Origin: Cyanobium sp. WAJ14-Wanaka
GTDB taxonomy: Bacteria; Cyanobacteriota; Cyanobacteriia; PCC-6307; Cyanobiaceae
Length of the DNA stretch: 64,000 nt
NCBI RefSeq assembly: GCF_024345375.1
Contig: NZ_JAGQAZ010000002.1
Location: 372,001-436,000, forward strand
Reading direction: 5' to 3'
Numbering within the stretch: position 1 is the first letter of the stretch; each line of letters opens with the position of its first letter. The position numbers were made by a program, and so were the translations under genes. Positions 1 through 64,000 of this stretch are shown in pieces. The notes beneath the pieces were generated by a model that was not told where the DNA came from, ran no database searches, and saw only the letters and a program-made list of their open reading frames with translations.

Positions 1-2
1 GG

Positions 3-884
3 AGCGGCGAACATGCTTCTTTGAGACCCGATCCCAGCCCGCGGATTGAAGCCTTTCAGCAGCAATTGTTGGCTTTGCAACGCTTGGGCACTAGGCAAGC
101 GCAGTTGAGCATTGCGGCCATGGAGGCGCAGCCAGCGAATCAGGCCCTGCAGCATCAAATAGATATCAAGGTGATCACCGATGGTGAGCACCACGTTCTG
201 GATCGCGTTGCTGAGCCATATAAGGGCCTATTTCAGATGGTTATCACCCAGCCCAAAACAGCAAAGCATCTTGGATTTGAGGCCCAAAAGTTTTTGGTTA
301 GTCGCCTTGATCAAGGTTATGACATGTATGGTTATATGGAAGATGATCTGGTGATTCACGACCCTTGGTTTTTCCGTAAGATCAACTGGTTTAGAAGCCA
401 ACTAGGGGATGATTGCATATTGCTACCCCACCGTTATGAATTGCATTATGAGCCCCATGCCGTGGATAGATTTTATATTGATGGGCCAATGCATGAATTG
501 GAACTACAGCAGGTGATTGCAGATCCAGCACCATCGCTGGCGGCTGATTGGCCGGGGGGACGGATCTTTTTTGAGTCTCCCCTCAATCCCCATGCTGGCT
601 GTTTTTTTCTAAGTGCGGCCCAGCTTCAGTATTGGCTTCAGCATCCCAGCTGGCAGGATGGAGATTGCAGTTGGGTGTCTCCCTTAGAGAGCGCCGCCAC
701 CTTGGGAATTTCCAAGACATTTCGTTTGTTTAAGCCGGCGATGGTGCAGGCGGCCTGGTTGGATTTACAGCACTGGGGCCGTAGCTTTCATGGCCTTATT
801 GGGAAGTCGCTGTCTTTGGAGCAGGCCTATGAGAATTTGCTGCAATCTAGGCCGGCAAGCAGCTCATCCCAGGATCCAAATTGA
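3..884 (+). CDS. Hypothetical protein, possibly glycosyltransferase-like (5' end uncertain)
   Basis: The frame is open from base 3, so the gene may begin left of the window. Internal starts are TTG at 21 and ATG at 120. No family is recognised with certainty. The segment DMYGYMEDDLVIHDPWFF (about residues 101-118 counted from the TTG) has an acidic EDD after hydrophobic and aromatic residues, as in the metal-binding DxD site of GT-A glycosyltransferases, and the aromatic-rich remainder fits a soluble enzyme. The neighbours are all glycosyltransferases, which supports a role in glycan assembly, but that is inference. Its 3' end overlaps the next gene, on the other strand, by 58 bp. Confidence 0.6.
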   Translation, partial: SGEHASLRPDPSPRIEAFQQQLLALQRLGTRQAQLSIAAMEAQPANQALQHQIDIKVITDGEHHVLDRVAEPYKGLFQMVITQPKTAKHLGFEAQKFLVSRLDQGYDMYGYMEDDLVIHDPWFFRKINWFRSQLGDDCILLPHRYELHYEPHAVDRFYIDGPMHELELQQVIADPAPSLAADWPGGRIFFESPLNPHAGCFFLSAAQLQYWLQHPSWQDGDCSWVSPLESAATLGISKTFRLFKPAMVQAAWLDLQHWGRSFHGLIGKSLSLEQAYENLLQSRPASSSSQDPN

Positions 885-1891
885 GTGGAGCGTTTGATGC
901 TCAGCAACTTGGCGTAGCTGTTGTGCGGTTGCATTAATTCCTGCCATCGCTCATCACAAAACAGCGGTAGTAGCACAATTCCAGTTTCTCCAAGGGCCAC
1001 GCATAGGTGGGCAAGTGCGGTATCGATTGTGAGCACTTGATTGGCATGTATCAGCGCGGAAAGCTGCTGGAGGCCACCCTGCTGGGGGTTTTTCAGCTGG
1101 ACTCCCAGGCCAGAGAGTTGTTGTTGTTCCCATGCTTGCCAGAGGCTGATGTCGGTGATGCTCAATCCGGGTTGCCTAGCCAGGGTGTGTTTGTAGAACT
1201 GGCGCACCAATTGAAAGGGCACTGAGCGGCTATGGGCTGAGAGACGATCTCCTGCCCCGGCGGCCCTCCAGCAACACAGCAGGCCCATTGATCGGGGCCT
1301 TTTCCCCAGCTGTTCAGTTGCCGTTGGTTCAATCCAGCTTCCGTAGGCAGGGCCGGGAGATTGGTTGAAAAGCCAATGGCGGATCGCCATCGCCGGCACG
1401 GCGGGATCTTCGCTCCATTTCAAAGGGCCTTGCCGCCAGCCAAGAGCGGCGAATTGCCTCTGCCGCTCTTGGCTGGCGCTGAATTTGAGGTGCACTTGAT
1501 TCTGTTGGGCCCAAGGCAACACCAGGCTGAGGGCCTCCAAGTGATCACCTAGCCCACCATTAAGTGCTACCAATAAGGTCGTCCCATGGTCCATGGCCCG
1601 GGCTATTGCCCCGGCCGCCCGCTCCTGCCACGCAGGAGGGACAAGATGGCAATAGGGGTTGGCAAGGCCGTCGTGGCGAGCCAGGCGGAAGCGCCATTGG
1701 GCGGCCGCACCTGCTTCCAAGGGCTGCTGCTGGTTGAGGATTGTGCGGATCTCTCCGTACATCCCCAAATTCAGGGCCACATGACCTGTGCGGATGTTTG
1801 GAGGCATTGCCGCCAATTGGGGCTGGAGCCATTGCCGGGCCAGGGGCAGGTCATTGCTGAACAGGGGCCAGGGAGAATGGGAGCTGTTCAT
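827..1891 (-). CDS. GT9-like (heptosyltransferase-type) glycosyltransferase
   Basis: About 354 residues. The C-terminal segment TIDTALAHLCVALGE followed by a hydrophobic strand is the nucleotide-sugar site typical of GT9 (ADP-heptose:LPS heptosyltransferase) proteins, where S/T-x-D-T/S-x-x-x-H-x-A is conserved. The N-terminal half has the weakly conserved acceptor-domain look of the family. I chose ATG at 1891 (MNSSHSPW) over the longer frame from 1960, because the longer start would run into the divergent gene at 1897. Only 5 bp then separate the two start codons, so the promoters must overlap the genes. The acceptor cannot be told from sequence. Confidence 0.72.
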   Translation of the reverse strand: MNSSHSPWPLFSNDLPLARQWLQPQLAAMPPNIRTGHVALNLGMYGEIRTILNQQQPLEAGAAAQWRFRLARHDGLANPYCHLVPPAWQERAAGAIARAMDHGTTLLVALNGGLGDHLEALSLVLPWAQQNQVHLKFSASQERQRQFAALGWRQGPLKWSEDPAVPAMAIRHWLFNQSPGPAYGSWIEPTATEQLGKRPRSMGLLCCWRAAGAGDRLSAHSRSVPFQLVRQFYKHTLARQPGLSITDISLWQAWEQQQLSGLGVQLKNPQQGGLQQLSALIHANQVLTIDTALAHLCVALGETGIVLLPLFCDERWQELMQPHNSYAKLLSIKRSTQFGSWDELLAGLDCSKFS

Positions 1892-1896
1892 CGGGG

Positions 1897-3117
1897 GTGG
1901 CAGTGAGATTGCTGCTGGTGCATCAGAATTTCCCTGGCCAATTTCGGCAGCTGGCCCCATACCTGGCCCAGCAGGGCCATGAGCTGGTGGCGATTTGTTC
2001 TCACCAGCGGCCCGTTGCTCTTACGGGCAGGATATTGCGATATCAGGAGCCGGCCAAACCTACGGGGTTGCCCTTGGGCAGCATGATCTGGCATGAGGGG
2101 CTGGAGCGAGCCGCTGCCGTGGCAAGGCTTTGTGCCCAGTTGGAGGCCCAGGGCTGGCGGCCCGACAGGATCCTGGCCCACAGCGGTTGGGGGGAAACGA
2201 TTGCCATTGATCAGGTGTGGCCGAATGTGCCCCAGATCGTCTGGCCCGAACTCTGGGTACAACCCCACCATGGCGGCCATGGTCATGATCCGCTGCTGCC
2301 AGTGCCTGGGTTGGAAGAACATTTAGCCCAGCTTGGCCGCAATGCCCTTACCCGCACTGCGCTTGCTAAGGCCCGCCTGTGGATTTTGCCCACCAGGCAC
2401 CAGGCCAACAGCTTTCCTGCTGTCTTCCAAGGCGCCAGGCTGCAGGTGGTGCATGAAGGCATTGACACGGCGTTGGCCTGTCCGGATCCCCAGGCCAGTT
2501 ACGAAGTGCGGGGCATTGCGATCAACCGCCATATCCCCACAATCACTTTTATAAACCGCAACTTGGAGCGATTACGGGGATTTGATCAGTTTCTTAGGTC
2601 CCTAGTTGTGATTCAAAGGGAGCACCCCACCGTACGGGCCTTAATAGTGGGGGATAACGAAGGCGGCTATGGGGGAGCCCACAGTTCAGGTTTACCCCTC
2701 AAGCAGGTGTTATTGGAGGAGCTGGCGGGGCAGCTAGATCTTGAGCGCATCCATTTCCTAGGGCGGGTGCCCCACCCCGTGTTGATTCGCCTGCTCCAGG
2801 CCGGCTGGGTGCATGTATATCTGAGCTATCCCTTTGTGCTCGGCTGGAGCCTACTGGAAGCCATGGCCTGTGGCTGTTGCATCGTTGGCAGTGAGGGCAT
2901 GCCGGTGGCTGAAGTGATTAAAAACGGCCAACAGGGACTGCTGGTTCCTATTCAGGACCAAAACAATCTTGGCCAAACGGTGCTTAAGCTTTTGGCCAAT
3001 CCAACCCTGCGCAATCAGCTGGGGCAGCGGGCTCGACAGGCTTCCATGGCCTGGGATCAAAAGATAACGCTCCCAAGGCTAGGTGCCTTGGTGGAGGCGG
3101 CATCCCCTTTGCCGTAA
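1897..3117 (+). CDS. GT4 family glycosyltransferase
   Basis: 406 residues, GTG start at 1897 (a second GTG lies at 1903). The N-terminus VRLLLVHQNFPGQFRQLAPY is the GT-B first strand and loop of the group with an N-terminal 'Glyco_trans_4_3' type domain. The C-terminal half has the nucleotide-sugar site, with SWSLLEAMACG at about residues 315-325 and then a VxEVIxxGxxGLL segment, the GT4 E-x7-E region. It is clearly a paralog of the protein at 7081, which starts and ends alike. Expected to be cytoplasmic and to transfer an activated hexose to a glycan or glycoprotein; donor and acceptor are unknown. The 3' end overlaps the convergent gene by 61 bp. Confidence 0.85.
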   Translation: MAVRLLLVHQNFPGQFRQLAPYLAQQGHELVAICSHQRPVALTGRILRYQEPAKPTGLPLGSMIWHEGLERAAAVARLCAQLEAQGWRPDRILAHSGWGETIAIDQVWPNVPQIVWPELWVQPHHGGHGHDPLLPVPGLEEHLAQLGRNALTRTALAKARLWILPTRHQANSFPAVFQGARLQVVHEGIDTALACPDPQASYEVRGIAINRHIPTITFINRNLERLRGFDQFLRSLVVIQREHPTVRALIVGDNEGGYGGAHSSGLPLKQVLLEELAGQLDLERIHFLGRVPHPVLIRLLQAGWVHVYLSYPFVLGWSLLEAMACGCCIVGSEGMPVAEVIKNGQQGLLVPIQDQNNLGQTVLKLLANPTLRNQLGQRARQASMAWDQKITLPRLGALVEAASPLP

Positions 3118-4265
3118 TGCATGAACAGATTTTCCAATTGTTGGGCAGAATGGGTAACGCTGAAGCGCTCATGCACGCGTGCTTTGCCTACACTTTGCAG
3201 CTTTTCCAGGAGCCCGGGCTCATCCAACAGCCGTTTCAATTGCTGGGCCAGATGGGGGGCGTTGCCAGGCTCAAAGCGCAGGCCGCTTACTCCGTCTTCA
3301 AACAGTTCACTGGCGCCGCCTACGCCGCTGCTAACCAGGGCCAGGCCACTTGCCATTGCTTCAGCAGCCACGATGCCGAAGGCTTCTGGGTAAATCGAAG
3401 GGAAAACTAAAACATGGTGAATTCTTAGAAAACGGGCTAGTTGGGTTCTACTGAGCTCTCCGAAAAAATAATTTTCCTCTAGCCCCCCCTCGGCCATGTT
3501 TGCGCTCAAGAGCTGCTGGAGGCCTTTCTGGTAAGGCTTTCCTGCAAAATTTGCCTGTACACGTATTCCTTGTCTGTGCAAAATGACGATAGCGTCTGCC
3601 AAGGTTTGCACTCCTTTTGTGGACATTAAGATCCCCGCGAAACAAACTTTTAGAGGGGATGCGGCTGTTCCCAGTGGCTTTGGTGGTAGGGCATTTGTGG
3701 TTAAGGAAGTTTCGAATAGCCCAACGCGAGCCCCCGGGTAAACCACAGGAATCGGTTGATGATTAAATCCTGAAGCAACAAGGCTCTTGCGCACGCACCG
3801 ACTAGCGGCTACAGGTAAGTAATTGGCGTGAATTGGCTGTAATTCCGCAGGATATGGTGGGGTTATGAAGCCAACATGATGCAATACAGAGCAGCCTTGC
3901 GATACCAATGGTAAAAGCAACTCAGGGCCAAGCATTTCCAGATTGCCCACAAGGATCCCATCCCATTCCTTGAGGCCCAGCCAATGTTTGATCAGTTTTT
4001 GATTGTCATGGTCAATGCTCAGGCATTTAGGCCGGTCTCCCAAAAATCTCATCCCCCCTTCAAAGGTTCCTTTGAGGGTTAGGCAGCGGTTCACCGGTTC
4101 GCCGCTGGGGCCATGGCTAGAGGGGCCCAAATAGGGGGCATCGCTGCTGATCACCTGCAGCCGATGCCCCCTTTGCATGAGTCCCCAGCAGAAATCGGCC
4201 ATGCAGCGGCCAAAGCCCCCCAGCTCCTGGGGGGGATAGAGGTTGGTGATCAGCAGTAGGTCCAT
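3057..4265 (-). CDS. GT4 family glycosyltransferase
   Basis: 402 residues, ATG start. The N-terminus MDLLLITNLYPPQELGGFGR is the classic GT4 acceptor-domain opening: a beta strand, then YPP and a G-rich loop. The E-x7-E site EAFGIVAAEAMASG lies at about residues 294-307 and is followed by a GGxxELxxxGxxGLRF segment. Both GT-B halves are present at normal length, so it should be active. It faces away from the gene at 4318 across a 52 bp gap, and its 3' end overlaps the gene at 1897 by 61 bp. Substrates are unknown. Confidence 0.87.
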   Translation of the reverse strand: MDLLLITNLYPPQELGGFGRCMADFCWGLMQRGHRLQVISSDAPYLGPSSHGPSGEPVNRCLTLKGTFEGGMRFLGDRPKCLSIDHDNQKLIKHWLGLKEWDGILVGNLEMLGPELLLPLVSQGCSVLHHVGFITPPYPAELQPIHANYLPVAASRCVRKSLVASGFNHQPIPVVYPGARVGLFETSLTTNALPPKPLGTAASPLKVCFAGILMSTKGVQTLADAIVILHRQGIRVQANFAGKPYQKGLQQLLSANMAEGGLEENYFFGELSRTQLARFLRIHHVLVFPSIYPEAFGIVAAEAMASGLALVSSGVGGASELFEDGVSGLRFEPGNAPHLAQQLKRLLDEPGLLEKLQSVGKARVHERFSVTHSAQQLENLFMHYGKGDAASTKAPSLGSVIF

Positions 4266-4317
4266 GCGCTCGAATACGGCCCCTTAGGCTTCCCGATAAC
4301 CTATTAAATCTCATGTT

Positions 4318-5877
4318 TTGCAGCCCCTGCCCGCGCTGATTACCAGCGCAGATCTTTTGCCCGGGGGTGGGTTGCTCAATGGCCGCCGTTGGGCGGGCCA
4401 GCAATTGCTCCTGGGCTGGGCCGAGGCATCTGGGGCAAGGCCAATGGCCCTTGCCCATGCCCAGCCCAGCAGCCTGCAGAGCCTGATGCCGATGTTGCGT
4501 CAGGCGGGCTTCAGCGGTGAACTGCATGGCCTGGGGCTTTTGGAACCCCAAGCCATTGCCCCATGGGGTGGCCTGTTTCTGCCGGATCCCTCGATCGGCC
4601 GTTGGGCCCAATGGCGGCAGCAGGCCGGCCCAGCCTCCTTCTCTCTTATTGGCCAGATCCACACGCTCTCCACCCCCGCAGCCCAGGCCCATCTTCAGGA
4701 TCTGGTTAGCGAGCCTGTCCAGCCCTGGGATGCCCTTATCTGCAGCAGTACCGCTGGCAGGGAGGTCGTGCGGGCCGTAATCCACGATCGTTGGCAGCAG
4801 TTGGCTTCCCGTGTGGCGCCGGGTCAGCTCGTCGGCGAGCCCATTTCACCCCAATTGCCGGTGATTCCCCTGCCCCTGCCGATTCGCCAGATGCGGGCCA
4901 ACCTCCCCAGCCGTGCCGCTGGCCGTGCCGCCCTCGATCTGCCGGCTAATGCCGCGGTGATTCTCTGGCTAGGGCGGCTGTCGTGGCTCACCAAGCTCGA
5001 CCCCTGGCCCAGCTATGCCTTGCTTGAGAGGTTGGCGGGTCGGTTGGCACGGCCCCTGGTGTTGATTGAGTGCGGCCCAGATGATGTCCAGCCCGCGGCG
5101 GCGGGGCTGGAAAAGTTGCGGGCTCTCTGCCCTGGGGTGCGGTTTGTGCGGCTTGGCGGAGAACAGCCGGTGGAGGAGGCCGTGAAGTGGCAGGCTCTGG
5201 CCGCCGCAGATGTGGCCCTATCTCTGGTGGACAACATCCAGGAAACCTTCGGCTTAGCCGTAGCTGAGGCCATGGCGGCGGGTTTGCCTGTGGTGGCATC
5301 TAATTGGGATGGTTATCGAGATCTAGTGCGAGATGGGCTAGATGGTTTTCTGGTGCCATGCCGTTGGGCGGCTTCCGCCCCGGCGCTTTCCACCAAGCTG
5401 GCCTGGCAGCAGTTCACCGGCCTACAGAGTTTTCCTGCCGTTGCCGGAGCCCTGGCCCAATTGGTGCAGGTGGATGGCCGGGCTGCTGAATCGGCGCTGT
5501 TTTCCTTGCTTGAGGATGCGCCAATGGCGGCGGCCATGGGCCGTGCCGCCCGCCAGCGGGCCGAACAAAGCTTTGCCCAACAAGTGGTGATGGCTCAATA
5601 CGAGGCCTTATTTGAGGAGTTGGCCGATCGACGGCTTCTGGAGGTGGCCCATTGCAGCCCCCAGCCTCCTCCCTTGGCCCTGGATCCGGTCCGGGCCTTC
5701 CGCGGCTATGCAAGTACGACGCCACCTGAGATCGGATGGGCCAATGAAAATATGCTTGCTGACCTCCCGGTGGCCTTGCGCCAGGAGCGCCAGCCCATAT
5801 GGAGCTTGCTGCAAGCCAGCGCTTCCCAGCACGACCAACCGGCTCTTTTGCACGACCTATGGCGGAAGCATCGATGA
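4318..5877 (+). CDS. GT4 family glycosyltransferase, long form
   Basis: 519 residues. The frame upstream carries stops at 4285 and 4297 and has no ATG, so TTG at 4318 is the likely start. A GT-B fold is indicated by ILWLGRLSWLTKLDP (donor-domain first strand, about residue 220) and by ETFGLAVAEAMAAGLPVVAS (E-x7-E, about 308-327) with a following DLVRDGLDGFLVP. About 90 residues after the GT4 core are unlike other family members. The adjacent small membrane protein overlaps its stop codon by ATGA, so the two are co-translated. The acceptor is unknown. Confidence 0.83.
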   Translation: MQPLPALITSADLLPGGGLLNGRRWAGQQLLLGWAEASGARPMALAHAQPSSLQSLMPMLRQAGFSGELHGLGLLEPQAIAPWGGLFLPDPSIGRWAQWRQQAGPASFSLIGQIHTLSTPAAQAHLQDLVSEPVQPWDALICSSTAGREVVRAVIHDRWQQLASRVAPGQLVGEPISPQLPVIPLPLPIRQMRANLPSRAAGRAALDLPANAAVILWLGRLSWLTKLDPWPSYALLERLAGRLARPLVLIECGPDDVQPAAAGLEKLRALCPGVRFVRLGGEQPVEEAVKWQALAAADVALSLVDNIQETFGLAVAEAMAAGLPVVASNWDGYRDLVRDGLDGFLVPCRWAASAPALSTKLAWQQFTGLQSFPAVAGALAQLVQVDGRAAESALFSLLEDAPMAAAMGRAARQRAEQSFAQQVVMAQYEALFEELADRRLLEVAHCSPQPPPLALDPVRAFRGYASTTPPEIGWANENMLADLPVALRQERQPIWSLLQASASQHDQPALLHDLWRKHR

Positions 5878-6113
5878 ACCATCTGCCCTTACCTGTGCGA
5901 TTGCGCCATCGCCTGATTTTGAGCCGCTGGCAGCGCTGGTGGTTTCCCAGCCTGTGCTTGCTGCCCTACCTACTTTGCCTGGCCTGGATGCTGAGTAAGG
6001 GGTTGTACTGGGTGGCCCAGGTGCTATTGGCACCCCTGCTGATGGGTGCGCTGATGGCCCTGCTGACCTTTTGGCTGGCTGAACAGGAATTTCGAACCAG
6101 CCGCAGGCGATAA
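5874..6113 (+). CDS. Small protein with two predicted membrane helices
   Basis: 79 residues from ATG at 5874, which overlaps the stop of the preceding glycosyltransferase (ATGA). A basic N-terminus (RLRHRLILSRWQRWW) precedes two hydrophobic stretches of about 20 residues, FPSLCLLPYLLCLAWML and VAQVLLAPLLMGALMALLTF, so it should be an inner-membrane hairpin. The C-terminus is short and basic (RTSRRR). No family is recognised. Translational coupling suggests it works with the upstream enzyme, for example as a membrane anchor; this is inference. Confidence 0.6.
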   Translation: MNHLPLPVRLRHRLILSRWQRWWFPSLCLLPYLLCLAWMLSKGLYWVAQVLLAPLLMGALMALLTFWLAEQEFRTSRRR

Positions 6114-6142
6114 TTTATCTTTGATATATCGGCTTCATAAAC

Positions 6143-7063
6143 GTGCATCTACCCCATCAGGCCTGGTCTGCCACCAGCTGTGCAGCCCTGGATCAGCGTG
6201 ACGCCTTGGCGAGTTTTTGGCTGGCAGCTCCCGATGATCTTCTTCCCAGTTTTTGGGCCTCCCCCCTAGGGGAAGCCACAAAGGCACTGGTGCGTCAGCT
6301 TCACCCCCAGAGCAGCTTCACTGCTGAGCAGGTGGCATTGCGTAATGCCATCGGTGAAAGGCTGCAGGCAGGTTTCCAGACCCCCCTTGCCCTGCAGCTA
6401 TTGCTGGCCAACTGGCTCTATTCAGCACCGGGCCTGATGAAGATCGCTAACCCCCAGCAAAACCTGCCCGCCTGGCTTCTGCCCGCCTATCTGGAACTCT
6501 ATGAGGGGCAGGGATCCCAAGCACCTGTTCAGCAAGCTGCCAGCGACGGCCAGGTGTTACCAGCCACCCAGCTCCCCCAACCAGATTTCGGCAGCTTTCC
6601 CGAAACCTTGCAGGAATTGGTGGGAAATCGGATCCAGCTCAATCGCATGCTGGGGTTGTCAAACCTTTATTACATCGACCCCGAAGATCAGGAAATCCTC
6701 CACGAACTACGTCAGCTGCGTCTGCAGTTAATTAATTCCATTCTGCGCACTTCTGAAGGCCAGTTGGAGCAGCTCTGGGCCACGGATCTGGGTGATCGCT
6801 ATTGGGCCATGGTGCGATCGGGAGTTCAGAATGAGGCCCTAGGCTCCGAGGAGGAGCGGATTAAGGAACAGGTCACCGGGCGGCTGCAGCCTAGCCAAGG
6901 GGGTGGTTTTGGCACCTCTGGCAGCCTCAACGCTTTCCTGGCGGCGATGTTGCTCTTTCCCCCTGGAAGCATGCGCGTTGACGGGGCGGAACAGAAGATT
7001 CCTGGTTGGTTGCTTAGCCCCTATCAAGAAATTTTTGTTCAGCCCTTGGCTGCCCAAGCCTGA
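6143..7063 (+). CDS. Conserved-looking hypothetical protein with an internal duplication
   Basis: 306 residues, GTG start at 6143. I do not recognise the family. Two halves resemble each other: the first ends with NLPAWLLPAYLELYE (about 107-121) and the second with KIPGWLLSPYQEIF (about 285-298), each after a helical stretch ending in LLxANWLYSAPG or LAAMLLFPPGS. The protein is rich in helices and Gln/Leu and has no signal peptide or membrane segment, so it is probably cytoplasmic. It lies 17 bp before a glycosyltransferase gene and 29 bp after the small membrane protein, so it is probably in the same operon. It could be an adaptor for the glycosylation machinery; that is a guess. Confidence 0.65.
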   Translation: MHLPHQAWSATSCAALDQRDALASFWLAAPDDLLPSFWASPLGEATKALVRQLHPQSSFTAEQVALRNAIGERLQAGFQTPLALQLLLANWLYSAPGLMKIANPQQNLPAWLLPAYLELYEGQGSQAPVQQAASDGQVLPATQLPQPDFGSFPETLQELVGNRIQLNRMLGLSNLYYIDPEDQEILHELRQLRLQLINSILRTSEGQLEQLWATDLGDRYWAMVRSGVQNEALGSEEERIKEQVTGRLQPSQGGGFGTSGSLNAFLAAMLLFPPGSMRVDGAEQKIPGWLLSPYQEIFVQPLAAQA

Positions 7064-7080
7064 GGGCTGGGGCAGCTGCC

Positions 7081-8322
7081 ATGAGGATCCTGATATCCCA
7101 CAACAACTATCCATCCCAATTTCGCCGGCTGGCTCCTGCCCTGGCGGAACAGGGCCACGAGGTGGTATTTGTGGCACAACAGCAGGAATGGCATGCCCAG
7201 GCCCCCGGGCCCGGAGTGCGCCTGATCACCTACCAGCCCCACCGGGTCGGTGGCTCTGAGGCCCTACATCCCTATCTGAGAAGGTTCGAGGCCTGTGTGT
7301 TGCAGGGTCAGGCCGCCTATCGCGCCTGCCACGCCCTAAGCCAAGAAGGTTGGCAGCCTGATTTCATTCTCAACCATGTGGGCTTTGGTAACGGCTTTTA
7401 CCTCAGTGATCTATTCCCCCAAGCCCGCCGGATCGGCTTGTTTGAGTGGTATTACAACTCCCATGGAGCCGATGTGGATTTCCTTCGCCGCGGCGATGTG
7501 GAACCTGATCGGGCCATGCGCCTGCGTACCTGGAATGCCCAGATCCTGCTTGAGTTAGCCCATTGCCACATTGGTGTGGTGCCAACCCAATGGCAGTGGC
7601 AACAATTCCCCGAGCATCTTCGTGGCCATCTGCAGGTAATTCACGAGGGTGTGGACGTTCAGAGGCTTTCCCAGCTGCGGAGCGCTGGGCTGCCCCGCCC
7701 TGCCTGCCTGCCTGAGGATTCTCCCTTGGAAATCCTCACCTACGTAAGCCGGGGTTTTGAGGATTACCGCGGCTTTCCCCAGGCAATGCAGGCAATTGCC
7801 CTGCTCCAGGCGCGCAGGCCAAACTTGCACGTATTGATCGCTGGCTCCGACCAGGTGGCCTATGGAGCCAGTCGCAGCGACGGGCGCAGCTGGGGTGCCT
7901 GGGCCCGTGAAGAGCTTCCCCTTGATGATGCCCGCACCCATTGGCTAGGCCCCCTGCAGGAGGGGGAATATCACCAGCTGCTTGCCTGCAGCGATGTGCA
8001 TCTTTACCTCACCGTGCCCTTTGTGCTGAGTTGGAGCCTGATCGAAGCGATGGCAGCCGGCTGCTGCCTGGTGGCGAGTGCAACCGCACCGGTGCAGGAG
8101 GTGCTTACTGATGGCAAGAGTGCCAGGTTGGTTGATTTCTTTTGCCCCGAGGCCCAGGCCCAGGCCATTGCTGAGCTGCTCGACGACCAGTCCCAACGCG
8201 AGAGGCTCGCAAAGGGGGCGGCTCAGGCAGCGCTAGGATTCACGTCAATTGGGGGGCTGGCCTCTTGGTCTGCGCTTTTGTCTCTAAACAGTGACCAAAC
8301 TGCCCACTCAGCTTTTCTTTAG
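7081..8322 (+). CDS. GT4 family glycosyltransferase
   Basis: 413 residues, ATG start at 7081. The N-terminus MRILISHNNYPSQFRRLAPA matches the GT-B subgroup with a 'Glyco_trans_4_3' N-terminal domain, where HxNxPxQFRxLA is characteristic. The donor site VPFVLSWSLIEAMAAG lies at about residues 312-327. It is the closest relative in the window of the protein at 1897. It is the last glycosyltransferase before the RTX-like protein gene, with a 125 bp gap between them that must hold the latter's promoter. It may act on that protein or on a polysaccharide. Confidence 0.87.
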   Translation: MRILISHNNYPSQFRRLAPALAEQGHEVVFVAQQQEWHAQAPGPGVRLITYQPHRVGGSEALHPYLRRFEACVLQGQAAYRACHALSQEGWQPDFILNHVGFGNGFYLSDLFPQARRIGLFEWYYNSHGADVDFLRRGDVEPDRAMRLRTWNAQILLELAHCHIGVVPTQWQWQQFPEHLRGHLQVIHEGVDVQRLSQLRSAGLPRPACLPEDSPLEILTYVSRGFEDYRGFPQAMQAIALLQARRPNLHVLIAGSDQVAYGASRSDGRSWGAWAREELPLDDARTHWLGPLQEGEYHQLLACSDVHLYLTVPFVLSWSLIEAMAAGCCLVASATAPVQEVLTDGKSARLVDFFCPEAQAQAIAELLDDQSQRERLAKGAAQAALGFTSIGGLASWSALLSLNSDQTAHSAFL

Positions 8323-8447
8323 AAAGCTGATGAGGTATAAATGTGCTGCTGCGTGCTGTCTGCATGCCGCACACGCCGCCCCCTTGGTGGGTGCGGTTGT
8401 GAGGAGACCCAAGTCCACAACACCCACCAAATTCAACCGAAACGCAA
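8323..8447 (+). promoter_or_regulatory. Intergenic region upstream of the RTX-like gene; possible promoter
   Basis: This 125 bp gap separates the glycosyltransferase gene from the repeat-protein gene. A TATAAA-like -10 sits at about 8335 (gaggtataaatg). Just upstream an AGCTTT/AAAGCT hairpin (8311-8328) straddles the preceding stop codon and lacks a T-tract, so it is not a good terminator. A GAGGAG at about 8400 is roughly 40 bp from the ATG at 8448, too far for a normal ribosome binding site. Promoter assignment is tentative. Confidence 0.3.
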
Positions 8448-10694
8448 ATGACCACCAGTTACAACACCATTCTCGGAACAGACACCGCCAATACCCTGTT
8501 GGGGGCAACCGGAGCGGATTCCATTGTTGCCTTAGCCGGTGACGACCTTGTGATCGGTGGCGGCACCAACGACATTGTCAATCTCGGATCAGGCAACGAC
8601 TCCGTCAACTTCACTTCCGACACCACCTCCGCATCAGTGCTAGGTGGTGATGGCAACGACTCCCTCGGTCTGACTGTTTCGTTCAACACCTCCACCCTGA
8701 GCGGTGGCGATGGTAACGACACCCTTTTCCTTACTTCTGCCCCCACCGCCACTGCCCTTTTTGGCGGTGCCGGCAACGACACGATTCAGGTATCTAACAA
8801 TTTCATTGGCGGCACGATCTACGGCGGTGACTCCACAGCCACCTCCACCGATGGTGCTGATTCGATCAGCATTTCTGGATCGATCTCAGCAGCCCTGTTC
8901 AACGCCAACGGCGGCGCTGACACGCTCTATGTCGCCGGTCAAATTCTTGGGGCCTCTGCCGTTTACGGCGGCCAAGGAAACGACTGGATCAGCGCAGTTA
9001 CAAGCGTCAGCTCTTCCACCATTACTGGAAACCTGGGCAATGACACCCTGACTTTCCTGAGCAACCTCAGGGCTGCCACTGTTTACGGCGGTGCTATTGA
9101 TGATACATCCTCTGATGGATCAGACACCATCTCCATTGCTGGATCTGTCACGGCCTCCTTTGTGCAGGGCAATGGCGGTAACGACCAAATCAACATCACC
9201 TCGAGTGTGCTTGCGAGCTCGGTTTACGGCGGCCAGGGCAACGACCTGATCACTGCTGCTTCTTCCGTTTCCGCAAGTATTGCCACCTCCACCATCTCGG
9301 GCAACCTCGGCGCCGACACCATACTACTTGGTGGGTCCGGTAGTACTAATACTATTATTGGATCTCAGATTTATGGTAGTGATTCTACCGGCACTCTGAC
9401 CGGAGATGATTCAATCGATATTCGTTACTCCACGATCCAAACCTCAAGCATTTTTGGTGGCGCAGGTGCCGATACTTTGTTTGTAGGTTTTGGTGCCACT
9501 GGTCAAATAATTCAGACCAGTGTCTCTGGTTTTGCTGGTAATGACTACATGCTTTTTGAGGGCTCCGCTGTAAGTAGCACTGTTGATGCCGGAGTCGGTA
9601 ACGACACCATTTTCATCAATAGTTCTGGTGCTGGAGCCAATGCCTCTGCAGGCTTCTATGCTGGCCTTGGCAATGACCTAATCACGGTCCAGCAGCTCTG
9701 GGGCGGCAGCGTATTCGGTGATACATCCGCTACCGATACAGCTGGCGGTAATGACTCCATCAGCCTTGGCACCATCAGTGCAGCCAGCGTTTATGGCGCA
9801 GCCGGTGATGACACGGTACTCCTGGTGACTTCGGCAAGTAGTAGCCGTGTCGATATGGGTGAAGGAGCAAACTTTGTATCCGGTGGTGCGAATTTCACTG
9901 CCAGCACATTGCTTGGTGGTGCTGGTGCAGACTCCTTTGCCTTCGGCGGCGGCGTCACAGGCGCTTCCATCGATTCAGGCGCTGGAATCGACTCCCTCCA
10001 GTTCGGTGCAACGGTGAGCAACTCCACCATTCGCTCTGGTGCTGGTGCTGACACCTTGGCCTTCAGTGTTGCTGTGAACGCAAGTTCCGTCTATGGCTCC
10101 ACAGATACAGCTGGGTTGATCACGAATAGTGGCTCCTTCTCAGCGGCTTCGCTGATAGGTGGTACTGCTAACGACACCTTCAGCTTTGGTGGTCTAGTTA
10201 CTGGATCCCTGTTTACAGGTGGAGCCGGTAGTGATAGTTTCAACTTCATTTCTGGTGGCGTAGCTTCAGCTGGCACATCTTCGTATTTCGCTTCTGGAAA
10301 CACCTCAATAGTTGGTGGTGCTGGCAACGATAGTGTTACTTTCTCGAATATTACGGGCTCGTCTACGCTAAACAATTTGGCAGGTGCAACTTACTACTTT
10401 GGCTCTAATACAGGTAACGACACTCTCAACTTCTTGTTTGGGACGGCTGGTGCTTCAACAAATGCCTTTGGTACAGGCTTAGTATTAACAGTTGCGGCTG
10501 ACTCCTCTTATGGGTCAACCTCAGCCTTCTCGTTTAATGCTGGTACTTCATTGGTTTCGATGGGTTCTGGTGCGGATCAGCGTTCTATCTTCATTGCTGG
10601 TATGACTGGTGGTGCAAACGGAAACACTAATGTTAATGGTCTTTACATTAATTTCACAACTGTTGCAAGCAGTGTGATCACAGCCTTCGGCTGA
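8448..10694 (+). CDS. RTX-like repeat protein, probable type I secretion substrate
   Basis: 748 residues, acidic and rich in Gly, Ser, Thr, Asn and Asp. It carries many GGxGND-type Ca-binding motifs (GGDGNDSLGL, GGDGNDTLFL, GGAGNDTIQV, GGQGNDWI, GNLGNDTL). These are not packed as tandem nonapeptides: each is followed by a 20-30 residue stretch of alternating hydrophobic and Ser/Thr residues (such as ASVYGAAGDDTVLLV), giving about 25 loosely periodic repeats, as in cyanobacterial RTX-like surface proteins. There is no N-terminal Sec signal and almost no Cys, and the C-terminus is hydrophobic and Ser/Thr-rich (VASSVITAFG), all consistent with C-terminal type I export. The HlyB/HlyD pair at 17.5-21.8 kb is the obvious exporter. 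The Ser/Thr-rich stretches would suit the OGT-type enzymes nearby. Whether it is a surface layer, adhesin or motility protein is not known. Confidence 0.85.
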   Translation: MTTSYNTILGTDTANTLLGATGADSIVALAGDDLVIGGGTNDIVNLGSGNDSVNFTSDTTSASVLGGDGNDSLGLTVSFNTSTLSGGDGNDTLFLTSAPTATALFGGAGNDTIQVSNNFIGGTIYGGDSTATSTDGADSISISGSISAALFNANGGADTLYVAGQILGASAVYGGQGNDWISAVTSVSSSTITGNLGNDTLTFLSNLRAATVYGGAIDDTSSDGSDTISIAGSVTASFVQGNGGNDQINITSSVLASSVYGGQGNDLITAASSVSASIATSTISGNLGADTILLGGSGSTNTIIGSQIYGSDSTGTLTGDDSIDIRYSTIQTSSIFGGAGADTLFVGFGATGQIIQTSVSGFAGNDYMLFEGSAVSSTVDAGVGNDTIFINSSGAGANASAGFYAGLGNDLITVQQLWGGSVFGDTSATDTAGGNDSISLGTISAASVYGAAGDDTVLLVTSASSSRVDMGEGANFVSGGANFTASTLLGGAGADSFAFGGGVTGASIDSGAGIDSLQFGATVSNSTIRSGAGADTLAFSVAVNASSVYGSTDTAGLITNSGSFSAASLIGGTANDTFSFGGLVTGSLFTGGAGSDSFNFISGGVASAGTSSYFASGNTSIVGGAGNDSVTFSNITGSSTLNNLAGATYYFGSNTGNDTLNFLFGTAGASTNAFGTGLVLTVAADSSYGSTSAFSFNAGTSLVSMGSGADQRSIFIAGMTGGANGNTNVNGLYINFTTVASSVITAFG

Positions 10695-10721
10695 TCCACT
10701 GCACCCGCTTTATTACACTTG

Positions 10722-10743
10722 GGGGCCTTCGGGCCCCTTTTTT
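10722..10743 (+). terminator. Rho-independent terminator with UUCG tetraloop
   Basis: A perfect 6 bp GGGGCC/GGCCCC stem closed by a TTCG loop (10722-10737) is followed by six T (10738-10743). It lies 28 bp after the stop codon of the RTX-like gene and abuts the start of the next reading frame. Confidence 0.85.
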
Positions 10744-12898
10744 GTTGGAAACGATTCTGCTTGCCTGGCCAGATCAACTGGTCCGGGAACCCTTGGCAAA
10801 GCCCCTTCAGCCTTCCCATGAGATGCTCCGGTCCTTGGCAGTGCTGGTTCGAGTCGGAGAGGCCAGTGTGGCTGAAACGCATTTGCTCGATTGGCTGCGG
10901 CAGCAGCCGGCTGGCCTTGAACCCCTAACGCTGCTGGCCGTGCTGCGTTTTAAGCAGGGAGATCGCTGCAATTTTAAGTTGTTGCTGCAGCGCCTAAATG
11001 CGGCCCACCCCCAGGCCCTTTACACCCGGTGGTTGCTGTTACAGCACTGGCTGCAGCAGGGTGATCTCAGTTCAATTGACGCTGCAGGATCTTCCATCTG
11101 GGCAGGGGAGGATTCCTCCTTGATGTTGCGGCTCACGCGCATCGCCCTGCTGCTCAAGCGGCTGCATTTTGGGGAGGCTCAAGCTCTCCTGGATCAGCTG
11201 CCCCAGCCGCCCAGTATGGAGGCCATGATGCTGCAGGCCCGCAGCCTGGCCATGCAAGGTGAGCACCGCCGTGCCCTGACTCTGTTGCGCCCCCTACTGG
11301 AGCGTGTTCCCCAGCATCGCCCCCTGATGGGGCAGCTGTTGGAGCTGGTGATTGATGCCCGCGAGGCACCCCTGGTTGTGCCCCTAGCCCGGGAAGCGAT
11401 TGGACGCCATGGCGAGCATCCTGATTTGCTATGCCATGTCACCACCGTGAAGCTTTACCAACGTCAGCCTGGCTTGGCCCGCCGGTCGGCCCTACTTCAG
11501 CAGGCGTGGGCTTCGGTTCGGCCCACCCCCATCAATCTGGCAAACCAGATCAGCACCTATGAGCAAATGGGCCATGCAGATTGGTTGACCCACCTTCTAC
11601 CGAAGTTCACCGAAAACCCTCTTGCCGATCTGCAACTGCACAGCAACCTGGCCATGCACCTGGCCAGCATTGAATCCCCTTGCTATCCAGCCCATTTGTG
11701 CCGGATCCAGGCGGCGATCGAGCCCACCGAGGCCTATGCCAAGCACCGTCATGCAGGTCCCGGTTTTCCATGCCCAGTGGCGAACACTAATCGGCCCCTG
11801 CGCATCGCCTGGATCACCGCCGATCTCTGCCCCCACCCGGTGAGCAGATTTCTTTTGGGTTTCCTTGATGCCTCCAATGGCCGCCGCCGCCATAGCCATC
11901 AGGTGGTGAGCGTGACAGACCATGGCAGCGAATCCTGTGCCGATTTGTTTCATGCTCTGCCGGATCTTGAGCTGGTGGATGTTTCATCCGTGCGTGATCA
12001 CGAGCGGGTGGCGGCGATCCGCGAGTTGCAGGCCGATTTGGCGATAGATCTTTCCGGCTGGACCGGGGGCAATTTCATGGCTGGCTTTATTGCCCGTTTG
12101 GCGCCGGTGCAGGTGAATTACCTCGGTTATTTCGCCTCTGCGGGCATTCCTGAGATGGATTACTGGCTTGGGGATGGGGAGCTATTTCCAACTAATCCCA
12201 GCGAGTGGCATACGGAAACCCTCTGGCGCCTGCCTCGCCCCTTCCTGGCCTGGCAACCCGCCGCCGCTTTGCCGGAGGCTATGGCGAAGATAGCCTCTCC
12301 GCCAGGTGGTCCGGTGCATTTCGGCAGCTTCAACCACAACCGCAAGCTCTCGGATCGCACCCTGAGGCTCTGGGGTGCAGTGCTTTCGGCTGTCCCTGGG
12401 GCCCAGCTGGTGCTCAAGGCCAACGCCAAAGGCGACCACAGCACCCAGGAGCTGCTGCGACGCCGCATGTTGCGCGCTGGCCTGGATCCCGAACGGGTGC
12501 TCTGGTTGCCGTTAGCACCTACACCGGAGGAGCACCTCCAGCAATACCGCCACATCGATATCGCCTTGGATCCGCTGCCCAATGGGGGCTGCACCACCAC
12601 CTGTGAAGCTCTCTGGATGGGGGTGCCCGTGATCACCTTGGAGGGCCACACCTACGTGGGCCGCATGAGCACCGCCGTACTGCGGGGGGCGGGTTTGGGA
12701 AGCTGGGTTTGCTCCTCCGAGGCTGATTACGTGCGGATGGCCCGGGAGCAGGCAGCTCGGCTGGTGGAACTGCGCAGCAGGCGGGAGCACTGGCGCAGTC
12801 GACTTGCCGAGAGCCCCCTGGGGGATGCGGTTGATCTGATGGACCACCTTGAGCAGGCCTTCAGCGCCATGCATGTAGCGGCCCTCACAGGCCGATAA
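10742..12898 (+). CDS. TPR / SPINDLY-type O-GlcNAc transferase-like protein (GT41)
   Basis: 718 residues from TTG at 10742. The adjacent TTG at 10745 and ATG at 10823 are alternatives, and the true start is uncertain because the terminator T-tract overlaps the first codon. The N-terminal half (about 1-330) is helical and TPR-like. The C-terminal half is a GT41 catalytic domain: HPVSRFLLGF (catalytic-His loop), VQVNYLGYFASAGIPEMDYW, FGSFNHNRKLSD, and the UDP-site block LDPLPNGGCTTTCEALWMG with GVPVITLEG and RMSTAVLR. Such enzymes transfer GlcNAc or another sugar to Ser/Thr of cytoplasmic proteins. Its position next to the RTX-like gene makes that protein a candidate acceptor. A second GT41 gene converges on it with a 14 bp overlap. 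Confidence 0.85.
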   Translation: MLETILLAWPDQLVREPLAKPLQPSHEMLRSLAVLVRVGEASVAETHLLDWLRQQPAGLEPLTLLAVLRFKQGDRCNFKLLLQRLNAAHPQALYTRWLLLQHWLQQGDLSSIDAAGSSIWAGEDSSLMLRLTRIALLLKRLHFGEAQALLDQLPQPPSMEAMMLQARSLAMQGEHRRALTLLRPLLERVPQHRPLMGQLLELVIDAREAPLVVPLAREAIGRHGEHPDLLCHVTTVKLYQRQPGLARRSALLQQAWASVRPTPINLANQISTYEQMGHADWLTHLLPKFTENPLADLQLHSNLAMHLASIESPCYPAHLCRIQAAIEPTEAYAKHRHAGPGFPCPVANTNRPLRIAWITADLCPHPVSRFLLGFLDASNGRRRHSHQVVSVTDHGSESCADLFHALPDLELVDVSSVRDHERVAAIRELQADLAIDLSGWTGGNFMAGFIARLAPVQVNYLGYFASAGIPEMDYWLGDGELFPTNPSEWHTETLWRLPRPFLAWQPAAALPEAMAKIASPPGGPVHFGSFNHNRKLSDRTLRLWGAVLSAVPGAQLVLKANAKGDHSTQELLRRRMLRAGLDPERVLWLPLAPTPEEHLQQYRHIDIALDPLPNGGCTTTCEALWMGVPVITLEGHTYVGRMSTAVLRGAGLGSWVCSSEADYVRMAREQAARLVELRSRREHWRSRLAESPLGDAVDLMDHLEQAFSAMHVAALTGR

Positions 12899-15056
12899 CC
12901 TCCTGACGCATTTGCCGGTAGAGCTGTTCGAGTTGGCTGGCCAGTCTGGCTCCATCAGCCAGGGGTGAGGCCTGTAGCTCTAGACGAAGGTCCATTCTTT
13001 GTTTGCGCTGCCGCAGGCCCGCTGCGGCAAGTTCTTGGGCGATCTGGAGATATTCAGCTTCACTGTGGGCAAGCCACTGGGGCTGATTGCCATGCACCAA
13101 CAGGCTGGCCGCCAGCCTCTCCACCATGCCTGCACCCGCTAGGGCCACCACCGGCACTCCCATCCATAGGGCTTCCGCCGTGGTGGTTGCTCCGCCATAG
13201 GGGATTGGATCGAGGGCCACATCCATTTCGCTATAACGCAGCAGGTGGTTCAGACCTCCCTCTACCCAGGGCAGTAGCCGTAATCTTTCTGGGACCAGCC
13301 CAGCTGCTTCGAAGCGCCGGCGGATCCGATCCCGCTCAGCCTCCTCATGGAAGCTGATGCTCTTGATCACCAGCTCGGCCTGGGGCACCGCCGCCATTAC
13401 GGCGCAGAACAGTTCGATCGTGGGCGCTGTGAGTTTGCGGGCGTGGTTAAAGCAGCCGAAGCGAAATTTTGGGCTGTCGCAGCGCTCCGGTAGCGGCAGT
13501 TCACCGCCGGGATCAAAGGCCATATAGCCGCCAGGTATTTCCAACAGTCGATGGGCTTCGCTGTCTGTGGGTCCTAGTCCACCGAAAAGGATGCTGTCGC
13601 CCAGCCAGCCGTCCACTTCTCTTAGGTAGGTGGGGGCCGGATAACCCAGGTAGCTGAGCTGAACTGGTGCCGGGCGCTGGGCCAGCAGCCCCAAACGGCT
13701 GTGGCCGGTGAAGCCGCCAAGTTCCACAAGCACATCCAGCCGCTGATCAGCCACCAGCCGGGCGGCCTGGCCGTCGTTGAGGAAGCGCAAATCCAGCCAG
13801 TGTTCGACACTGTGGCGTAGGTGTTCGCTGATCCAATCTTGATGGGGGCCGCAGCTCAGGGCCCATAGCTCCACTTCCTCTTGGCGGTGATTTTGCAGCA
13901 CCGGCAGCAGAAATCGGCCCACTGGATGGTTGCAAAAATCGGAGGAGAGGTAGCCCACCCTCAGCCGCCGGCCTTCAATCGGCTCCAACAACAAATCTGG
14001 CCAGAGCCTGCCGATTCCTTTTTTTTTCAGGCGATCTTCCCATTGGCGGGCTTGTCCTGCCCTTGCTGTCGCTTGTATCAGGTCATAGCTGGCCCCCAGA
14101 AACTGGCGGCTAAATAGCTGCCCATCCTTGAGCTGGTCTTCTTGGAGGGGCCAAAGCCCCCAGAGCCGTCTGGTGGCGGCCAGTTGGCCAAGTTCCGCCA
14201 GGCTCTGACCGAGGGCCTGCTGCAATTCAGAGTTTTCCGGTTGCCATTGCAGGCCCCTTTGCAGGATCTGATGGGGAGCCAGGCTGAATTTTAGGCCCCT
14301 CAGGCAGGCCGCCCAGTTGAGCCAATGGATCGCCTGCTGGGGTTGCTCTTTGGCTAGCTGGGCTAATTGTTGACTTGCCTGTTCAAAATTGGCCTGGGCC
14401 ATCCAAAGCCCGGCCATGGCCCCCCGCACGTCCGCCTGGTTTTGTTGCTCCGATGGCAGTTCGCTCCAGAGCTGGCCAGCCTCCTTGAGTTTGCCGAGGT
14501 CTTTCAGCACGGTGATGCGATTAGCAGCCATGCGGGCATCGCTTGGATCCAAGGCATGGGCCTGCTCAAAGGCGGCCAGTGCTTCCCCCAGATGCCCCAG
14601 TCGGGCCTGACATATACCCAGATTGATCCAGGCTTCACACCGGTCGGGCTGTTCCCGCACCAGCACCCTCAGTAGGTCGGCGGCCAGCTGGGGATGGCCA
14701 GCCGCCAAAAGGGTTTGGGCCATGGCCTGTCTAAGGGCTGGTTCGCCAGGGTTTTGCTGGATTAGGGGTTCAAGTAGGGCCTGGGCCGCGGCAAACTCTT
14801 TGCTTTCCAGCCAGCAATTCACGGCGTTGAGGGCTAGGCCCTGGTGGCCGGGAAATAGGCCGAGCCAGTGGTGATAATGTGCACTGGCTTCTGAAATTCT
14901 GCCGGCCTGCCGCAACAGAGCCCCCAGATTCACTGCCTCATCCACTTCTGCATGCTGCTCCAGCAGCACGCGGTAATGCTGCTCCGCAGTTGCCATATCC
15001 CCTTGGCTGTGGGCTCGCCAGGCTTCTTCCCTTACCTTCGCCGGATTGCTAGACAC
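12885..15056 (-). CDS. TPR / SPINDLY-type O-GlcNAc transferase-like protein (GT41)
   Basis: 723 residues, GTG start. Tandem TPRs fill about residues 1-330, for example EALAAFEQAHALDPSDARMA, with the usual 34-residue spacing. The GT41 domain follows: SSDFCNHPVGRFLLPV with the catalytic-His loop, VQLSYLGYPAPTYLREVDGW, FGCFNHARKLTAPTIELF, LDPIPYGGATTTAEALWMG and GVPVVALAG. All key blocks are intact. It resembles the convergent gene at 10742 but is not nearly identical, so the pair is an old duplication or two enzymes with different acceptors. Expected to be cytoplasmic. Confidence 0.87.
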   Translation of the reverse strand: MSSNPAKVREEAWRAHSQGDMATAEQHYRVLLEQHAEVDEAVNLGALLRQAGRISEASAHYHHWLGLFPGHQGLALNAVNCWLESKEFAAAQALLEPLIQQNPGEPALRQAMAQTLLAAGHPQLAADLLRVLVREQPDRCEAWINLGICQARLGHLGEALAAFEQAHALDPSDARMAANRITVLKDLGKLKEAGQLWSELPSEQQNQADVRGAMAGLWMAQANFEQASQQLAQLAKEQPQQAIHWLNWAACLRGLKFSLAPHQILQRGLQWQPENSELQQALGQSLAELGQLAATRRLWGLWPLQEDQLKDGQLFSRQFLGASYDLIQATARAGQARQWEDRLKKKGIGRLWPDLLLEPIEGRRLRVGYLSSDFCNHPVGRFLLPVLQNHRQEEVELWALSCGPHQDWISEHLRHSVEHWLDLRFLNDGQAARLVADQRLDVLVELGGFTGHSRLGLLAQRPAPVQLSYLGYPAPTYLREVDGWLGDSILFGGLGPTDSEAHRLLEIPGGYMAFDPGGELPLPERCDSPKFRFGCFNHARKLTAPTIELFCAVMAAVPQAELVIKSISFHEEAERDRIRRRFEAAGLVPERLRLLPWVEGGLNHLLRYSEMDVALDPIPYGGATTTAEALWMGVPVVALAGAGMVERLAASLLVHGNQPQWLAHSEAEYLQIAQELAAAGLRQRKQRMDLRLELQASPLADGARLASQLEQLYRQMRQEVIGL

Positions 15057-15111
15057 CCAGGCTCCACAGCTAGCCGCATCCTATGGAGCGGACCCTGCTC
15101 CCCTGCTGCGG

Positions 15112-16824
15112 ATGGAGGATCTCTGTGCGGGCAAACTCACGGCTATTGATGCCCAGCTCGAGGCCTCTAAAATCCTTGCTGCGGGAGGCGATGGCCGCTG
15201 GGCGATGCTCGAGGCTCTGGCCCTTTGGTTTCAGCAGCGCTACGGCGAAGCCCTTGAAGCCCTAGTCCAGCCCTCCGCAATTGAGGCCTGTGCTTCGATC
15301 GCGGATTATCATAACATTTGCGGGATGGTGGCAAGGCAGCTCCCTGGCCAGGAGGCCAGGGCCCTGCAGGCCTATCGCCGTGCCCTCGAGCTGGAGCCCG
15401 ATCGTTCTGACACCCTCTACAACCTTGGCAACCTGCTCAAGCAGGACCAGCCCGAGGAGGCTGAACAGTGCTATCGCCGCAGCCTGACCATTAATGCCTG
15501 TGCAGCTGCCTGCTGGCACAACCTTGGCATTGCCCTCTGCAGCCAAAACCGCCACCAAGAGGCCCTAGCGCCCCTGCGCACAAGCCTTCGGCTCGATCCG
15601 GCTGAGGCGGATGTGTGGTGCAACCTGGGCCTTGCTTTCTATGGCCTGGAGCAGTTTGAGAAGGCAGAACGTTGCTTTCGCTTCACCATTGGTCTCGATG
15701 CCAACCATGCCCCCAGCCACCTAAATCTGGGCAATGCACTGATCAGCGTCTTGCAGCCAGAGCAGGCCATCCACTTCCTGGAGAGGGGTGTGGAGCTGGA
15801 TTCCAGTTCTACCAATTCCCTCTGGAATCTTGCTCTGGCATACCTTCTGCTGGGCCGCTTCCAGGAGGGCTGGAAATACTACGAAGCCCGTTTTAACGGC
15901 AAGGATTTTGAAAAGGTTCAGATCCCCACTTCTGGTCTTCAGATTCGTCAGTTTGAGCAGCTTCCCCTTGCCGGCGATCCGCCTGTGGTGGTGTGGAGCG
16001 AGCAGGGCTTGGGGGATTCAATTCAATTTTGTCGCTATCTGAACCTTCTGGAGGCATCTGGCGTTCCCTACTTGTTTCTGGCTCGGCGCCAGATGCTCAA
16101 GCTGTTTAAGGATTGGACAGGTTTGGGTGAGCGGGTACTGCCCTTGGGGAGCACCGATCCAGCCACTGATCAGCGCCCCCACTTGGCCCTGATGAGCCTG
16201 CCCATGCTCTACAACACCGAGCTGCATTCGGTGCCAGCCCAGGTTCCCTACCTGCGCGCCAACGATCCCACGCCGGATCATTTGCGGGTACCTCCCCCGC
16301 CAGGGGGGCTTGCAGTAGGGCTGGTATGGGCCTCAAACCCGGATAACAAGGCGATGTATAAAAACAAAAGCTTGCCCGCGGATCTGCTCCTACCCCGCTT
16401 ACTTGAGCTTGCCGATCTCGATTTGATCGATCTCCATAGCCTCCAATTTGGCATCGATGCGGAGCAGCTGAGCCCATGGCTGGGCCACCCTCGGCTCACG
16501 GATTGGCGTGATCGCCTCAGTGATTTTTCCGATACCGCCCACGTGTTGCAACAGCTTGATCTGATCATCAGTGTGGATACGGCCGTCGCCCATCTCGCCG
16601 GGGCCCTGAATCGCCCCATCTGGCTGCTGCTGCCTCAAAATGCAGATTTCCGATGGCTCAAGGGCCGTTCGCATTCACCCTGGTATCCATCCATGCGGCT
16701 TTTTCGCCAAACCGCCCATGGAGATTGGTTCTCTGTGGTGGAGCAACTCAAAGCTGCCCTAGATGAGATGCTGCTTTTGGATGTGGGGGCCTTAGTGGCT
16801 GAAAGTAGAGGTAGCCGACTTTGA
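15112..16824 (+). CDS. TPR protein with C-terminal GT9-like domain
   Basis: 570 residues from ATG at 15112. The frame also runs back to TTG at 15046, which would overlap the divergent gene's start. At least five canonical TPRs cover about residues 90-270, for example YRRALELEPDRSDTLYNLGN and LGRFQEGWKYYEARF, the latter typical of the linker in TPR-GT9 fusions. The C-terminus has a GT9-type core: VVWSEQGLGDSIQF, LAVGLVWASNPDN and ISVDTAVAHLAGALN. It starts a four-gene unit with the PpiC protein, the secretion ABC and HlyD, its stop overlapping the next start by TTGA. A role in modifying or presenting the secreted protein is likely from this linkage. Confidence 0.82.
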   Translation: MEDLCAGKLTAIDAQLEASKILAAGGDGRWAMLEALALWFQQRYGEALEALVQPSAIEACASIADYHNICGMVARQLPGQEARALQAYRRALELEPDRSDTLYNLGNLLKQDQPEEAEQCYRRSLTINACAAACWHNLGIALCSQNRHQEALAPLRTSLRLDPAEADVWCNLGLAFYGLEQFEKAERCFRFTIGLDANHAPSHLNLGNALISVLQPEQAIHFLERGVELDSSSTNSLWNLALAYLLLGRFQEGWKYYEARFNGKDFEKVQIPTSGLQIRQFEQLPLAGDPPVVVWSEQGLGDSIQFCRYLNLLEASGVPYLFLARRQMLKLFKDWTGLGERVLPLGSTDPATDQRPHLALMSLPMLYNTELHSVPAQVPYLRANDPTPDHLRVPPPPGGLAVGLVWASNPDNKAMYKNKSLPADLLLPRLLELADLDLIDLHSLQFGIDAEQLSPWLGHPRLTDWRDRLSDFSDTAHVLQQLDLIISVDTAVAHLAGALNRPIWLLLPQNADFRWLKGRSHSPWYPSMRLFRQTAHGDWFSVVEQLKAALDEMLLLDVGALVAESRGSRL

Positions 16825-17549
16825 ATACAACCAGCGCTCCCCTGGCGGATGACGAGGTCCTGGCCCTGGTGAGGCGAATGGAGCTTTTGCCGCAACTAGT
16901 GCGACGCCAGCAGGAGGAGGCAATCATTAACTGTGTTGACCTGCCCCAGGATTGGATAGATGCCCAGCGCCAGGAGCTATTGGGGGACCAGGATTTGGAG
17001 GCCTATCTCCGTGCAAAGGGCTGGCACTCCACTGATCTTGATTTGCAACTCTGCCGGGCAGAAGCCCTGCGCCGCTTTGCGAGCCAGCTATTTGGGCCAG
17101 GCCTGGAGGAGGCCTTCTTGGCATGCCAGGGCAGCCGTGATGAAGTCATTTACTCACTCCTGCGGGTGAGCGATGCGGCCCTGGCCCATGAACTGTGGAT
17201 TCGCCTTGAGGAACAGGAAACCACCTTTGCGGAAGTGGCCAGTCAATTTGGCGAGGGCCCTGAAGCCCAGCGCAAGGGGGTGATGGGGCCCATGGAAATC
17301 GGCAGGCTGCAGCCCCCTGAGCTGGCCACCTCGCTACGCAGCCTTCGGCCAGGACAGCTCAGCCCCCCTCAGCAGTTTGGCCAATGGCAGATTTTGCTGC
17401 GCCTGGAGCAGCTCACCCCTGCCCGTTTTGATCAGGTAACGCGTGAGCGTCTGCTTCAGGAAAAGTTGGATCAGCTGCTTGAAGATCGGGTGCAGAGGTA
17501 TCTGCGTGGGGAGCCCCTCGACCCCCTCAATTACGATCGACCTGCATGA
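16821..17549 (+). CDS. PpiC/parvulin-type peptidyl-prolyl isomerase
   Basis: 242 residues, TTG start overlapping the previous stop (16821-16824). A parvulin-like domain covers about residues 110-205: SRDEVIYSLLRVSD, FAEVASQFGEGPEAQRKGVM, GPMEIGRLQPPELATSLRSL and RPGQLSPP correspond to the family's conserved blocks, and an alpha-helical N-terminal part precedes it. There is no signal peptide, so it should be cytoplasmic, unlike SurA or PrsA. Its place immediately before the type I ABC gene (ATGA overlap) suggests it acts on the substrate before export. Catalytic residues are not fully conserved as far as I can judge, so it may be mainly a chaperone. Confidence 0.78.
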   Translation: MNTTSAPLADDEVLALVRRMELLPQLVRRQQEEAIINCVDLPQDWIDAQRQELLGDQDLEAYLRAKGWHSTDLDLQLCRAEALRRFASQLFGPGLEEAFLACQGSRDEVIYSLLRVSDAALAHELWIRLEEQETTFAEVASQFGEGPEAQRKGVMGPMEIGRLQPPELATSLRSLRPGQLSPPQQFGQWQILLRLEQLTPARFDQVTRERLLQEKLDQLLEDRVQRYLRGEPLDPLNYDRPA

Positions 17550-20530
17550 CTGCTAACCCATCCGCCACTTTTGAAGGGCTGCTCGGTCGCTTCCCCGCAT
17601 TCCAGGATCTGGGAGAAGACTGGCTCCGTTGGCTGGCCGAGCGGGCCCGACCTTTCCATTGCACGGTGGGGCAGGAGCTGCTGCACCCGGGCCGCATGCC
17701 CGAGCAATGCTTCTGCATCGTGGAGGGTCGAGGACGCCTCCTGCATAACGATCCAGGTCTGCGCCGGCCGGTGACCCTGGCTTACGCTCAGCCAGGAGAT
17801 TTGGTGGGCTGGGCTGGGCTGGTTTGCCGCAACCCCTGTGAATGGTTGACTGCCGCCACCCCGCTCAAACTGATTGGCTTTGCTGCGGAAGATTTTTACA
17901 CTCTTGAGGGTGAATCCGAGGCATTTCGCAGCTGGTTGGCTCGCTCTAATTCTCCCGCTGAGCTGATGGGAGTGCTGCAGCCCGCTCTGCGGGCCCGTGC
18001 CCAGGCCGAGCCCAATGAACGGGAGGTCCTGCGCCGCATGTTGCCAGGCATTCGGGTGGTGTCCGACCCCCAGCTGCGTAGCTTGCCCGTGGACGGGGCC
18101 ATCTGGCTTTGGGATTCCCAGCCCCTGGAGGGGTCCGTGCCGAGAGGCGAGCCCGTGGACGCTGATCGGTTGGCGGCCATCCCCGTGGGACAGCCCCTGC
18201 GGTTGTTGAGGGTGGAATCCGCCCAGTGGCAAGAGCTGGTAGAGACGCCTGTATCACCAACACTGGCGACCCTGCCCAGTAGCTCCGACCTATGGAGTGG
18301 CGACCGTTATGCAGACCTTACCCAGCCCGCTGCAGCACCGGCACCCCAAGTAGACGGCGCTGCCCAGCCCCTGCGGCTGAATGGCCGCTTGGTGCCAGAA
18401 ATCACCGGGGCTGGCCCCCTAGGGCAAACTATGGCCTGCCTCGAGATGCTGGCCCAATTTTACGGCGCCCCCTTCCGTAGGGATGTGATCGAGCGGGCTG
18501 CCCGCGACACCCTTCAGGATCGGCCCGCAAGTCTGGAGTTGATTGGCAATCTCTCTACCCTGATGGGATTCACCGGCACCATGGCTGACCTGCCAGAGGT
18601 CCAGCTGTCCCGCGCAGCCTTCCCCTGCTTTGCCCTGCTGTTGGAGCAGCCGGCGATCATCTTTGAAATCAGCAAGGGCGAGATAAAAGCAGTTGTACCT
18701 GAATATGGCCGGGTGAAGTTGCCCCTCAGTCAACTCACTTCAGATCGTGGGGGGGCACGGGTCTTGCTATTACAGCCTGGACGCGATACTCAACGCAAAA
18801 AACTGGGTCTTTCTTGGTTTTTCCCACAAATTCGTAAGTATCGGCGCAGTCTGATTGAAGTGCTCGTTGCATCCCTGGTGCTGCAGCTTTTAAATTTGGC
18901 CCAGCCGCTGGTGATGCAGCAGATTTTCGACAAGGTGATTGGCCAGCAGAATTTAGATACTCTTTATACCCTCGGCCTGGTTTTAGTATTTGTTAGCCTA
19001 TTCCAAGGCCTGCTGGGTGCGGTGCGCACTTACCTATTTGCAGACACTACCAATAGGATTGATATCGTGCTTGGTGCCGAGGTGATCCAGCACCTGCTGC
19101 GCCTCCCCCTGCGCTATTTCGATCATCGGCCCGTAGGGGAATTGCAAACCCGTCTGGGCGAGCTTGGCAACATCCGCAACTTTCTCACTGGCAACCTGCT
19201 GACCCTGGCGCTGGATGGGGTTTTTTCAATCATCTACGTGGCGGTGATGGTTTTTTACAGTGGTGTACTAACGGCCGTAAGCCTGGGTGTAATCCCCCTG
19301 TTTTTAGGGCTAACATATTTGGCTTCTCCGGCTATCAAGAGCCAGTTGAGGAAGGCGGCAGAGAAGAATGCCGCCACCCAGAGCATGTTGGTGGAAGCCC
19401 TCAATGGTGTGCAAACCATCAAGGCCCAGAATGCAGAAAATACGGTGCGTTGGCGTTGGCAGCGCAGCTATTCCTCTTTCATGAGTGAAAGCTTTCGTAC
19501 CTTGCTTATAGGAGTTTCCACGGGTACGGCCGGTCAGTTTCTCAGCCAGTTGAGTGGTTTGATAACCCTTTGGGTAGGTGCTTTTTTGGTTATCAAGGGC
19601 CAGCTCACCATCGGCCAATTGATTGCCTTTCGGATTATTTCAGGCTATGTGGTGGGCCCCTTGATAAATATAGCTACTAGTTGGCAGAGTTTCCAAGGGG
19701 TCGCCCTCTCGATCGAGCGCCTCAGCGATGTGGTGGATGCTGCTCCTGAGGGATCAGATGAGGAGCTTGATCAGCTACCGCTTCCGCCTGTTGCTGGAGA
19801 AGTGGTATTTCAGAATGTCGATTTCCGCTTCAACCAAGGCTCGCCGTTGGTGGTGAAGAATGTCAGTTTTCAGGTGCCTGCCGGAGCCTTTGTGGGCATC
19901 GTTGGTCGGAGCGGCAGCGGCAAAAGCACTATCATGAAATTGTTGCCGCGCCTCTATGAACCTGAGGCCGGTCGAATCCTGATCGATGGCTACGACATCG
20001 CCAAGTTGCAGTTGGGTTCAATTCGCCGCCAGCTTGGCATCGTGCCCCAGGACAGCCTGCTGTTTGATGGCTCGGTGCGCGACAATATTGCCCTTACTGC
20101 TCCAGATGCAACCAGTGAGGAAATAGCAGCTGCAGCCAAGGTTGCCTGTGCCCATGATTTCATCATGGAGTTGCCCCAGGGTTATGCAAGCCGGGTTGGT
20201 GAGAGGGGTAGCGCCCTATCCGGTGGTCAGCGACAGCGCATTGCCATTGCCCGCGCAGTTCTTCAGCGCCCGGATCTTTTAATCTTGGACGAAGCAACTA
20301 GTGCCCTTGATTACCTTACCGAACGCCAAGTATGTCTCAATTTAAAGAAGGTATTTGAAGGTTCTACCGTGTTTTTCATTACCCATCGCCTCAGCACAAT
20401 ACGCTCCTCCGATTTGATCTTGATGATGGAGGCTGGTGCCTTAGTCGAGTTGGGCACCCACCAACAGCTGCTCGACCAGCAGGGCCGTTATTTTGCCCTT
20501 TACAGCCAGCAGGAGGCCGACCTTGACTGA
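17546..20530 (+). CDS. HlyB-like type I secretion ABC transporter with CNB-like and degenerate C39 domains
   Basis: 994 residues, longer than a typical HlyB of about 700. Domains in order are: a cyclic-nucleotide-binding-like beta barrel (about 8-120), a linker, a C39-peptidase-like domain (about 285-400), the ABC membrane domain (about 430-720) and the nucleotide-binding domain (about 745-985). The NBD has GRSGSGKST (Walker A, about 787), LSGGQRQRIAIARA, LLILDEATSALD and FITHRLS, so the ATPase is intact. In the C39-like domain the segment GQTMACLEML has Gln where the catalytic Cys of CGxAC peptidases stands, and the usual His before the beta strand is absent. It should therefore bind, not cleave, its substrate, as in HlyB. 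This fits export of an RTX-type protein with a C-terminal signal. The neighbouring HlyD overlaps its 3' end. Confidence 0.92.
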   Translation: MTANPSATFEGLLGRFPAFQDLGEDWLRWLAERARPFHCTVGQELLHPGRMPEQCFCIVEGRGRLLHNDPGLRRPVTLAYAQPGDLVGWAGLVCRNPCEWLTAATPLKLIGFAAEDFYTLEGESEAFRSWLARSNSPAELMGVLQPALRARAQAEPNEREVLRRMLPGIRVVSDPQLRSLPVDGAIWLWDSQPLEGSVPRGEPVDADRLAAIPVGQPLRLLRVESAQWQELVETPVSPTLATLPSSSDLWSGDRYADLTQPAAAPAPQVDGAAQPLRLNGRLVPEITGAGPLGQTMACLEMLAQFYGAPFRRDVIERAARDTLQDRPASLELIGNLSTLMGFTGTMADLPEVQLSRAAFPCFALLLEQPAIIFEISKGEIKAVVPEYGRVKLPLSQLTSDRGGARVLLLQPGRDTQRKKLGLSWFFPQIRKYRRSLIEVLVASLVLQLLNLAQPLVMQQIFDKVIGQQNLDTLYTLGLVLVFVSLFQGLLGAVRTYLFADTTNRIDIVLGAEVIQHLLRLPLRYFDHRPVGELQTRLGELGNIRNFLTGNLLTLALDGVFSIIYVAVMVFYSGVLTAVSLGVIPLFLGLTYLASPAIKSQLRKAAEKNAATQSMLVEALNGVQTIKAQNAENTVRWRWQRSYSSFMSESFRTLLIGVSTGTAGQFLSQLSGLITLWVGAFLVIKGQLTIGQLIAFRIISGYVVGPLINIATSWQSFQGVALSIERLSDVVDAAPEGSDEELDQLPLPPVAGEVVFQNVDFRFNQGSPLVVKNVSFQVPAGAFVGIVGRSGSGKSTIMKLLPRLYEPEAGRILIDGYDIAKLQLGSIRRQLGIVPQDSLLFDGSVRDNIALTAPDATSEEIAAAAKVACAHDFIMELPQGYASRVGERGSALSGGQRQRIAIARAVLQRPDLLILDEATSALDYLTERQVCLNLKKVFEGSTVFFITHRLSTIRSSDLILMMEAGALVELGTHQQLLDQQGRYFALYSQQEADLD
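20511..20516 (+). promoter_or_regulatory. Strong ribosome binding site setting the HlyD start
   Basis: A perfect AGGAGG lies inside the end of the ABC gene, 6 bp before TTG at 20523. It favours this TTG over the earlier in-frame TTG at 20493. Confidence 0.7.
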
Positions 20531-21791
20531 CCCCTCACCTGCGGATGGCAACACCAACCCAAAAACCCCAAACCCCCAGCTGCAACTTTGGGAGGGAAGT
20601 TCTTCCTATGTAGAACAGGGAACCCATTGGTCTTCCGCCTTGATTTGGTTATGTACAGCGCTTTTGGGCGGCAGCTTGATTTGGGCCTTCACGGCCAGAC
20701 TGGATCAAACCGTATCCCTGCGCGGGCGGCTAGAACCAGCCGGCAGTGTCCGAGAGGTGGATTCCCCCAGTGGGGGCGTTGTTAGCAAGGTATATGTCAG
20801 GGACGGCCAGATTGTAAATGTAGGTACCCCCCTTTTTGATGTGGAGGCAAAGGGGCTGGCAAGCCGTCGGCAGGCCACCATTACTACTATTCGCCTATTG
20901 GAGTTGCAGGCTCAAGGAATTAAGGGAATCCTGCAGAGTGAGGGTGATCCACGCAAATTCAAGCCAATTCCCCCCCTTCCTTTGGTTGACAATCCTGTTT
21001 TATTTTCCCAGCTTAGTGCAGCTCGTCAGCAAATCACCCAATTGCGGTCCCAGCTCTCCCAGATATCTGCGCGGTTAGCCAGTCGCAGAGAGTCTCTGCT
21101 TCTTCAGGAGCGAATTGCCAAGGACTTAACGGTTTTATTTCGAAATGGTGGTATAGCCCGTAATCAGTATCTTACCCAGCTTGATCAGGTTCAAGCAATC
21201 AGGACAGAGGTGATCAGCCTTGAGGAAGAAAGGGTGAAAAGTGTTGGCCAGGCGGCTGGGCAGCTAAATGAAATTAATAGACAACTTCTCAATTTAAAGG
21301 CTGAGCTCGTTGCTACCCGAGAAAATCTTTCCTATCGCACAGTGCGAGCACCAATTGCTGGAAAAGTTTTTGATTCTAAGCTTTATAGATACGCCGTAAT
21401 TAATGCAGATCAAACAGTGCTTAAGCTAGTTCCTGCAAATCGCCTCCAGGCATCTGTAGAAATTAGTGATGCGGATATTGGCTTTATGAAGCTTGGTCTG
21501 CCGGCAACTGTGTCTATTGATTCTTTCCCCTCAGGAGAATTTGGTTACATAAATGGCACGCTTACTAAGATTGGCTCTGACGCCCTTCCTCCTGATCCAA
21601 AGTCCCAGCAATACCGATTTCCTGCAACTGTTACTTTAAGGCAGCAAGGCGTATTTTCAGGGGAAAATAAGTTGAATTTGCAGAGTGGTATGGGCGTTAC
21701 TGCCAATATAAGGCTGCGTTCTAGGCCAGTCATTACCCTGCTCAGCGATATGTTCATTAAGCAGTTAGATGGTGTTAAGCGTTTTCGCTAG
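20523..21791 (+). CDS. HlyD-family membrane fusion protein of the type I secretion system
   Basis: 422 residues from TTG at 20523, chosen for the AGGAGG 6 bp upstream; it overlaps the ABC gene by 8 bp. A cytoplasmic N-terminus of about 35 residues is followed by one membrane helix (SALIWLCTALLGGSLIWAFT). The lipoyl/barrel-sandwich half-motif VDSPSGGVVSKVYVRDGQIV comes next, then a long coiled coil (about 100-260, Gln/Leu/Arg-rich), the second half-motif (VRAPIAGKVFD) and a C-terminal beta domain. It links the inner-membrane ABC protein to an outer-membrane TolC channel, which is not encoded here. The 3' end overlaps the convergent glycosyltransferase gene by 17 bp. Confidence 0.92.
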   Translation: MTDPSPADGNTNPKTPNPQLQLWEGSSSYVEQGTHWSSALIWLCTALLGGSLIWAFTARLDQTVSLRGRLEPAGSVREVDSPSGGVVSKVYVRDGQIVNVGTPLFDVEAKGLASRRQATITTIRLLELQAQGIKGILQSEGDPRKFKPIPPLPLVDNPVLFSQLSAARQQITQLRSQLSQISARLASRRESLLLQERIAKDLTVLFRNGGIARNQYLTQLDQVQAIRTEVISLEEERVKSVGQAAGQLNEINRQLLNLKAELVATRENLSYRTVRAPIAGKVFDSKLYRYAVINADQTVLKLVPANRLQASVEISDADIGFMKLGLPATVSIDSFPSGEFGYINGTLTKIGSDALPPDPKSQQYRFPATVTLRQQGVFSGENKLNLQSGMGVTANIRLRSRPVITLLSDMFIKQLDGVKRFR

Positions 21792-22935
21792 CGCTTCGTT
21801 TCTGTAATACTCGGCGGTATAGGCGCTCGCTAGCGTCAACGGTTTTCTCCCAGTTGAATTTTTCTAGCACTTTTCTCTTCATGCTCAAGGCCTGGCGGCT
21901 TTGAGGGCCGGCCTTGATTGCCTCAAGCACTGCTCGCTTAATGCTGGTTGGGTCTGCTGGATCTCCGTACCAGGCATCTTTGCCTAGATACTCCAGTTCA
22001 TGGCCAAAGGTGCTGCCCACCAGTGGAGTGCCTGCGAGGGCTGCCTCCAGGCTCACTAGACCGCAGGTTTCCATCCAACTGGGCAGCACATGAACCGCAG
22101 CGGCCGCATAGGCAGATGCCAGTTGTTCTTGGGGCAGGTGATCAATCACCAGAAGCCTCTCGCCATAGATGCGCTGGCAGAGCTCTCGGTAGCTGGGCCA
22201 GTGGTCACCATTGCCGATCAACACGATTGGTAGATTTGTCTCCCGTAAGGCCCAGCAGAGCATCGCTTGGTTTTTGGCTGGTTCGATGCGGCCCGCCTGC
22301 AACACAAACGGCTGGGTGAGGCCGAAACGTTCACGAAAAGGCGAGGGGTCAGCATCGAGAAATAGTTTTGGATCTACGCCGTAATGCGCTACCTCGAAGC
22401 AGTCACCATCCCAGTGGAGATCGCTGCGAACCGCCTGGAGCTCCAGCCAGCTGTTTGGCAATAGACCATCCACCCCCTTAAGCAGATGGGCCACCAGCCT
22501 TAGGCCAGATTGATCCCAGCTGCCATCTCCGCTGGCCTGGATGTGGCCGTTCGGGAGCATCACCGTAAGGCGGCGTTCCCGCAATTGATCGAGAAGAGGC
22601 TGGGCGGCCCCAGCTCCTTCTTCTGCGGCTTTCTCTAGGAGCCCCACGCTGCCGCGACTTCCCCATAGTGCCCGGGCGATCGATACCCAGATTGGTGAAA
22701 CAACCACCGGCATCTGGGCTTGGTGGCAGCTGAGCAGCTGCTGTTCAAAGCTTTGGTGTACCCGGCAGTTGAATATGTGCACCAGATCAAATCCGGCCGG
22801 GTTAAATCGATCGGCATTTATCAATTCCACGCTGTGGCCGCGTTGCATTAGCCGCTTGCCTGTTTCGCGCATCTGCACGCCGTCGCCTCCGCCCCAATCG
22901 CCTGCGGTGCCATGATTTACCAGCAGAATTCGCAT
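21775..22935 (-). CDS. GT4 family glycosyltransferase
   Basis: 386 residues from ATG at 22935 (MRILLVNHGT). The frame extends to 22992 but would then abut the divergent gene's ATG. The N-terminal GTAGDWGGGDGVQMRETG is a Gly-rich loop after the first strand, as in GT-B enzymes. The donor domain has FVLQAGRIEPAKNQAMLCWA and METCGLVSLEAALAGTPLV (E-x7-E) and ends in a normal C-terminal helix. All GT4 landmarks are present; the substrates are unknown. Confidence 0.86.
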   Translation of the reverse strand: MRILLVNHGTAGDWGGGDGVQMRETGKRLMQRGHSVELINADRFNPAGFDLVHIFNCRVHQSFEQQLLSCHQAQMPVVVSPIWVSIARALWGSRGSVGLLEKAAEEGAGAAQPLLDQLRERRLTVMLPNGHIQASGDGSWDQSGLRLVAHLLKGVDGLLPNSWLELQAVRSDLHWDGDCFEVAHYGVDPKLFLDADPSPFRERFGLTQPFVLQAGRIEPAKNQAMLCWALRETNLPIVLIGNGDHWPSYRELCQRIYGERLLVIDHLPQEQLASAYAAAAVHVLPSWMETCGLVSLEAALAGTPLVGSTFGHELEYLGKDAWYGDPADPTSIKRAVLEAIKAGPQSRQALSMKRKVLEKFNWEKTVDASERLYRRVLQKRSASENA

Positions 22936-22991
22936 CTCTTTAGCCCTTTGGGGCCAGTGTATGGCTTGCCATAGGCTGTAATGATCGGCCA

Positions 22992-24560
22992 ATGGCTGTG
23001 CCCCTGTCCAGCGATCAAATCGCCCGCCTGGAGGCCGAGGGGGCTTGGCCCCAGGCCCTGGCGGAGCTCATGCTCCTGATGCGAAGTGGGGCAGAGATGG
23101 ATGCTGGGCTGCTGCATTGGCTTGGCAGGATTCACCAGCGTTTGGCGGCATCGGAGCAGGCCAGGCGGGCCTACCTGCGGGCTCTAGCCCTGGATCCTCA
23201 GCGCCCGAGCACCTACAACAATCTCGCTTTATTGGAGCTGGCGAGGCTAGATGGGGCCCAGGCCGAATTCTGGTTGCAAGAGGGCTTGCGCCAGCCGGCC
23301 CTCACCGACGATGAAGCCGAGCTTCTAAACGCCAGCGCCTGTGAGCTTTACCTATATCTGCTCAAACCCAAGCGGGCCCTGGAGCACGTGCAGCGGCAGC
23401 TCGAGCGTCGTGTATCGGTGATGGCCTTGGCCAACCGAGCAATCTGCCATCACAGGCTGGGCCAGTTGGAGCAGGCGTTGGCGGATCAGTACCAAGCTCT
23501 CAATTTGTTTCTCAGTCAGGTGGCACCCGACTGGCGGCTGTTTCCTGTGGCCGACCTGGTGGGTAGGCGCCTTGCTGACCTGCAGCAGAGTTGCCAGCTG
23601 CAGTTGATATTGCTGAACCTGGGCATCTATCGGCTGTTGCTGCAGCCAGATGATCGCCAGGGCCTGGATCTGTTGATGGCCTCGACCTTTAGCGATGTTG
23701 CTGATTGGCTTGATTTAGGCCGTTGTGCAAGTCGTTGGTGTGGTCAGCCTGTGCGGGATTTGCTTGTTTGGGAGGATCAAGGTTTTGGCGATTCGATCCA
23801 AAATCTGGCCTGGTTGCCAGATGCGGCAGCTCGCTGCCAGAAACTGCGCCTTTGGCTAAGGCCGCAGCTGATGGCTTTGGTGGAGGAGCGCCTGCACCTT
23901 CCCGCCAATGTGAGTGTGGAGCCAATGCCAGAGCAGGCTGACCCATGGGGTGAGGGAATTCCCCAGCTTGGTTTGTTTTTTCTGCCGATGCTCCTCAAGC
24001 AATGGCCCAGCCTGGACAGCCCCGCGAGACCCCCCTGGCTGCGCCGTCGGCAGGTGATTCGGGGAGCCTCGCCTTCTAGGCGAGTTGGCTTGGTCTGGAG
24101 CGCAGGTCGCCACAGAGCCCCCCAGCCAGAGCGCAGTGCCCGGGTGCGGGATGTGCCGTTTGATCAGCTCTGGACCCATGCCTTGCGCTGGCGCCAGTTG
24201 CATGGGCTTGAGCTAATTAGCCTCCAGTTGGAGGGCCACGACCATCCAGCAGTGGCGGCTCAGATGGGGGCGGGCCTTTTGCAGCCAGGCCTGCAGAGTG
24301 CTGATTGGTTGGCCACGGCCCAATGCCTTGATGGGCTGGATCTGGTGGTGAGTGTGGACACTTCTGTGGCTCACTTGGCCGGAGCCATGGGTATTCCCTG
24401 TGTCCTGCTGCTGGGGGTGCCGGCGGATTGGCGCTGGGGCCAGCAGGGCGCGTTCACCCCCCTTTACGGCAGCATGCGCCTTGCCCGCTGCAGCCACTTG
24501 GATGGCTGGGGATCTGCGATGGAGCAGGCAGATCAGCAGATCGAAGAGATCTTGACCTAG
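22992..24560 (+). CDS. TPR protein with C-terminal GT9-like domain
   Basis: 522 residues, ATG start at 22992. TPR-like helices fill about 1-180 (ARRAYLRALALDPQRPSTYN). The C-terminal part repeats the GT9-type blocks of the protein at 15112: LVWEDQGFGDSIQNLAWLP, RVGLVWSAGRH and VSVDTSVAHLAGAMGIPCV, then WRWG and a YGSMRL segment, so the two are paralogs flanking the secretion genes. Probably cytoplasmic. A 4 bp overlap joins its 3' end to the convergent gene. Confidence 0.82.
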   Translation: MAVPLSSDQIARLEAEGAWPQALAELMLLMRSGAEMDAGLLHWLGRIHQRLAASEQARRAYLRALALDPQRPSTYNNLALLELARLDGAQAEFWLQEGLRQPALTDDEAELLNASACELYLYLLKPKRALEHVQRQLERRVSVMALANRAICHHRLGQLEQALADQYQALNLFLSQVAPDWRLFPVADLVGRRLADLQQSCQLQLILLNLGIYRLLLQPDDRQGLDLLMASTFSDVADWLDLGRCASRWCGQPVRDLLVWEDQGFGDSIQNLAWLPDAAARCQKLRLWLRPQLMALVEERLHLPANVSVEPMPEQADPWGEGIPQLGLFFLPMLLKQWPSLDSPARPPWLRRRQVIRGASPSRRVGLVWSAGRHRAPQPERSARVRDVPFDQLWTHALRWRQLHGLELISLQLEGHDHPAVAAQMGAGLLQPGLQSADWLATAQCLDGLDLVVSVDTSVAHLAGAMGIPCVLLLGVPADWRWGQQGAFTPLYGSMRLARCSHLDGWGSAMEQADQQIEEILT

Positions 24561-25597
24561 AGCGCGGGGTAAGCGTTTATACGCTCAACCAACCGGGCAT
24601 CCACGGCCCGCCGCCGCCGCCAGAGCTCTTGGTAGAGCCAGAGCCGCCAGGGCAGTTGGCCCTGCAGTTGCCACTGCTGGCCCACCCAGCTGTGGGCTCG
24701 CGCCACCAGCCCTCGGCGTTCCGCCGGATTTTCGGCCAGGGAACGGGCCTCTGGCACCACCTGCTCCAGCCCTGTCACCAGGCGGGTTACCCCTGCCGGG
24801 GCCCAGAGGCTATAGAGCCCGGGCCCGCAGACTGTGGCCACGGATGCTGCAGCGCATTCGAGCAGCTTGATCGGTGTTTTGCAGGCGTTTGCTTCCGTGG
24901 CCTCGAGCGGCAGTAGGGCGATTTGGCAGCTGGCCAGCACGGCCCGGTAGTGCTGATAGGGCAGGGTCGGGTGAAACTCCAGCTGGTGGGCCGGCAGCCG
25001 CTGGGCCAGGGCCCGATCGCCGATCACCACCAGCTGCAAGGAGGGATCGGCCTTTGCCCATTCGGCCAGGGCCTGGCTGATGGCCTGGTGTTCGCCGCTG
25101 CGGTTTTGGTTGGCGATCAACAGCCGCAGCGGTGGGCGAGTGTGTTTAGCTAAATCCAGGGGGGGCAGCTGGGCAATGCTGTTTTCGAGCACCAGGGCCA
25201 GCGGTTGAAGGGGCCTGAGGGCATTCGCCAGCCGCGGGCTGGAGGTGTGTAGTGCGTGGCAGAGCTGCAGTGGCGCCAGGGCTATGGCCCGCAGCGGCGT
25301 CTGGATCGGTTCGGGAAAAAGGTCGGGGTGATCGTCCCATTCGGTGAGCAGTAGGCAACCTCGCTCCCTGAGCCATTGCAGGTGTTCCCACTGGCGCTGG
25401 CGGCTTTCTGGCAGGGGCCTCTGCCAGATCACCAGGCTGTGGGGCCGGATACAGCTACTAAAGCGAAATGGCCGTTCGTGGATGCGGCAATCCAGGCCCT
25501 GTTGTTGAAGCGCCTTGAACGGCTCGCGGATGCGCACCTGGTCGTGGGGGCCTGGACTGTTGACCAGCACCTCTATGCGCAGGGGGTGATCGTTCAA
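24557..25597 (-). CDS. Glycosyltransferase-like protein (GT-B fold)
   Basis: 346 residues if TTG at 25597 is used (LRIEVLVNSPGPHDQVRIRE follows). The ATG at 25672 would overlap the divergent gene's start. The fold is inferred from the alternating strand/helix pattern: LRLLIANQNRSGEHQAISQA (donor-domain first strand), IALLPLEATEANACKTPIKL and LLECAAASVATVCGPGLYSL, the last two corresponding to the GT4 donor site in shortened form (K-x4-E). Sequence around the site is diverged, so the family assignment is less certain than for its neighbours. It overlaps the preceding convergent gene by 4 bp. Confidence 0.68.
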   Translation of the reverse strand: MNDHPLRIEVLVNSPGPHDQVRIREPFKALQQQGLDCRIHERPFRFSSCIRPHSLVIWQRPLPESRQRQWEHLQWLRERGCLLLTEWDDHPDLFPEPIQTPLRAIALAPLQLCHALHTSSPRLANALRPLQPLALVLENSIAQLPPLDLAKHTRPPLRLLIANQNRSGEHQAISQALAEWAKADPSLQLVVIGDRALAQRLPAHQLEFHPTLPYQHYRAVLASCQIALLPLEATEANACKTPIKLLECAAASVATVCGPGLYSLWAPAGVTRLVTGLEQVVPEARSLAENPAERRGLVARAHSWVGQQWQLQGQLPWRLWLYQELWRRRRAVDARLVERINAYPAL

Positions 25598-25621
25598 GAT
25601 GGCGGTTTGGTTGGGCCCAGC

Positions 25622-26752
25622 ATGGCCGGCATGCAGCGCTACGGCGGCGAGGAGCTTGGAGAAGCCCCCCATATCGTGGTGCTGGGCTCCTGCAAGGTGG
25701 GCAACTTTGTGGTGAGCACCCCGGTGCTACGGGGTCTTAAGGCCCGCTTTCCCAAGGCCGTGCTGGGTTTTGTGGGCAGTGAGCTCACGGCTGATTTTGA
25801 GGCGGCCCTGGATGCGATCGATTGGCGCCTTAGCTGGGATGATCCTGCCCCCGGTGCCGGCTTGCGGCTGCAGCAGGAGCTGGCGCAGCTGCAGCAGCGC
25901 CATGGGCCGGTGCAGTTGGCGGTGAACCTGGATGGTTTCAATCCAGTCACCTGCAGCCTGGTGCCCTGGCTGAACCCCTGCTTTGTGGCTGGAGGCAGCC
26001 TGACGGCCAACCTGCGCCGCCAGTTGCCCTGGGGTGAGCTGCCCCAGCAGCACTTTTTGGCTGATCCGGAGTGGGATAGCCCGGCTTTTTTGGATCGCTA
26101 CCGGGGGGTGTTTGCCAGCAACTACATCGCAGAGCTGTTTTGCCGGCTGGCCTTTGTGGCGGACTACGCCGACCCAACCGCCATCGAGTTACCGGCCTCG
26201 GATCCGCCCTTTGAGGTGCCGGAGTTGCTGATTCACTGCACCACGGCCCGGGGGGCCAAGCTTTGGCCCTTCAGCCATTGGCGCCAAGTGGTGGAATTTG
26301 CCACAGGGCGGGGTTGGCGGGTGGGGCTGGTGGGCAGCCCGCCGGCGGCCCAGCGGGAGGCCTACAACGCTGGGGATGGGGAGGAGGATCTGCTTGCCAG
26401 CACTGGACTGGAGGATCTGCGGGGCCGCACCAGCCTGATGGAGTTGGCCGGTGCGGCCCAGCGGGCCAGGGCGGTGATCAGCGTGGATGCTGGCCCCCTA
26501 CATATTGCTGCGGCAGTGGGTACCCCGACCCTGGCGGTGGTGGGGAATGATGGCGCCGGTGTGGGGGCCAGCCCAGTGCGGTTGTGGCTGCCTCGCTGCG
26601 AAAACGTGAGTCGCACTACTGCTATGGCCAGTTGCTCGGCCTGCAGCGACAACCGCTTCCGCAACGACGACTGCCTAGTGGACGGCCATCCCTGCATGGC
26701 CTCCGTGGGACCCGAGCAGGTGATTGGGTGGCTGGAGGGGGTAATGGGGTAA
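25622..26752 (+). CDS. GT9-like (heptosyltransferase-type) glycosyltransferase
   Basis: 376 residues from ATG at 25622 (a second ATG lies at 25631). The N-terminal HIVVLGSCKVGNFVVSTPVL is the GT9 first strand and loop (usually R-x-D-x-x-G-D-x-x-x-x-x-P). The C-terminal VISVDAGPLHIAAAVGTPTL is the ADP-heptose site with D and H conserved. It ends with a Cys-rich segment (CSACSDNRFRNDDC) like that at the end of heptosyltransferases. Divergent from the gene at 25597 across 24 bp. The heptose pathway at 30-38 kb could supply its donor; that is inference. Confidence 0.84.
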   Translation: MAGMQRYGGEELGEAPHIVVLGSCKVGNFVVSTPVLRGLKARFPKAVLGFVGSELTADFEAALDAIDWRLSWDDPAPGAGLRLQQELAQLQQRHGPVQLAVNLDGFNPVTCSLVPWLNPCFVAGGSLTANLRRQLPWGELPQQHFLADPEWDSPAFLDRYRGVFASNYIAELFCRLAFVADYADPTAIELPASDPPFEVPELLIHCTTARGAKLWPFSHWRQVVEFATGRGWRVGLVGSPPAAQREAYNAGDGEEDLLASTGLEDLRGRTSLMELAGAAQRARAVISVDAGPLHIAAAVGTPTLAVVGNDGAGVGASPVRLWLPRCENVSRTTAMASCSACSDNRFRNDDCLVDGHPCMASVGPEQVIGWLEGVMG

Positions 26753-26777
26753 GGATTGGGCTCAGCCTTATATCCAT

Positions 26778-26901
26778 TGCAACTCCAGCAGTAGTTCACC
26801 AATACCTGCGGCACCTGGCTCAATGGTTTTCAGGGCGCTGCAGGCGTAGGAGTTACCAAACACCATATGTAGCGTCTAGGCGCGCCCAAAAAGCCTCTAG
26901 G
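26778..26901 (+). repeat. Direct repeat copy A (partner at 27615)
   Basis: About 124 bp, roughly 83% identical by eye to 27615-27738, in the same orientation. The longest exact shared blocks are 23 bp (26858-26880) and 15 bp (26819-26833). It lies in the 365 bp gap after the GT9-like gene, which otherwise holds no convincing gene. The plus-strand frame through it stays open and would read about 70% identically in both copies, but no product is recognised. Confidence 0.75.
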
Positions 26902-27117
26902 TCGAACGATCCAAAAAACACTCCCTTCCCTCGCCGAACTCCGCGCGGCGCCCCGCACTCGCCGTACAAGCCGCGGCAGGCTCAAAGAGGTGATTCATCC
27001 GCAGAGAACTGGCGGTGCTGGGCCCCGTACCACCACCAAGGGCTGGTGCCCGAACGTCGGGTCCGGGCCGCTGTAACAACCAAGCTGTCGACCGTTGCAG
27101 GCTCTGCGCAAAACGAT

Positions 27118-27600
27118 CTACTCATCGTCAAAGAGGGCCCGCACTTCTGGGCTGTTGAGTTTGCTTAGGACTTGCTCGAGCTGCTCTCGATGGGCTGCGG
27201 ATGGTTCGAGGAGATAGGCGAGCTGGGCTCGCTGTGCTTCTGCCTCAACTCGAGCGCGTCGAAGTTGCGCAGTTTCTCGATTAGCAGCGCGTTCTCTCTC
27301 TTCAGCTGCTGTATTCGCTGCTCGTAGCCGGGATCGCGTCGCCAATTGAGCGTCGACAAAAACAACCGCCACCGAGGCAAGGATGAGCCAGAAGCCCCAT
27401 TGCTGGTTGATCGGGAAGCTATGGGAGCTAGAGGGGCTGCTTGGTCCTGGGAGGTTGAGGTGGTCATAGGAGGTGAAAACAGCAATCAGGGCAACTACAA
27501 AACCACCAATCGACTGGAGCCATCCTTGGAGATCCAGGCAGATCAATGGACCTTTGAACTGCCCAGATTCTGGCGCAGACTCAACGGCTGGATCGGTCAC
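27118..27600 (-). CDS. Small two-helix membrane protein with C-terminal coiled coil
   Basis: 160 residues, GTG start. Two hydrophobic segments, LQSIGGFVVALIAVFTS (about 28-44) and WGFWLILASVAVVFVDAQLA (about 68-87), are joined by a Ser/Pro-rich loop. A charged heptad-like helix follows (AANTAAEERERAANRETAQL, to about 140) and then an acidic tail (FDDE). No family recognised. It is flanked at both ends by the direct repeats at 26778 and 27615. It may be a cargo gene of a small mobile or duplicated unit, or simply a native membrane protein with duplicated flanks. Confidence 0.6.
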   Translation of the reverse strand: MTDPAVESAPESGQFKGPLICLDLQGWLQSIGGFVVALIAVFTSYDHLNLPGPSSPSSSHSFPINQQWGFWLILASVAVVFVDAQLATRSRLRAANTAAEERERAANRETAQLRRARVEAEAQRAQLAYLLEPSAAHREQLEQVLSKLNSPEVRALFDDE

Positions 27601-27614
27601 CGCGCCAAATCAGA

Positions 27615-27738
27615 TGCAACTCCAGCAATAGTACATCAGTACCTGCGGCGCCTTCCTCAATGGTTTTCAGAGGCCTGCGAGTGCAGGAGTTACGAAACAC
27701 CATATGTAGCGTCTAGGTGCGCCCATAAAGGCCCCAGG
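27615..27738 (+). repeat. Direct repeat copy B (partner at 26778)
   Basis: Second copy of the 124 bp repeat, offset 837 bp from copy A. The shared exact blocks here are 27695-27717 and 27656-27670. It lies in the 362 bp gap between the coiled-coil protein gene and the methyltransferase gene; nothing else is recognised in that gap. Confidence 0.75.
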
Positions 27739-27962
27739 CAGAAAAGTCCAAAACAATTCTCCCTGCCCTCGCCGTGCAGCCGGCCTCCAAGCCGCGCGCC
27801 GCACCCCGCTCGATGGCGCCCACAAGCCGCAGTAGGCATTTAGTAGTCGGCCGAAACCCAGCAGCTAGAAAAGCCCCATGACATATTCAGAGAGGAAATG
27901 CTTTCTCGAACAAGACCCTCACGCCATTAAGGGAGCCCGTGGAGACTCAAGCAGCTGGGGGC

Positions 27963-28829
27963 TTAGAAAGTAACCACGCTGGCAGAGGGTTTTTGCAGGA
28001 TTGCATAAATACCATTATTGCCAAACTGCTTGTATCCGGGATAGATGCCTTCGAGCGCAGATTGTATTTCAGGAGATGGGTTTCGCGGAAAAGTGATTTG
28101 ATATTCCTCAATTAGAAATCCTGAGGCTTCAAAGACAACCCAATAATCTTCGCTGAAGTAACGATTGATGTGATTGCTGTTGTAGGTGTTGTAAATTACT
28201 TCCTCCGCGAACTCGCGGTCGAAACGGCTGGCGATATCAGTGAATGTCGCAGCGCGAGACTGGAGCAAGTGCCCCCAGGGCTGAAAAATGTAACTTGAGT
28301 CAGGCAGCTGAGTGTCGAAGCGCTCGGGGATGCCAATGGGCAGATGGTGGCCATCAAAGGCACTCCAGATTGGCGAGTGCATGGTAAATAGCTTGCCACC
28401 TGGCTTTAGGTACTGGAGCATTTTTTCAATAGCCAGTGGCAGCCTGTTTATGTGCTCAAAACAAGCGATGGTGAAAATCAAGTCATATTGATTTAGATGC
28501 TCGTCGCCAAGATCTTCCGCATTGCAGTAAAAGTGGCGATAGCGGTGGCCAAGATCAATGAGTTTCTGTTGCTCCTTGTGGTTTCGGTGAAATTGATTGG
28601 CTTCACCAAGCTCTATGTCATAGGAGGGCGCTTCAACTGCGCTCCAGCTATTGCATTCTAGATGTTCAATCACCAATGAGGCCGGCAGGGCACCTCCGAT
28701 TTCAAGAACGTCGAGATCTTTTAAGGAGATTTTTTTTGAGCACACATCTAGGTAGGGGATGTGATAGCTGAGCTGGAAGTTATCGCGAAGATATTGCTCT
28801 TGTTGTTGCGTAAGATTCAGGGGGGGCAT
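27963..28829 (-). CDS. SAM-dependent methyltransferase (class I)
   Basis: 288 residues, ATG start. Motif I is VLEIGGALPASLVIEHL (a variant of the usual E/D-x-G-x-G-x-G), followed by an acidic/aromatic strand, YDLIFTIACFEHINRLPLAI (motif II/III, typical of Methyltransf_11/23 proteins) and YLKPGGKLFTMHSPIWSAF. It should be soluble. The substrate is unknown; methyl caps on surface glycans are common in such loci. It reads away from the heptose operon and has its own promoter region in the 91 bp before it. Confidence 0.82.
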   Translation of the reverse strand: MPPLNLTQQQEQYLRDNFQLSYHIPYLDVCSKKISLKDLDVLEIGGALPASLVIEHLECNSWSAVEAPSYDIELGEANQFHRNHKEQQKLIDLGHRYRHFYCNAEDLGDEHLNQYDLIFTIACFEHINRLPLAIEKMLQYLKPGGKLFTMHSPIWSAFDGHHLPIGIPERFDTQLPDSSYIFQPWGHLLQSRAATFTDIASRFDREFAEEVIYNTYNSNHINRYFSEDYWVVFEASGFLIEEYQITFPRNPSPEIQSALEGIYPGYKQFGNNGIYAILQKPSASVVTF

Positions 28830-28920
28830 TACAGGCTCGCTTTACTATTTTGATTTTAATGATGAATCTAGGGCAAGGGCCGCTCATCTTTGGCTGTGTG
28901 CTTACCAGCCCCACCCACCC

Positions 28921-29811
28921 TCAGGGCGCCAACGCCGCCTTGAGCAGATCCTTGAGCTCCCAGTAGGGCGGCGGCGCCACCGGGATTGCCCGCAGGCGCT
29001 CGGGCTCGGCCAGCAGCCTTGCCACCAAGGCCTCCAGCTCCTCGAGCGTCGACGCCCAGAACACATCGGGCCGTTCGGCCAGATGGCGGTGTTCGCCCAC
29101 TAGGGCTGGATCGCCGAATACCACCTGGGGTACGCCGGCGGCAATCACCTCAAAGAAGCGATGGTTAAGGTCGTGGTTGAGGGGCACGTTGAGCACCAGG
29201 GCGTGCTGGGCGTAGAGCGCGGCTGCTTCCTCTGCGCTGGAGGTGGTGGCATGGCGGAAGGGGATGCGCCCCCGCGCTTGTAGGGCGAGCACGAGCTCCC
29301 GCCGGCGGGGGTGGTGGGGCCCCAGGCTGCCCACATGCAATAACTCCTGCCGCGGCTGCGCCGCGGGCACTGCTACCGGGTAGCGAAAAAAGGTGGGTGG
29401 CAGACAGCGCACCGGCACCCGCAGCCGCTGGCGCACCTCAGCCAGCAGGGCCGGGTTGAAGGTGAGCAGCACCGCGTCGTGGGGTTCGGCATCGAGGTAG
29501 GCGGAGAGCACATCGACGGGTCGTTCCCCATGGTGAAGGTCTCCGCATACCAGCAACTTTGGGCCCTGCCACTGGCGCAGGCCCCGCAGGGGCTGGGAGC
29601 GCAGCAGGAAGGGGTCGGTGTAGTGGATCAGTGGGCAGGCAGCTGTTAACCCGCGCCTCTGGAAGGCTTGCTGAACAGCTTCCGTATCGGCACTTTTCAC
29701 TGCGAGGCTGTTGGAGCCATCCGCTAGCGCCAGGCCTGCCTGCAGGAGATCGGGCCTCTGCCACAACACCTGAAAAGTCCCGTAGTGGAAAAGCACAGTT
29801 GAAGGTGCCAT
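28921..29811 (-). CDS. Glycosyltransferase-like protein (CgeB / Glyco_trans_1_2 type)
   Basis: 296 residues from ATG at 29811; the frame continues to 29898. The C-terminal HRFFEVIAAGVPQVVFGDPA with ERPDVFWASTLEELEALVAR after it is the donor-site region of the 'glycosyl transferases group 1_2' / CgeB-like family. The gene is very GC-rich, more than its AT-rich right-hand surroundings. Substrates unknown. It is divergent from the heptose operon across about 150 bp that contain an IS-end footprint. Confidence 0.72.
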   Translation of the reverse strand: MAPSTVLFHYGTFQVLWQRPDLLQAGLALADGSNSLAVKSADTEAVQQAFQRRGLTAACPLIHYTDPFLLRSQPLRGLRQWQGPKLLVCGDLHHGERPVDVLSAYLDAEPHDAVLLTFNPALLAEVRQRLRVPVRCLPPTFFRYPVAVPAAQPRQELLHVGSLGPHHPRRRELVLALQARGRIPFRHATTSSAEEAAALYAQHALVLNVPLNHDLNHRFFEVIAAGVPQVVFGDPALVGEHRHLAERPDVFWASTLEELEALVARLLAEPERLRAIPVAPPPYWELKDLLKAALAP

Positions 29812-29920
29812 CGCAACTAAGCCGCGTTTCAGCTGAGAGCAAACTGGATTTTGGCTTGCCACCACAACTTGCCCTGCTGGCAAAGTGAAAAATGGCACGA
29901 CGGCCGAAGCAGTTGCGGCC

Positions 29921-29941
29921 TTAGGTGTTGTGTCTCACCAC
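29921..29941 (+). repeat. Insertion-sequence end footprint (shared with 63895-63915)
   Basis: A 21 bp block matches 63895-63915 with one mismatch, both in plus orientation. At 63.9 kb the block directly precedes the 3' end of a transposase remnant, so it is probably the terminal sequence of that element (TGTTGTGTCTCACC, starting with TG as in IS3/IS481-type ends). Here it stands alone, 20 bp before the phosphatase gene. Confidence 0.5.
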
Positions 29942-29961
29942 TTTGCTCGGCAGATCAGTTC

Positions 29962-30597
29962 ATGCATCCTCTCCTCGAGCGGCGCCGCCTTTTCAGGCCA
30001 CCCTTGCCAATTACCAGGCCGGCCCTGTTCCTCGATCGCGATGGCGTGCTGATTGAAGACAGGCATCACCTCTGCGATCCAGCCCAAGTGCAGCTCTGCT
30101 CTGGGGCAAAGGCGTTGCTGCAACAGGCCCATCAGCGGGGCTGGCCGGTGGTGGTGATCACAAATCAATCGGGCATTGCTAGAGGATTGTTCGATTGGCG
30201 GGCATATGAGCTAGTCACCGAACGCCTGCTGGAGCTGCTGGGCCCAGCGGCCCCGATCGCCGCGATCTATGCCAATGGTCATGGGCCCGATGCTCCGGCC
30301 CATAGCTGGCGTAAACCCAGCCCAGCCATGCTGCAGGCGGCGGCGGTTGATTTGCAACTTGATCTGGCCACATCATTTCTGGTTGGCGATCGCCTTTGCG
30401 ACCTCCAGGCCGGGGCTGCAGCAGGGCTCTGCTGGCTAGGTCACATCAGCAGCGGTCACGGCCAGACTGAACGTCCAGCCGTGGAGCGCTGGGCATCCGA
30501 AAACCCTCATACAAATGAAGATAATGGTCTGGTGGAGATTGCTTATCTTGATTCGCTCCATCAATTCCCTGTTCACCTGCTGAACGATGCTGGATGA
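29962..30597 (+). CDS. gmhB: HAD-family heptose bisphosphate phosphatase (GmhB-like)
   Basis: 211 residues from ATG at 29962. HAD motifs are LFLDRDGVLIED (nucleophile and acid Asp), VVVITNQSGIAR (motif II), WRKPSPAMLQ (motif III Lys) and FLVGDRLCDLQAG (motif IV), in the order and spacing of D-glycero-D-manno-heptose 1,7-bisphosphate phosphatase. The zinc-loop cysteines usual in GmhB (CPHHP ... CxCRKP) are absent; the matching stretch reads YANGHGPDAPAHSWRKP. It begins the operon with GmhA-like, HldE-like and nucleotidyltransferase genes, and its stop overlaps the next start by ATGA. Phosphatase role is well supported; the exact heptose is not. Confidence 0.82.
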   Translation: MHPLLERRRLFRPPLPITRPALFLDRDGVLIEDRHHLCDPAQVQLCSGAKALLQQAHQRGWPVVVITNQSGIARGLFDWRAYELVTERLLELLGPAAPIAAIYANGHGPDAPAHSWRKPSPAMLQAAAVDLQLDLATSFLVGDRLCDLQAGAAAGLCWLGHISSGHGQTERPAVERWASENPHTNEDNGLVEIAYLDSLHQFPVHLLNDAG

Positions 30598-31826
30598 GTA
30601 ACCGCCACTGCGATGTGCTGATTCTTGGCGGCGGCATGGTGGGCCTCTGCATCGCCCATCAACTGCTGGATCGCGGCATTTCCCGCAATATCACACTGCT
30701 TGATAAGGAGCCTGAATTGGGGCTGCACAGTTCTGGGAGAAATAGCGGTGTGTTGCATGCGGGGCTCTACTATAAACCCGGCTCCCTCAAGGCCCAGGTA
30801 TGTGTGGCTGGGGCGCGCCGGCTCAGGGCCTGGGTGGAGGAGCGCCAGCTGCCGATAAATCCCTGCGGCAAGGTGATTGTGCCGCCCAGGGCCGAACTTG
30901 ATCCCCAGCTCGATCTGCTCGCCAAGCGGGGCCTGGCCAATGGGGCCCAGTTGGAGCTCTGGGACGAAATGCAATTGCACCAATTGATCCCTGAGGCCCG
31001 CACCGCCAGCGGTAGGGCCCTTTGGAGCCCAAATACCGCCGTTGTTAAGCCGATCAAGGTTGTGCAGCGCCTACAACAGGAATTGCAGGAGCAAGGCCTA
31101 CGGATTCTGCGGGGGCAGCAGCATTGGCAGGTGCAACCTCAAGCCATGCAGCTGAAGCTGCAAGACGGCTCCGTGATCAGTTATGGCCACCTATTTAATT
31201 GTTCTGGTCTGCAGGCCGATCGCGTGGCCCATCAATTTGGAGTTGGCCGCCAATACAGTCTGCTGCCGTTTAAGGGCCTCTACTGGCAGCTCAAGCCTGG
31301 ATGCCCGATCCAGCCCCGAGCCAACCTTTATCCCGTGCCCGATCTGGATGTGCCCTTCCTCGGGGTGCACTTCACCCCCAGTGCTGACCAGACCCCGCTG
31401 GTAAGCATTGGACCCACAGCTACCCCCGCTTGGGGCCGCGAAAATTACCGGGGCCTGCAGGCCGTAGAACCGGCCATGGCGGCGGCCAACGTGGCACTTC
31501 TGGCTAGGCAATATCTGGCCAACCGGGGCGGTTTTCGCCGCTACGTGCACGAGCAGGCCTTCCTTGCATTGCCACCGCTGCTGCTGGGTGCTGCGCAGCA
31601 GCTAATCCCGGCCGTGCGCCCAGAGCACCTGGAAATCAGCCAAAAGGTAGGCATCCGTTCCCAGCTGTTCAACCACAGCAGCCAGCGCCTAGAGGACGAC
31701 TTCCTCTGCCTGCCAGGCCCCGCCAGCACCCATGTGCTGAATGCCATTTCTCCGGCCTTTACGGCCAGCTTCGCCCTCGCGGATCTAATTATCGACGGGG
31801 CCGCATCCCAGATGGCCATGCCATGA
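30594..31826 (+). CDS. lhgO: FAD-dependent L-2-hydroxyglutarate oxidase family protein (LhgO-like)
   Basis: 410 residues, ATG at 30594 overlapping the previous stop. The FAD-binding start CDVLILGGGMVGLCIAHQLL has a GxGxxG-type loop. The block SSGRNSGVLHAGLYY and the C-terminal SPAFTASFALADLI are characteristic of LhgO / DAO-fold oxidases. LhgO oxidises L-2-hydroxyglutarate to 2-oxoglutarate, but here the gene lies in a sugar operon, between phosphatase and nucleotidyltransferase, so a sugar or alpha-hydroxy-acid substrate may be more apt. It is joined to both neighbours by ATGA overlaps. Confidence 0.85.
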   Translation: MSNRHCDVLILGGGMVGLCIAHQLLDRGISRNITLLDKEPELGLHSSGRNSGVLHAGLYYKPGSLKAQVCVAGARRLRAWVEERQLPINPCGKVIVPPRAELDPQLDLLAKRGLANGAQLELWDEMQLHQLIPEARTASGRALWSPNTAVVKPIKVVQRLQQELQEQGLRILRGQQHWQVQPQAMQLKLQDGSVISYGHLFNCSGLQADRVAHQFGVGRQYSLLPFKGLYWQLKPGCPIQPRANLYPVPDLDVPFLGVHFTPSADQTPLVSIGPTATPAWGRENYRGLQAVEPAMAAANVALLARQYLANRGGFRRYVHEQAFLALPPLLLGAAQQLIPAVRPEHLEISQKVGIRSQLFNHSSQRLEDDFLCLPGPASTHVLNAISPAFTASFALADLIIDGAASQMAMP

Positions 31827-32539
31827 GTAAGCCCCTGCGCGCCCTGTTGTTGGCTGCAGGGCTTGGCACTCGCCTGCGCCCCCTCACCTTGCAAACCCCT
31901 AAGTGCTTGGTGCCCCTTGGTGGTGAACCCCTGCTGGGGCTTTGGCTGCGCAAGCTGGAGCAGGCGGGCTGCGAGGCGGCCTTGATCAACACCCATTACC
32001 TAGCTGAGCAGGTGGATGCCTATCTTCAGAGCTGGCAAAGCCCAAAGATGGCAGTGCGCACCGTGCACGAGCCCGAACTGCTCGGCACTGCTGGCACCTT
32101 GCTTGCCCATCAGGCTTTTTTTGAAGGCGCAACGGGGCTATTGATCCATGCCGATAACGCCATGGCTGCGGGCTTGGCGGAATTTCTGACTGCCCACGAA
32201 AATCGCCAACCCGAATGCCTGCTCACCATGCTCACCTTCCAGAGCGATCGGCCCAGCAGCTGCGGGATTGTGCAGACCAACGGGCAAGGCGTGGTCGTAG
32301 CTTTCCATGAGAAGGTGCAGGACCCACCGGGTTCCGTTGCCAATGGGGCCCTCTATGCCTTTGACCCCGCCTTCTTCGACGTGCTTTCTCTAATGGCTCC
32401 CACACCAAACGACTTCAGTACCGAGGTGATTCCAGCTCTGATGGGCCGCATCCAAACCTGCCCCACTGACCAGCCCTATCTCGATATCGGCACCCTTGAA
32501 GCCCTCGAGCAAGCCCAGAAGCTATGGAGATCCCAGTGA
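31823..32539 (+). CDS. Sugar-phosphate nucleotidyltransferase (HddC/ManC-like)
   Basis: 238 residues, ATG overlapping the previous stop. The signature LLLAAGLGTRLRPLT plus PKCLVPLGGEPLL is the NTP-binding loop and conserved Lys of the family; LLIHADN carries the metal-binding Asp. Size and lack of a C-terminal extension match D-glycero-D-manno-heptose 1-phosphate guanylyltransferase (HddC) and small glucose-1-phosphate transferases. With GmhA- and GmhB-like neighbours, a nucleotide-heptose product is likely; the base is not determinable. Overlaps the next gene by 16 bp. Confidence 0.82.
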   Translation: MSKPLRALLLAAGLGTRLRPLTLQTPKCLVPLGGEPLLGLWLRKLEQAGCEAALINTHYLAEQVDAYLQSWQSPKMAVRTVHEPELLGTAGTLLAHQAFFEGATGLLIHADNAMAAGLAEFLTAHENRQPECLLTMLTFQSDRPSSCGIVQTNGQGVVVAFHEKVQDPPGSVANGALYAFDPAFFDVLSLMAPTPNDFSTEVIPALMGRIQTCPTDQPYLDIGTLEALEQAQKLWRSQ

Positions 32540-33150
32540 TAGCTGCCAGCACCCAAACCAGCTTTGCCCAGGCGGCAACCAGCTACCTGCAGCGGCTGCA
32601 GGGCTGTTTCAATGCGGAAACGCTTGGTGCCATTGAAACCCTTGCAGGAGAGCTGCGCTTGGCCTGGATTGAGGGCCGCCAGGTGTTTATTTGTGGCAAC
32701 GGCGGCAGCGCCGCCAATGCCCTGCACCTAGCCAACGATTTCATCTACGGCATCGGCGCCTGCGGGCTTGGCCCCAAGCTGCCGGGCTTGAGGGTGGAGG
32801 CACTGCCTGCAAATGCTGGAGTAATCACCTGCCTGGCCAATGACACCGGCTATGCCAACATTTATAGTTATCAGCTTGAAGTGAAAGCCCGCAAGGGTGA
32901 TCTGGTTATTGTGCTTTCAGGTAGCGGCAATTCTGCAAATGTGGTGCGCGCCCTAGAGACTGCTAAAACATTAAAGATGAGAAGTTTTGCTATCCTGGCC
33001 TTCAATGGGGGGCGATGTCTGGAATTGGCTGATGTGCCGATTCATTTCCCTATCGAAGATATGCAGATTGCAGAGGATACCCAGCTGGTGGTGGGTCATT
33101 TGTGTATGCAATGGCTAAACACCAACAAGCCCTCCCAAATTGAGCGATAA
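32524..33150 (+). CDS. gmhA: SIS-domain phosphoheptose isomerase (GmhA-like)
   Basis: 208 residues, ATG at 32524. The SIS core is seen in VFICGNGGSAANALHLANDF (substrate loop), then DLVIVLSGSGNSANVVRALE and a C-terminal AEDTQLVVGHLCMQWL with the conserved E-D-x-Q and H of sedoheptulose-7-phosphate isomerase. It converts sedoheptulose 7-phosphate to D-glycero-D-manno-heptose 7-phosphate, the first committed step of heptose synthesis. It overlaps the nucleotidyltransferase gene by 16 bp, so they are co-translated. Confidence 0.87.
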   Translation: MEIPVIAASTQTSFAQAATSYLQRLQGCFNAETLGAIETLAGELRLAWIEGRQVFICGNGGSAANALHLANDFIYGIGACGLGPKLPGLRVEALPANAGVITCLANDTGYANIYSYQLEVKARKGDLVIVLSGSGNSANVVRALETAKTLKMRSFAILAFNGGRCLELADVPIHFPIEDMQIAEDTQLVVGHLCMQWLNTNKPSQIER

Positions 33151-33152
33151 GC

Positions 33153-33824
33153 ATGGCAGAAATTGATTTCATGGGCGTGCTGCACAAAAGCACCCAGCGT
33201 GACTACTTGGCCCGAGTGAATGACCCGGATTACCCAAAGGCAAAGGCAGCAGAGCTAGCCAAGCAATTCGACCACGACTACTGGGATGGTGATCGACGCA
33301 TCTGCTACGGCGGCTATCGCTACATGGAAGGCCGTTGGGAAAAAGTGGCCCGGGCCTTGGTGGATCACTACCAACTACCTGAAAATCCGAAGATTTTAGA
33401 TATTGGCTGTGGTAAAGGATTTTTGCTTTACGACTTTCTGAAGGTAATTCCGGGTGCTGAGATCTACGGAATTGATCTATCCCCCTATGCCATTGCCAAT
33501 AGCAAGGAGGAGATTCGCGATCGGCTTCAGGTGGGCAATGCAACCCAGCTGCCTTGGCCTGATGATCATTTTGACTTAGTGATCTCAATTAATACCCTTC
33601 ACTGTCTGCATGCCCAAGACTTGCACCCAGCTCTTTGCGAGATGGAGCGAGTAGGGAAAGAGCACAAATACCTTTGTGTTGAGAGCTGGCGCAACCAGGC
33701 GGAGAAGGCCAATCTGCTTTATTGGCAGGTAACCTGCGAAGCCTTTAACACTCCAGAGGCTTGGCATTGGTGGTTTAAGCAAACCTGCTACAGCGGCGAT
33801 CACTCCTTTATTTATTTCGAGTGA
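33153..33824 (+). CDS. SAM-dependent methyltransferase (class I)
   Basis: 223 residues, ATG at 33153, 2 bp after the gmhA stop. Motif I ILDIGCGKGFLLYDFL, then IYGIDLSPYAIANSK and FDLVISINTLHCLHAQDLHP are standard Methyltransf_11/25 features. A C-terminal CVESWRNQAEKANLLYWQ is unusual. Probably methylates an operon intermediate or the finished sugar. The following gene starts inside its stop (GTGA). Confidence 0.83.
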   Translation: MAEIDFMGVLHKSTQRDYLARVNDPDYPKAKAAELAKQFDHDYWDGDRRICYGGYRYMEGRWEKVARALVDHYQLPENPKILDIGCGKGFLLYDFLKVIPGAEIYGIDLSPYAIANSKEEIRDRLQVGNATQLPWPDDHFDLVISINTLHCLHAQDLHPALCEMERVGKEHKYLCVESWRNQAEKANLLYWQVTCEAFNTPEAWHWWFKQTCYSGDHSFIYFE

Positions 33825-34915
33825 GCATGGGCACTGGGGCAATGCCAAATAAGGAAATACCAACCACAACCAAGGCTGCGATCTTGGTTGCCCAGCGTCA
33901 GCCCCTGGTGGTGGACACCATCGAGCTGCCAGCTGAGCTTGATGTGGGCCAGGTGTTTGTGCAGATCCAGGTGAGCGGCATCTGTGGGTCCCAGCTCGGT
34001 GAGATCGATGGGGTGAAGGGCGCTGATCGCTTCTTGCCCCACCTAATGGGCCATGAGGGCTGCGGCAGTGTTTTGGCAGTGGGCCCTGGGGTGAAGCATG
34101 TGGCCGCTGGCGACAGGGTGGTGCTGCATTGGCGCCCTGGGGCTGGGATTCAGGCTGACCCCCCTAAATATCGTTGGCGCGGCGAGCCCCTTAATGCCGG
34201 CTGGGTCACCACCTTCAATCGTCATACGGTGGTGAGTGAAAACCGCTGCACGAAGGTGCCAGCCCACATCAACCCCGATGCCGCAGCGCTGTTTGGCTGT
34301 GCCATCACCACCGGTTTTGGCGTAGTGGAAAACAATGCCCAGTTGAAGCTGGGCGAATCAGTGGTGGTGTTTGGTGCCGGCGGCATCGGCCTCAACATCG
34401 TGCAGGCTGCAGCGCTGCTATCAGCCTCTGCAATCATTGCAGTTGATCGCTTCGACAGCCGACTGGAGCTAGCCAGTGAGCTTGGAGCCACCCACTGCAT
34501 CAATAGCAGCCAGGTTGATCCCGAATCTGAAATCAGTAAGGCTCTGGCAGGCCAGCCCCTGGGCGATCAGCCCCTTGACGTTTTTATCGACAACACAGGC
34601 GTGCCAGAGGTGATTGAGCTTGGTTATCGCCTCACCCACCGCCAGGGGCGGGTGATTTTGGTGGGGGTGCCCCGGGCCGGCAGCGCCGTAAACCTCAATA
34701 CGCTGCCGCTGCATTTCGGCAAACTGCTCACGGGCTCCCATGGGGGTGAGAGCGAGCCCGCCCGCGATATCCCCCGCTATCTGCGTCTGCTGGAGCAGGG
34801 CCGCCTCAGGCTTGATCGCTTCGTGAGTGCCCGTTATCCGCTGGAGGAGATCAACACGGCCATCGATGCGATGCGCAATGGCTCCACCGCAGGCCGCGTG
34901 ATGATTGAGCTGTGA
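33821..34915 (+). CDS. Zinc-type alcohol dehydrogenase (MDR family)
   Basis: 364 residues from GTG at 33821; ATG at 33827 is equally possible. The catalytic zinc ligands are in GICGSQ (Cys) and LMGHEGCGSV (His-Glu). The NAD(P) loop is VVVFGAGGIGLNIVQAA. The four-Cys structural zinc loop of many MDR proteins is not evident. The C-terminal GRVILVGVPRAG and STAGRVMIEL are family-like. It may oxidise or reduce a sugar intermediate in the operon. Joined to both neighbours by GTGA overlaps. Confidence 0.83.
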   Translation: MSMGTGAMPNKEIPTTTKAAILVAQRQPLVVDTIELPAELDVGQVFVQIQVSGICGSQLGEIDGVKGADRFLPHLMGHEGCGSVLAVGPGVKHVAAGDRVVLHWRPGAGIQADPPKYRWRGEPLNAGWVTTFNRHTVVSENRCTKVPAHINPDAAALFGCAITTGFGVVENNAQLKLGESVVVFGAGGIGLNIVQAAALLSASAIIAVDRFDSRLELASELGATHCINSSQVDPESEISKALAGQPLGDQPLDVFIDNTGVPEVIELGYRLTHRQGRVILVGVPRAGSAVNLNTLPLHFGKLLTGSHGGESEPARDIPRYLRLLEQGRLRLDRFVSARYPLEEINTAIDAMRNGSTAGRVMIEL

Positions 34916-36408
34916 GCACCACGATGTTGCCGCTTGCTCAAGCGACTGAATGGCAGGGCTGTGTGCTCGCCTACGGCCACTTCAGCACCATCCATCCCGG
35001 CCATATCCGCTATCTGCGCCATGCTCGCAGCCTGGGTAAACAGCTTGTGGTGGCCTTGATCGGCGATGGATCAGCTGGCCAACCCAACTCCTACCCATTT
35101 AGTCAGCACGAGCGAGCAGAAGCCCTGGGCCTGCTGGGTATCGCCGATTTAATCGTGCCGCTCGAGGGTGATGACCTCGCTGCTGCCATCAGGCAGTTGC
35201 AGCCAGAAATGCTGGTGTTGGGCACCGAGCTTGAGGGCTCAGCCAGGCTTGAGCAGCCCCTGGCTCTTTTGCGGGCCCAGGGCGGCAAGGTGCAATTCCA
35301 TGCCGGAGATGTGCAATACGCCAGTAGCGAACTGCTCAATAGCACTGAGCAAGATCTAAAGCGCCAGCGCCAGGTCCAATTCAAGGCAGCCTGCCGCCGC
35401 CAGGGGCTCAGCAGGGATGATCTGCTGAGCTCGATGCAGTGCTGGCCCAACACCAGGCTGATCGTGCTGGGGGACACGATTGTGGATCAATACGTGGCCT
35501 GCGAAGCCATCGGCATGAGCGCTGAGGCACCGGTGGTGGTGGTGCGCGAGCTGGCTAAACGCAACTTCATTGGTGCGGCCGCCGTGGTGGCGGCGCACAT
35601 CCGCTCCCTTGGGGCCCAATGCGATTTGGTGTCGGTGGTGGGCCAAGACAGCACCGCTGAATTGGTGCAGCGCGAGCTGCTGGCCCAGGGCATCGGCAAC
35701 GGCCTCACCCGCGATCCATCTCGACCCACCACCTTTAAGAAGCGCTATGTGGTGGAAAACCAGAAGTTGTTCCGGGTTAGCCGGCTGGAGCAGCACAACC
35801 TGGATTCAGCCATTGAAGAGCAGGTGATCGCCCAGTTGGAAAGCCTGGCGCCCCAGGCCCAGGGCATCGTGGTGTCTGATTTTGTCTATGGGGTGGTGAC
35901 ACCCATGGTGCTGAAGGTGGTGGCGGATCTGGCCCAGCGCCATGGGCTGATGCTGTTTGGCGATCTGCAATGCAGCAGCCAGGTGGGTTCGATTAGCCGT
36001 TTCCAGCACTTTTCCCTGCTCTGCCCCAATGAACGGGAACTGCGCCTAGCCCTCCAAGACAAAGACAGTGGCCTTGAAAACCTCAGCCAGCTGCTGCTGG
36101 AAAGCACCAGTTGCGAGCGATTGTTAGTGAAGCTTGCCGCCGAAGGCTTCATTGCCTACGACCGCGACTCCCAGGGCAAGTTGACCAGCCAGCCTTTCCC
36201 GGCCCTTTCTGTTAATCCCCTTGATGTGGCAGGAGCGGGCGATTCGGTGTTGGCGGTGATGGCCACGGGCCTGGCCAGCGGCCAGGCGATGATGGCTACG
36301 GCCGCACTGGCTTGCTGTATGGCTTCCTTAGCCGTGCAAACGATGGGAAATACACCAATTCCTGCCGGTGCTCTAAAAGCCAACCTGGAGGAGGTATTGG
36401 AGCCATGA
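34912..36408 (+). CDS. HldE-like bifunctional enzyme with reversed domain order
   Basis: 498 residues, GTG overlapping the previous stop. The N-terminal domain (about 1-150) is a cytidylyl/adenylyltransferase fold: CVLAYGHFSTIHPGHIRYL has the H-x-G-H site. The C-terminal domain (about 175-498) is a PfkB-type sugar kinase: LGDTIVDQYV at its start, FIGAAAVVAAHIRSLG, and NPLDVAGAGDSVLAV with the catalytic Asp of the GAGD motif. E. coli HldE has kinase first and nucleotidyltransferase second; here the order is opposite. Kinase and nucleotidyltransfer steps on a heptose phosphate are the likely activities. Confidence 0.85.
   Translation: MSTTMLPLAQATEWQGCVLAYGHFSTIHPGHIRYLRHARSLGKQLVVALIGDGSAGQPNSYPFSQHERAEALGLLGIADLIVPLEGDDLAAAIRQLQPEMLVLGTELEGSARLEQPLALLRAQGGKVQFHAGDVQYASSELLNSTEQDLKRQRQVQFKAACRRQGLSRDDLLSSMQCWPNTRLIVLGDTIVDQYVACEAIGMSAEAPVVVVRELAKRNFIGAAAVVAAHIRSLGAQCDLVSVVGQDSTAELVQRELLAQGIGNGLTRDPSRPTTFKKRYVVENQKLFRVSRLEQHNLDSAIEEQVIAQLESLAPQAQGIVVSDFVYGVVTPMVLKVVADLAQRHGLMLFGDLQCSSQVGSISRFQHFSLLCPNERELRLALQDKDSGLENLSQLLLESTSCERLLVKLAAEGFIAYDRDSQGKLTSQPFPALSVNPLDVAGAGDSVLAVMATGLASGQAMMATAALACCMASLAVQTMGNTPIPAGALKANLEEVLEP
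36387..36394 (+). promoter_or_regulatory. Strong ribosome binding site for the epimerase gene
   Basis: GGAGGAGG lies inside the end of the HldE-like gene, 10 bp before ATG at 36405. It supports that start, not the upstream in-frame one at 36312. Confidence 0.65.
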
Positions 36409-37427
36409 ATAGCAAAAAGATCCTGGTGATCGGCAGCAACAGCTTCAGTGGCTCCCACTTTGTGGCAGAAGCCCTGCGGGGAGGCCATCAGGTTTGGGCC
36501 ACAAGCCGATCAAGGGAGCTAGATCCTGTCTTCCTGCCCTATCTCTGGCTTGATCCGGCTAGAGGGGAGCCCCTGGCCAATCAGGCAAATTTCAGCTTTC
36601 AGGCGATCGATCTCAACAGCCAGCTCAGCCAGCTGCTGGAGCTGGTTGATCGGGTGCAGCCATCCCATGTGGTGAACTTTGCCGCCCAGGGGATGGTGGC
36701 AGAAAGCTGGTTTAACCCAACCCACTGGTATCGCACCAATGTGGTGAGCCAGGTTGCCCTGCATGACGCCCTGAGGCAGCGGCCATTCTTGGAAAAATAC
36801 CTGCACGTGACCACCCCTGAGGTGTATGGCAGCACCGATGGGGGCTGGATCCGGGAACACAATCAGTTCGCCCCCAGCACCCCCTATGCCGTAAGTAGGG
36901 CGGCCTGCGATCTACATCTCCATAGCTTCCAGAAGGCCTATGGTTTCCCGGTGGTATTCACCCGGGCCGCGAATGTGTATGGCCCCGGCCAGCAGCTGTA
37001 CCGGATCATCCCCAGGGCCTTGCTCAGCGCCCGCACCGGCAAACCAATGCAGCTCCATGGCGGCGGCTATTCCGAGCGTTGTTTCATCCACATCAGTGAT
37101 GTGGTGAGGGCCACCCTCCAGCTGGCTCTGGAAGCGGAGCCGGGCAGCACTTGGCACCTATCCACCCAGGAGCCGATCAGCATCCGCGATTTGGTGGAAC
37201 GGATCTGCCAGCGCTGTGGCGTGGCATTTGATTCCGTGGTGGAAGAGAGTGGTGAGAGACTTGGTAAAGACCAAAGCTATCTGCTCGACAGCACTGCGAT
37301 CCGTGAAAAGTTTGGCTGGAGCGATCAGGTGAGGCTTGATGAGGGCTTCAGCGAAACCCTGGCCTGGGTGGATTCCCACCTCGACCAACTCCAAACCCTT
37401 CCCTGGACCTACCAACACAAAGTATGA
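36405..37427 (+). CDS. NAD-dependent epimerase/dehydratase (extended SDR)
   Basis: 340 residues from ATG at 36405, supported by GGAGGAGG 10 bp upstream and an ATGA overlap. The N-terminal ILVIGSNSFSGSHFVAEAL is the Rossmann loop. It has VVNFAAQGMVAESW (as in 4,6-dehydratases), TTPEVYGSTDGGW and the active-site segment TPYAVSRAACDLHLHSF. In this last segment the usual Y-x3-K reads Y-x3-R, a conservative but unusual change. NVYGPGQQLYRIIPRALLS and CFIHISDVVRAT match dTDP-glucose 4,6-dehydratase-type enzymes. It should act on a nucleotide sugar made by the upstream genes. Confidence 0.84.
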   Translation: MNSKKILVIGSNSFSGSHFVAEALRGGHQVWATSRSRELDPVFLPYLWLDPARGEPLANQANFSFQAIDLNSQLSQLLELVDRVQPSHVVNFAAQGMVAESWFNPTHWYRTNVVSQVALHDALRQRPFLEKYLHVTTPEVYGSTDGGWIREHNQFAPSTPYAVSRAACDLHLHSFQKAYGFPVVFTRAANVYGPGQQLYRIIPRALLSARTGKPMQLHGGGYSERCFIHISDVVRATLQLALEAEPGSTWHLSTQEPISIRDLVERICQRCGVAFDSVVEESGERLGKDQSYLLDSTAIREKFGWSDQVRLDEGFSETLAWVDSHLDQLQTLPWTYQHKV

Positions 37428-38362
37428 AACTTCTAGTTACGGGTGGCTGCGGCTACAAAGGTTCGGTGCTGGTGCCGCTGCTTCTGGCAGATGGCCATCA
37501 GGTGGTGAGCGTGGATACCCAGTGGTTTGGAAACTATCTGCCAAATCATCCTGGCCTTACCAACCTCTGCCTAGACATTCGCAACACAGACGCTATCCCG
37601 CTTGAGGGTGTGGAGGCGATCATTCACTTGGCCAACATTGCCAACGATCCTGCAGTGGAGCTCAACCCCACCCTGAGCTGGGAGGTGAACGTGCTGGCGG
37701 GTCAGCAGTTGGCCGATCGGGCGGTGCGTGCAGGCGTAAAACAGTTTATTTTTGCCAGCTCCGGCAGCGTGTATGGGGTCAAAGACGAGCCAAATGTGAC
37801 AGAGGATCTACCGCTGGTGCCGATCTCTGTTTACAACAAAACCAAAATGGTGGCCGAGCGCGTATTCCTCTCATATAGGGATCAAATGCAGGTGCATTGC
37901 ATTCGCCCGGCGACCGTATGCGGAGTGTCGCCTCGGATGAGGCTAGATGTGAGTGTGAACATGCTTAGTTATCAGGCTCTCAAGAATGGCAAGATTACGG
38001 TATTTGGAGGTGACCAAACCCGGCCCAATATCCATATTCAGGATATTGCCAATGTATATCGCCATTTTCTGGCCAATTCTGGGATTGAAAGTGGCTGTTA
38101 CAACGCTGGTTTTGAAAATATCTCGATCCTTGATATTGCAGAGCAGGTTAAAAGTAAGATTGGCGCAGAAATTGTGGTTAGCGCTTCTAATGATCCCCGT
38201 TCCTATCGCCAGGATTCCAGCAAGCTAATCGCCACGGGTTTCAAGCAAGCCCATTCCGTGGCTGATGCGATTGAAGAAATCGCCGAAGCCTTTGCTCAAA
38301 ATATGCTTCCTGATGGCGATCAGTGCTACACCGTGAAATGGATGCGGCATTTGCAATTCTAA
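37424..38362 (+). CDS. NAD-dependent epimerase/dehydratase (extended SDR)
   Basis: 312 residues, ATG overlapping the previous stop. LLVTGGCGYKGSVLVPLLL is a G-x-x-G-x-x-G Rossmann loop; FIFASSGSVYGVKDEP carries the active-site Ser, and SVYNKTKMVAERVF the Tyr-x3-Lys. The C-terminal NIHIQDIANVYRHFL is the usual dimer/sugar region. All catalytic residues are intact, unlike the preceding paralog. Probably a C4- or C3-modifying nucleotide-sugar enzyme. The next gene begins directly after its stop. Confidence 0.86.
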   Translation: MKLLVTGGCGYKGSVLVPLLLADGHQVVSVDTQWFGNYLPNHPGLTNLCLDIRNTDAIPLEGVEAIIHLANIANDPAVELNPTLSWEVNVLAGQQLADRAVRAGVKQFIFASSGSVYGVKDEPNVTEDLPLVPISVYNKTKMVAERVFLSYRDQMQVHCIRPATVCGVSPRMRLDVSVNMLSYQALKNGKITVFGGDQTRPNIHIQDIANVYRHFLANSGIESGCYNAGFENISILDIAEQVKSKIGAEIVVSASNDPRSYRQDSSKLIATGFKQAHSVADAIEEIAEAFAQNMLPDGDQCYTVKWMRHLQF

Positions 38363-40429
38363 ATGATTGAACCACTTCGGAATAATTTGAAACCTATGAA
38401 AACTCCAATAGAGCTACTTCGAGCCATGACACGGATCCGGATGGTTGAAGAAGAAATAGCAAGAAGATATCCGGAGCAGGAAATGCGCTGCCCTGTTCAT
38501 TTAAGTATTGGTCAAGAAGCTGCAGCAGTAGGTATGTGCTCTGCTCTTCAACCAACTGACTGGGCATTTTCAGGTCATCGCAATCATGCCCATTATTTGG
38601 CAAAAGGTGGAAATCTCAAGGCTATGTTGGCTGAGATTTATGGCAAAGCCACCGGCTGCTGTGGCGGCAGGGGCGGTTCAATGCACCTTAGCGACCAAGC
38701 CTGTGGATTTATTGGAGCCACTCCAATAGTAGGCAGCACTGTCCCGATTGCAGTTGGTGCTGCTCTTACTGCTAAACGTGAGGGCAGGGGAAGGGTTGTG
38801 GTTGTATTTTTAGGCGATGGTGCAATGGAGACAGGTGTTGTTCATGAAAGCCTAAATTTTGCTACATTGAAAAGCCTACCAATCCTTTTTGCCTGTGAGA
38901 ATAATTTGTATTCCGTCTACTCACCGCTAGAGGTTAGGCAACCCAAGCATAGGTCTATTTCAGGTCTTGCAGCTGGGCATGGCATTAATACAGTGCGGCT
39001 GGATGGAAATGATGTTGAAAATATTTACGCGAAGGCTGCCTCTGCCGTTGCTGAGATTCGAAAAGGAAATGGGCCTGTATTTATGGAACTTTCTACTTAT
39101 CGCTGGCTGGAACACTGTGGGCCAGGTTACGACAACAATATTGGTTATCGCACTGAAGATGAATTTCAGGAATGGAAGCTACGTGATCCGCTTCAAGTAG
39201 TCAGGCGCCAATCATCTGTTGAGCTGAAGACAGAGGAGATTAGTTTGATTCATGGAGAAATCCAGGAAGCTTTTAAGGCGGCAATTAGCGACCCGTTTCC
39301 TAGTCCTGATTCGGAAGTCCTTCATGTTTATGCACCACCAAATACTTGCGAGCCAGCACCACCGCGAGGTGATCGTCAGATTACATACGCAGAAGCTCTG
39401 CGCGAAGCCCAAGACATGTGCTTAGCCAAGTATGAAAATAGCTACTTGATGGGTCTTGGAGTGCCCGATCCTAAAGGAATATTTGGTACAACAATTGGTC
39501 TGCAGGAAAAGTTTGGAAGCGATCGTGTCTTTGATATTCCGTTATCAGAGAATGCCATGACTGGTGTAGCGATCGGCAGCGCTATTACGGGAATGCGCCC
39601 TATCCTGACACATCAGCGCCTCGACTTTGCCCTTGTTTCCATTGATCAGATTGTTAATCAAGCTGCAAAATGGCATTACATGTTTAATGGGGCAATGAGT
39701 GTGCCTTTTGTTATTCGAATGATTATTGGACGCGGTTGGGGCCAGGGTCCTCAGCACAGCCAAAGCCTGCATGCATGGTTTGCCCATATACCTGGCTTAA
39801 AAGTCGTAATGCCTTCAACACCGTATGAGGCCAAAGGTCTTCTTATTGGGGCGATCGAAGACGACAGCCCTGTTATTTTTTTGGAAAACAGGTGGCTTCA
39901 TTCAACTAAGGGAATGGTACCCGTCAATCACTATAGCCTTGAACTTGGCAAGTGTCGTATTGCAACCTACGGAACAGATATTACCCTTGTCAGCCATAGC
40001 TATGGTACAATCGAGTGCCTTGCAGCGGCGACTGAGCTTTTTAAGTATAATATTAGTGCCGAGGTAATTGACATGCGTAGCATGAATCCAATCGATTATG
40101 ATGCAATCTCACTATCTGTGGCCAAAACTCATAGGCTCTTAGTGGTTGATCACGCTGAGTCAACATGCGGGATATGCTCAGAAATAATCTCTGTCATTTC
40201 CGAAACGCTATATTCGACTCTTGTTTCTCCTCCTAAGCGCCTAAGCTTTCCGGCTTATCCCTGCCCCACATCTCATAAATTATCCATTAACTATTATATC
40301 ACATCCCGAGATATTGTTCATTCTGTATTAAGCTCATTTGGCCGCACTACTGATTATCGTGTTCCTACAGCGCCTGATTTCATGACAAGTCACGATCAAC
40401 CTAACCCTCTTTATATTGGACCATTCTAG
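38363..40429 (+). CDS. Fused alpha-beta ThDP-dependent E1 component (2-oxoacid dehydrogenase type)
   Basis: 688 residues from ATG at 38363; ATG at 38396 is a shorter option. The N-terminal half (about 1-320) is E1 alpha-like: AFSGHRNHAHYLAKGGN, GKATGCCGGRGGSMHLSD and the ThDP site GDGAMETG with ENN about 27 residues on. The C-terminal half (about 330-640) is E1 beta-like: ITYAEALREAQDMC, SENAMTGVAIGSAITGMRPI, GQGPQHSQSLHAWFAHIPGL and VVMPSTPYEAKGLL. In PDH these are two subunits; no E2 or E3 gene is present. It may transfer or cleave a two-carbon unit on a sugar. Base composition becomes AT-richer along the gene. Confidence 0.85.
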   Translation: MIEPLRNNLKPMKTPIELLRAMTRIRMVEEEIARRYPEQEMRCPVHLSIGQEAAAVGMCSALQPTDWAFSGHRNHAHYLAKGGNLKAMLAEIYGKATGCCGGRGGSMHLSDQACGFIGATPIVGSTVPIAVGAALTAKREGRGRVVVVFLGDGAMETGVVHESLNFATLKSLPILFACENNLYSVYSPLEVRQPKHRSISGLAAGHGINTVRLDGNDVENIYAKAASAVAEIRKGNGPVFMELSTYRWLEHCGPGYDNNIGYRTEDEFQEWKLRDPLQVVRRQSSVELKTEEISLIHGEIQEAFKAAISDPFPSPDSEVLHVYAPPNTCEPAPPRGDRQITYAEALREAQDMCLAKYENSYLMGLGVPDPKGIFGTTIGLQEKFGSDRVFDIPLSENAMTGVAIGSAITGMRPILTHQRLDFALVSIDQIVNQAAKWHYMFNGAMSVPFVIRMIIGRGWGQGPQHSQSLHAWFAHIPGLKVVMPSTPYEAKGLLIGAIEDDSPVIFLENRWLHSTKGMVPVNHYSLELGKCRIATYGTDITLVSHSYGTIECLAAATELFKYNISAEVIDMRSMNPIDYDAISLSVAKTHRLLVVDHAESTCGICSEIISVISETLYSTLVSPPKRLSFPAYPCPTSHKLSINYYITSRDIVHSVLSSFGRTTDYRVPTAPDFMTSHDQPNPLYIGPF

Positions 40430-40471
40430 AATCAAATTTAACAGCACACGACATTACCTAATTTTCGTCTC

Positions 40472-41242
40472 ATGACTCCTCCAAATTCTGACCTGAGGTC
40501 AAGGATAGTTCAGTTGGTTTGTGCAGGAGGAGGCGGACATATCCCGAGCAGCTTTTCCGTTATTGATATAATTGATTTGGTTTATTCTAGGTATATTACG
40601 TCGGCCGATGGTTTACACTATACCTTTACTCTGAGCAAAGGTCACGCAGCCTGCGCTTTATACAGTGTATTGCATAAATATGGATATCTTACCTCTGAGC
40701 ATCTCAATTCCTACCTTAATTATGACTCCATTCTTGGGGGGCATCCCGATAGTACTAAGGTGCCAGGAGCTGAAGCCTCGGCTGGTTCATTAGGCCATGG
40801 TCTTCCTTACACCGTAGGACGTGCCCTCGCTTCTAAGATAGCATCCACTAATGCAATTCACTTCGTATTAGTAGGCGACGGAGAGTGTCATGAAGGAACT
40901 ATCTGGGAGTCGGCTATCGTAGCCAACAATCTATCGTTAAATAACCTTATTGTACTAATTGACTACAATAAGTCGTCTGATCAAATCTGTCCTCACAACT
41001 CTTTGCTAGATCAGTTCGAGTCATTTGGCTGGAAGGTCTTTGAGGCTGACGGTCATGACACTGATGCCATATCGACCGCTCTTGCGCTAGCTGTTAATGA
41101 TTCATGTAGTAAGCCTCGTGCGATACTATTCAATACAATAAAAGGTTTCGGTGTCCCTATGCTCGAAGGCCACGGTCCATGGCACTATAAAATACCTAAT
41201 GAGGCTGAACTCACAATTATTATGAAGGCACTTGGACAATGA
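40472..41242 (+). CDS. Transketolase, N-terminal (ThDP-binding) subunit
   Basis: 256 residues, ATG at 40472. GGGGHIPSSFSVIDIIDLVY, TLSKGHAACALYSVL and HGLPYTVGRALASK are the family blocks, and VGDGECHEGTIWESAIVANN carries the ThDP GDG-x(n)-N motif; HGPWHYKIPNE ends the domain. Only the N-terminal half of a transketolase is present; the C-terminal half is the next gene, overlapping by ATGA. Such split transketolases occur in secondary-metabolite and polysaccharide clusters. The gene is AT-rich relative to the operon upstream. Confidence 0.9.
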   Translation: MTPPNSDLRSRIVQLVCAGGGGHIPSSFSVIDIIDLVYSRYITSADGLHYTFTLSKGHAACALYSVLHKYGYLTSEHLNSYLNYDSILGGHPDSTKVPGAEASAGSLGHGLPYTVGRALASKIASTNAIHFVLVGDGECHEGTIWESAIVANNLSLNNLIVLIDYNKSSDQICPHNSLLDQFESFGWKVFEADGHDTDAISTALALAVNDSCSKPRAILFNTIKGFGVPMLEGHGPWHYKIPNEAELTIIMKALGQ

Positions 41243-42168
41243 AGCAATTCCCAACCGACATGAAATCTGCGTTTCCATATGCAGTCGAGTCTATAGGTTT
41301 ACTGAGTGACAAACTAGTTGTGGTTGTTGGTGACATCGGCCACTCCGCTTTACAAGGATTTGCGAATGAATACCCCAACCGTTATTATAATCTTGGCATT
41401 CTTGAGCCAACTCTCGTATCTGTTTGTGCTGGGCTTTCCAAAGAAGGCTATATACCATTGGGTCATACTATTGCCCCATTTATCGCAGAGCGCAGCCTTG
41501 AGCAAATAAAGCTCGACTTTTGCTATCATTCGCTCCCAGGAAACCTTATTACAGTAGGTAGTGCTTTTGATTATTCAACTCTAGGATGTACCCATCATTG
41601 CTATACAGATCTTGCTCTATTGTCTTCCTACCCCAATACTGAGGCCTGCTACCCAAGTTCGCCTAATGAACTTGTCTCGCTCCTTGCTCAGAGATATGAC
41701 TCCACTAAGCTTACTTACTATCGTATGAGCAGGGCATCGCATGGCGTAAACTTCGCGGAAGTTTCTTTCGGTAAGAATATCTTAGTTAAAGCTGGCGAAG
41801 ACATAACTCTTTTGGCCTCAGGGCCTCAGCTTAAGACAGCACTTGAACTCTCTTCTCTGCTTGAATCTCAAGGACTTACCGCTGATGTCCTTTATTGCCA
41901 TACTTACAAACCTTTTGACGTTGCTTCGCTTACAGAGTCAGTTGCCAAGACTGGTAGACTCTTTGTAATTGAAGAACATATTTATTCAGGAGGGCTTTCA
42001 TCCACAGCGCTTCTTGCTGCGGTAAAAGCTGTTCCATCTCTTAGGTTTGACTGCCATTGCATTCCAGATCTTTTTATCAGGAAATACGGTAAGTACTCCG
42101 AGATTTGTGAAGGCCTAGGTTTTTCTTCTACTTCACTTTACTCAAAAGTGGTTTCACTAATACGCTAA
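41239..42168 (+). CDS. Transketolase, C-terminal (pyrimidine-binding) subunit
   Basis: 309 residues, ATG overlapping the previous stop (41239-41242). VVGDIGHSALQGFANEYPNR and YYNLGILEPTLVSVCAGLSK carry the glutamate that activates ThDP (in GILE). HTIAPFIAERSLEQIKLDF and a C-terminal LLASGPQLKTALELSSLLES segment complete the Transketolase_C fold. With the preceding gene it should form one ThDP enzyme moving two-carbon ketol units, for example supplying or elongating a C5-C7 sugar. Confidence 0.9.
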   Translation: MKQFPTDMKSAFPYAVESIGLLSDKLVVVVGDIGHSALQGFANEYPNRYYNLGILEPTLVSVCAGLSKEGYIPLGHTIAPFIAERSLEQIKLDFCYHSLPGNLITVGSAFDYSTLGCTHHCYTDLALLSSYPNTEACYPSSPNELVSLLAQRYDSTKLTYYRMSRASHGVNFAEVSFGKNILVKAGEDITLLASGPQLKTALELSSLLESQGLTADVLYCHTYKPFDVASLTESVAKTGRLFVIEEHIYSGGLSSTALLAAVKAVPSLRFDCHCIPDLFIRKYGKYSEICEGLGFSSTSLYSKVVSLIR

Positions 42169-42322
42169 TATCTTTCGTAATCTCTATTGTCCAATCCGCA
42201 ATTATTATGGAGTGGAGATGTATTAATGATACTAGTGATTTCTTTTGATTCTCCCCCTCGAGCTCCCTGTCTTAGGGAGGACGTTGCTTCCCTTTGATCA
42301 GTACACCCGAGGACATGTAACA

Positions 42323-43160
42323 ATGAGTATCCGTCGTTATAGCTAGGGTGTAAGGGATAATTTGAGACGGCGAGTGAGTCTTCTCATTGCGGCAGAAAGT
42401 GTTCCGGGTTTAAAAGGAACTGGTCACTCATGTAGTGACTATCTACAACTGGGAGATGACCTAGCGGTTGCAGGGGAGGTTGGTCCTACATCCGATACGG
42501 AACCAGATGTTGGAATTCTGCAGACATGTTCCTGTTGGAGACGGCTGGCCTAAAAGGCATGTGTTCAGCTGCTACTGCAATGAGCGAATCCTGTTGCCTG
42601 AGCTGGTTGAAAGGTGGCTGCAGACTTCCCATGATGCCGATTAAAAGCCTGTGCTCATCTTGAAAAAGTAAAAGGGAGCTCGAGATGCTCCGCGTCTAAG
42701 ACCAAAGGGAAATCAAGGCTCTATATAGAGCGCTGCAGAACAAAGACTACATAATAGGGAGAATAGTTGCCTTGTTGGTCCTGTGACAAAAGTTTTAAGT
42801 CGTCTGGCAAAGCAACGCCGAAGGCTAGCCAACGCTGACTATCTCGTGTTTCAAACTACAACTACTACTCCGAATCGTTGTTCCGAAAGGTCAGATATTG
42901 GCCCGGCCACCCCAGCCGGCATTTGCTAGCAATAAAGATGGCTGCCAGTTAGTCGTAGTTTTTGTGAATTTTTACCACCACCATCACTGCCATAGCGGCT
43001 TCAAACTCCTGATGTCATATGCGTGTTACAATTGCAACGGCATGGACATTTGTCAGTAGGATGGCGATGTTTATCAAACAGTTCGCTGTGCCAATCCAAC
43101 GCGCTTGAGCAGAATACCCACTGCTGTAGTCAGCCCCATGGTGTATTGTCAACAAGCAAG
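42323..43160 (+). pseudogene. Decayed IS3-type element (orfA plus orfB C-terminus), internally deleted
   Basis: Starts with MSIRRYS at 42323, a typical IS3 orfA beginning, then a stop. Further pieces in shifted frames read YNWEMT*RLQG (about 42450), FSCYCNERILLPELVERWLQ (about 42570-42630) and LQNKDYII...ALLVL (about 42730-42775). From about 42845 orfB C-terminal pieces follow: RVSNYNYYSESLFRKV and NFYHHHHCHSGFKLL, then GMDIC. The central catalytic part of orfB is missing. The element matches the copies at 51.9-53.3 and 54.6-55.1 kb. The surrounding 42169-43274 gap holds no intact gene. Confidence 0.72.
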
Positions 43161-43274
43161 CAAAGGAGCGTATTCCATTAACGAGCTACACTTAATAGAG
43201 GTTGCTTGAAGGCATCCTAGGAGTGACAGCTTTCCTTAATGTCATCGATTCTTCACTAACCTTTATTATTGGCT

Positions 43275-44096
43275 ATGACTCAAAAGACCATTATCATCTC
43301 TGCTTCCAGTGATATCGGATTTGCACTTACAAACTTTTGGCTCCACAAGCAGCATGAAATTATTGGTACTTATCGTACAAAATCAAAAAAACTAAACTCT
43401 CTTCAGGAACTTGGACTCAAACTCGTTTATTGCGACCTTTCCTCGCCAGATATGTCCAAATCCATAGCTCAGCTTCAGGATCTATCTGCAGACTGGGATA
43501 ATCTCATCTTGTGTCCTGGAGTTCAAGACCCTGTAGGACCTTTCCTTGCGACTAACTTTGATTCGTGGCGAGAGTCAATAAACATTAATTTTATTAGTCA
43601 AATGAATATTATACATTCTTTATTACCATTTAGGCGACAGGATGCATCAAGGTCTTCAGCGGTTCTCTTATTTGCAGGAGGAGGAACCAATAGTGCCACC
43701 GTTAATTATTCTTCGTATACTCTTTCTAAGATAGCTCTTGTCAAGGCTTGCGAGCTCCTGGATGCCGAAGTTACGGATACTCGCTTTACAATACTGGGAC
43801 CAGGATGGGTCAAAACCAAGATACACCAATCTACAATCGATGCTGGCCCTGCTCTTGCAGGTAGTAATTATCAAAAAACTCTTGACAAGCTCTCTAGTAA
43901 TGAGTGCAATCCAATGTCAAGAGTGGTTGATTGTTGCCAGTGGGCACTTAATCAGCCACGTGCTATTATCGGAGGTCGCAATATCAGTGTTGTTTTTGAT
44001 TCATGGGGGAGTCCGGAACTTGACAATGAATTATCAAGTCATCCTGAGATGTATAAGCTTCGCCGAAGTGGCAATAGCTTTGATCCCAGCTCATGA
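43275..44096 (+). CDS. Short-chain dehydrogenase/reductase (classical SDR)
   Basis: 273 residues from ATG at 43275; TTG at 43269 would add two residues. The N-terminal TIIISASSDIGFALTNFWL is a T/S-G-x-x-x-G-I-G variant (SASSDIG). Catalytic Tyr-x3-Lys is in NYSSYTLSKIALVKACEL, with the Ser position in LLFAGGGTNSA. ILCPGVQDPVGPF stands for the usual NNAG segment. It is AT-rich and Ser-rich, first gene of the island between IS3 remnants. Probably reduces or oxidises a sugar or small acid. Confidence 0.83.
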   Translation: MTQKTIIISASSDIGFALTNFWLHKQHEIIGTYRTKSKKLNSLQELGLKLVYCDLSSPDMSKSIAQLQDLSADWDNLILCPGVQDPVGPFLATNFDSWRESININFISQMNIIHSLLPFRRQDASRSSAVLLFAGGGTNSATVNYSSYTLSKIALVKACELLDAEVTDTRFTILGPGWVKTKIHQSTIDAGPALAGSNYQKTLDKLSSNECNPMSRVVDCCQWALNQPRAIIGGRNISVVFDSWGSPELDNELSSHPEMYKLRRSGNSFDPSS

Positions 44097-44223
44097 TTCT
44101 TATCATTTTCTTCTTTAGGTAAACTCCGCACCGTCGTTCTTGTTTAAGGTTTATATCTATCTCCTCTAAAGCTTGCTTTAATTAGTTTTCACTATAAGTA
44201 TAATCACTTGATTCAAAATCCAG

Positions 44224-45078
44224 ATGTTTACACCCACTTTTTTTCAGGCTCTTGCCTCTATTTCGAGCCTGCACTCACCTTGCTCCAGCATCTACTCATT
44301 ATTGCGTGAACTAATCAGTACTTGTGTTCCTACCACCGCCTTCTCCAAAACTGAAAATGTACCAGTTGAATTTGGTGAGTTCGGATCAATTGTATTTCCG
44401 CTCTATAATTTTGGCAATCTAGACTCGCTGGCACTTTTTGGCATCGACGAGTTGATTCTTTTTTCATTTTATCTCTGCAATAAGACACGCTATCAGAATG
44501 TATTAGACATTGGTGCTAATATAGGTTTGCACTCCATTGTCATGAGTAAGATAGGTTGGAATGTCATCGCATTTGAACCAGACCCTCTACATTGTGAAGT
44601 ATTTATGCGTAACATGGTTCTTAACAAGGCTACTAATGTTGAGATTGTTTCTAAGGCTGTTTACGATAAGAATTCTAATCTATCCTTTGTGCGTGTTGAA
44701 GGTAATACAACTGGAAGTCACATTCAAGGTATGAAGAAAGACCCTTACGGTAAACTTTCTGAATTACAGGTTGATTGTGTAGATATTGCCGATCACCTCA
44801 ACAACATCGATTTTATTAAGCTTGACGCCGAAGGAGCCGAATTCAGCATCCTCTCACGTATTCCTTCAGAATATTTCAAAACTCTCGATATTATGGCGGA
44901 AATTAGTACTGATACAAACGCTCAGCTCTTGTTTGATTACATGAAAAGTACTCAAACTTTTAATATTTTTTCTCAAAAAAGTGGCTGGAAAAAGGTAAAA
45001 TACCTGTCAGATCTTCCCACTTCGCACAGAGGAGGTTCAGTTTTCATTACTTCCAAAGATTCTGTTCCATTCCATTAA
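44224..45078 (+). CDS. FkbM-family methyltransferase
   Basis: 284 residues, ATG at 44224. Motif I NVLDIGANIGLHSIVMSK, then VIAFEPDPLHCEVFMRNM and the FkbM hallmark DFIKLDAEGAEFSIL are clear. About 90 N-terminal residues without clear homology precede the domain. FkbM enzymes O-methylate sugars, macrolides and other hydroxyls. A 127 bp gap separates it from the SDR upstream. Confidence 0.88.
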   Translation: MFTPTFFQALASISSLHSPCSSIYSLLRELISTCVPTTAFSKTENVPVEFGEFGSIVFPLYNFGNLDSLALFGIDELILFSFYLCNKTRYQNVLDIGANIGLHSIVMSKIGWNVIAFEPDPLHCEVFMRNMVLNKATNVEIVSKAVYDKNSNLSFVRVEGNTTGSHIQGMKKDPYGKLSELQVDCVDIADHLNNIDFIKLDAEGAEFSILSRIPSEYFKTLDIMAEISTDTNAQLLFDYMKSTQTFNIFSQKSGWKKVKYLSDLPTSHRGGSVFITSKDSVPFH

Positions 45079-45108
45079 TCAGCGCTAGACTCTTCCTATG
45101 CTTCTTTT

Positions 45109-45807
45109 GTGTTCATTCGCTTCTCACATATGTTATCTGATTTCCACAGAGACGGCGTTATTATCCTTAATTCTTTATCAGCCTCGACATTCGCCCGACT
45201 ACTTAGTAGAACAAATTTACATATCCTATCCCTATTGTCCGCCCCCATATCTTCCGACTTGTCTCGTTACCACTCTTGGTTTGCTGATTATGATAATTAT
45301 CGAGCATATGCTTTATCGCCATCAAACAGACACTTCAGCTCTCAAACTTGGGGAGATACTGATCTCTTTCCCTCTATTAAATCAGCGATTCAACCTCTGT
45401 TCCCATTTTCCTACCTAGCTCCTTGGGATGAAGGCCTAGGCACCTCTGCATTTCGCCTTGTAAGGCCAGGCTTTGAGGATGGCTATCCACCGTCTCGCAA
45501 GTCTTGGGGACCAGGTGGAAATCTTCTTTCTGTGACAATCCCTCTTATTGGTTTCACAGAGTACGAAAGTCAGGGATTCTTATTTGGAAGCCATCTTCAA
45601 GAATATCCCTCATACTTACCATCTGGAAACAGATTTTGCAAGGAAGAGAAGCGTCTCTTAAACTGGAATAGGTATACATTCAAGCGTTTACGGACTAAAC
45701 CTGGTGACCTTATTGTCTTTCACTGGAACACTATTCATACTGAGCAGATAATAGGACTAAACACCACCCGCCTAGCTCTCGAAGTAAGGTTTTCTCTTGA
45801 ATCGTAG
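45109..45807 (+). CDS. Phytanoyl-CoA-dioxygenase-like protein (putative Fe(II)/2-oxoglutarate oxygenase)
   Basis: 232 residues from GTG at 45109; ATG at 45130 is an alternative. The opening FHRDGVIILNSLS and the C-terminal GDLIVFHWNTIHTEQIIG with NTTRLALEVRF match the double-stranded beta-helix edges of PhyH-type dioxygenases: the distal His and the 2-oxoglutarate Arg are plausible. I cannot find a clear HxD pair in the middle (LLSVTIPLIGFTEYESQG), so iron binding is uncertain. The final 11 bp overlap the next gene. Confidence 0.6.
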   Translation: MFIRFSHMLSDFHRDGVIILNSLSASTFARLLSRTNLHILSLLSAPISSDLSRYHSWFADYDNYRAYALSPSNRHFSSQTWGDTDLFPSIKSAIQPLFPFSYLAPWDEGLGTSAFRLVRPGFEDGYPPSRKSWGPGGNLLSVTIPLIGFTEYESQGFLFGSHLQEYPSYLPSGNRFCKEEKRLLNWNRYTFKRLRTKPGDLIVFHWNTIHTEQIIGLNTTRLALEVRFSLES

Positions 45808-46762
45808 CCCTTTAAGCTGGATTGGTGGGTTACCCTTTGGACGTGATCTTTGTATCAATGATACTTACGAGATTCTTACTTCCTTAACCCCATCTTCTAC
45901 ATATGTTATTGACGTTGCTGACATCTATTCAGCTGGAAATTCTCTAAAGATCTTGCTTGAACTTTTACCAGATCTTCCGTCAAATATACTCCTAAGTCTT
46001 AAACTTGGCTTGGAGGTCGTTTTTTATGACGGTCAGTTCTCCGTTCGGCCACGTTATTGGAAGGAATCGGAACTATTTAATACCTTCTCTAGCTATCTTG
46101 AGAAGTTTCCTGCTAGCCGTCTTCACTCTTTTCAGCTACATACTATTCCTGAAGATATTTCATCTATTGATAATGCGATTAGCTGTTGTTTTGCTATGCA
46201 ACGTATTTTTCCCGACATATTTCTGGGTATTTCTAACATTGAGGCTTATGAATATTTGCAAATTCAACGAATATCAAATAATCTTTTTTCTTTCATCCAG
46301 ATCCATGCAAATATTCTTGAGCAGCGCCTTCTGTCAGACTTTTCATCTATTGAATCAGTCTCTCAACCCTTATTTTATGTTGCCAACCGGATCCAGGCAA
46401 GAGGTATTATTAATACACAATCTAAAGTATTTGAGGATTTATCCAGTCGTTTCAATACTAGCTTGCGTGTGAAAAATAGTTTCACATCACATAAGCAAAT
46501 GATGCTTGACATTCTCAAGAATCTCGCTAATAAGTATGATTTGTCTTTGCTTGAGATTGCCTATCTCTATATTCTTTCTCACCCGTTACCAATTTCCCCC
46601 ATCCACGGTGGTCGTTCTCTAGCGCAACTACATGAATCCCTTTCCGTATCTCAAACCTATAGTAAAGTTCAGTTACTGCGACTTCAGAGCCTCCTTGCTG
46701 AATACGAGCTGCAGACCCGTCAATTTGCTAATATTTATCCTATGCTAGCTTTTGAAAGGTAG
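45797..46762 (+). CDS. Aldo/keto reductase-like protein
   Basis: 321 residues, TTG at 45797 overlapping the previous stop. IDVADIYSAGNSLKILLELL is the AKR D-x3-Y segment, LLSLKLGLEV the Lys strand, and HSFQLHTIPEDI the L-H-x-P/T strand, so the catalytic tetrad D-Y-K-H appears intact. FLGISNIEAYEYLQI and SHPLPISPIHGGRSLAQLHE resemble the family's S-N and G-x-R-x-x-x-L-x-E NADPH-binding blocks. Sequence is divergent and Ser/Leu-rich. Probably an NADPH-dependent sugar or aldehyde reductase. Confidence 0.72.
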   Translation: MNRSPLSWIGGLPFGRDLCINDTYEILTSLTPSSTYVIDVADIYSAGNSLKILLELLPDLPSNILLSLKLGLEVVFYDGQFSVRPRYWKESELFNTFSSYLEKFPASRLHSFQLHTIPEDISSIDNAISCCFAMQRIFPDIFLGISNIEAYEYLQIQRISNNLFSFIQIHANILEQRLLSDFSSIESVSQPLFYVANRIQARGIINTQSKVFEDLSSRFNTSLRVKNSFTSHKQMMLDILKNLANKYDLSLLEIAYLYILSHPLPISPIHGGRSLAQLHESLSVSQTYSKVQLLRLQSLLAEYELQTRQFANIYPMLAFER

Positions 46763-46768
46763 GCCTAG

Positions 46769-47509
46769 ATGACACACTTAGTTTTCGGTGGTAGTTCTGG
46801 AATTGGTAGCGCTGTTATTTCTGAGCTCCTCACTGACAGTGTTGATATTGTAAATATAGATCTTAATCCTCATCCTTCTATATTCCTAGCTGATAATTGG
46901 GTCGGGGACCTTACTGATGATGTTTTTCTGCTTGATATCCTTTCTCGCATTGATCAGCTTTCCACCATTTCCTCTGTCTTGTGGTCGGTTCGTTTTAGAC
47001 ATCACATTCAGAACTCTTCTGTAAATCTCCTCAACGAAGCTTTTAATGTGGAGCTATTCCCACTAGTAAACCTTATTGAATCACTGCATGATCGAATCAT
47101 TACTGAATCACCAAGTTTTGCAATTGTCTCATCAATCGCCTCTAGTTATGTTTCTGCCCAGCATTTCTCATATAATATTATCAAGTCTTCCTTGGAGTCT
47201 TTTGTTCGCTCTTGCGCTGTCAAATATGGAGAAGCCTCCTCTGCACGATTTAATATCATTTCACCCGGTGTAGTATTCATACCAGGACGGTCAGACCAAA
47301 TCCCGCTTACTGATCAGAAAGTAGCCCTTCAGCGTTCATCAATACCTCGTCAATCTCCAGTTCACGTCTCTGAGTTAGCCAAGCTAATTGTATTTATCCT
47401 CTCCTCTCAATCCTCTTCCTTAAACGGTGCTAACATAATTGCTGATGGAGGCGAATCACTTCTTGACCAGTATTTTGTAGCTCAACGAGTTTTGAACTTT
47501 TCATCATGA
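46769..47509 (+). CDS. Short-chain dehydrogenase/reductase (classical SDR)
   Basis: 246 residues, ATG at 46769. THLVFGGSSGIGSAVISELL has the G-x3-G-x-G loop; the catalytic residues lie in FAIVSSIASSYV (Ser) and HFSYNIIKSSLESFV (Tyr-x3-Lys), with FNIISPGVVFIPG and NGANIIADGGES as the conserved end. It is therefore an intact enzyme. The usual NNAG is replaced by VLWSVRFRHH. Its 3' end overlaps the DegT-like gene by ATGA. Confidence 0.85.
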   Translation: MTHLVFGGSSGIGSAVISELLTDSVDIVNIDLNPHPSIFLADNWVGDLTDDVFLLDILSRIDQLSTISSVLWSVRFRHHIQNSSVNLLNEAFNVELFPLVNLIESLHDRIITESPSFAIVSSIASSYVSAQHFSYNIIKSSLESFVRSCAVKYGEASSARFNIISPGVVFIPGRSDQIPLTDQKVALQRSSIPRQSPVHVSELAKLIVFILSSQSSSLNGANIIADGGESLLDQYFVAQRVLNFSS

Positions 47510-48570
47510 CACAACTTGGGTGGTTTCACACTTCAATTACTGACCTTACTCGTCGGCTTGTTTCAGAAGCGCTTTCGAAAAATTATGTCACATCTGGACC
47601 TCATACTAGAACACTCGAGAAGGAGCTTGCTACTATTCTAGGAGTTCCTACGTGTCTTTATACGAATAGTGGTACATCCGCGTTATCGATTGCTCTTTTT
47701 GCAAGTGGTGTTAAGAGCGACTCCTTAGTGGCAACATCTGGCATCGGCTGGGTTGCAACGCCACAAGCAATACAACTCACTGGAGCTAAGCCACATATTT
47801 TTGACGTTCTGGAAGACCTACCGATCCTGGATTGTTCCAAAATTATTCAAAAATACGATGTATTACTGCCGGTCAACTATAACGGTCGTCATCCTAACCT
47901 TTCTCCATATATCGATAAATATCCGAATACAGTTGTTATAGAGGATTCGTGTAAAAGTCTTTTCTCAACATCCCCGATTACAAATCGCCCTTCTGGTACA
48001 TCAGGATCTTTTGGCTGCTATTCACTGGGTATGATTTCCGCCTTGCCTGGTGCTTATGGAGGCATTGTAGTTTCTAATCGACCAGATGACTACGACAAGC
48101 TCTCTGTTATTAAGTGGCATGGCGTTCGATATGTAGATGGTATAGAGCAGTATCATTCGCGCTCGTACAATTTTAAATCTAGTAACCTCCACGCCGCATT
48201 TGCACTAGGAATGCTAGATAGTTATCAGGAGCGTCTTGCACGTTTAAGATCAATCTATCAAATGTACTTAGTTGGGCTTAATGGGCTTGAAAATGTTCGT
48301 CTATTACCCTCCGATCTATCCGCTGGCGAAGTCCCCTTGCTCATCGATCTCTTTACGCCCTTCCGTAGTAAATATATAGCTGCACTCAATGCTTCTGGTA
48401 TACCAACTTGTAACTACCACAATTCTTTATCTCATTTACCTGATGTCCATGCTCCTCACCTTGTGAATAGTGAACTTTTTGCTAATGGAGTATTTCATCC
48501 ACCTTGCGGACCTGACCAAGATCTTTCCACTATTGAACAAGCTATCTCAATAATTCGTTCACTAGGCTAG
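47506..48570 (+). CDS. DegT/DnrJ/EryC1/StrS-fold protein lacking the catalytic lysine
   Basis: 354 residues, ATG at 47506. The family blocks are YVTSGPHTRTLEKELATILG, CLYTNSGTSALSIALFASG, VVIEDSCKSLF (the PLP Asp in E-D) and GCYSLGMISALPGAYGGIVV. The last block corresponds to GCFSFHPVKNITTGEGGMLV in normal sugar aminotransferases, with the PLP-binding Lys replaced by Ser. In the ColD dehydratases that Lys is His. The protein therefore cannot act as a normal PLP-lysine aminotransferase. It may be a dehydratase or a different activity, or have lost catalysis; the fold otherwise looks intact. Confidence 0.8.
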   Translation: MTQLGWFHTSITDLTRRLVSEALSKNYVTSGPHTRTLEKELATILGVPTCLYTNSGTSALSIALFASGVKSDSLVATSGIGWVATPQAIQLTGAKPHIFDVLEDLPILDCSKIIQKYDVLLPVNYNGRHPNLSPYIDKYPNTVVIEDSCKSLFSTSPITNRPSGTSGSFGCYSLGMISALPGAYGGIVVSNRPDDYDKLSVIKWHGVRYVDGIEQYHSRSYNFKSSNLHAAFALGMLDSYQERLARLRSIYQMYLVGLNGLENVRLLPSDLSAGEVPLLIDLFTPFRSKYIAALNASGIPTCNYHNSLSHLPDVHAPHLVNSELFANGVFHPPCGPDQDLSTIEQAISIIRSLG

Positions 48571-48651
48571 GCGAATGAAAAAAAATTAAGATATGGTTTA
48601 AAAAACATTAGTTTATTTCTCAATAACTCTTTTACGCAATTTTTCGATCTT

Positions 48652-50061
48652 TTGCGTATACTTTTTGCTTACGTACCTATCATACCCTTTTGCTACAAAT
48701 TTCCTAGCCCCCATATTATCCCTCTTGTAAACCAAGCATTTTATAATTCTATCCATCCTAGGTCATTTCGTTCATCCATAGCCATCTTCCTTGCGTCTCT
48801 TCGATCAAAGTCATTAAGAGAATCTGACCTTCTTGCTGCTTCCTATTTAATCGCATCCTTACCTGAAAACGCAATTGAGCTTGGCGTATTCGAGACGCTC
48901 CTTGACTCCGTCTCTCTTAACCAAATTGACTTTCTCCATAATCGTATATCACTTCTTTATCCGTTCACACTAGTTGGAGACTACATTGCTCTTGATAAGC
49001 TTCTTATCCTTACAAGGAATAGGCTTAATAAACTCTTAAATAGAGCACCAGGCTTCTATGGAGAATGTTCACACTTTCTCGCTATTGGACATATGTGCCT
49101 CCTGTTTTACTATCTTAGGGCTTGTATTCGTGGATCTCTTCAGTTTTCTGGCCTTACACTTGTGTTTTACTATATTCCATCCTGCCTGCCTAACCAACTT
49201 TTATTTGACCTTATTTTAAGTTACAGTCAAAATTCTCCAATTAAACTTGATCAGCTTTCTTTTGACTCGCCGCACTTAACATATAACTCATGTTATGATC
49301 ACGAATTGGAAATTTGGCCAACCGTCTCTAACGGAATTCCTTCTTCCATTCTGGCCCGGGATTACTTCCAAATTCCAGGCATTGAGACGGATTTATTTAA
49401 TGCAGATTCGTTCTTGCCGTACGACCCAGCCTTGCTTGAGGAGGCTGAGCAGCTTTTTCGGCCCCACCTAAAAGCTGATTGGTTTGCTGGATTACACTTT
49501 CGAACAGCAGTAGATGGCAGGTCTTTGCGGAATACATCTATCCAAAGCATTAATCAAGTAGTTAATCACATCCTTTCTAGTGGTGGCCAACCCTTTCTAG
49601 TGTCATATCGGGATAACCTTGTTCGTTCATTGGGTGGCCTTGTCACATGTCTACCTGATCTTGCTACCTCCAGGCGTGAGTATGAGCTTCTTCAACTATA
49701 TATTTGGGTTCGTTCTACTTTTTTTTGTGGTAGTCAAAGTGGCGGTACGCTCCCTCCATCACTCTTTGGTACACCAATTCTTTGGCTTGACTTCCATCCT
49801 TCGGCTCACGTTACGTGGCTCAACACCAACGATGTCTATGTGCCTCGTTCTATCTACTCACTCGAACTTAGGCGCTTTCTAACCCATGAAGAATCAATCT
49901 CGCCTGTTCATAAATTTTGTCAATCAGAGTGCCCACGCATTGCGTTCTCCCACGGTTACAAGGTATCTGCTGCTTGTCCGCGCTCTATCACTAAGGCTTT
50001 CAATACTATTTCGCAACCTGATTACCGTAACCAACATCACAGATGCGTTCGCTATTTCTAA
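48652..50061 (+). CDS. Unidentified protein, possibly a TIGR04372-like glycosyltransferase
   Basis: 469 residues; no ATG precedes the TTG at 48652 in frame. AT-rich and Ser/Leu-rich. The segment WFAGLHFRTAVDGRSLRNTS (about 280-300) with VNHILSSGGQPFLVSYRDN and FFCGSQSGGTLPPSLFGTPI resembles the H-x-R ... R-N and G-x-x-S-G ... F-G-T-P pattern of TIGR04372-type transferases. The match is weak, and the N-terminal 250 residues are not recognised. Confidence 0.5.
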   Translation: MRILFAYVPIIPFCYKFPSPHIIPLVNQAFYNSIHPRSFRSSIAIFLASLRSKSLRESDLLAASYLIASLPENAIELGVFETLLDSVSLNQIDFLHNRISLLYPFTLVGDYIALDKLLILTRNRLNKLLNRAPGFYGECSHFLAIGHMCLLFYYLRACIRGSLQFSGLTLVFYYIPSCLPNQLLFDLILSYSQNSPIKLDQLSFDSPHLTYNSCYDHELEIWPTVSNGIPSSILARDYFQIPGIETDLFNADSFLPYDPALLEEAEQLFRPHLKADWFAGLHFRTAVDGRSLRNTSIQSINQVVNHILSSGGQPFLVSYRDNLVRSLGGLVTCLPDLATSRREYELLQLYIWVRSTFFCGSQSGGTLPPSLFGTPILWLDFHPSAHVTWLNTNDVYVPRSIYSLELRRFLTHEESISPVHKFCQSECPRIAFSHGYKVSAACPRSITKAFNTISQPDYRNQHHRCVRYF

Positions 50062-51234
50062 GCTTTAAGCTTTATCTAAATAGTTTTTCTCGATATTTGT
50101 CTTAGCGTCTTTCTCGGCCATGGTTATTAAATATTTTTGACTGCCCAGTCATTCTCCAGTAGACATCAGGGATTGCTTGTTCAATATTATTTAGATTTTT
50201 CTTTTTTATCATCCACCCCGCCTGAATGGCAGCAGAGTATTGGCATCTTTGCTTAATTTCACCTGATCAGCTCCCATATTCTCATCGGATCGAGTGAATG
50301 CAGAATCGTTTATGCAGTCTTTTCACCACCGACCGCAGGACCGCAAATATTGCTGTAAAGAGCTGGTTTGAGTGGCATTGGGCCTCCCTAGCGAGCTAAA
50401 TCTCACGGTCTTAGTCCCTCCTGTCCCAATAGGTCACCGCAGGCGGATTTGTTTTGGCAATCCTTCTCGATTTATGCGGATGCTGCTGATAGACAGGTAC
50501 CTAGTTACGTTCCGCTACCCTTGTGAAGGAGCGTTGTAGTGATCAGTTCCACGCTACAGGCCCTGTTCGGACAGCTCCCCTTTTTTTGATCGGGACGTCC
50601 TGGCACTGAGCTCTTAATTCGTGTCAAGCCTTTTACGCTCCACCTCAGCCTTTGCTGTGAAAAGGATCTGTCGTTTTCCTCGAACTGGCTGAAAGTTCGT
50701 GGGAAGAGTGTGGGCTGGTTGTTCTTGCCATTCAGGTTGACGCTGGCAACCTACTCGAGGCACCAGAGAAAAATGCCTGCCTAGTTCGAAGCGCACCCAC
50801 CTTGTTCGGTTTCCCTTTCAGATCCATTGTGCTCTGGAGCTCGCTTAGCGCCACTTCCCTTTCTTGATTGATGGGTGATGCCATCATCCCTTACAATAGC
50901 GAAGTCAAGCACAGTCGCCTAAATTTGTTAAAGTTTTGGGCCCAATAAACTGAAGCAGCCTTATGAGGGCATCCTTATAGGCCAGGTTTTGCCAGTGGAT
51001 GCCCTATCAAAAGGATACGCTACAGCCCCGATCTTAGTATTTTCAAGCTATCTACTTCTGATCAGGTCATTAATCAAGCCTGGATCTTATCTGATGCCTG
51101 TCCAGCTTTGGCATTCTCTGCAGTTATACACCATTGCTGGCATTATTTGCATTCAGGATTAATCAAACTGTGGCCAAGACGCCTCATGGAGTTGGACTTG
51201 GATAACACCCGATCAGGCGATTGATTGCAGCCGC
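50062..51234. other. Gene-free stretch in the IS graveyard
   Basis: About 1.2 kb after the last island gene with no credible coding frame: short frames are broken by stops in all six directions. The composition is intermediate and the sequence has the mutated look of decayed transposons, but I recognise no specific element here, unlike the stretch to its right. Confidence 0.5.
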
Positions 51235-51720
51235 TGTACTGGACAAAGCCATGTTCAAAGAGCTTGCCTAGGCAAACTTTTAAGCAAGCATCTTCGATCT
51301 AGAGCCATTGTTTTTATGCAGGCTAGATCCTTGGTTTTGCATCGACGAGCCTGCCGATCAACTTCCCAAATCCAAAAGCAAGTTGCGTCCGTTATCCTCG
51401 TTTGCATCGAAGAGTCGATGCTACTGCATCAACGCTAGTTAATTCTTGATCTTGTCTGTTGTCATGTGTGATTAGGCGGCAGCTGGCCTACTGGCGGGAT
51501 TTGATGTCTATATCGTCAATCACAATCGGGTGCAATTGATCTGGGTGGAGGTGGCCCAGGCGGCCTCTGCCACACAATCGGAATTATGTAAGGCCCACAG
51601 ATTACTCTGTGGAGATATTAAGTGCTGATTACCCGCACCACGTCTGGTTAATCGATTTCCAATCCGACCAGACAATTGAAGGTCACACACTCATTTTCCT
51701 GAATTTCCTGGTTGAATACA
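51235..51720 (+). pseudogene. Decayed IS3-family transposase (IS407-like group)
   Basis: Pieces in shifting frames follow the usual orfA/orfB order: AAVLDKAMFKELA (orfA end, about 51235), FDVYIVNHNRVQLIW (about 51510) and SADYPHHVWLIDFQSDQTIE (about 51620-51680), the last matching the Y-P-x-H-V-W-x-x-D-F start of the DDE domain. Stops and frameshifts separate them. It is a different IS3 subgroup from the element that follows. Confidence 0.55.
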
Positions 51721-51879
51721 TACTTGCCCCATTTCCAAGAAAGTTAACGTCTCTCCATTCCTACAACTTTCCCCCTGTGGACTTGATGGAGCCCTGCAAT
51801 ACGTTCCTTCAGCTGTGCGGTCAAGGCTGATGTTAGAAGGCTGACGACGACGTCGCACCGGTAGAGCGTAGCCCGGATT

Positions 51880-53330
51880 TCAGCTGAACTTGGCATTCAT
51901 GTAGTCACCTTCTATAACTTCTCGAGGACCTAGCGATTGCAGTTGGTCGTAGTGCCGGCATCGGAGAAGGATCCGAGGTCTGAGATTCCACCGACAAGTT
52001 CACGGTGGAGCTGAAGACCGTTGGGTTGATTGCCACTGAACTCAGCTTCTATTGCCGTGAGCGGATCTTATTTACCGAGCAGTTAGACCGCTGGCGCCAG
52101 GCATCCCAGAATTCGAACGAAAAGCTAGTGCTCATATTGAATGCAATAACTCCAAATCCTACACCAGGAGAACCAGCGGGCGAACATCCGGCTGCTAAAG
52201 GAGCTGCGCCGAAAGGACATGGCGCAGGCGGAGGAGGCAGCACTGCTGATTGCCTCAAAAATGATCAGACCTTCTTGGTAGAGGTCGTGGAAGTTTGACT
52301 TCGCCTGATGACCTCATTAAGGCCTTGTAGTTTATCTGGGAGGGCATGGCCAATGGTGACCGTGTCAGTGAGCTGGCCTGGCACTCTGTGTGGGGCTCAC
52401 TACGCTGCAGCACTAGCACAGCCAGTCTCAGGTGTCGTTGTGGTGTTGAGCGGCAGAATTGCAGTCACCGCTAAGTAGTCAACCGCCTTACCAAATCAGA
52501 ACGTCAGCGGATCTTACTCGCCTACAACGAGACTAGATTCGCGGCTCAACCGCCAGGTTAGATTGTACGAGTGCTTTCGGACTGTGGACTATATGTTTAG
52601 TTCTTCGCGCATTTTAAACTGGTAATACATGCCTACAGCCAGGCCCATCGTCATGGTCGGGCAAGTATCCCAGGATCCACGCCTAATGCAGAGTCTAAGA
52701 GTGGCAGGTCCTAATTAAGTGTGTAGCTGTGACATCACCTAACTTCCCACTATCTTGCTTGGGATCTGGCTGTATCTTTATGTGGTGATAGACGTCTGGA
52801 GCCGCAAGGGGATGGCTTGGTGGGGCGCCGAACGAGAAATTCCATCCATTACAGCAGATCTCGTGAGCATGTTTTGCTTGCGCAAGCGAATCAGTCGGGG
52901 TCGCATGCTGCCGCTGATCCTTTATAACGGCAATGTTAATGCCCTGCTTGCCGCCACACTGGCATGTTGGCTGAAGGAACTTGGCGTGCTAAAATTTTTC
53001 TACAGGTAGATGTTATCCAATGATAACCCCTACTCTTAATCGTTTATCTGCACAGCGAAGTACGGGCTTGATTACCCATGTAAACGGTTAATTAGCAAGA
53101 ACGAGTCCTGTCAGTGGGTAGCGTCATTTGTTGTCAGGAATTAGCACCCGTACTGCTAAAGCGACATCTAGTTTGTGACGACAGAGCAACGTAACTGCGG
53201 CCAGGCTGTAGAGACCTGTCGACGCCGTGCTGTCGTCTAATAACAAGCTCACAAGTACATTCCAAGGTGATACTTAAGAGTGACTCCCTGTTCGCGTCAG
53301 CTGGAGGTTGTCTTGATCAAACTACCACTA
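51880..53330 (+). pseudogene. Decayed IS3-family element, nearly full orfA-orfB
   Basis: OrfA pieces AELGIHVVTFYN (about 51885) and LNSASIAVSGSY/CRERILFTEQLDRWRQ (about 52045-52095) are followed by orfB pieces SERQRILLAYNETRFA (about 52500), LGIWLYLYVVIDVWSRKGMA (52760-52815, the first DDE Asp region) and ERISRGR-like (about 52890). The C-terminal WVASFV and RQLEVVLIKLPLP lie to about 53330. Frames shift several times and stops occur in all, so it is inactive. Confidence 0.75.
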
Positions 53331-53396
53331 CCGTGAGTAGAGGCTATGAATGTTTCGTTGATGATGCTCCTGCCCCAGGGCTGATTCAAAGTCTCA

Positions 53397-54533
53397 TCAT
53401 GGGTTTGGTTGTGGCTGTTGCCCCACCATCGTCAGCAGCGCTTTGATGTCGTGCATCACGGCCTGCATTCCGGCGCGAATTAACTGAAAACCGCCCAGCC
53501 GCAGCAGGTTCATCGCTGCAGTGCGCAGTGTGGCCATCGCCCCAGCCCGTTGCCGCGGGAGCGGAGGGCGTCCTCGTGGCGCTGTGTGTCGCGAATCCAA
53601 TGCCAGTCCTCAATGCTCCAGTGGACGTGCACCAGTTGCAGCAGGGCTTCTGGGTAGATGCGCAGGCTGGTGAGGAACAAATGGGTCGCCCGAAACGGCT
53701 TGGCATCACGGATGCCATCGGCGGTCATCTCCACGATCCAGCCGGTGACAATCCAGGCCTCACGAATGTGCTCTGGGGCTTGTTTGGCGCGTAGAGTCCA
53801 GGTGATGTTGCGGCCGTGGCCGATCTCGTGATCCACTGCCACAAATGGATGTGACGCTTTCCCTGGAACTGGGATCTAATCTGGGGATGCAGCGTCTTCT
53901 GGTTGCTCTTGACCGTCAGGAGGAAGTCGGCCCCCTGCTCCTGGAGCTGCCGAAAAACGGACGCTGGGTATGCAAGGCATCCGCCTGGATCAGAACGCCC
54001 TCAAGATCCAGCTCGCCAAGGAACTGCCTCAGCACCGCCCGTTCATGGTTCTGCCCGGTGGCGTAGCAGGCCTGGCTGATGGCCACGCCCAAGGCGGCGG
54101 AGTACAGCGTGACCTGGGCAATGAATGCCTAGCCGTCACCAGCTGTGGGCTCGATCGAACCCCTCAAGGTCTTGCCGTCACAGATCAGCTGGTCGAGATC
54201 ACTCGCCCCACCTGGGATCTGAGTGATCGTCTAGTCGCAGATAGCGGCGCACAGAGAAGCGACGTCAACCTGGCGGAAAAAGTAATGGAAGGCTGAATCC
54301 GAGGGCGGCCGCCTGAGCTCAAGGCCCAGCGCCTCTGTCAGAACGCTGTGATGACGGATGGCAAAGCGCTCCAGATCCCGCAGGCTCTGGCAGCGGCTCA
54401 GTATCCCGAGCACCGCCACCAACAGGAGGTACCAGGCCGGAATGCGCACGCTCCGCCGCATCCGTACATCCGGAATCGCCTTGAGGTAGCTGATCAGGTC
54501 GAGATCGGTTGCAGCAGAGTCGCTTTTGAGCAC
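53397..54533 (-). pseudogene. Decayed ISAs1-family transposase
   Basis: The N-terminal DLISYLKAIPDVRMRRSVRI and LLVAVLGILSRCQSLRDLER (54533 down to about 54330) are typical of the DDE-associated start of ISAs1 / H-repeat proteins. The middle is frameshifted. The end holds GRNITWTLRAKQAPEHIREA, RATHLFLTSLRI and VHWSIEDWHWIRDTQRHEDA (53842 to about 53560), then AAMNLLRLGGFQLIRAGM. It is inactive and lies between pieces of IS3-type elements. Confidence 0.78.
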
Positions 54534-54599
54534 AGAGAGGAGGCGATTCCGCCGTCCTCAACTCATGCTGACAGCACTGGCAAGAATGCCCATGACAGA

Positions 54600-54931
54600 C
54601 TTTGAATCAACCTTGGGATCGGTCCGACTACCCAAGCCGGCCGTTCACCAGTCAAGAAGACGCTTGCTAGTGTTTGCTGTCATTTGTTGACTGGAACAAC
54701 TACCGGCACCGCCATTGCGGCATCAAGTTCGTCACGCCTCAGCAGCGCCACAGCGGTCAGGCCGTGGAGATCTGTCGTCACCGCGCTGTGGTCTTCGGGC
54801 AGGCGTGCCAACAAAACCCACGCCGGTGGTCACGATCGGCGCGTTGCTGGCGTCAACCGGAAGTGGTCTGGATCAATCCACCACCACCAGAACTCGACAC
54901 CAATCCAGCTAAATTTGGCGTAGCTGCATGA
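54600..54931 (+). pseudogene. 3' fragment of an IS3-type orfB
   Basis: One frame from about 54620 reads RSDYPSRPFTSQEDAC, a stop, then FVDWNNYRHRHCGIKFVTPQ and RRWSRSARCWRQPEVVWINP to the natural end (GVAA). It is the same element type as at 51.9 kb but less decayed, with only one internal stop in this segment. Confidence 0.75.
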
Positions 54932-54954
54932 ACAGCAGCAGAGGCGTCATCTTT

Positions 54955-55060
54955 GCTGGCAGTCACCGCGAGCGAGTGATATTCCCCGAGCAGTTATGAA
55001 TTTGGAGATAGGCGGCACTTGATGTCAATGCCAAGCCGCTGCCCCCTCTGGCCTCCCTTT
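54955..55060 (+). pseudogene. Fragment of an IS3-type orfA
   Basis: A short piece reads HRERVIFPEQL*IWR*AALD and VNAKPLPPLASL in one frame, matching the middle of IS3 orfA (CRERGLFPEQVERWRQAAQDANAK-like in the family). Two stops interrupt it. It follows directly on the orfB fragment, so the two pieces are in the wrong order for one element. The 55061-55206 gap shows nothing further. Confidence 0.55.
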
Positions 55061-55206
55061 TGAGTGAATTTTGTCTCAGCTTGCTGTTTCGTTTTTCAGG
55101 AGGCCATACGTAGTCTTAAGAATGTCTGAATAATTTAACCCAGGTTCAATGCAAAACCACCTATACGTTGATTTGATGCTCTTGCTTGTGGTTTTTGATG
55201 CACAGG

Positions 55207-56544
55207 TCATGTGTAACAAATTGGATTTCCAAAGCTATCCTGAATTAAGTGAGTGCCAAAATCAACCAACTCAAAATCAGCTTTGATATTTGGAACAAGA
55301 TTAATAGACCGCCTAGTAGCCAAAAGAAGTTTTGAATCAAAAAATGCATTTTTGCGAATACAATACTCACTTCCTGGCAGGTGATGTGCTAATAAATTCT
55401 CTATACCAGCCTGGAGAACACCATATGCACAAGGCAAACGATCGTAGGCCCACGATTCTCCATAATTGCAATTCAAGCCATAAATGAAAGCCTTAACAGG
55501 TGACTTATTAGGTGCATAATTGAATCTCTGCGGCATAAGTAAAACATCTTTCATCCATGCATTAAAAATATTTGGGGTGCCATAAATGCCAGCCATTTGG
55601 CCTGTTGCAGAAGGAATCACAGCAATCCCATTTTGTGGAAGTAGTTTTACATTAGGCGTGGATAGTAGATAAGTTTGCAGCAAATGACTTTCAATATTTT
55701 TGGGTGAGAGATTGTCAATTGGATAAGTTTCGTAATTGCCATGTGTAAAATCTTGTATCTTAAAATGCGAAGAGTATTTTTGAATAATGCTACTTAAAAC
55801 TTTGCCTGGGCTAGTACCTATTAAATCAATTGATTTTGTGAATTTGCACAAAATAGAAAGTACTTGATCTAGGTCTTCGAGTGTCGTGTTTCTTCCAGTG
55901 CCACCATGATGAAGAGGTGCCTCTCTTACTGAAAGCACAAAGCGAGGTTGTACATAATTTCCAAGAATTGTTCTTGCAAGCACCTTGTTATGAGATGTAA
56001 GGCTAATAGGATTTTCACCCGCTACCATGCCGTTCACTGTTAAGCTTTCAAATATACTATATATAGAGCGAGATTGTGCAAACGCAGGATGAACATACTC
56101 AGTTGAATGAACTAAAATTCTAAAGATATCCGAAAACGGCCACCTAAAATTAGGGTTTTGATCAAGTAGGGATACAATCTCAACATTCTGAGAAAAATTA
56201 GCTAAAATTTCCTGTTTATTCCAAGCTCGCTGGGAAAGAATTGATGAATACAGCTCAAGACCAGCTTGAAAAATGAACTGGTCTCTGTCCCATATAGCTA
56301 GTTCTTCGCCTATGTCAAAAAACCTAATTGTTGTTGTATGGGTACCTTCTTTAGCAATAAATTGTATACGATAGCCATGCACAGAGGCGTGTTTAAGTAC
56401 CCCAAGAATCTCTGGGACGACAACACCCCATCCTTGGTTATGACTAGATAGCGCGTAAAAATAAGTGGGAACATGACTATTCTTTGCAAGTTGCCTCCAG
56501 CGTTTGTCGAGCGCATTACGAACCCGATTCAGTAGTATTCCCAT
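55207..56544 (-). CDS. Unidentified protein, possibly glycosyltransferase-related
   Basis: 445 residues, ATG at 56544. No family is recognised with confidence. RFVLSVREAPLHHGGTGRNT (about 205-225) followed by CKFTKSIDLIGTSPG and GTPNIFNAWMKD resembles the R-E ... H ... R-N and G-T-P pattern of TIGR04372-type transferases, also suspected at 48652. There is no signal peptide or membrane helix. It closes the minus-strand group of four genes, but 202 bp separate it from the SDR gene. Confidence 0.5.
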   Translation of the reverse strand: MGILLNRVRNALDKRWRQLAKNSHVPTYFYALSSHNQGWGVVVPEILGVLKHASVHGYRIQFIAKEGTHTTTIRFFDIGEELAIWDRDQFIFQAGLELYSSILSQRAWNKQEILANFSQNVEIVSLLDQNPNFRWPFSDIFRILVHSTEYVHPAFAQSRSIYSIFESLTVNGMVAGENPISLTSHNKVLARTILGNYVQPRFVLSVREAPLHHGGTGRNTTLEDLDQVLSILCKFTKSIDLIGTSPGKVLSSIIQKYSSHFKIQDFTHGNYETYPIDNLSPKNIESHLLQTYLLSTPNVKLLPQNGIAVIPSATGQMAGIYGTPNIFNAWMKDVLLMPQRFNYAPNKSPVKAFIYGLNCNYGESWAYDRLPCAYGVLQAGIENLLAHHLPGSEYCIRKNAFFDSKLLLATRRSINLVPNIKADFELVDFGTHLIQDSFGNPICYT

Positions 56545-56746
56545 TTATGTATAAGAAAGAAAAATTATTCGATGTATTTGAGCAACTTGTATATTCCCTC
56601 TCTTACCTGCAAAAATGAAGTGATAACCAAAAACTACAATGCATAGCAGGAGGCTTGCCGCATGCCGGATGTGAACTAACGTAAAAATACTGCTCAATGA
56701 GCAGGGTATTCTGAGATCATTCTTGAGGGGCGAAGCAAACATGATC

Positions 56747-57766
56747 CTATAGACTAAAAGTGTACCCATTTAAACATGAAAGCCTCAATAATTTTTGCCT
56801 GTCAGAATGATACGCCTGATCTACGCCCTGTGATAAAGTAAAATCGCATGCTTTAGAAACTATGTTCTTCGTTGATTCTTCAGTGATAGGGGAAAAGTAT
56901 TTCGACATGAATGTTAAATCATAGCAATCATAGTATATCTTATGATTGACTATGCTTGGCAGCCAATGCGGCGATACCAGAGAAACATCTTCTGCTGCAA
57001 GACATTTATACAAGGGAGTGCTGATTTGTAGAGCAGAGCATAAACATGAGTATATCTCACGCCATGTTGACTGAATTTGTGAATAATGGAATAGGTAATA
57101 TTGTGGGAGCTCTGCTATTGCATTGGGAAGACTCGAAATTATTGTAGAAAGCCCATATCCACTACCTATCGACCAAGGATGATCAATATCTCCCAAAAAT
57201 GGTATCGGCATGCCATCGGTAATATAAGATAAAAAAGCCCTACCAGGATTTCCCAAGTAAACTGGGACTGATAATCCTATTGTATGGCCCAAACGAATTA
57301 CTAATGTTTTAAAAGGAGTATCATTAGATAATTTGCACAAGCGCAGCTCGGCCCGATATTTATTAATTGCATAATCCCATGAATCGGAAATGTTAATGCT
57401 ATCCTCACGATAAGGCCTGTCTTGCGTGAAACTGCGCTCATAAAAAGCTGTCGTAGAAATATAGACGTAACAATATCGAATACGGCCAAATAAGCAATGC
57501 AGATGAGATGATATATCATTAGATGTATAGGCAATAAAATCTATGACAAAGTCATAACCGCCGTACATTTTATCAGAAAAGTCTGTACTTAGCCTGCTTA
57601 GATCATTAACATGTATAAAAGTAGCCCCGATTAGCCTGAGCTCGGTCTCAAGCGAAGGATTGGTCCCACGAGTGATGCAATGAACTGTATGGGAGCAGGT
57701 CAATAATTGACGTACCGTTATCGAGCTGAGATTTCCGCTGCCTCCCAGTATTAAAAACTTCATCAA
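56747..57766 (-). CDS. NAD-dependent epimerase/dehydratase-like protein (extended SDR)
   Basis: 339 residues, ATG at 57766. The N-terminal FLILGGSGNLSSITVRQLL is a G-G-S-G-N-L-S Rossmann loop. CYVYISTTAFYERSF carries the Ser/Thr site and SWDYAINKYRAELRLC the Tyr-x3-Lys. It overlaps the radical SAM gene by 4 bp at the start. The C-terminal part is diverged. Probably modifies a nucleotide sugar together with the upstream radical SAM enzymes. Confidence 0.78.
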   Translation of the reverse strand: MMKFLILGGSGNLSSITVRQLLTCSHTVHCITRGTNPSLETELRLIGATFIHVNDLSRLSTDFSDKMYGGYDFVIDFIAYTSNDISSHLHCLFGRIRYCYVYISTTAFYERSFTQDRPYREDSINISDSWDYAINKYRAELRLCKLSNDTPFKTLVIRLGHTIGLSVPVYLGNPGRAFLSYITDGMPIPFLGDIDHPWSIGSGYGLSTIISSLPNAIAELPQYYLFHYSQIQSTWREIYSCLCSALQISTPLYKCLAAEDVSLVSPHWLPSIVNHKIYYDCYDLTFMSKYFSPITEESTKNIVSKACDFTLSQGVDQAYHSDRQKLLRLSCLNGYTFSL

Positions 57767-58758
57767 TACATTGGCAGCAGATCAAAAGCATATGAGTCGA
57801 TATTGTCAAGACAGCCGTGAGTTAGTACTGGACATTTTGCACAGTTACAATGTACTTTGCGATTATGACTGAGATGATTGCGCCTTAGTTCGTTCATGCT
57901 CGAACCATTCCATATCCCTAAAAGTGACGATGAATTAATATCGCCAATTATAAGCGAATGATTCCAGTCCTGTACACAAGCACTTACTGTTCCATCTGAA
58001 TTAACAACCATCATGTAAAAGATGAAAGGACAGACTTCTCTTGGAATGAGTTGTTGACCATAATGCCCGGCTTCGTAAACTGGGTCAATATAATTAAAGT
58101 GAAATTGAGGCCAGTTTGGCTGCAAACCCTCAAAGAATACTTTATCAGCAAAACCACTAAATAAATCGATAAATAACTTCTGCTCATCCATATTCAGGTG
58201 TTCCTTGATGCACTTCACATATATAACGGTTTTACCACTGATGGAGCAGAGGTACTTAATTTCCTCCACGACCTTATCAACATTTATATCTGTTTGCGTG
58301 AACTTCTTATAGTGAAGAGCTGATAATCCGTTAAGGGATACATTTATTTGATCTATTCCAGATGCTATGAGATCCTCGGATAACCCTTTGTTAAGTAGTA
58401 TCCCGTTAGTTGTCGTATCAACTCGGTCTACGTTGGCTGATTTAGCCATAGTTATGAATTGAGATAAATTCTTATTAAGAAGAGGCTCGCCTTCTTTGTA
58501 TAATCTTAATATAGAAAGAGGAGTGTCGAAGTTGTTTACATTTTCAATAATATTCTCAAATGTCTTTATGGTCATTTGACCCTGAAATCTACCTGTGCTT
58601 TTGATAAGCTTTGGATCGCCAGTTGGACAGAATTTACATCTCAAATTACATGCGCTAGAAGGGTCGATCAAGAGTACATGAGGCTGTGCCAGCGGTAGCT
58701 GTGGTCCAAGATTTGGCCGAAGCCCTAATGTTCTATCAGCTAGGTTAGTTATTTTCAT
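57763..58758 (-). CDS. Radical SAM/SPASM enzyme
   Basis: 331 residues, ATG at 58758. SSACNLRCKFCPTGD (about 32-46) carries the C-x3-C-x2-C [4Fe-4S] site, followed by RLYKEGEPLLN (SAM-binding GE) and RVDTTTNGILL. The C-terminus has SPASM cysteines: VCPFIFYMMVVNSDGTVSAC, then CNCAKCPVLTHGC. The gene overlaps its paralog upstream by 14 bp and the SDR downstream by 4 bp. Possible roles are dehydrogenation, deoxygenation or epimerisation of a sugar; the substrate is unknown. Confidence 0.9.
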   Translation of the reverse strand: MKITNLADRTLGLRPNLGPQLPLAQPHVLLIDPSSACNLRCKFCPTGDPKLIKSTGRFQGQMTIKTFENIIENVNNFDTPLSILRLYKEGEPLLNKNLSQFITMAKSANVDRVDTTTNGILLNKGLSEDLIASGIDQINVSLNGLSALHYKKFTQTDINVDKVVEEIKYLCSISGKTVIYVKCIKEHLNMDEQKLFIDLFSGFADKVFFEGLQPNWPQFHFNYIDPVYEAGHYGQQLIPREVCPFIFYMMVVNSDGTVSACVQDWNHSLIIGDINSSSLLGIWNGSSMNELRRNHLSHNRKVHCNCAKCPVLTHGCLDNIDSYAFDLLPMY

Positions 58759-59761
58759 ATTTTAAAAGCAGATCTGACGTGTAGGAGTCAATATCATCAG
58801 GCATGCCATGTGTCATTTGTCCACAGCCGCCACATACTGGATGTGCTTTTCGCTCACCTCTTAGAAACATTAGGCGGTATTGTTTCATCTGGTCACTATT
58901 CCAGATTTCTTTAACAGATTGTTTTCTTACATCCCCAATTAGCAGCTTTCTGCCCCAGTCTAGAAAACAGAGACTTACGGTTCCTTCAGGATTTATTGAG
59001 AACGAGTAAAATGGGTAAGGGCATGTTGAAACTTCTTTAATGGCCTGCCCATAAATACCTCTGTCTTGATTCGTAGTTACACCGTTTCTAAGTTCAAACT
59101 CGGGCCAGCATGACATAACACTCTCAATCCAGATTCCATCTGCTATTGGTCCAAAAGTATCTATAAACTCTTTCTTCTGGTAGTCATTAAGCCCATCGCC
59201 GTTGATTTTAACAATTACCTCGCAGTTTTCTTTGTATTTGTAAAAACTACTAACATTGTCGACGATGTCTTGGAACTTTGTTAGGCGATATCCCGAAAAC
59301 TTCATATACTGCTCTTCGTTCATACCCTCGATTGAAATATTAATTCGATCAAGGCCTGCTTCAGCGAGTTCTATTCCCACATCCGCTGTAAGGAGAGACG
59401 CATTTGTGGTTGTGTCAACTCGATCGCAGTATCCAGAATTTTTGGCGTATTTGACCATATTGGCAAGTTTTTTGTTGAGGAGTGGTTCTCCATCTTTGTA
59501 TAATCTTATAACTTTTACCTTTTCGTCAAAGCAATGTAAATCATCTATTATTTTAACATATAGCTCCCAATCTAGTTGCTTAAGAGGTCGTCCCACTTCC
59601 TTCATCAATTCGCTATCTCCTGTCGGGCAGAAGCTGCACTTAAAGTTACAAGCATCGCTTGGATCAATAAAAATTACAAAGGGAGTTGATAATGGCAATA
59701 CAGTTTCAAGCTTTGTCCTATTTTTCAGATCAATTCTAGGCTTAAAGGTTGGCTCAGTCAT
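58745..59761 (-). CDS. Radical SAM/SPASM enzyme (paralog of the next gene)
   Basis: 338 residues, ATG at 59761. SDACNFKCSFCPTGD gives the [4Fe-4S] site, RLYKDGEPLLNKKL the GE motif and RVDTTTNASLL the following strand. SPASM cysteines are in STCPYPFYSFSINPEG and CGGCGQMTHG. Layout and motifs are the same as in the protein at 57763 but the sequence is well diverged, so the two are old duplicates, perhaps acting on successive steps or different positions. Confidence 0.9.
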   Translation of the reverse strand: MTEPTFKPRIDLKNRTKLETVLPLSTPFVIFIDPSDACNFKCSFCPTGDSELMKEVGRPLKQLDWELYVKIIDDLHCFDEKVKVIRLYKDGEPLLNKKLANMVKYAKNSGYCDRVDTTTNASLLTADVGIELAEAGLDRINISIEGMNEEQYMKFSGYRLTKFQDIVDNVSSFYKYKENCEVIVKINGDGLNDYQKKEFIDTFGPIADGIWIESVMSCWPEFELRNGVTTNQDRGIYGQAIKEVSTCPYPFYSFSINPEGTVSLCFLDWGRKLLIGDVRKQSVKEIWNSDQMKQYRLMFLRGERKAHPVCGGCGQMTHGMPDDIDSYTSDLLLKYENN

Positions 59762-60284
59762 TGAGGATTAATTTTTGGAATGGACGCAAAAGCTGTTGCT
59801 ATAGATTAGTAATATTCTATGCTTCTTGTGGTTAGTGTATGTTGGGCAGATTCCGCTCTAAAGAGTTGTTAGATTAGTAACTGTCGTCATTACTTGAATT
59901 CACCCAAAAGCGACGTGCCTAATCATTATACACTACTAGAGAGAATCCATACAATGCTCTTAACGAAAGTTGCTTTTCCATCAAATCCCTTACGGTTCAT
60001 CGTCACTCTAGCACATATATCGCTAAGCTATTTATGGATCTTCGTTAGCGGAGTTGAACTCAGTGGTACTGGTGTTCTGGCCCAAGAAGGGCGCCGACAA
60101 AGTATCCCTTGTCTAGATGTTCCCAAGGATTTACAAGCGCCTTAATCATCCCAATAGTTTTATAAGACGCTGGCCACTAAAGGGAAGTTTTCAACGCCTT
60201 CATTTAATTAAGGTATTTATTGCACATAATGCCTTGTTGTGTGCGATTGAAAGGGGCTTCTTCTCTCCTGAAATAGGAGTGTGC
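59762..60284. other. Gene-poor stretch between radical SAM and GT61-like genes
   Basis: About 520 bp, AT-rich, without a convincing gene. A plus frame at 59894-60145 and a second at 60117-60299 are open but have no recognisable motif or ribosome binding site and read against the neighbouring genes. The left part must hold the promoter of the minus-strand radical SAM genes. Confidence 0.45.
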
Positions 60285-61439
60285 TCAAGCACTGCTTGAA
60301 AGTGTCACTAAATATTCTTTTGCTGGAGGTTTTAATATATCATACCACGGATTGAATGGGTTGTGGTTATAACTTTCTAACGGCAACCATTGGTTGGATA
60401 AGCCTTGGTCAAATCCTAGGCAAAGTTGGTTTATTATAGTGCATTGCACAGAACTTATAACCCTTTTAGGTATCATGCATTTTAGGATGCTTTTAATATT
60501 GCCAAATAATAGGCCATTTAGAGCACAGGAACCCGGATCAGTAAGAATCAATTCACTATCTCCAATTAGCGATAATCTCTCATCAAAGCTATGGCCTAAA
60601 GGATTTATTATTTGATAGTCTAGCTCTGCGAGGCGATTACAAAAAATGGCATAGTCCATAATTCGATCATTTTTTTTGCCGTCAGCCCTCGTAATATATA
60701 TTCTTTTCCCTGAAACTGTTTGCCGATCTAGAGTTTGTTTTTCGATTACTCCCTTTAGCCCTGTAATTGCATTACTATGCTCATCTATGCAGGGTATTAC
60801 AATATTATGGAAAGAATGTATGCCATTAATGCGAGGGAGCACATAATGGTTTTTTTTACCCTTCAAGACAGATTCTAATATGGATTTGTGTAGATCAATG
60901 TAATCATCTGGAACTAACAGGCTTTCAAGGGATGAAAGATATGGGTATGCTAGCGCGCTTTGATAAAGTGCAGCAACCTTATTGGCCACAAAATGGCCAA
61001 AATGAGATTGACCACCTATCCCTAATAACGGGTATTCGGAGACATAATTGAGATGATAATTAAATTCTCTTAGCTGACACTCATAAGTTTTTTCTTCTAT
61101 CTCCCTAAAAAACGGCCAATGACTACACCAATCAATTGAATCATTCCCTATGTACAGCATATTTCTGCTATTAAGCGGAAAAATAATTTTGTCCCCATTA
61201 TCCCAATACCAGCATAGAAATCTTATTTTTGAAAACAATGCGTACCCTGTTTCATAGTCATTCCGCATCATGCCATATAGGAGTGCCAATGAACTACTTG
61301 TCATTCCTAGTGAGCGGAGCCCTCTGATTTGATTTTTTGTGTGTTTATCTTTAACTGTCTGGCGTGTTACCGTCAGTGTTTCAAGATATTTATCCTGACT
61401 TGCCCATTCGCTAAAATTGTTGGTAATCTTGATTTGCAT
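60285..61439 (-). CDS. Glycosyltransferase family 61-like protein (DUF563)
   Basis: 384 residues, ATG at 61439. The segments RIYITRADGKKNDRIMDYAI, LDYQIINPLGHSFDERLSLI and LILTDPGSCALNGLLFGN follow the GT61/DUF563 pattern R-x-Y-I-x-R, L-x-F-x-x-x-x-x-L, and G-S-x-L-x-N. The N-terminal half is less conserved. No signal peptide or helix, so probably a cytoplasmic enzyme adding a sugar such as xylose or a related pentose or hexose. Its 3' neighbourhood is the gene-poor stretch. Confidence 0.7.
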   Translation of the reverse strand: MQIKITNNFSEWASQDKYLETLTVTRQTVKDKHTKNQIRGLRSLGMTSSSLALLYGMMRNDYETGYALFSKIRFLCWYWDNGDKIIFPLNSRNMLYIGNDSIDWCSHWPFFREIEEKTYECQLREFNYHLNYVSEYPLLGIGGQSHFGHFVANKVAALYQSALAYPYLSSLESLLVPDDYIDLHKSILESVLKGKKNHYVLPRINGIHSFHNIVIPCIDEHSNAITGLKGVIEKQTLDRQTVSGKRIYITRADGKKNDRIMDYAIFCNRLAELDYQIINPLGHSFDERLSLIGDSELILTDPGSCALNGLLFGNIKSILKCMIPKRVISSVQCTIINQLCLGFDQGLSNQWLPLESYNHNPFNPWYDILKPPAKEYLVTLSSSA

Positions 61440-61690
61440 CTTGAGTTTGTTAATAATGGTTGGTTTGTGCTACAACTGTATTATAGTATGGTTTGTTGAC
61501 TTTGCTGGCAGAAGGGGCTCTTGTGTAAGCTTTTCTATATTTTAAATTGCTGTAATGACTATTACTCTCATTGACTTCCCTTTTCCCCAATATTTAAGTG
61601 TAAATTTCCCCATGTGTCTCCTTCCCATTGGGGTGAATTTTGGTTATTTTTCTGATAAGATTCAGTCAATGTCCTCCCCTATTGTTGTCC

Positions 61691-62347
61691 ATGCAATGCA
61701 GTCTCAGTCGTGAGCAGTTAACTAACTATCTCTCAACACAATTATTTAATTTTTTTCCAGATTTCAAGGAAACTCCTCCCCTTAGTAGAATTATTCCAAG
61801 AGCTTTAGAACGACTTGAATTCTGCTTCGAAAAAATAATCTATTCTTCATATAGGCGTCAAGGTATTTTCTATTTTAACCATCTAAATGCCGACCAGTAC
61901 ACAGTTTTCATATACTTTTGTTCGAATGTAGCATATTCTGAATTGTGTAACCTAAATTTAGCTGAAAAACTTTTTTATCTAAATAAAATTATGCACTCTT
62001 TTCACTGTATGTATGACACTATTCTTCCAGATATATTCCTTGTTGTTCATGGAACTGGGATAGTTCTTGGAAAGGCATCTTACAGTAATTATTTTGTTGT
62101 CATGCACGGGTGTACGGTGGGAGCAAACAGCTCTTTTGAAATGCCATACCTTGGGGAGTTTTTATTTATGTACCCAAATAGTTCTATTACTGGCAATAGT
62201 GTTATTGGCAAGAATACTTGTGTTTCAAATGGATCACTAGTTAACAATGAATTAATTTTGGAAAATAGTTTAATTTTTGGATCAACTCCATATTTAATAA
62301 TTAAAACTAATCGCGCTGATAGGCTCTCCCATGTTTATCAGGTTTAA
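61691..62347 (+). CDS. Serine-O-acetyltransferase-like hexapeptide (LbH) protein
   Basis: 218 residues from ATG at 61691; the frame extends to TTG at 61640. The region LVVHGTGIVLGKASYSNYFV with MHGCTVGANSSFEMPYL and NSVIGKNTCVSNGS is the left-handed beta-helix of CysE-type acetyltransferases, including the His of H-G-x-G and the later H-G-C. The N-terminal domain is diverged. It may acetylate a surface sugar, not serine, given the location. The 251 bp upstream of the ATG show only a weak CCCCA/TGGGG hairpin. Confidence 0.75.
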   Translation: MQCSLSREQLTNYLSTQLFNFFPDFKETPPLSRIIPRALERLEFCFEKIIYSSYRRQGIFYFNHLNADQYTVFIYFCSNVAYSELCNLNLAEKLFYLNKIMHSFHCMYDTILPDIFLVVHGTGIVLGKASYSNYFVVMHGCTVGANSSFEMPYLGEFLFMYPNSSITGNSVIGKNTCVSNGSLVNNELILENSLIFGSTPYLIIKTNRADRLSHVYQV

Positions 62348-62353
62348 TTTAAT

Positions 62354-63724
62354 TTAGGTTTTTGCGCATAGGTTTTGGGTTATTTTTTTTACAAGAAGAT
62401 TTATGCTTCTTGATTTGGGAAAATAATTCTCGTAATGTAATGGAGTACCTTTGGTTGGCGCCTTCCATATAGCTTTACCGTTTTCTATTTCTCCTGCTAT
62501 ATAGTTTGATATGCTGTGAAGTCTTTCTTCCTCTTCGCTAGAGCCCTTGATAAAATTTAGGGCTTTGGTCGAGCTAAACGAAGTGAGCAAAAATGCTAAT
62601 AAACAAATGTCCATATTGCAAGACTGTATTAATTTCGCATTTCTTTTTTGTTTTGGTTGTCTGCTTGCTGATTCGAGTATTAAATTGAAAGTATCTTTGT
62701 TTTTTTCTTCACAAAATCTTTTTTGTATTTCAGTCGCTGATGCTTCTCCCATCCACTGACGTAATGACGCAGATCGGGCAATGGGTATAATTGATTCCAC
62801 GAACTCATCTGCGTTGGAAACTAGTCGGCCTGTTCTTTGATCAATAATTATGGCAGATTCTGCAGGATTGCTAAAGCTTATCACGGGCATTCCCGATGCC
62901 ATTGCCTCCAGTATAGATTGCTCTCCCGTTCCATAGTGACTTGGCGAAAGTGGATATACAAATATATCTGAATTGAGTAGATAATCATGAATGTTTTCCT
63001 TTGGTCCCAGGAATCTAATCCTATGGGCATCATTTGGAATTTGACGTGATATGTATTCGTGATCTGGTCCTCCAATCACTGTTAAATCAAAGCCCATTCG
63101 GCTTAGCCGTGACATAATTTCTATTGTATCTGGGTGAAGTTTTGAAAATGAAACGGTTCCGATATATACAAGTCGATGTGCTATTTTAGGATATTTTCTC
63201 TTGTGAAACATTCTTAGATACGGTCGAAGATCTCGTGACGAATGAATTGTAACAAACTTTTCGGGATTTACCAAAATCTTGCCAGCGAGAGTAGCGGCAT
63301 TCTTGGATATACTTGAGCTAAAAATTACCTTATCGCACATATCTATCAGAAATTCAGGGATGATGCATGGTTCGTAGAGTCCGGAAATATGGCACCAACA
63401 TATAAGACGAGATGCTGGTAAGCCATCCTCAATTAGCAACCTACTCAAGAGTGGGTGGTTCCAGTAGTGCAGAATTACTATGTCTGCAGCATTAATTATT
63501 CCTCGAAGCTTTTCTTTCTTGTGTTTCCATAGGTTGTCGTGATATGTTATCTTTTCAGAGTTTAGGGTTTGAACCGTTGCTGGCTTGCAGGTATCAAGGC
63601 ATGCTATTGTATGTTTTGTAGAAGTATCATCCCTTGCATTTTTGAGCCAATCTACGAGAACCGATCCAACTCCGCCTCCTATATGTGGGGCAAGGTGAAG
63701 CACCTGCAAGACTTCTTGTTTCAT
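62354..63724 (-). CDS. GT4 family glycosyltransferase
   Basis: 456 residues, ATG at 63724. The N-terminal VLHLAPHIGGGVGSVLVDWL is the GT-B Gly-rich loop. HRLVYIGTVSFSKLHPDTIE opens the donor domain and GTGEQSILEAMASGMPVISF is the donor site, with the usual E-x-x-x-G. About 100 C-terminal residues after the fold (from about residue 355) are unlike other GT4 proteins and may be an accessory helical region. Convergent with the acetyltransferase gene, 6 bp apart. Confidence 0.85.
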   Translation of the reverse strand: MKQEVLQVLHLAPHIGGGVGSVLVDWLKNARDDTSTKHTIACLDTCKPATVQTLNSEKITYHDNLWKHKKEKLRGIINAADIVILHYWNHPLLSRLLIEDGLPASRLICWCHISGLYEPCIIPEFLIDMCDKVIFSSSISKNAATLAGKILVNPEKFVTIHSSRDLRPYLRMFHKRKYPKIAHRLVYIGTVSFSKLHPDTIEIMSRLSRMGFDLTVIGGPDHEYISRQIPNDAHRIRFLGPKENIHDYLLNSDIFVYPLSPSHYGTGEQSILEAMASGMPVISFSNPAESAIIIDQRTGRLVSNADEFVESIIPIARSASLRQWMGEASATEIQKRFCEEKNKDTFNLILESASRQPKQKRNAKLIQSCNMDICLLAFLLTSFSSTKALNFIKGSSEEEERLHSISNYIAGEIENGKAIWKAPTKGTPLHYENYFPKSRSINLLVKKITQNLCAKT

Positions 63725-63894
63725 TGGCTTTGTAGCATGTTAAAAAGAATGGGTTTAGGGTATGCTGATGCCCATGGTTACTGTAAACCTGTGAGGTTTG
63801 CCTAGCTAGGCCTAGAGAGCTAGGTCAATCTTTTCGGATATGTGCCTGGTTTCACCAGTTCAAATTGGTGTGATTGGCTCTTTGAGATGCCGGT

Positions 63895-64000
63895 TTAGCT
63901 GTTGTGTCTCACCACGTTGATCAGGAGAGCAGCTCGTTGAGCCGCTGCTTAGGGGATCGGCTGCCGAGGGCTGAGTGTTTCCTGATCCGGTTTTAGATCG
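63895..64000 (-). mobile_element. End of an insertion sequence with transposase C-terminus, cut by window edge
   Basis: The block 63895-63915 matches 29921-29941 (20 of 21) and is the probable IS terminus. Directly inside it a minus-strand frame ends in a stop at 63921-63923: NRIRKHSALGSRSPKQRLNE then LLS, the C-terminal pattern of IS3/IS481-type integrases (HSALGxxxPxxRL). A TAA at 63993-63995 interrupts that frame, so this copy looks decayed, or the frame shifts beyond the edge. Confidence 0.6.

Follow-up and report, generated by a model that had tools for sequence, protein, structure and literature searches.

The window, that is, the whole stretch of 64,000 nucleotides analysed from Cyanobium sp. 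WAJ14-Wanaka, carries nine genes between positions 29962 and 38362, all on the forward strand, in the same direction and almost without gaps, with junctions of -4, -4, -16, +2, -4, -4, -4 and -4 bp. The initial annotation had placed nine genes here, joined mostly by short overlaps, and the coordinates, the strand and the 4-bp overlaps are all confirmed. The series begins with an ATG at 29962 and encodes a GmhB-like HAD phosphatase, a candidate heptose-bisphosphate 7-phosphatase (29962..30597); an LhgO-like L-2-hydroxyglutarate oxidase (30594..31826); a sugar-1-phosphate nucleotidylyltransferase of the NTP_transferase family (31823..32539); a GmhA-like (SIS) candidate sedoheptulose-7-phosphate isomerase (32524..33150); a SAM methyltransferase (33153..33824; PF13847/PF08241); a zinc-type MDR dehydrogenase (33821..34915; PF00107/PF08240); an HldE-like fusion (34912..36408); an RmlB-like extended SDR, SDR1 (36405..37427); and a second SDR, SDR2 (37424..38362). 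The broad classes of the nine products are concordant in Pfam and NCBIfam, and the gene set recurs in near-same order in relatives at about 60-90% identity, a recurrence by which the arrangement appears to be more than chance.

The operon extends past 38362 to 42168. The stop of SDR2 is followed, with 0 bp between, by the start of a forward-strand gene for a fused E1 alpha-beta thiamine enzyme of the alpha-keto acid dehydrogenase 2 type (38363..40429; PF00676, PF02779, PF02780), and then by a forward-strand split transketolase pair, comprising a TPP-binding half (TKN, 40472..41242; PF00456, E 3e-32) and a pyrimidine/C-terminal half (TKC, 41239..42168; PF02779, PF02780) that overlap by 4 bp. 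The nine genes of the proposed nine-gene operon thus stand, while its end at 38362 does not. GC3 lies at 0.56-0.71 in the nine genes and falls to 0.35-0.39 in those for E1 and transketolase, with a sharp step precisely at the SDR2/E1 junction; as the E1 and split transketolase genes continue beyond this fall, we regard 38362 as a compositional seam and not as the end of the operon. The break could reflect a separate acquisition of the E1 and transketolase genes. Promoter and terminator scans gave signals no better than shuffle level, and were left out of the argument; an Rfam scan of 42.1-64 kb and a tRNA scan returned nothing. Upstream, at about 25.6-26.8 kb, there is a gene of the GT9 heptosyltransferase family, amid other glycosyltransferases.

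Every protein of the operon with a Gmh, Hld or Hdd likeness fell under the NCBIfam equivalog and subfamily cut-offs: the GmhB-like protein scored 80 bits against 149.6 (PRK08942, E 3e-29), the GmhA-like protein 103 against 209, the HldE-like kinase 199 against 345, and the nucleotidyltransferase 50 against 300 for HddC. On these scores we rejected HddC and the canonical HldE, GmhB and GmhA assignments, so that the broad classes named in the initial annotation are retained and their equivalog-level identities are not. The HddC-like label in particular appears too specific, the protein having only generic nucleotidyltransferase similarity (PF00483, E 1e-31; GxGxRLxPxTxxxPK intact). The HldE-like protein has a reversed domain order, with the nucleotidyltransferase (rfaE_dom_II, 15-143) ahead of the PfkB kinase (rfaE_dom_I, 180-490), and its HxGH and GAGD motifs are kept in 46 homologues. 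Two nucleotidyltransferase domains are therefore present among the nine genes, leaving the choice of nucleotide ambiguous. The GmhB-like sequence contains the DxDG motif and lacks the zinc-loop Cys pairs of GmhB. In the GmhA-like protein (SIS_2; nearest solved structures GmhA), His68 and His192 are conserved, and two more positions of the metal site are taken by D72 and E184, which are kept across 59 homologues and represent conservative differences from GmhA.

Within the 2.14 Mb genome we found no second HldE-like gene, the sole other match being weak (38 bits), and no HldD 6-epimerase (best 86 against a cut-off of 274.6 bits). By these searches the operon is the only heptose route detected in the genome, and it is not the ordinary ADP-heptose route. 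No GHMP-type kinase HddA was found within the operon, its kinase belonging to the PfkB family. As cyanobacterial LPS has been described as free of heptose in one report (PMC4515613), one would not expect a surface sugar derived from heptose here. It is conceivable that the substrate is not a heptose, and that the GmhA, HldE and GmhB homologues act on some other phosphosugar, as the unreached curated cut-offs, the conservative changes at the GmhA metal site and the missing GmhB cysteines would allow. We nonetheless consider this quite unlikely, given the presence together of an isomerase, a C1 kinase and a 7-phosphatase, as in heptose pathways, and of an SDR2 nearest to a heptose dehydrogenase.

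The best solved relative of SDR2 by sequence is 6vo6 (E 2e-34; runner-up 4e-22), named Cj1427 in the structure library, and six Cj1427 chains occupied Foldseek ranks 1-6 in a search with its AlphaFold model (pLDDT 86). The Ser-Tyr-Lys catalytic set (S113, Y137, K141) is invariant in 92 sequences. Comparison with known heptose loci, as proposed in the initial annotation, placed SDR2 closest to Cj1427; the HldE-like protein and the nucleotidyltransferase fell short of HldE and HddC at equivalog level. Cj1427 is reported to oxidise GDP-heptose at C4 to GDP-4-keto-heptose, and to hold its NADH tightly, with alpha-ketoglutarate re-oxidising it and yielding L-2-hydroxyglutarate (PMC10680097). SDR2, as closest to Cj1427 in sequence and in modelled fold, is predicted to be a Cj1427-type dehydrogenase forming a 4-keto-heptose and L-2-hydroxyglutarate.

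The second gene of the operon encodes a candidate for the removal of this by-product. Its product scored 279.6 bits against PRK11728, slightly under the equivalog cut-off of 299, and we therefore word the assignment as LhgO-like, working as LhgO. Its best solved relative is Drosophila L2HGDH (8w75, E 4e-47), whose substrate site is formed by Ser88, His92, Tyr289, His302, Arg393 and Leu299 (PMC10726252). All six positions are retained, with S51, H55, Y246, L256, H259 and R355 (numbers hand-counted from the alignment) corresponding to S88, H92, Y289, L299, H302 and R393, whereas this set is only partly kept in GlpO and DAAO, which act on other substrates (PMC10726252).

We identified LhgO within 10 kb of 42/52 SDR2 homologues (at least 35% identity) in 291 cyanobacterial genomes, on the same strand in 42/42. 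By contrast, LhgO was near 4/146 SDR1 homologues, taken as a control from the same genomes and counted by eye from tables, all four coming from the clusters themselves (Fisher p about 1e-28, a value that overstates independence because the species are related). Presence/absence of SDR2 and LhgO across the 291 genomes was 44/2/22/223. Among the closer cyanobacterial SDR2 homologues, LhgO was not within 10 kb in 6/13, and for one genome with SDR2 and no LhgO within 10 kb (G039) no LhgO was shown. Many of the linked pairs belong to a second, distant SDR2 group (35-39%), and in the one case of this group examined (L045) the pair stands beside a CDP-glucose synthase, suggesting that the SDR2-LhgO pairing is not heptose-specific. 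Linkage is strong in cyanobacteria and rare in a set of 79 SDR2 loci on genome contigs from several phyla, where LhgO is linked in only 9; other bacteria would need LhgO elsewhere. In one locus (L053) the gene ending 5 bp ahead of LhgO is instead that of a Gfo/Idh dehydrogenase. The Gfo/Idh family includes the alpha-ketoglutarate-using WbpB.

LhgO most likely recycles the by-product of SDR2, restoring alpha-ketoglutarate, and would not oxidise the sugar, judging by its residues and neighbours. The initial annotation had instead taken the oxidase to act on the sugar, which is less likely, since all six L-2-hydroxyglutarate residues are retained and the gene is physically linked to a Cj1427-type SDR2. 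There is precedent for the other enantiomer, in that D-2-hydroxyglutarate is formed by WbpB, and O-antigen falls when D2HGDH is lost (PMC8651671). In the Pseudomonas aeruginosa LPS system, as proposed for the window, alpha-ketoglutarate re-oxidises a sugar dehydrogenase and a flavoenzyme removes the 2-hydroxyglutarate, while the window differs in the opposite enantiomer, an unrelated dehydrogenase family, and a recycler placed inside the sugar operon. If confirmed, the role of an L-2-hydroxyglutarate oxidase gene in polysaccharide operons would be to recycle a co-substrate locally.

The thiamine enzymes downstream of SDR2 were missed when the product was first described as an oxidised and methylated heptose; a modified heptose still agrees with our results, and thiamine carboligases encoded from 0 bp downstream have to be added. 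The E1-like protein retains its GDG...N and catalytic-Glu motifs, and the thiamine-diphosphate motif GDG...N is intact in both E1 and TKN. E1 or split transketolase genes lie near SDR2 in 71/79 loci (split transketolase genes in 41/79), together with SDR1 in 69, the methyltransferase in 64, GmhA in 64 and the MDR in 53. As a rule, the branching module is accompanied by the methyltransferase and MDR. The claim of a dedicated modified nucleotide-heptose operon, whose extra tailoring genes go along with it in many genomes, is supported. Addition of acetyl units to keto sugars, at C3 or C4, is known for E1-type enzymes, and addition of hydroxyacetyl units has been proposed for split transketolases (PMC12247030; PMC4425429). 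The simplest reading is that the predicted SDR2 ketone is the acceptor of the thiamine enzymes, and by this analogy the carboligases point to a carbon-branched higher sugar with a tertiary alcohol. Were the oxidase, MDR and methyltransferase all to act on the sugar, the product would be a heptose that is oxidised and methylated and carries no carbon branch, as might be argued from the co-transcription suggested by the gene arrangement, and from minimal relatives such as L037, which have the heptose core and SDR2, with no thiamine genes recognised in the stretch read. This is very unlikely, given the complete L-2-hydroxyglutarate site of LhgO and the frequency of thiamine genes near SDR2.

The thiamine genes occur as two alternating cassettes. 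One is TKN-TKC-HAD200-APH320, usually accompanied by the methyltransferase and MDR; the other is E1, in some cases joined by a second transketolase subtype. The transketolase of the window is of the E1-linked subtype, with 47-50% identity to L088, L099 and L114 and about 34-40% to the other subtype. In L073, the closest relative found (SDR2 91%), it is the other cassette that directly follows SDR2, so the cassettes appear to have been exchanged at this boundary. The same exchange, together with the GC3 break from 0.56 to 0.38 exactly at the junction, could be taken to mean that LhgO recycles the co-substrate while E1 and transketolase form a separate neighbouring sugar pathway, joined by chance. 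We regard a chance joining as unlikely, in view of the 0 bp junction and of the recurrence of SDR2 followed by E1 or transketolase in independent lineages, which fits the exchange of functional modules. A pathway of the yersiniose, erwiniose or caryophyllose type was rejected, as it needs a YerE-like decarboxylase, none of which was found among the operon genes scanned; characterised YerE-like decarboxylases act on a 3,6-dideoxy-4-keto-hexose (PMC12247030).

SDR1 (TIGR01181-like, under cut-off) has a non-canonical active site, with TPE for TDE and YxxxR/H for YxxxK in 67/69 homologues. We rejected a role as a normal dTDP-glucose 4,6-dehydratase, since the catalytic Asp and Lys positions are replaced in nearly all homologues. 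In one related cluster (L033), the NCBIfam "sporadic carbohydrate cluster" families TIGR04323 and TIGR04324, neither of which was found in the window operon, stand where the MDR would be.

Our preferred interpretation, which we hold to be somewhat better than even, is that the operon would turn sedoheptulose 7-phosphate into a higher sugar that is nucleotide-activated and carries a carbon branch, with LhgO recycling alpha-ketoglutarate. What we observed is the order and families of the genes, together with their linkage, their conservation and the residues of the active sites; from these we infer the reactions, the nucleotide, the position C4 and the structure of the product. GmhA would isomerise sedoheptulose 7-phosphate, the PfkB domain of the HldE-like protein would place a phosphate onto C1, the GmhB-like phosphatase would take off the C7 phosphate, and one of the two nucleotidyltransferases would activate the sugar. 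SDR2 would then convert C4 to a ketone, its bound NADH being re-oxidised by alpha-ketoglutarate with release of L-2-hydroxyglutarate, which LhgO would return to alpha-ketoglutarate, with quinone, for example, taking up the electrons. A two-carbon unit, drawn from pyruvate by the E1-like enzyme and/or from a ketose by the split transketolase, would be joined to the keto carbon to form a branched tertiary alcohol, and SDR1, the MDR and the methyltransferase would finish the branch. The branched sugar is probably destined for O-antigen or another surface glycan.

Among known systems, the heptose pathway of Campylobacter jejuni shares a Cj1427-like SDR beside heptose-phosphate enzymes, with a predicted 4-keto-heptose and L-2-hydroxyglutarate. 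In contrast to C. jejuni, the window has a PfkB/HldE-type kinase instead of the GHMP kinase HddA, adds a dedicated LhgO and thiamine carboligases, and is without a clear C3/C5 epimerase gene. The actinomycete pathways for avilamycin, paulomycin and miharamycin likewise pair an E1-like enzyme or split transketolase with keto-sugar formation, whereas here the clusters are of surface-sugar type, occur in cyanobacteria and other phyla, have a heptose-type backbone, and have E1 alpha and beta fused.

Bradyrhizobium sp. BTAi1 (L124) has a homologous 11-gene cluster, with the order HldE-NTPT-SDR2-GmhA-SDR1-TKN-TKC-MDR-HAD-APH-MT, and a Wzy_C O-antigen ligase-family gene about 36 kb from SDR1. The window holds homologues of its HldE, NTPT, SDR2, GmhA, SDR1, transketolase pair, MDR and methyltransferase, with identities of 63% for SDR2, 54% for GmhA, 38% for the transketolase, which is of a different subtype, and 52% for SDR1, whose single strong match in BTAi1 this is, and which is a homologue of the Bradyrhizobium gdh cluster gene. 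It differs in having LhgO, GmhB and a fused E1, and in the HAD200/APH320 pair, for which tblastn gave no match in the window; because of this absence we do not file the operon as a bradyrhizose cluster. Busset et al. (2016) reported an 11-gene cluster with gdh to be required for bradyrhizose O-antigen, polar effects being possible, and there called the bradyrhizose biosynthesis genes unknown, the cluster only being pointed to (PMC4743980). From gene number, annotation and distance we infer that the BTAi1 cluster is probably the same one. In the ten-carbon sugar bradyrhizose, the C1 aldehyde is able to form a ring with hydroxyl 4, 5 or 9 (PMC9912281); from the ring sizes we deduce that C4 bears C9, as would result from a two-carbon addition to a C4 ketone. 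Seven carbons plus two plus one methyl make ten, an assignment of the methyl that is arithmetic and not evidence. With both E1 and transketolase, the product of the window may have more carbons than bradyrhizose.

More tentatively, and with rather less confidence than even, we suggest that the operon is one of a modular and widespread family of pathways to higher sugars with a C4 branch or a fused carbocycle, bradyrhizose included, which start from NDP-heptose and proceed via a Cj1427-type ketone, an exchangeable thiamine cassette and a C-methyltransferase, with LhgO keeping the dehydrogenase running in cyanobacteria. If true, the route to bradyrhizose, and to similar surface sugars that are branched or fused to inositol, would become directly testable, as would the ability of split transketolases to accept ketones: a 2025 review listed only 13 split-transketolase candidates, all of Streptomyces origin and not one with an in vitro test, against 41/79 loci carrying such genes here. 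Operons related to this one are found in many bacteria, the bradyrhizose-bearing Bradyrhizobium among them. Within the genus, SDR2 is present in 1/16 genomes, as expected for a variable surface-glycan locus.

We identified a second genomic context for LhgO, the L-2-hydroxyglutarate oxidase-like protein, in the comparison locus L053 (8063-12617), where a Gfo/Idh sugar dehydrogenase gene ends 5 bp upstream of LhgO and genes for an SDR and a PseC-like aminotransferase lie downstream of it. The LhgO-SDR-aminotransferase part of this arrangement is also common to loci L055 and L056, and LhgO may also serve unrelated ketone-forming dehydrogenases. In locus L036 (G233:C1:506474-507895), a single open frame of 489 aa joins the N-terminal part of LhgO to SDR2, the Cj1427-type dehydrogenase, without its first residues; this frame could be what a deletion left behind, or else the two proposed partners have become fused.

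In the related cluster L033, the split transketolase adjoins a conserved pair, comprising a small HAD-like phosphatase (~200 aa) and an APH-like kinase (~320 aa; kinase and phosphatase at 5817-6779 and 6749-7354, minus strand), for which no Pfam or NCBIfam matches were found at the thresholds applied. The zinc-type dehydrogenase MDR is replaced in this cluster by the "sporadic carbohydrate cluster" proteins TIGR04323 and TIGR04324 (12802-14078, minus strand), the latter a 2OG-Fe(II) oxygenase.

Downstream of the transketolase C gene of the window, we found no convincing gene in the ~1.1 kb before the next ORF (42169-43268). An 84-nt stretch at 42390-42473 recurs with 71% identity at 51859-51942, which suggests that the block of genes at 43-50 kb is flanked on each side by decayed mobile-element copies. 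The 5 kb at 50062-55206 contain no ORF of at least 120 aa with an ATG, GTG or TTG start, and no Rfam or tRNA matches; a 21-nt inverted repeat pair lies within them (53374-53394 and 54597-54617). Apparent broken transposase frames, judged by eye, were also noted here.

Further along the window, a block of low GC content encodes two radical SAM/SPASM proteins side by side (57763-59761, minus strand), with an epimerase-like gene next to them.
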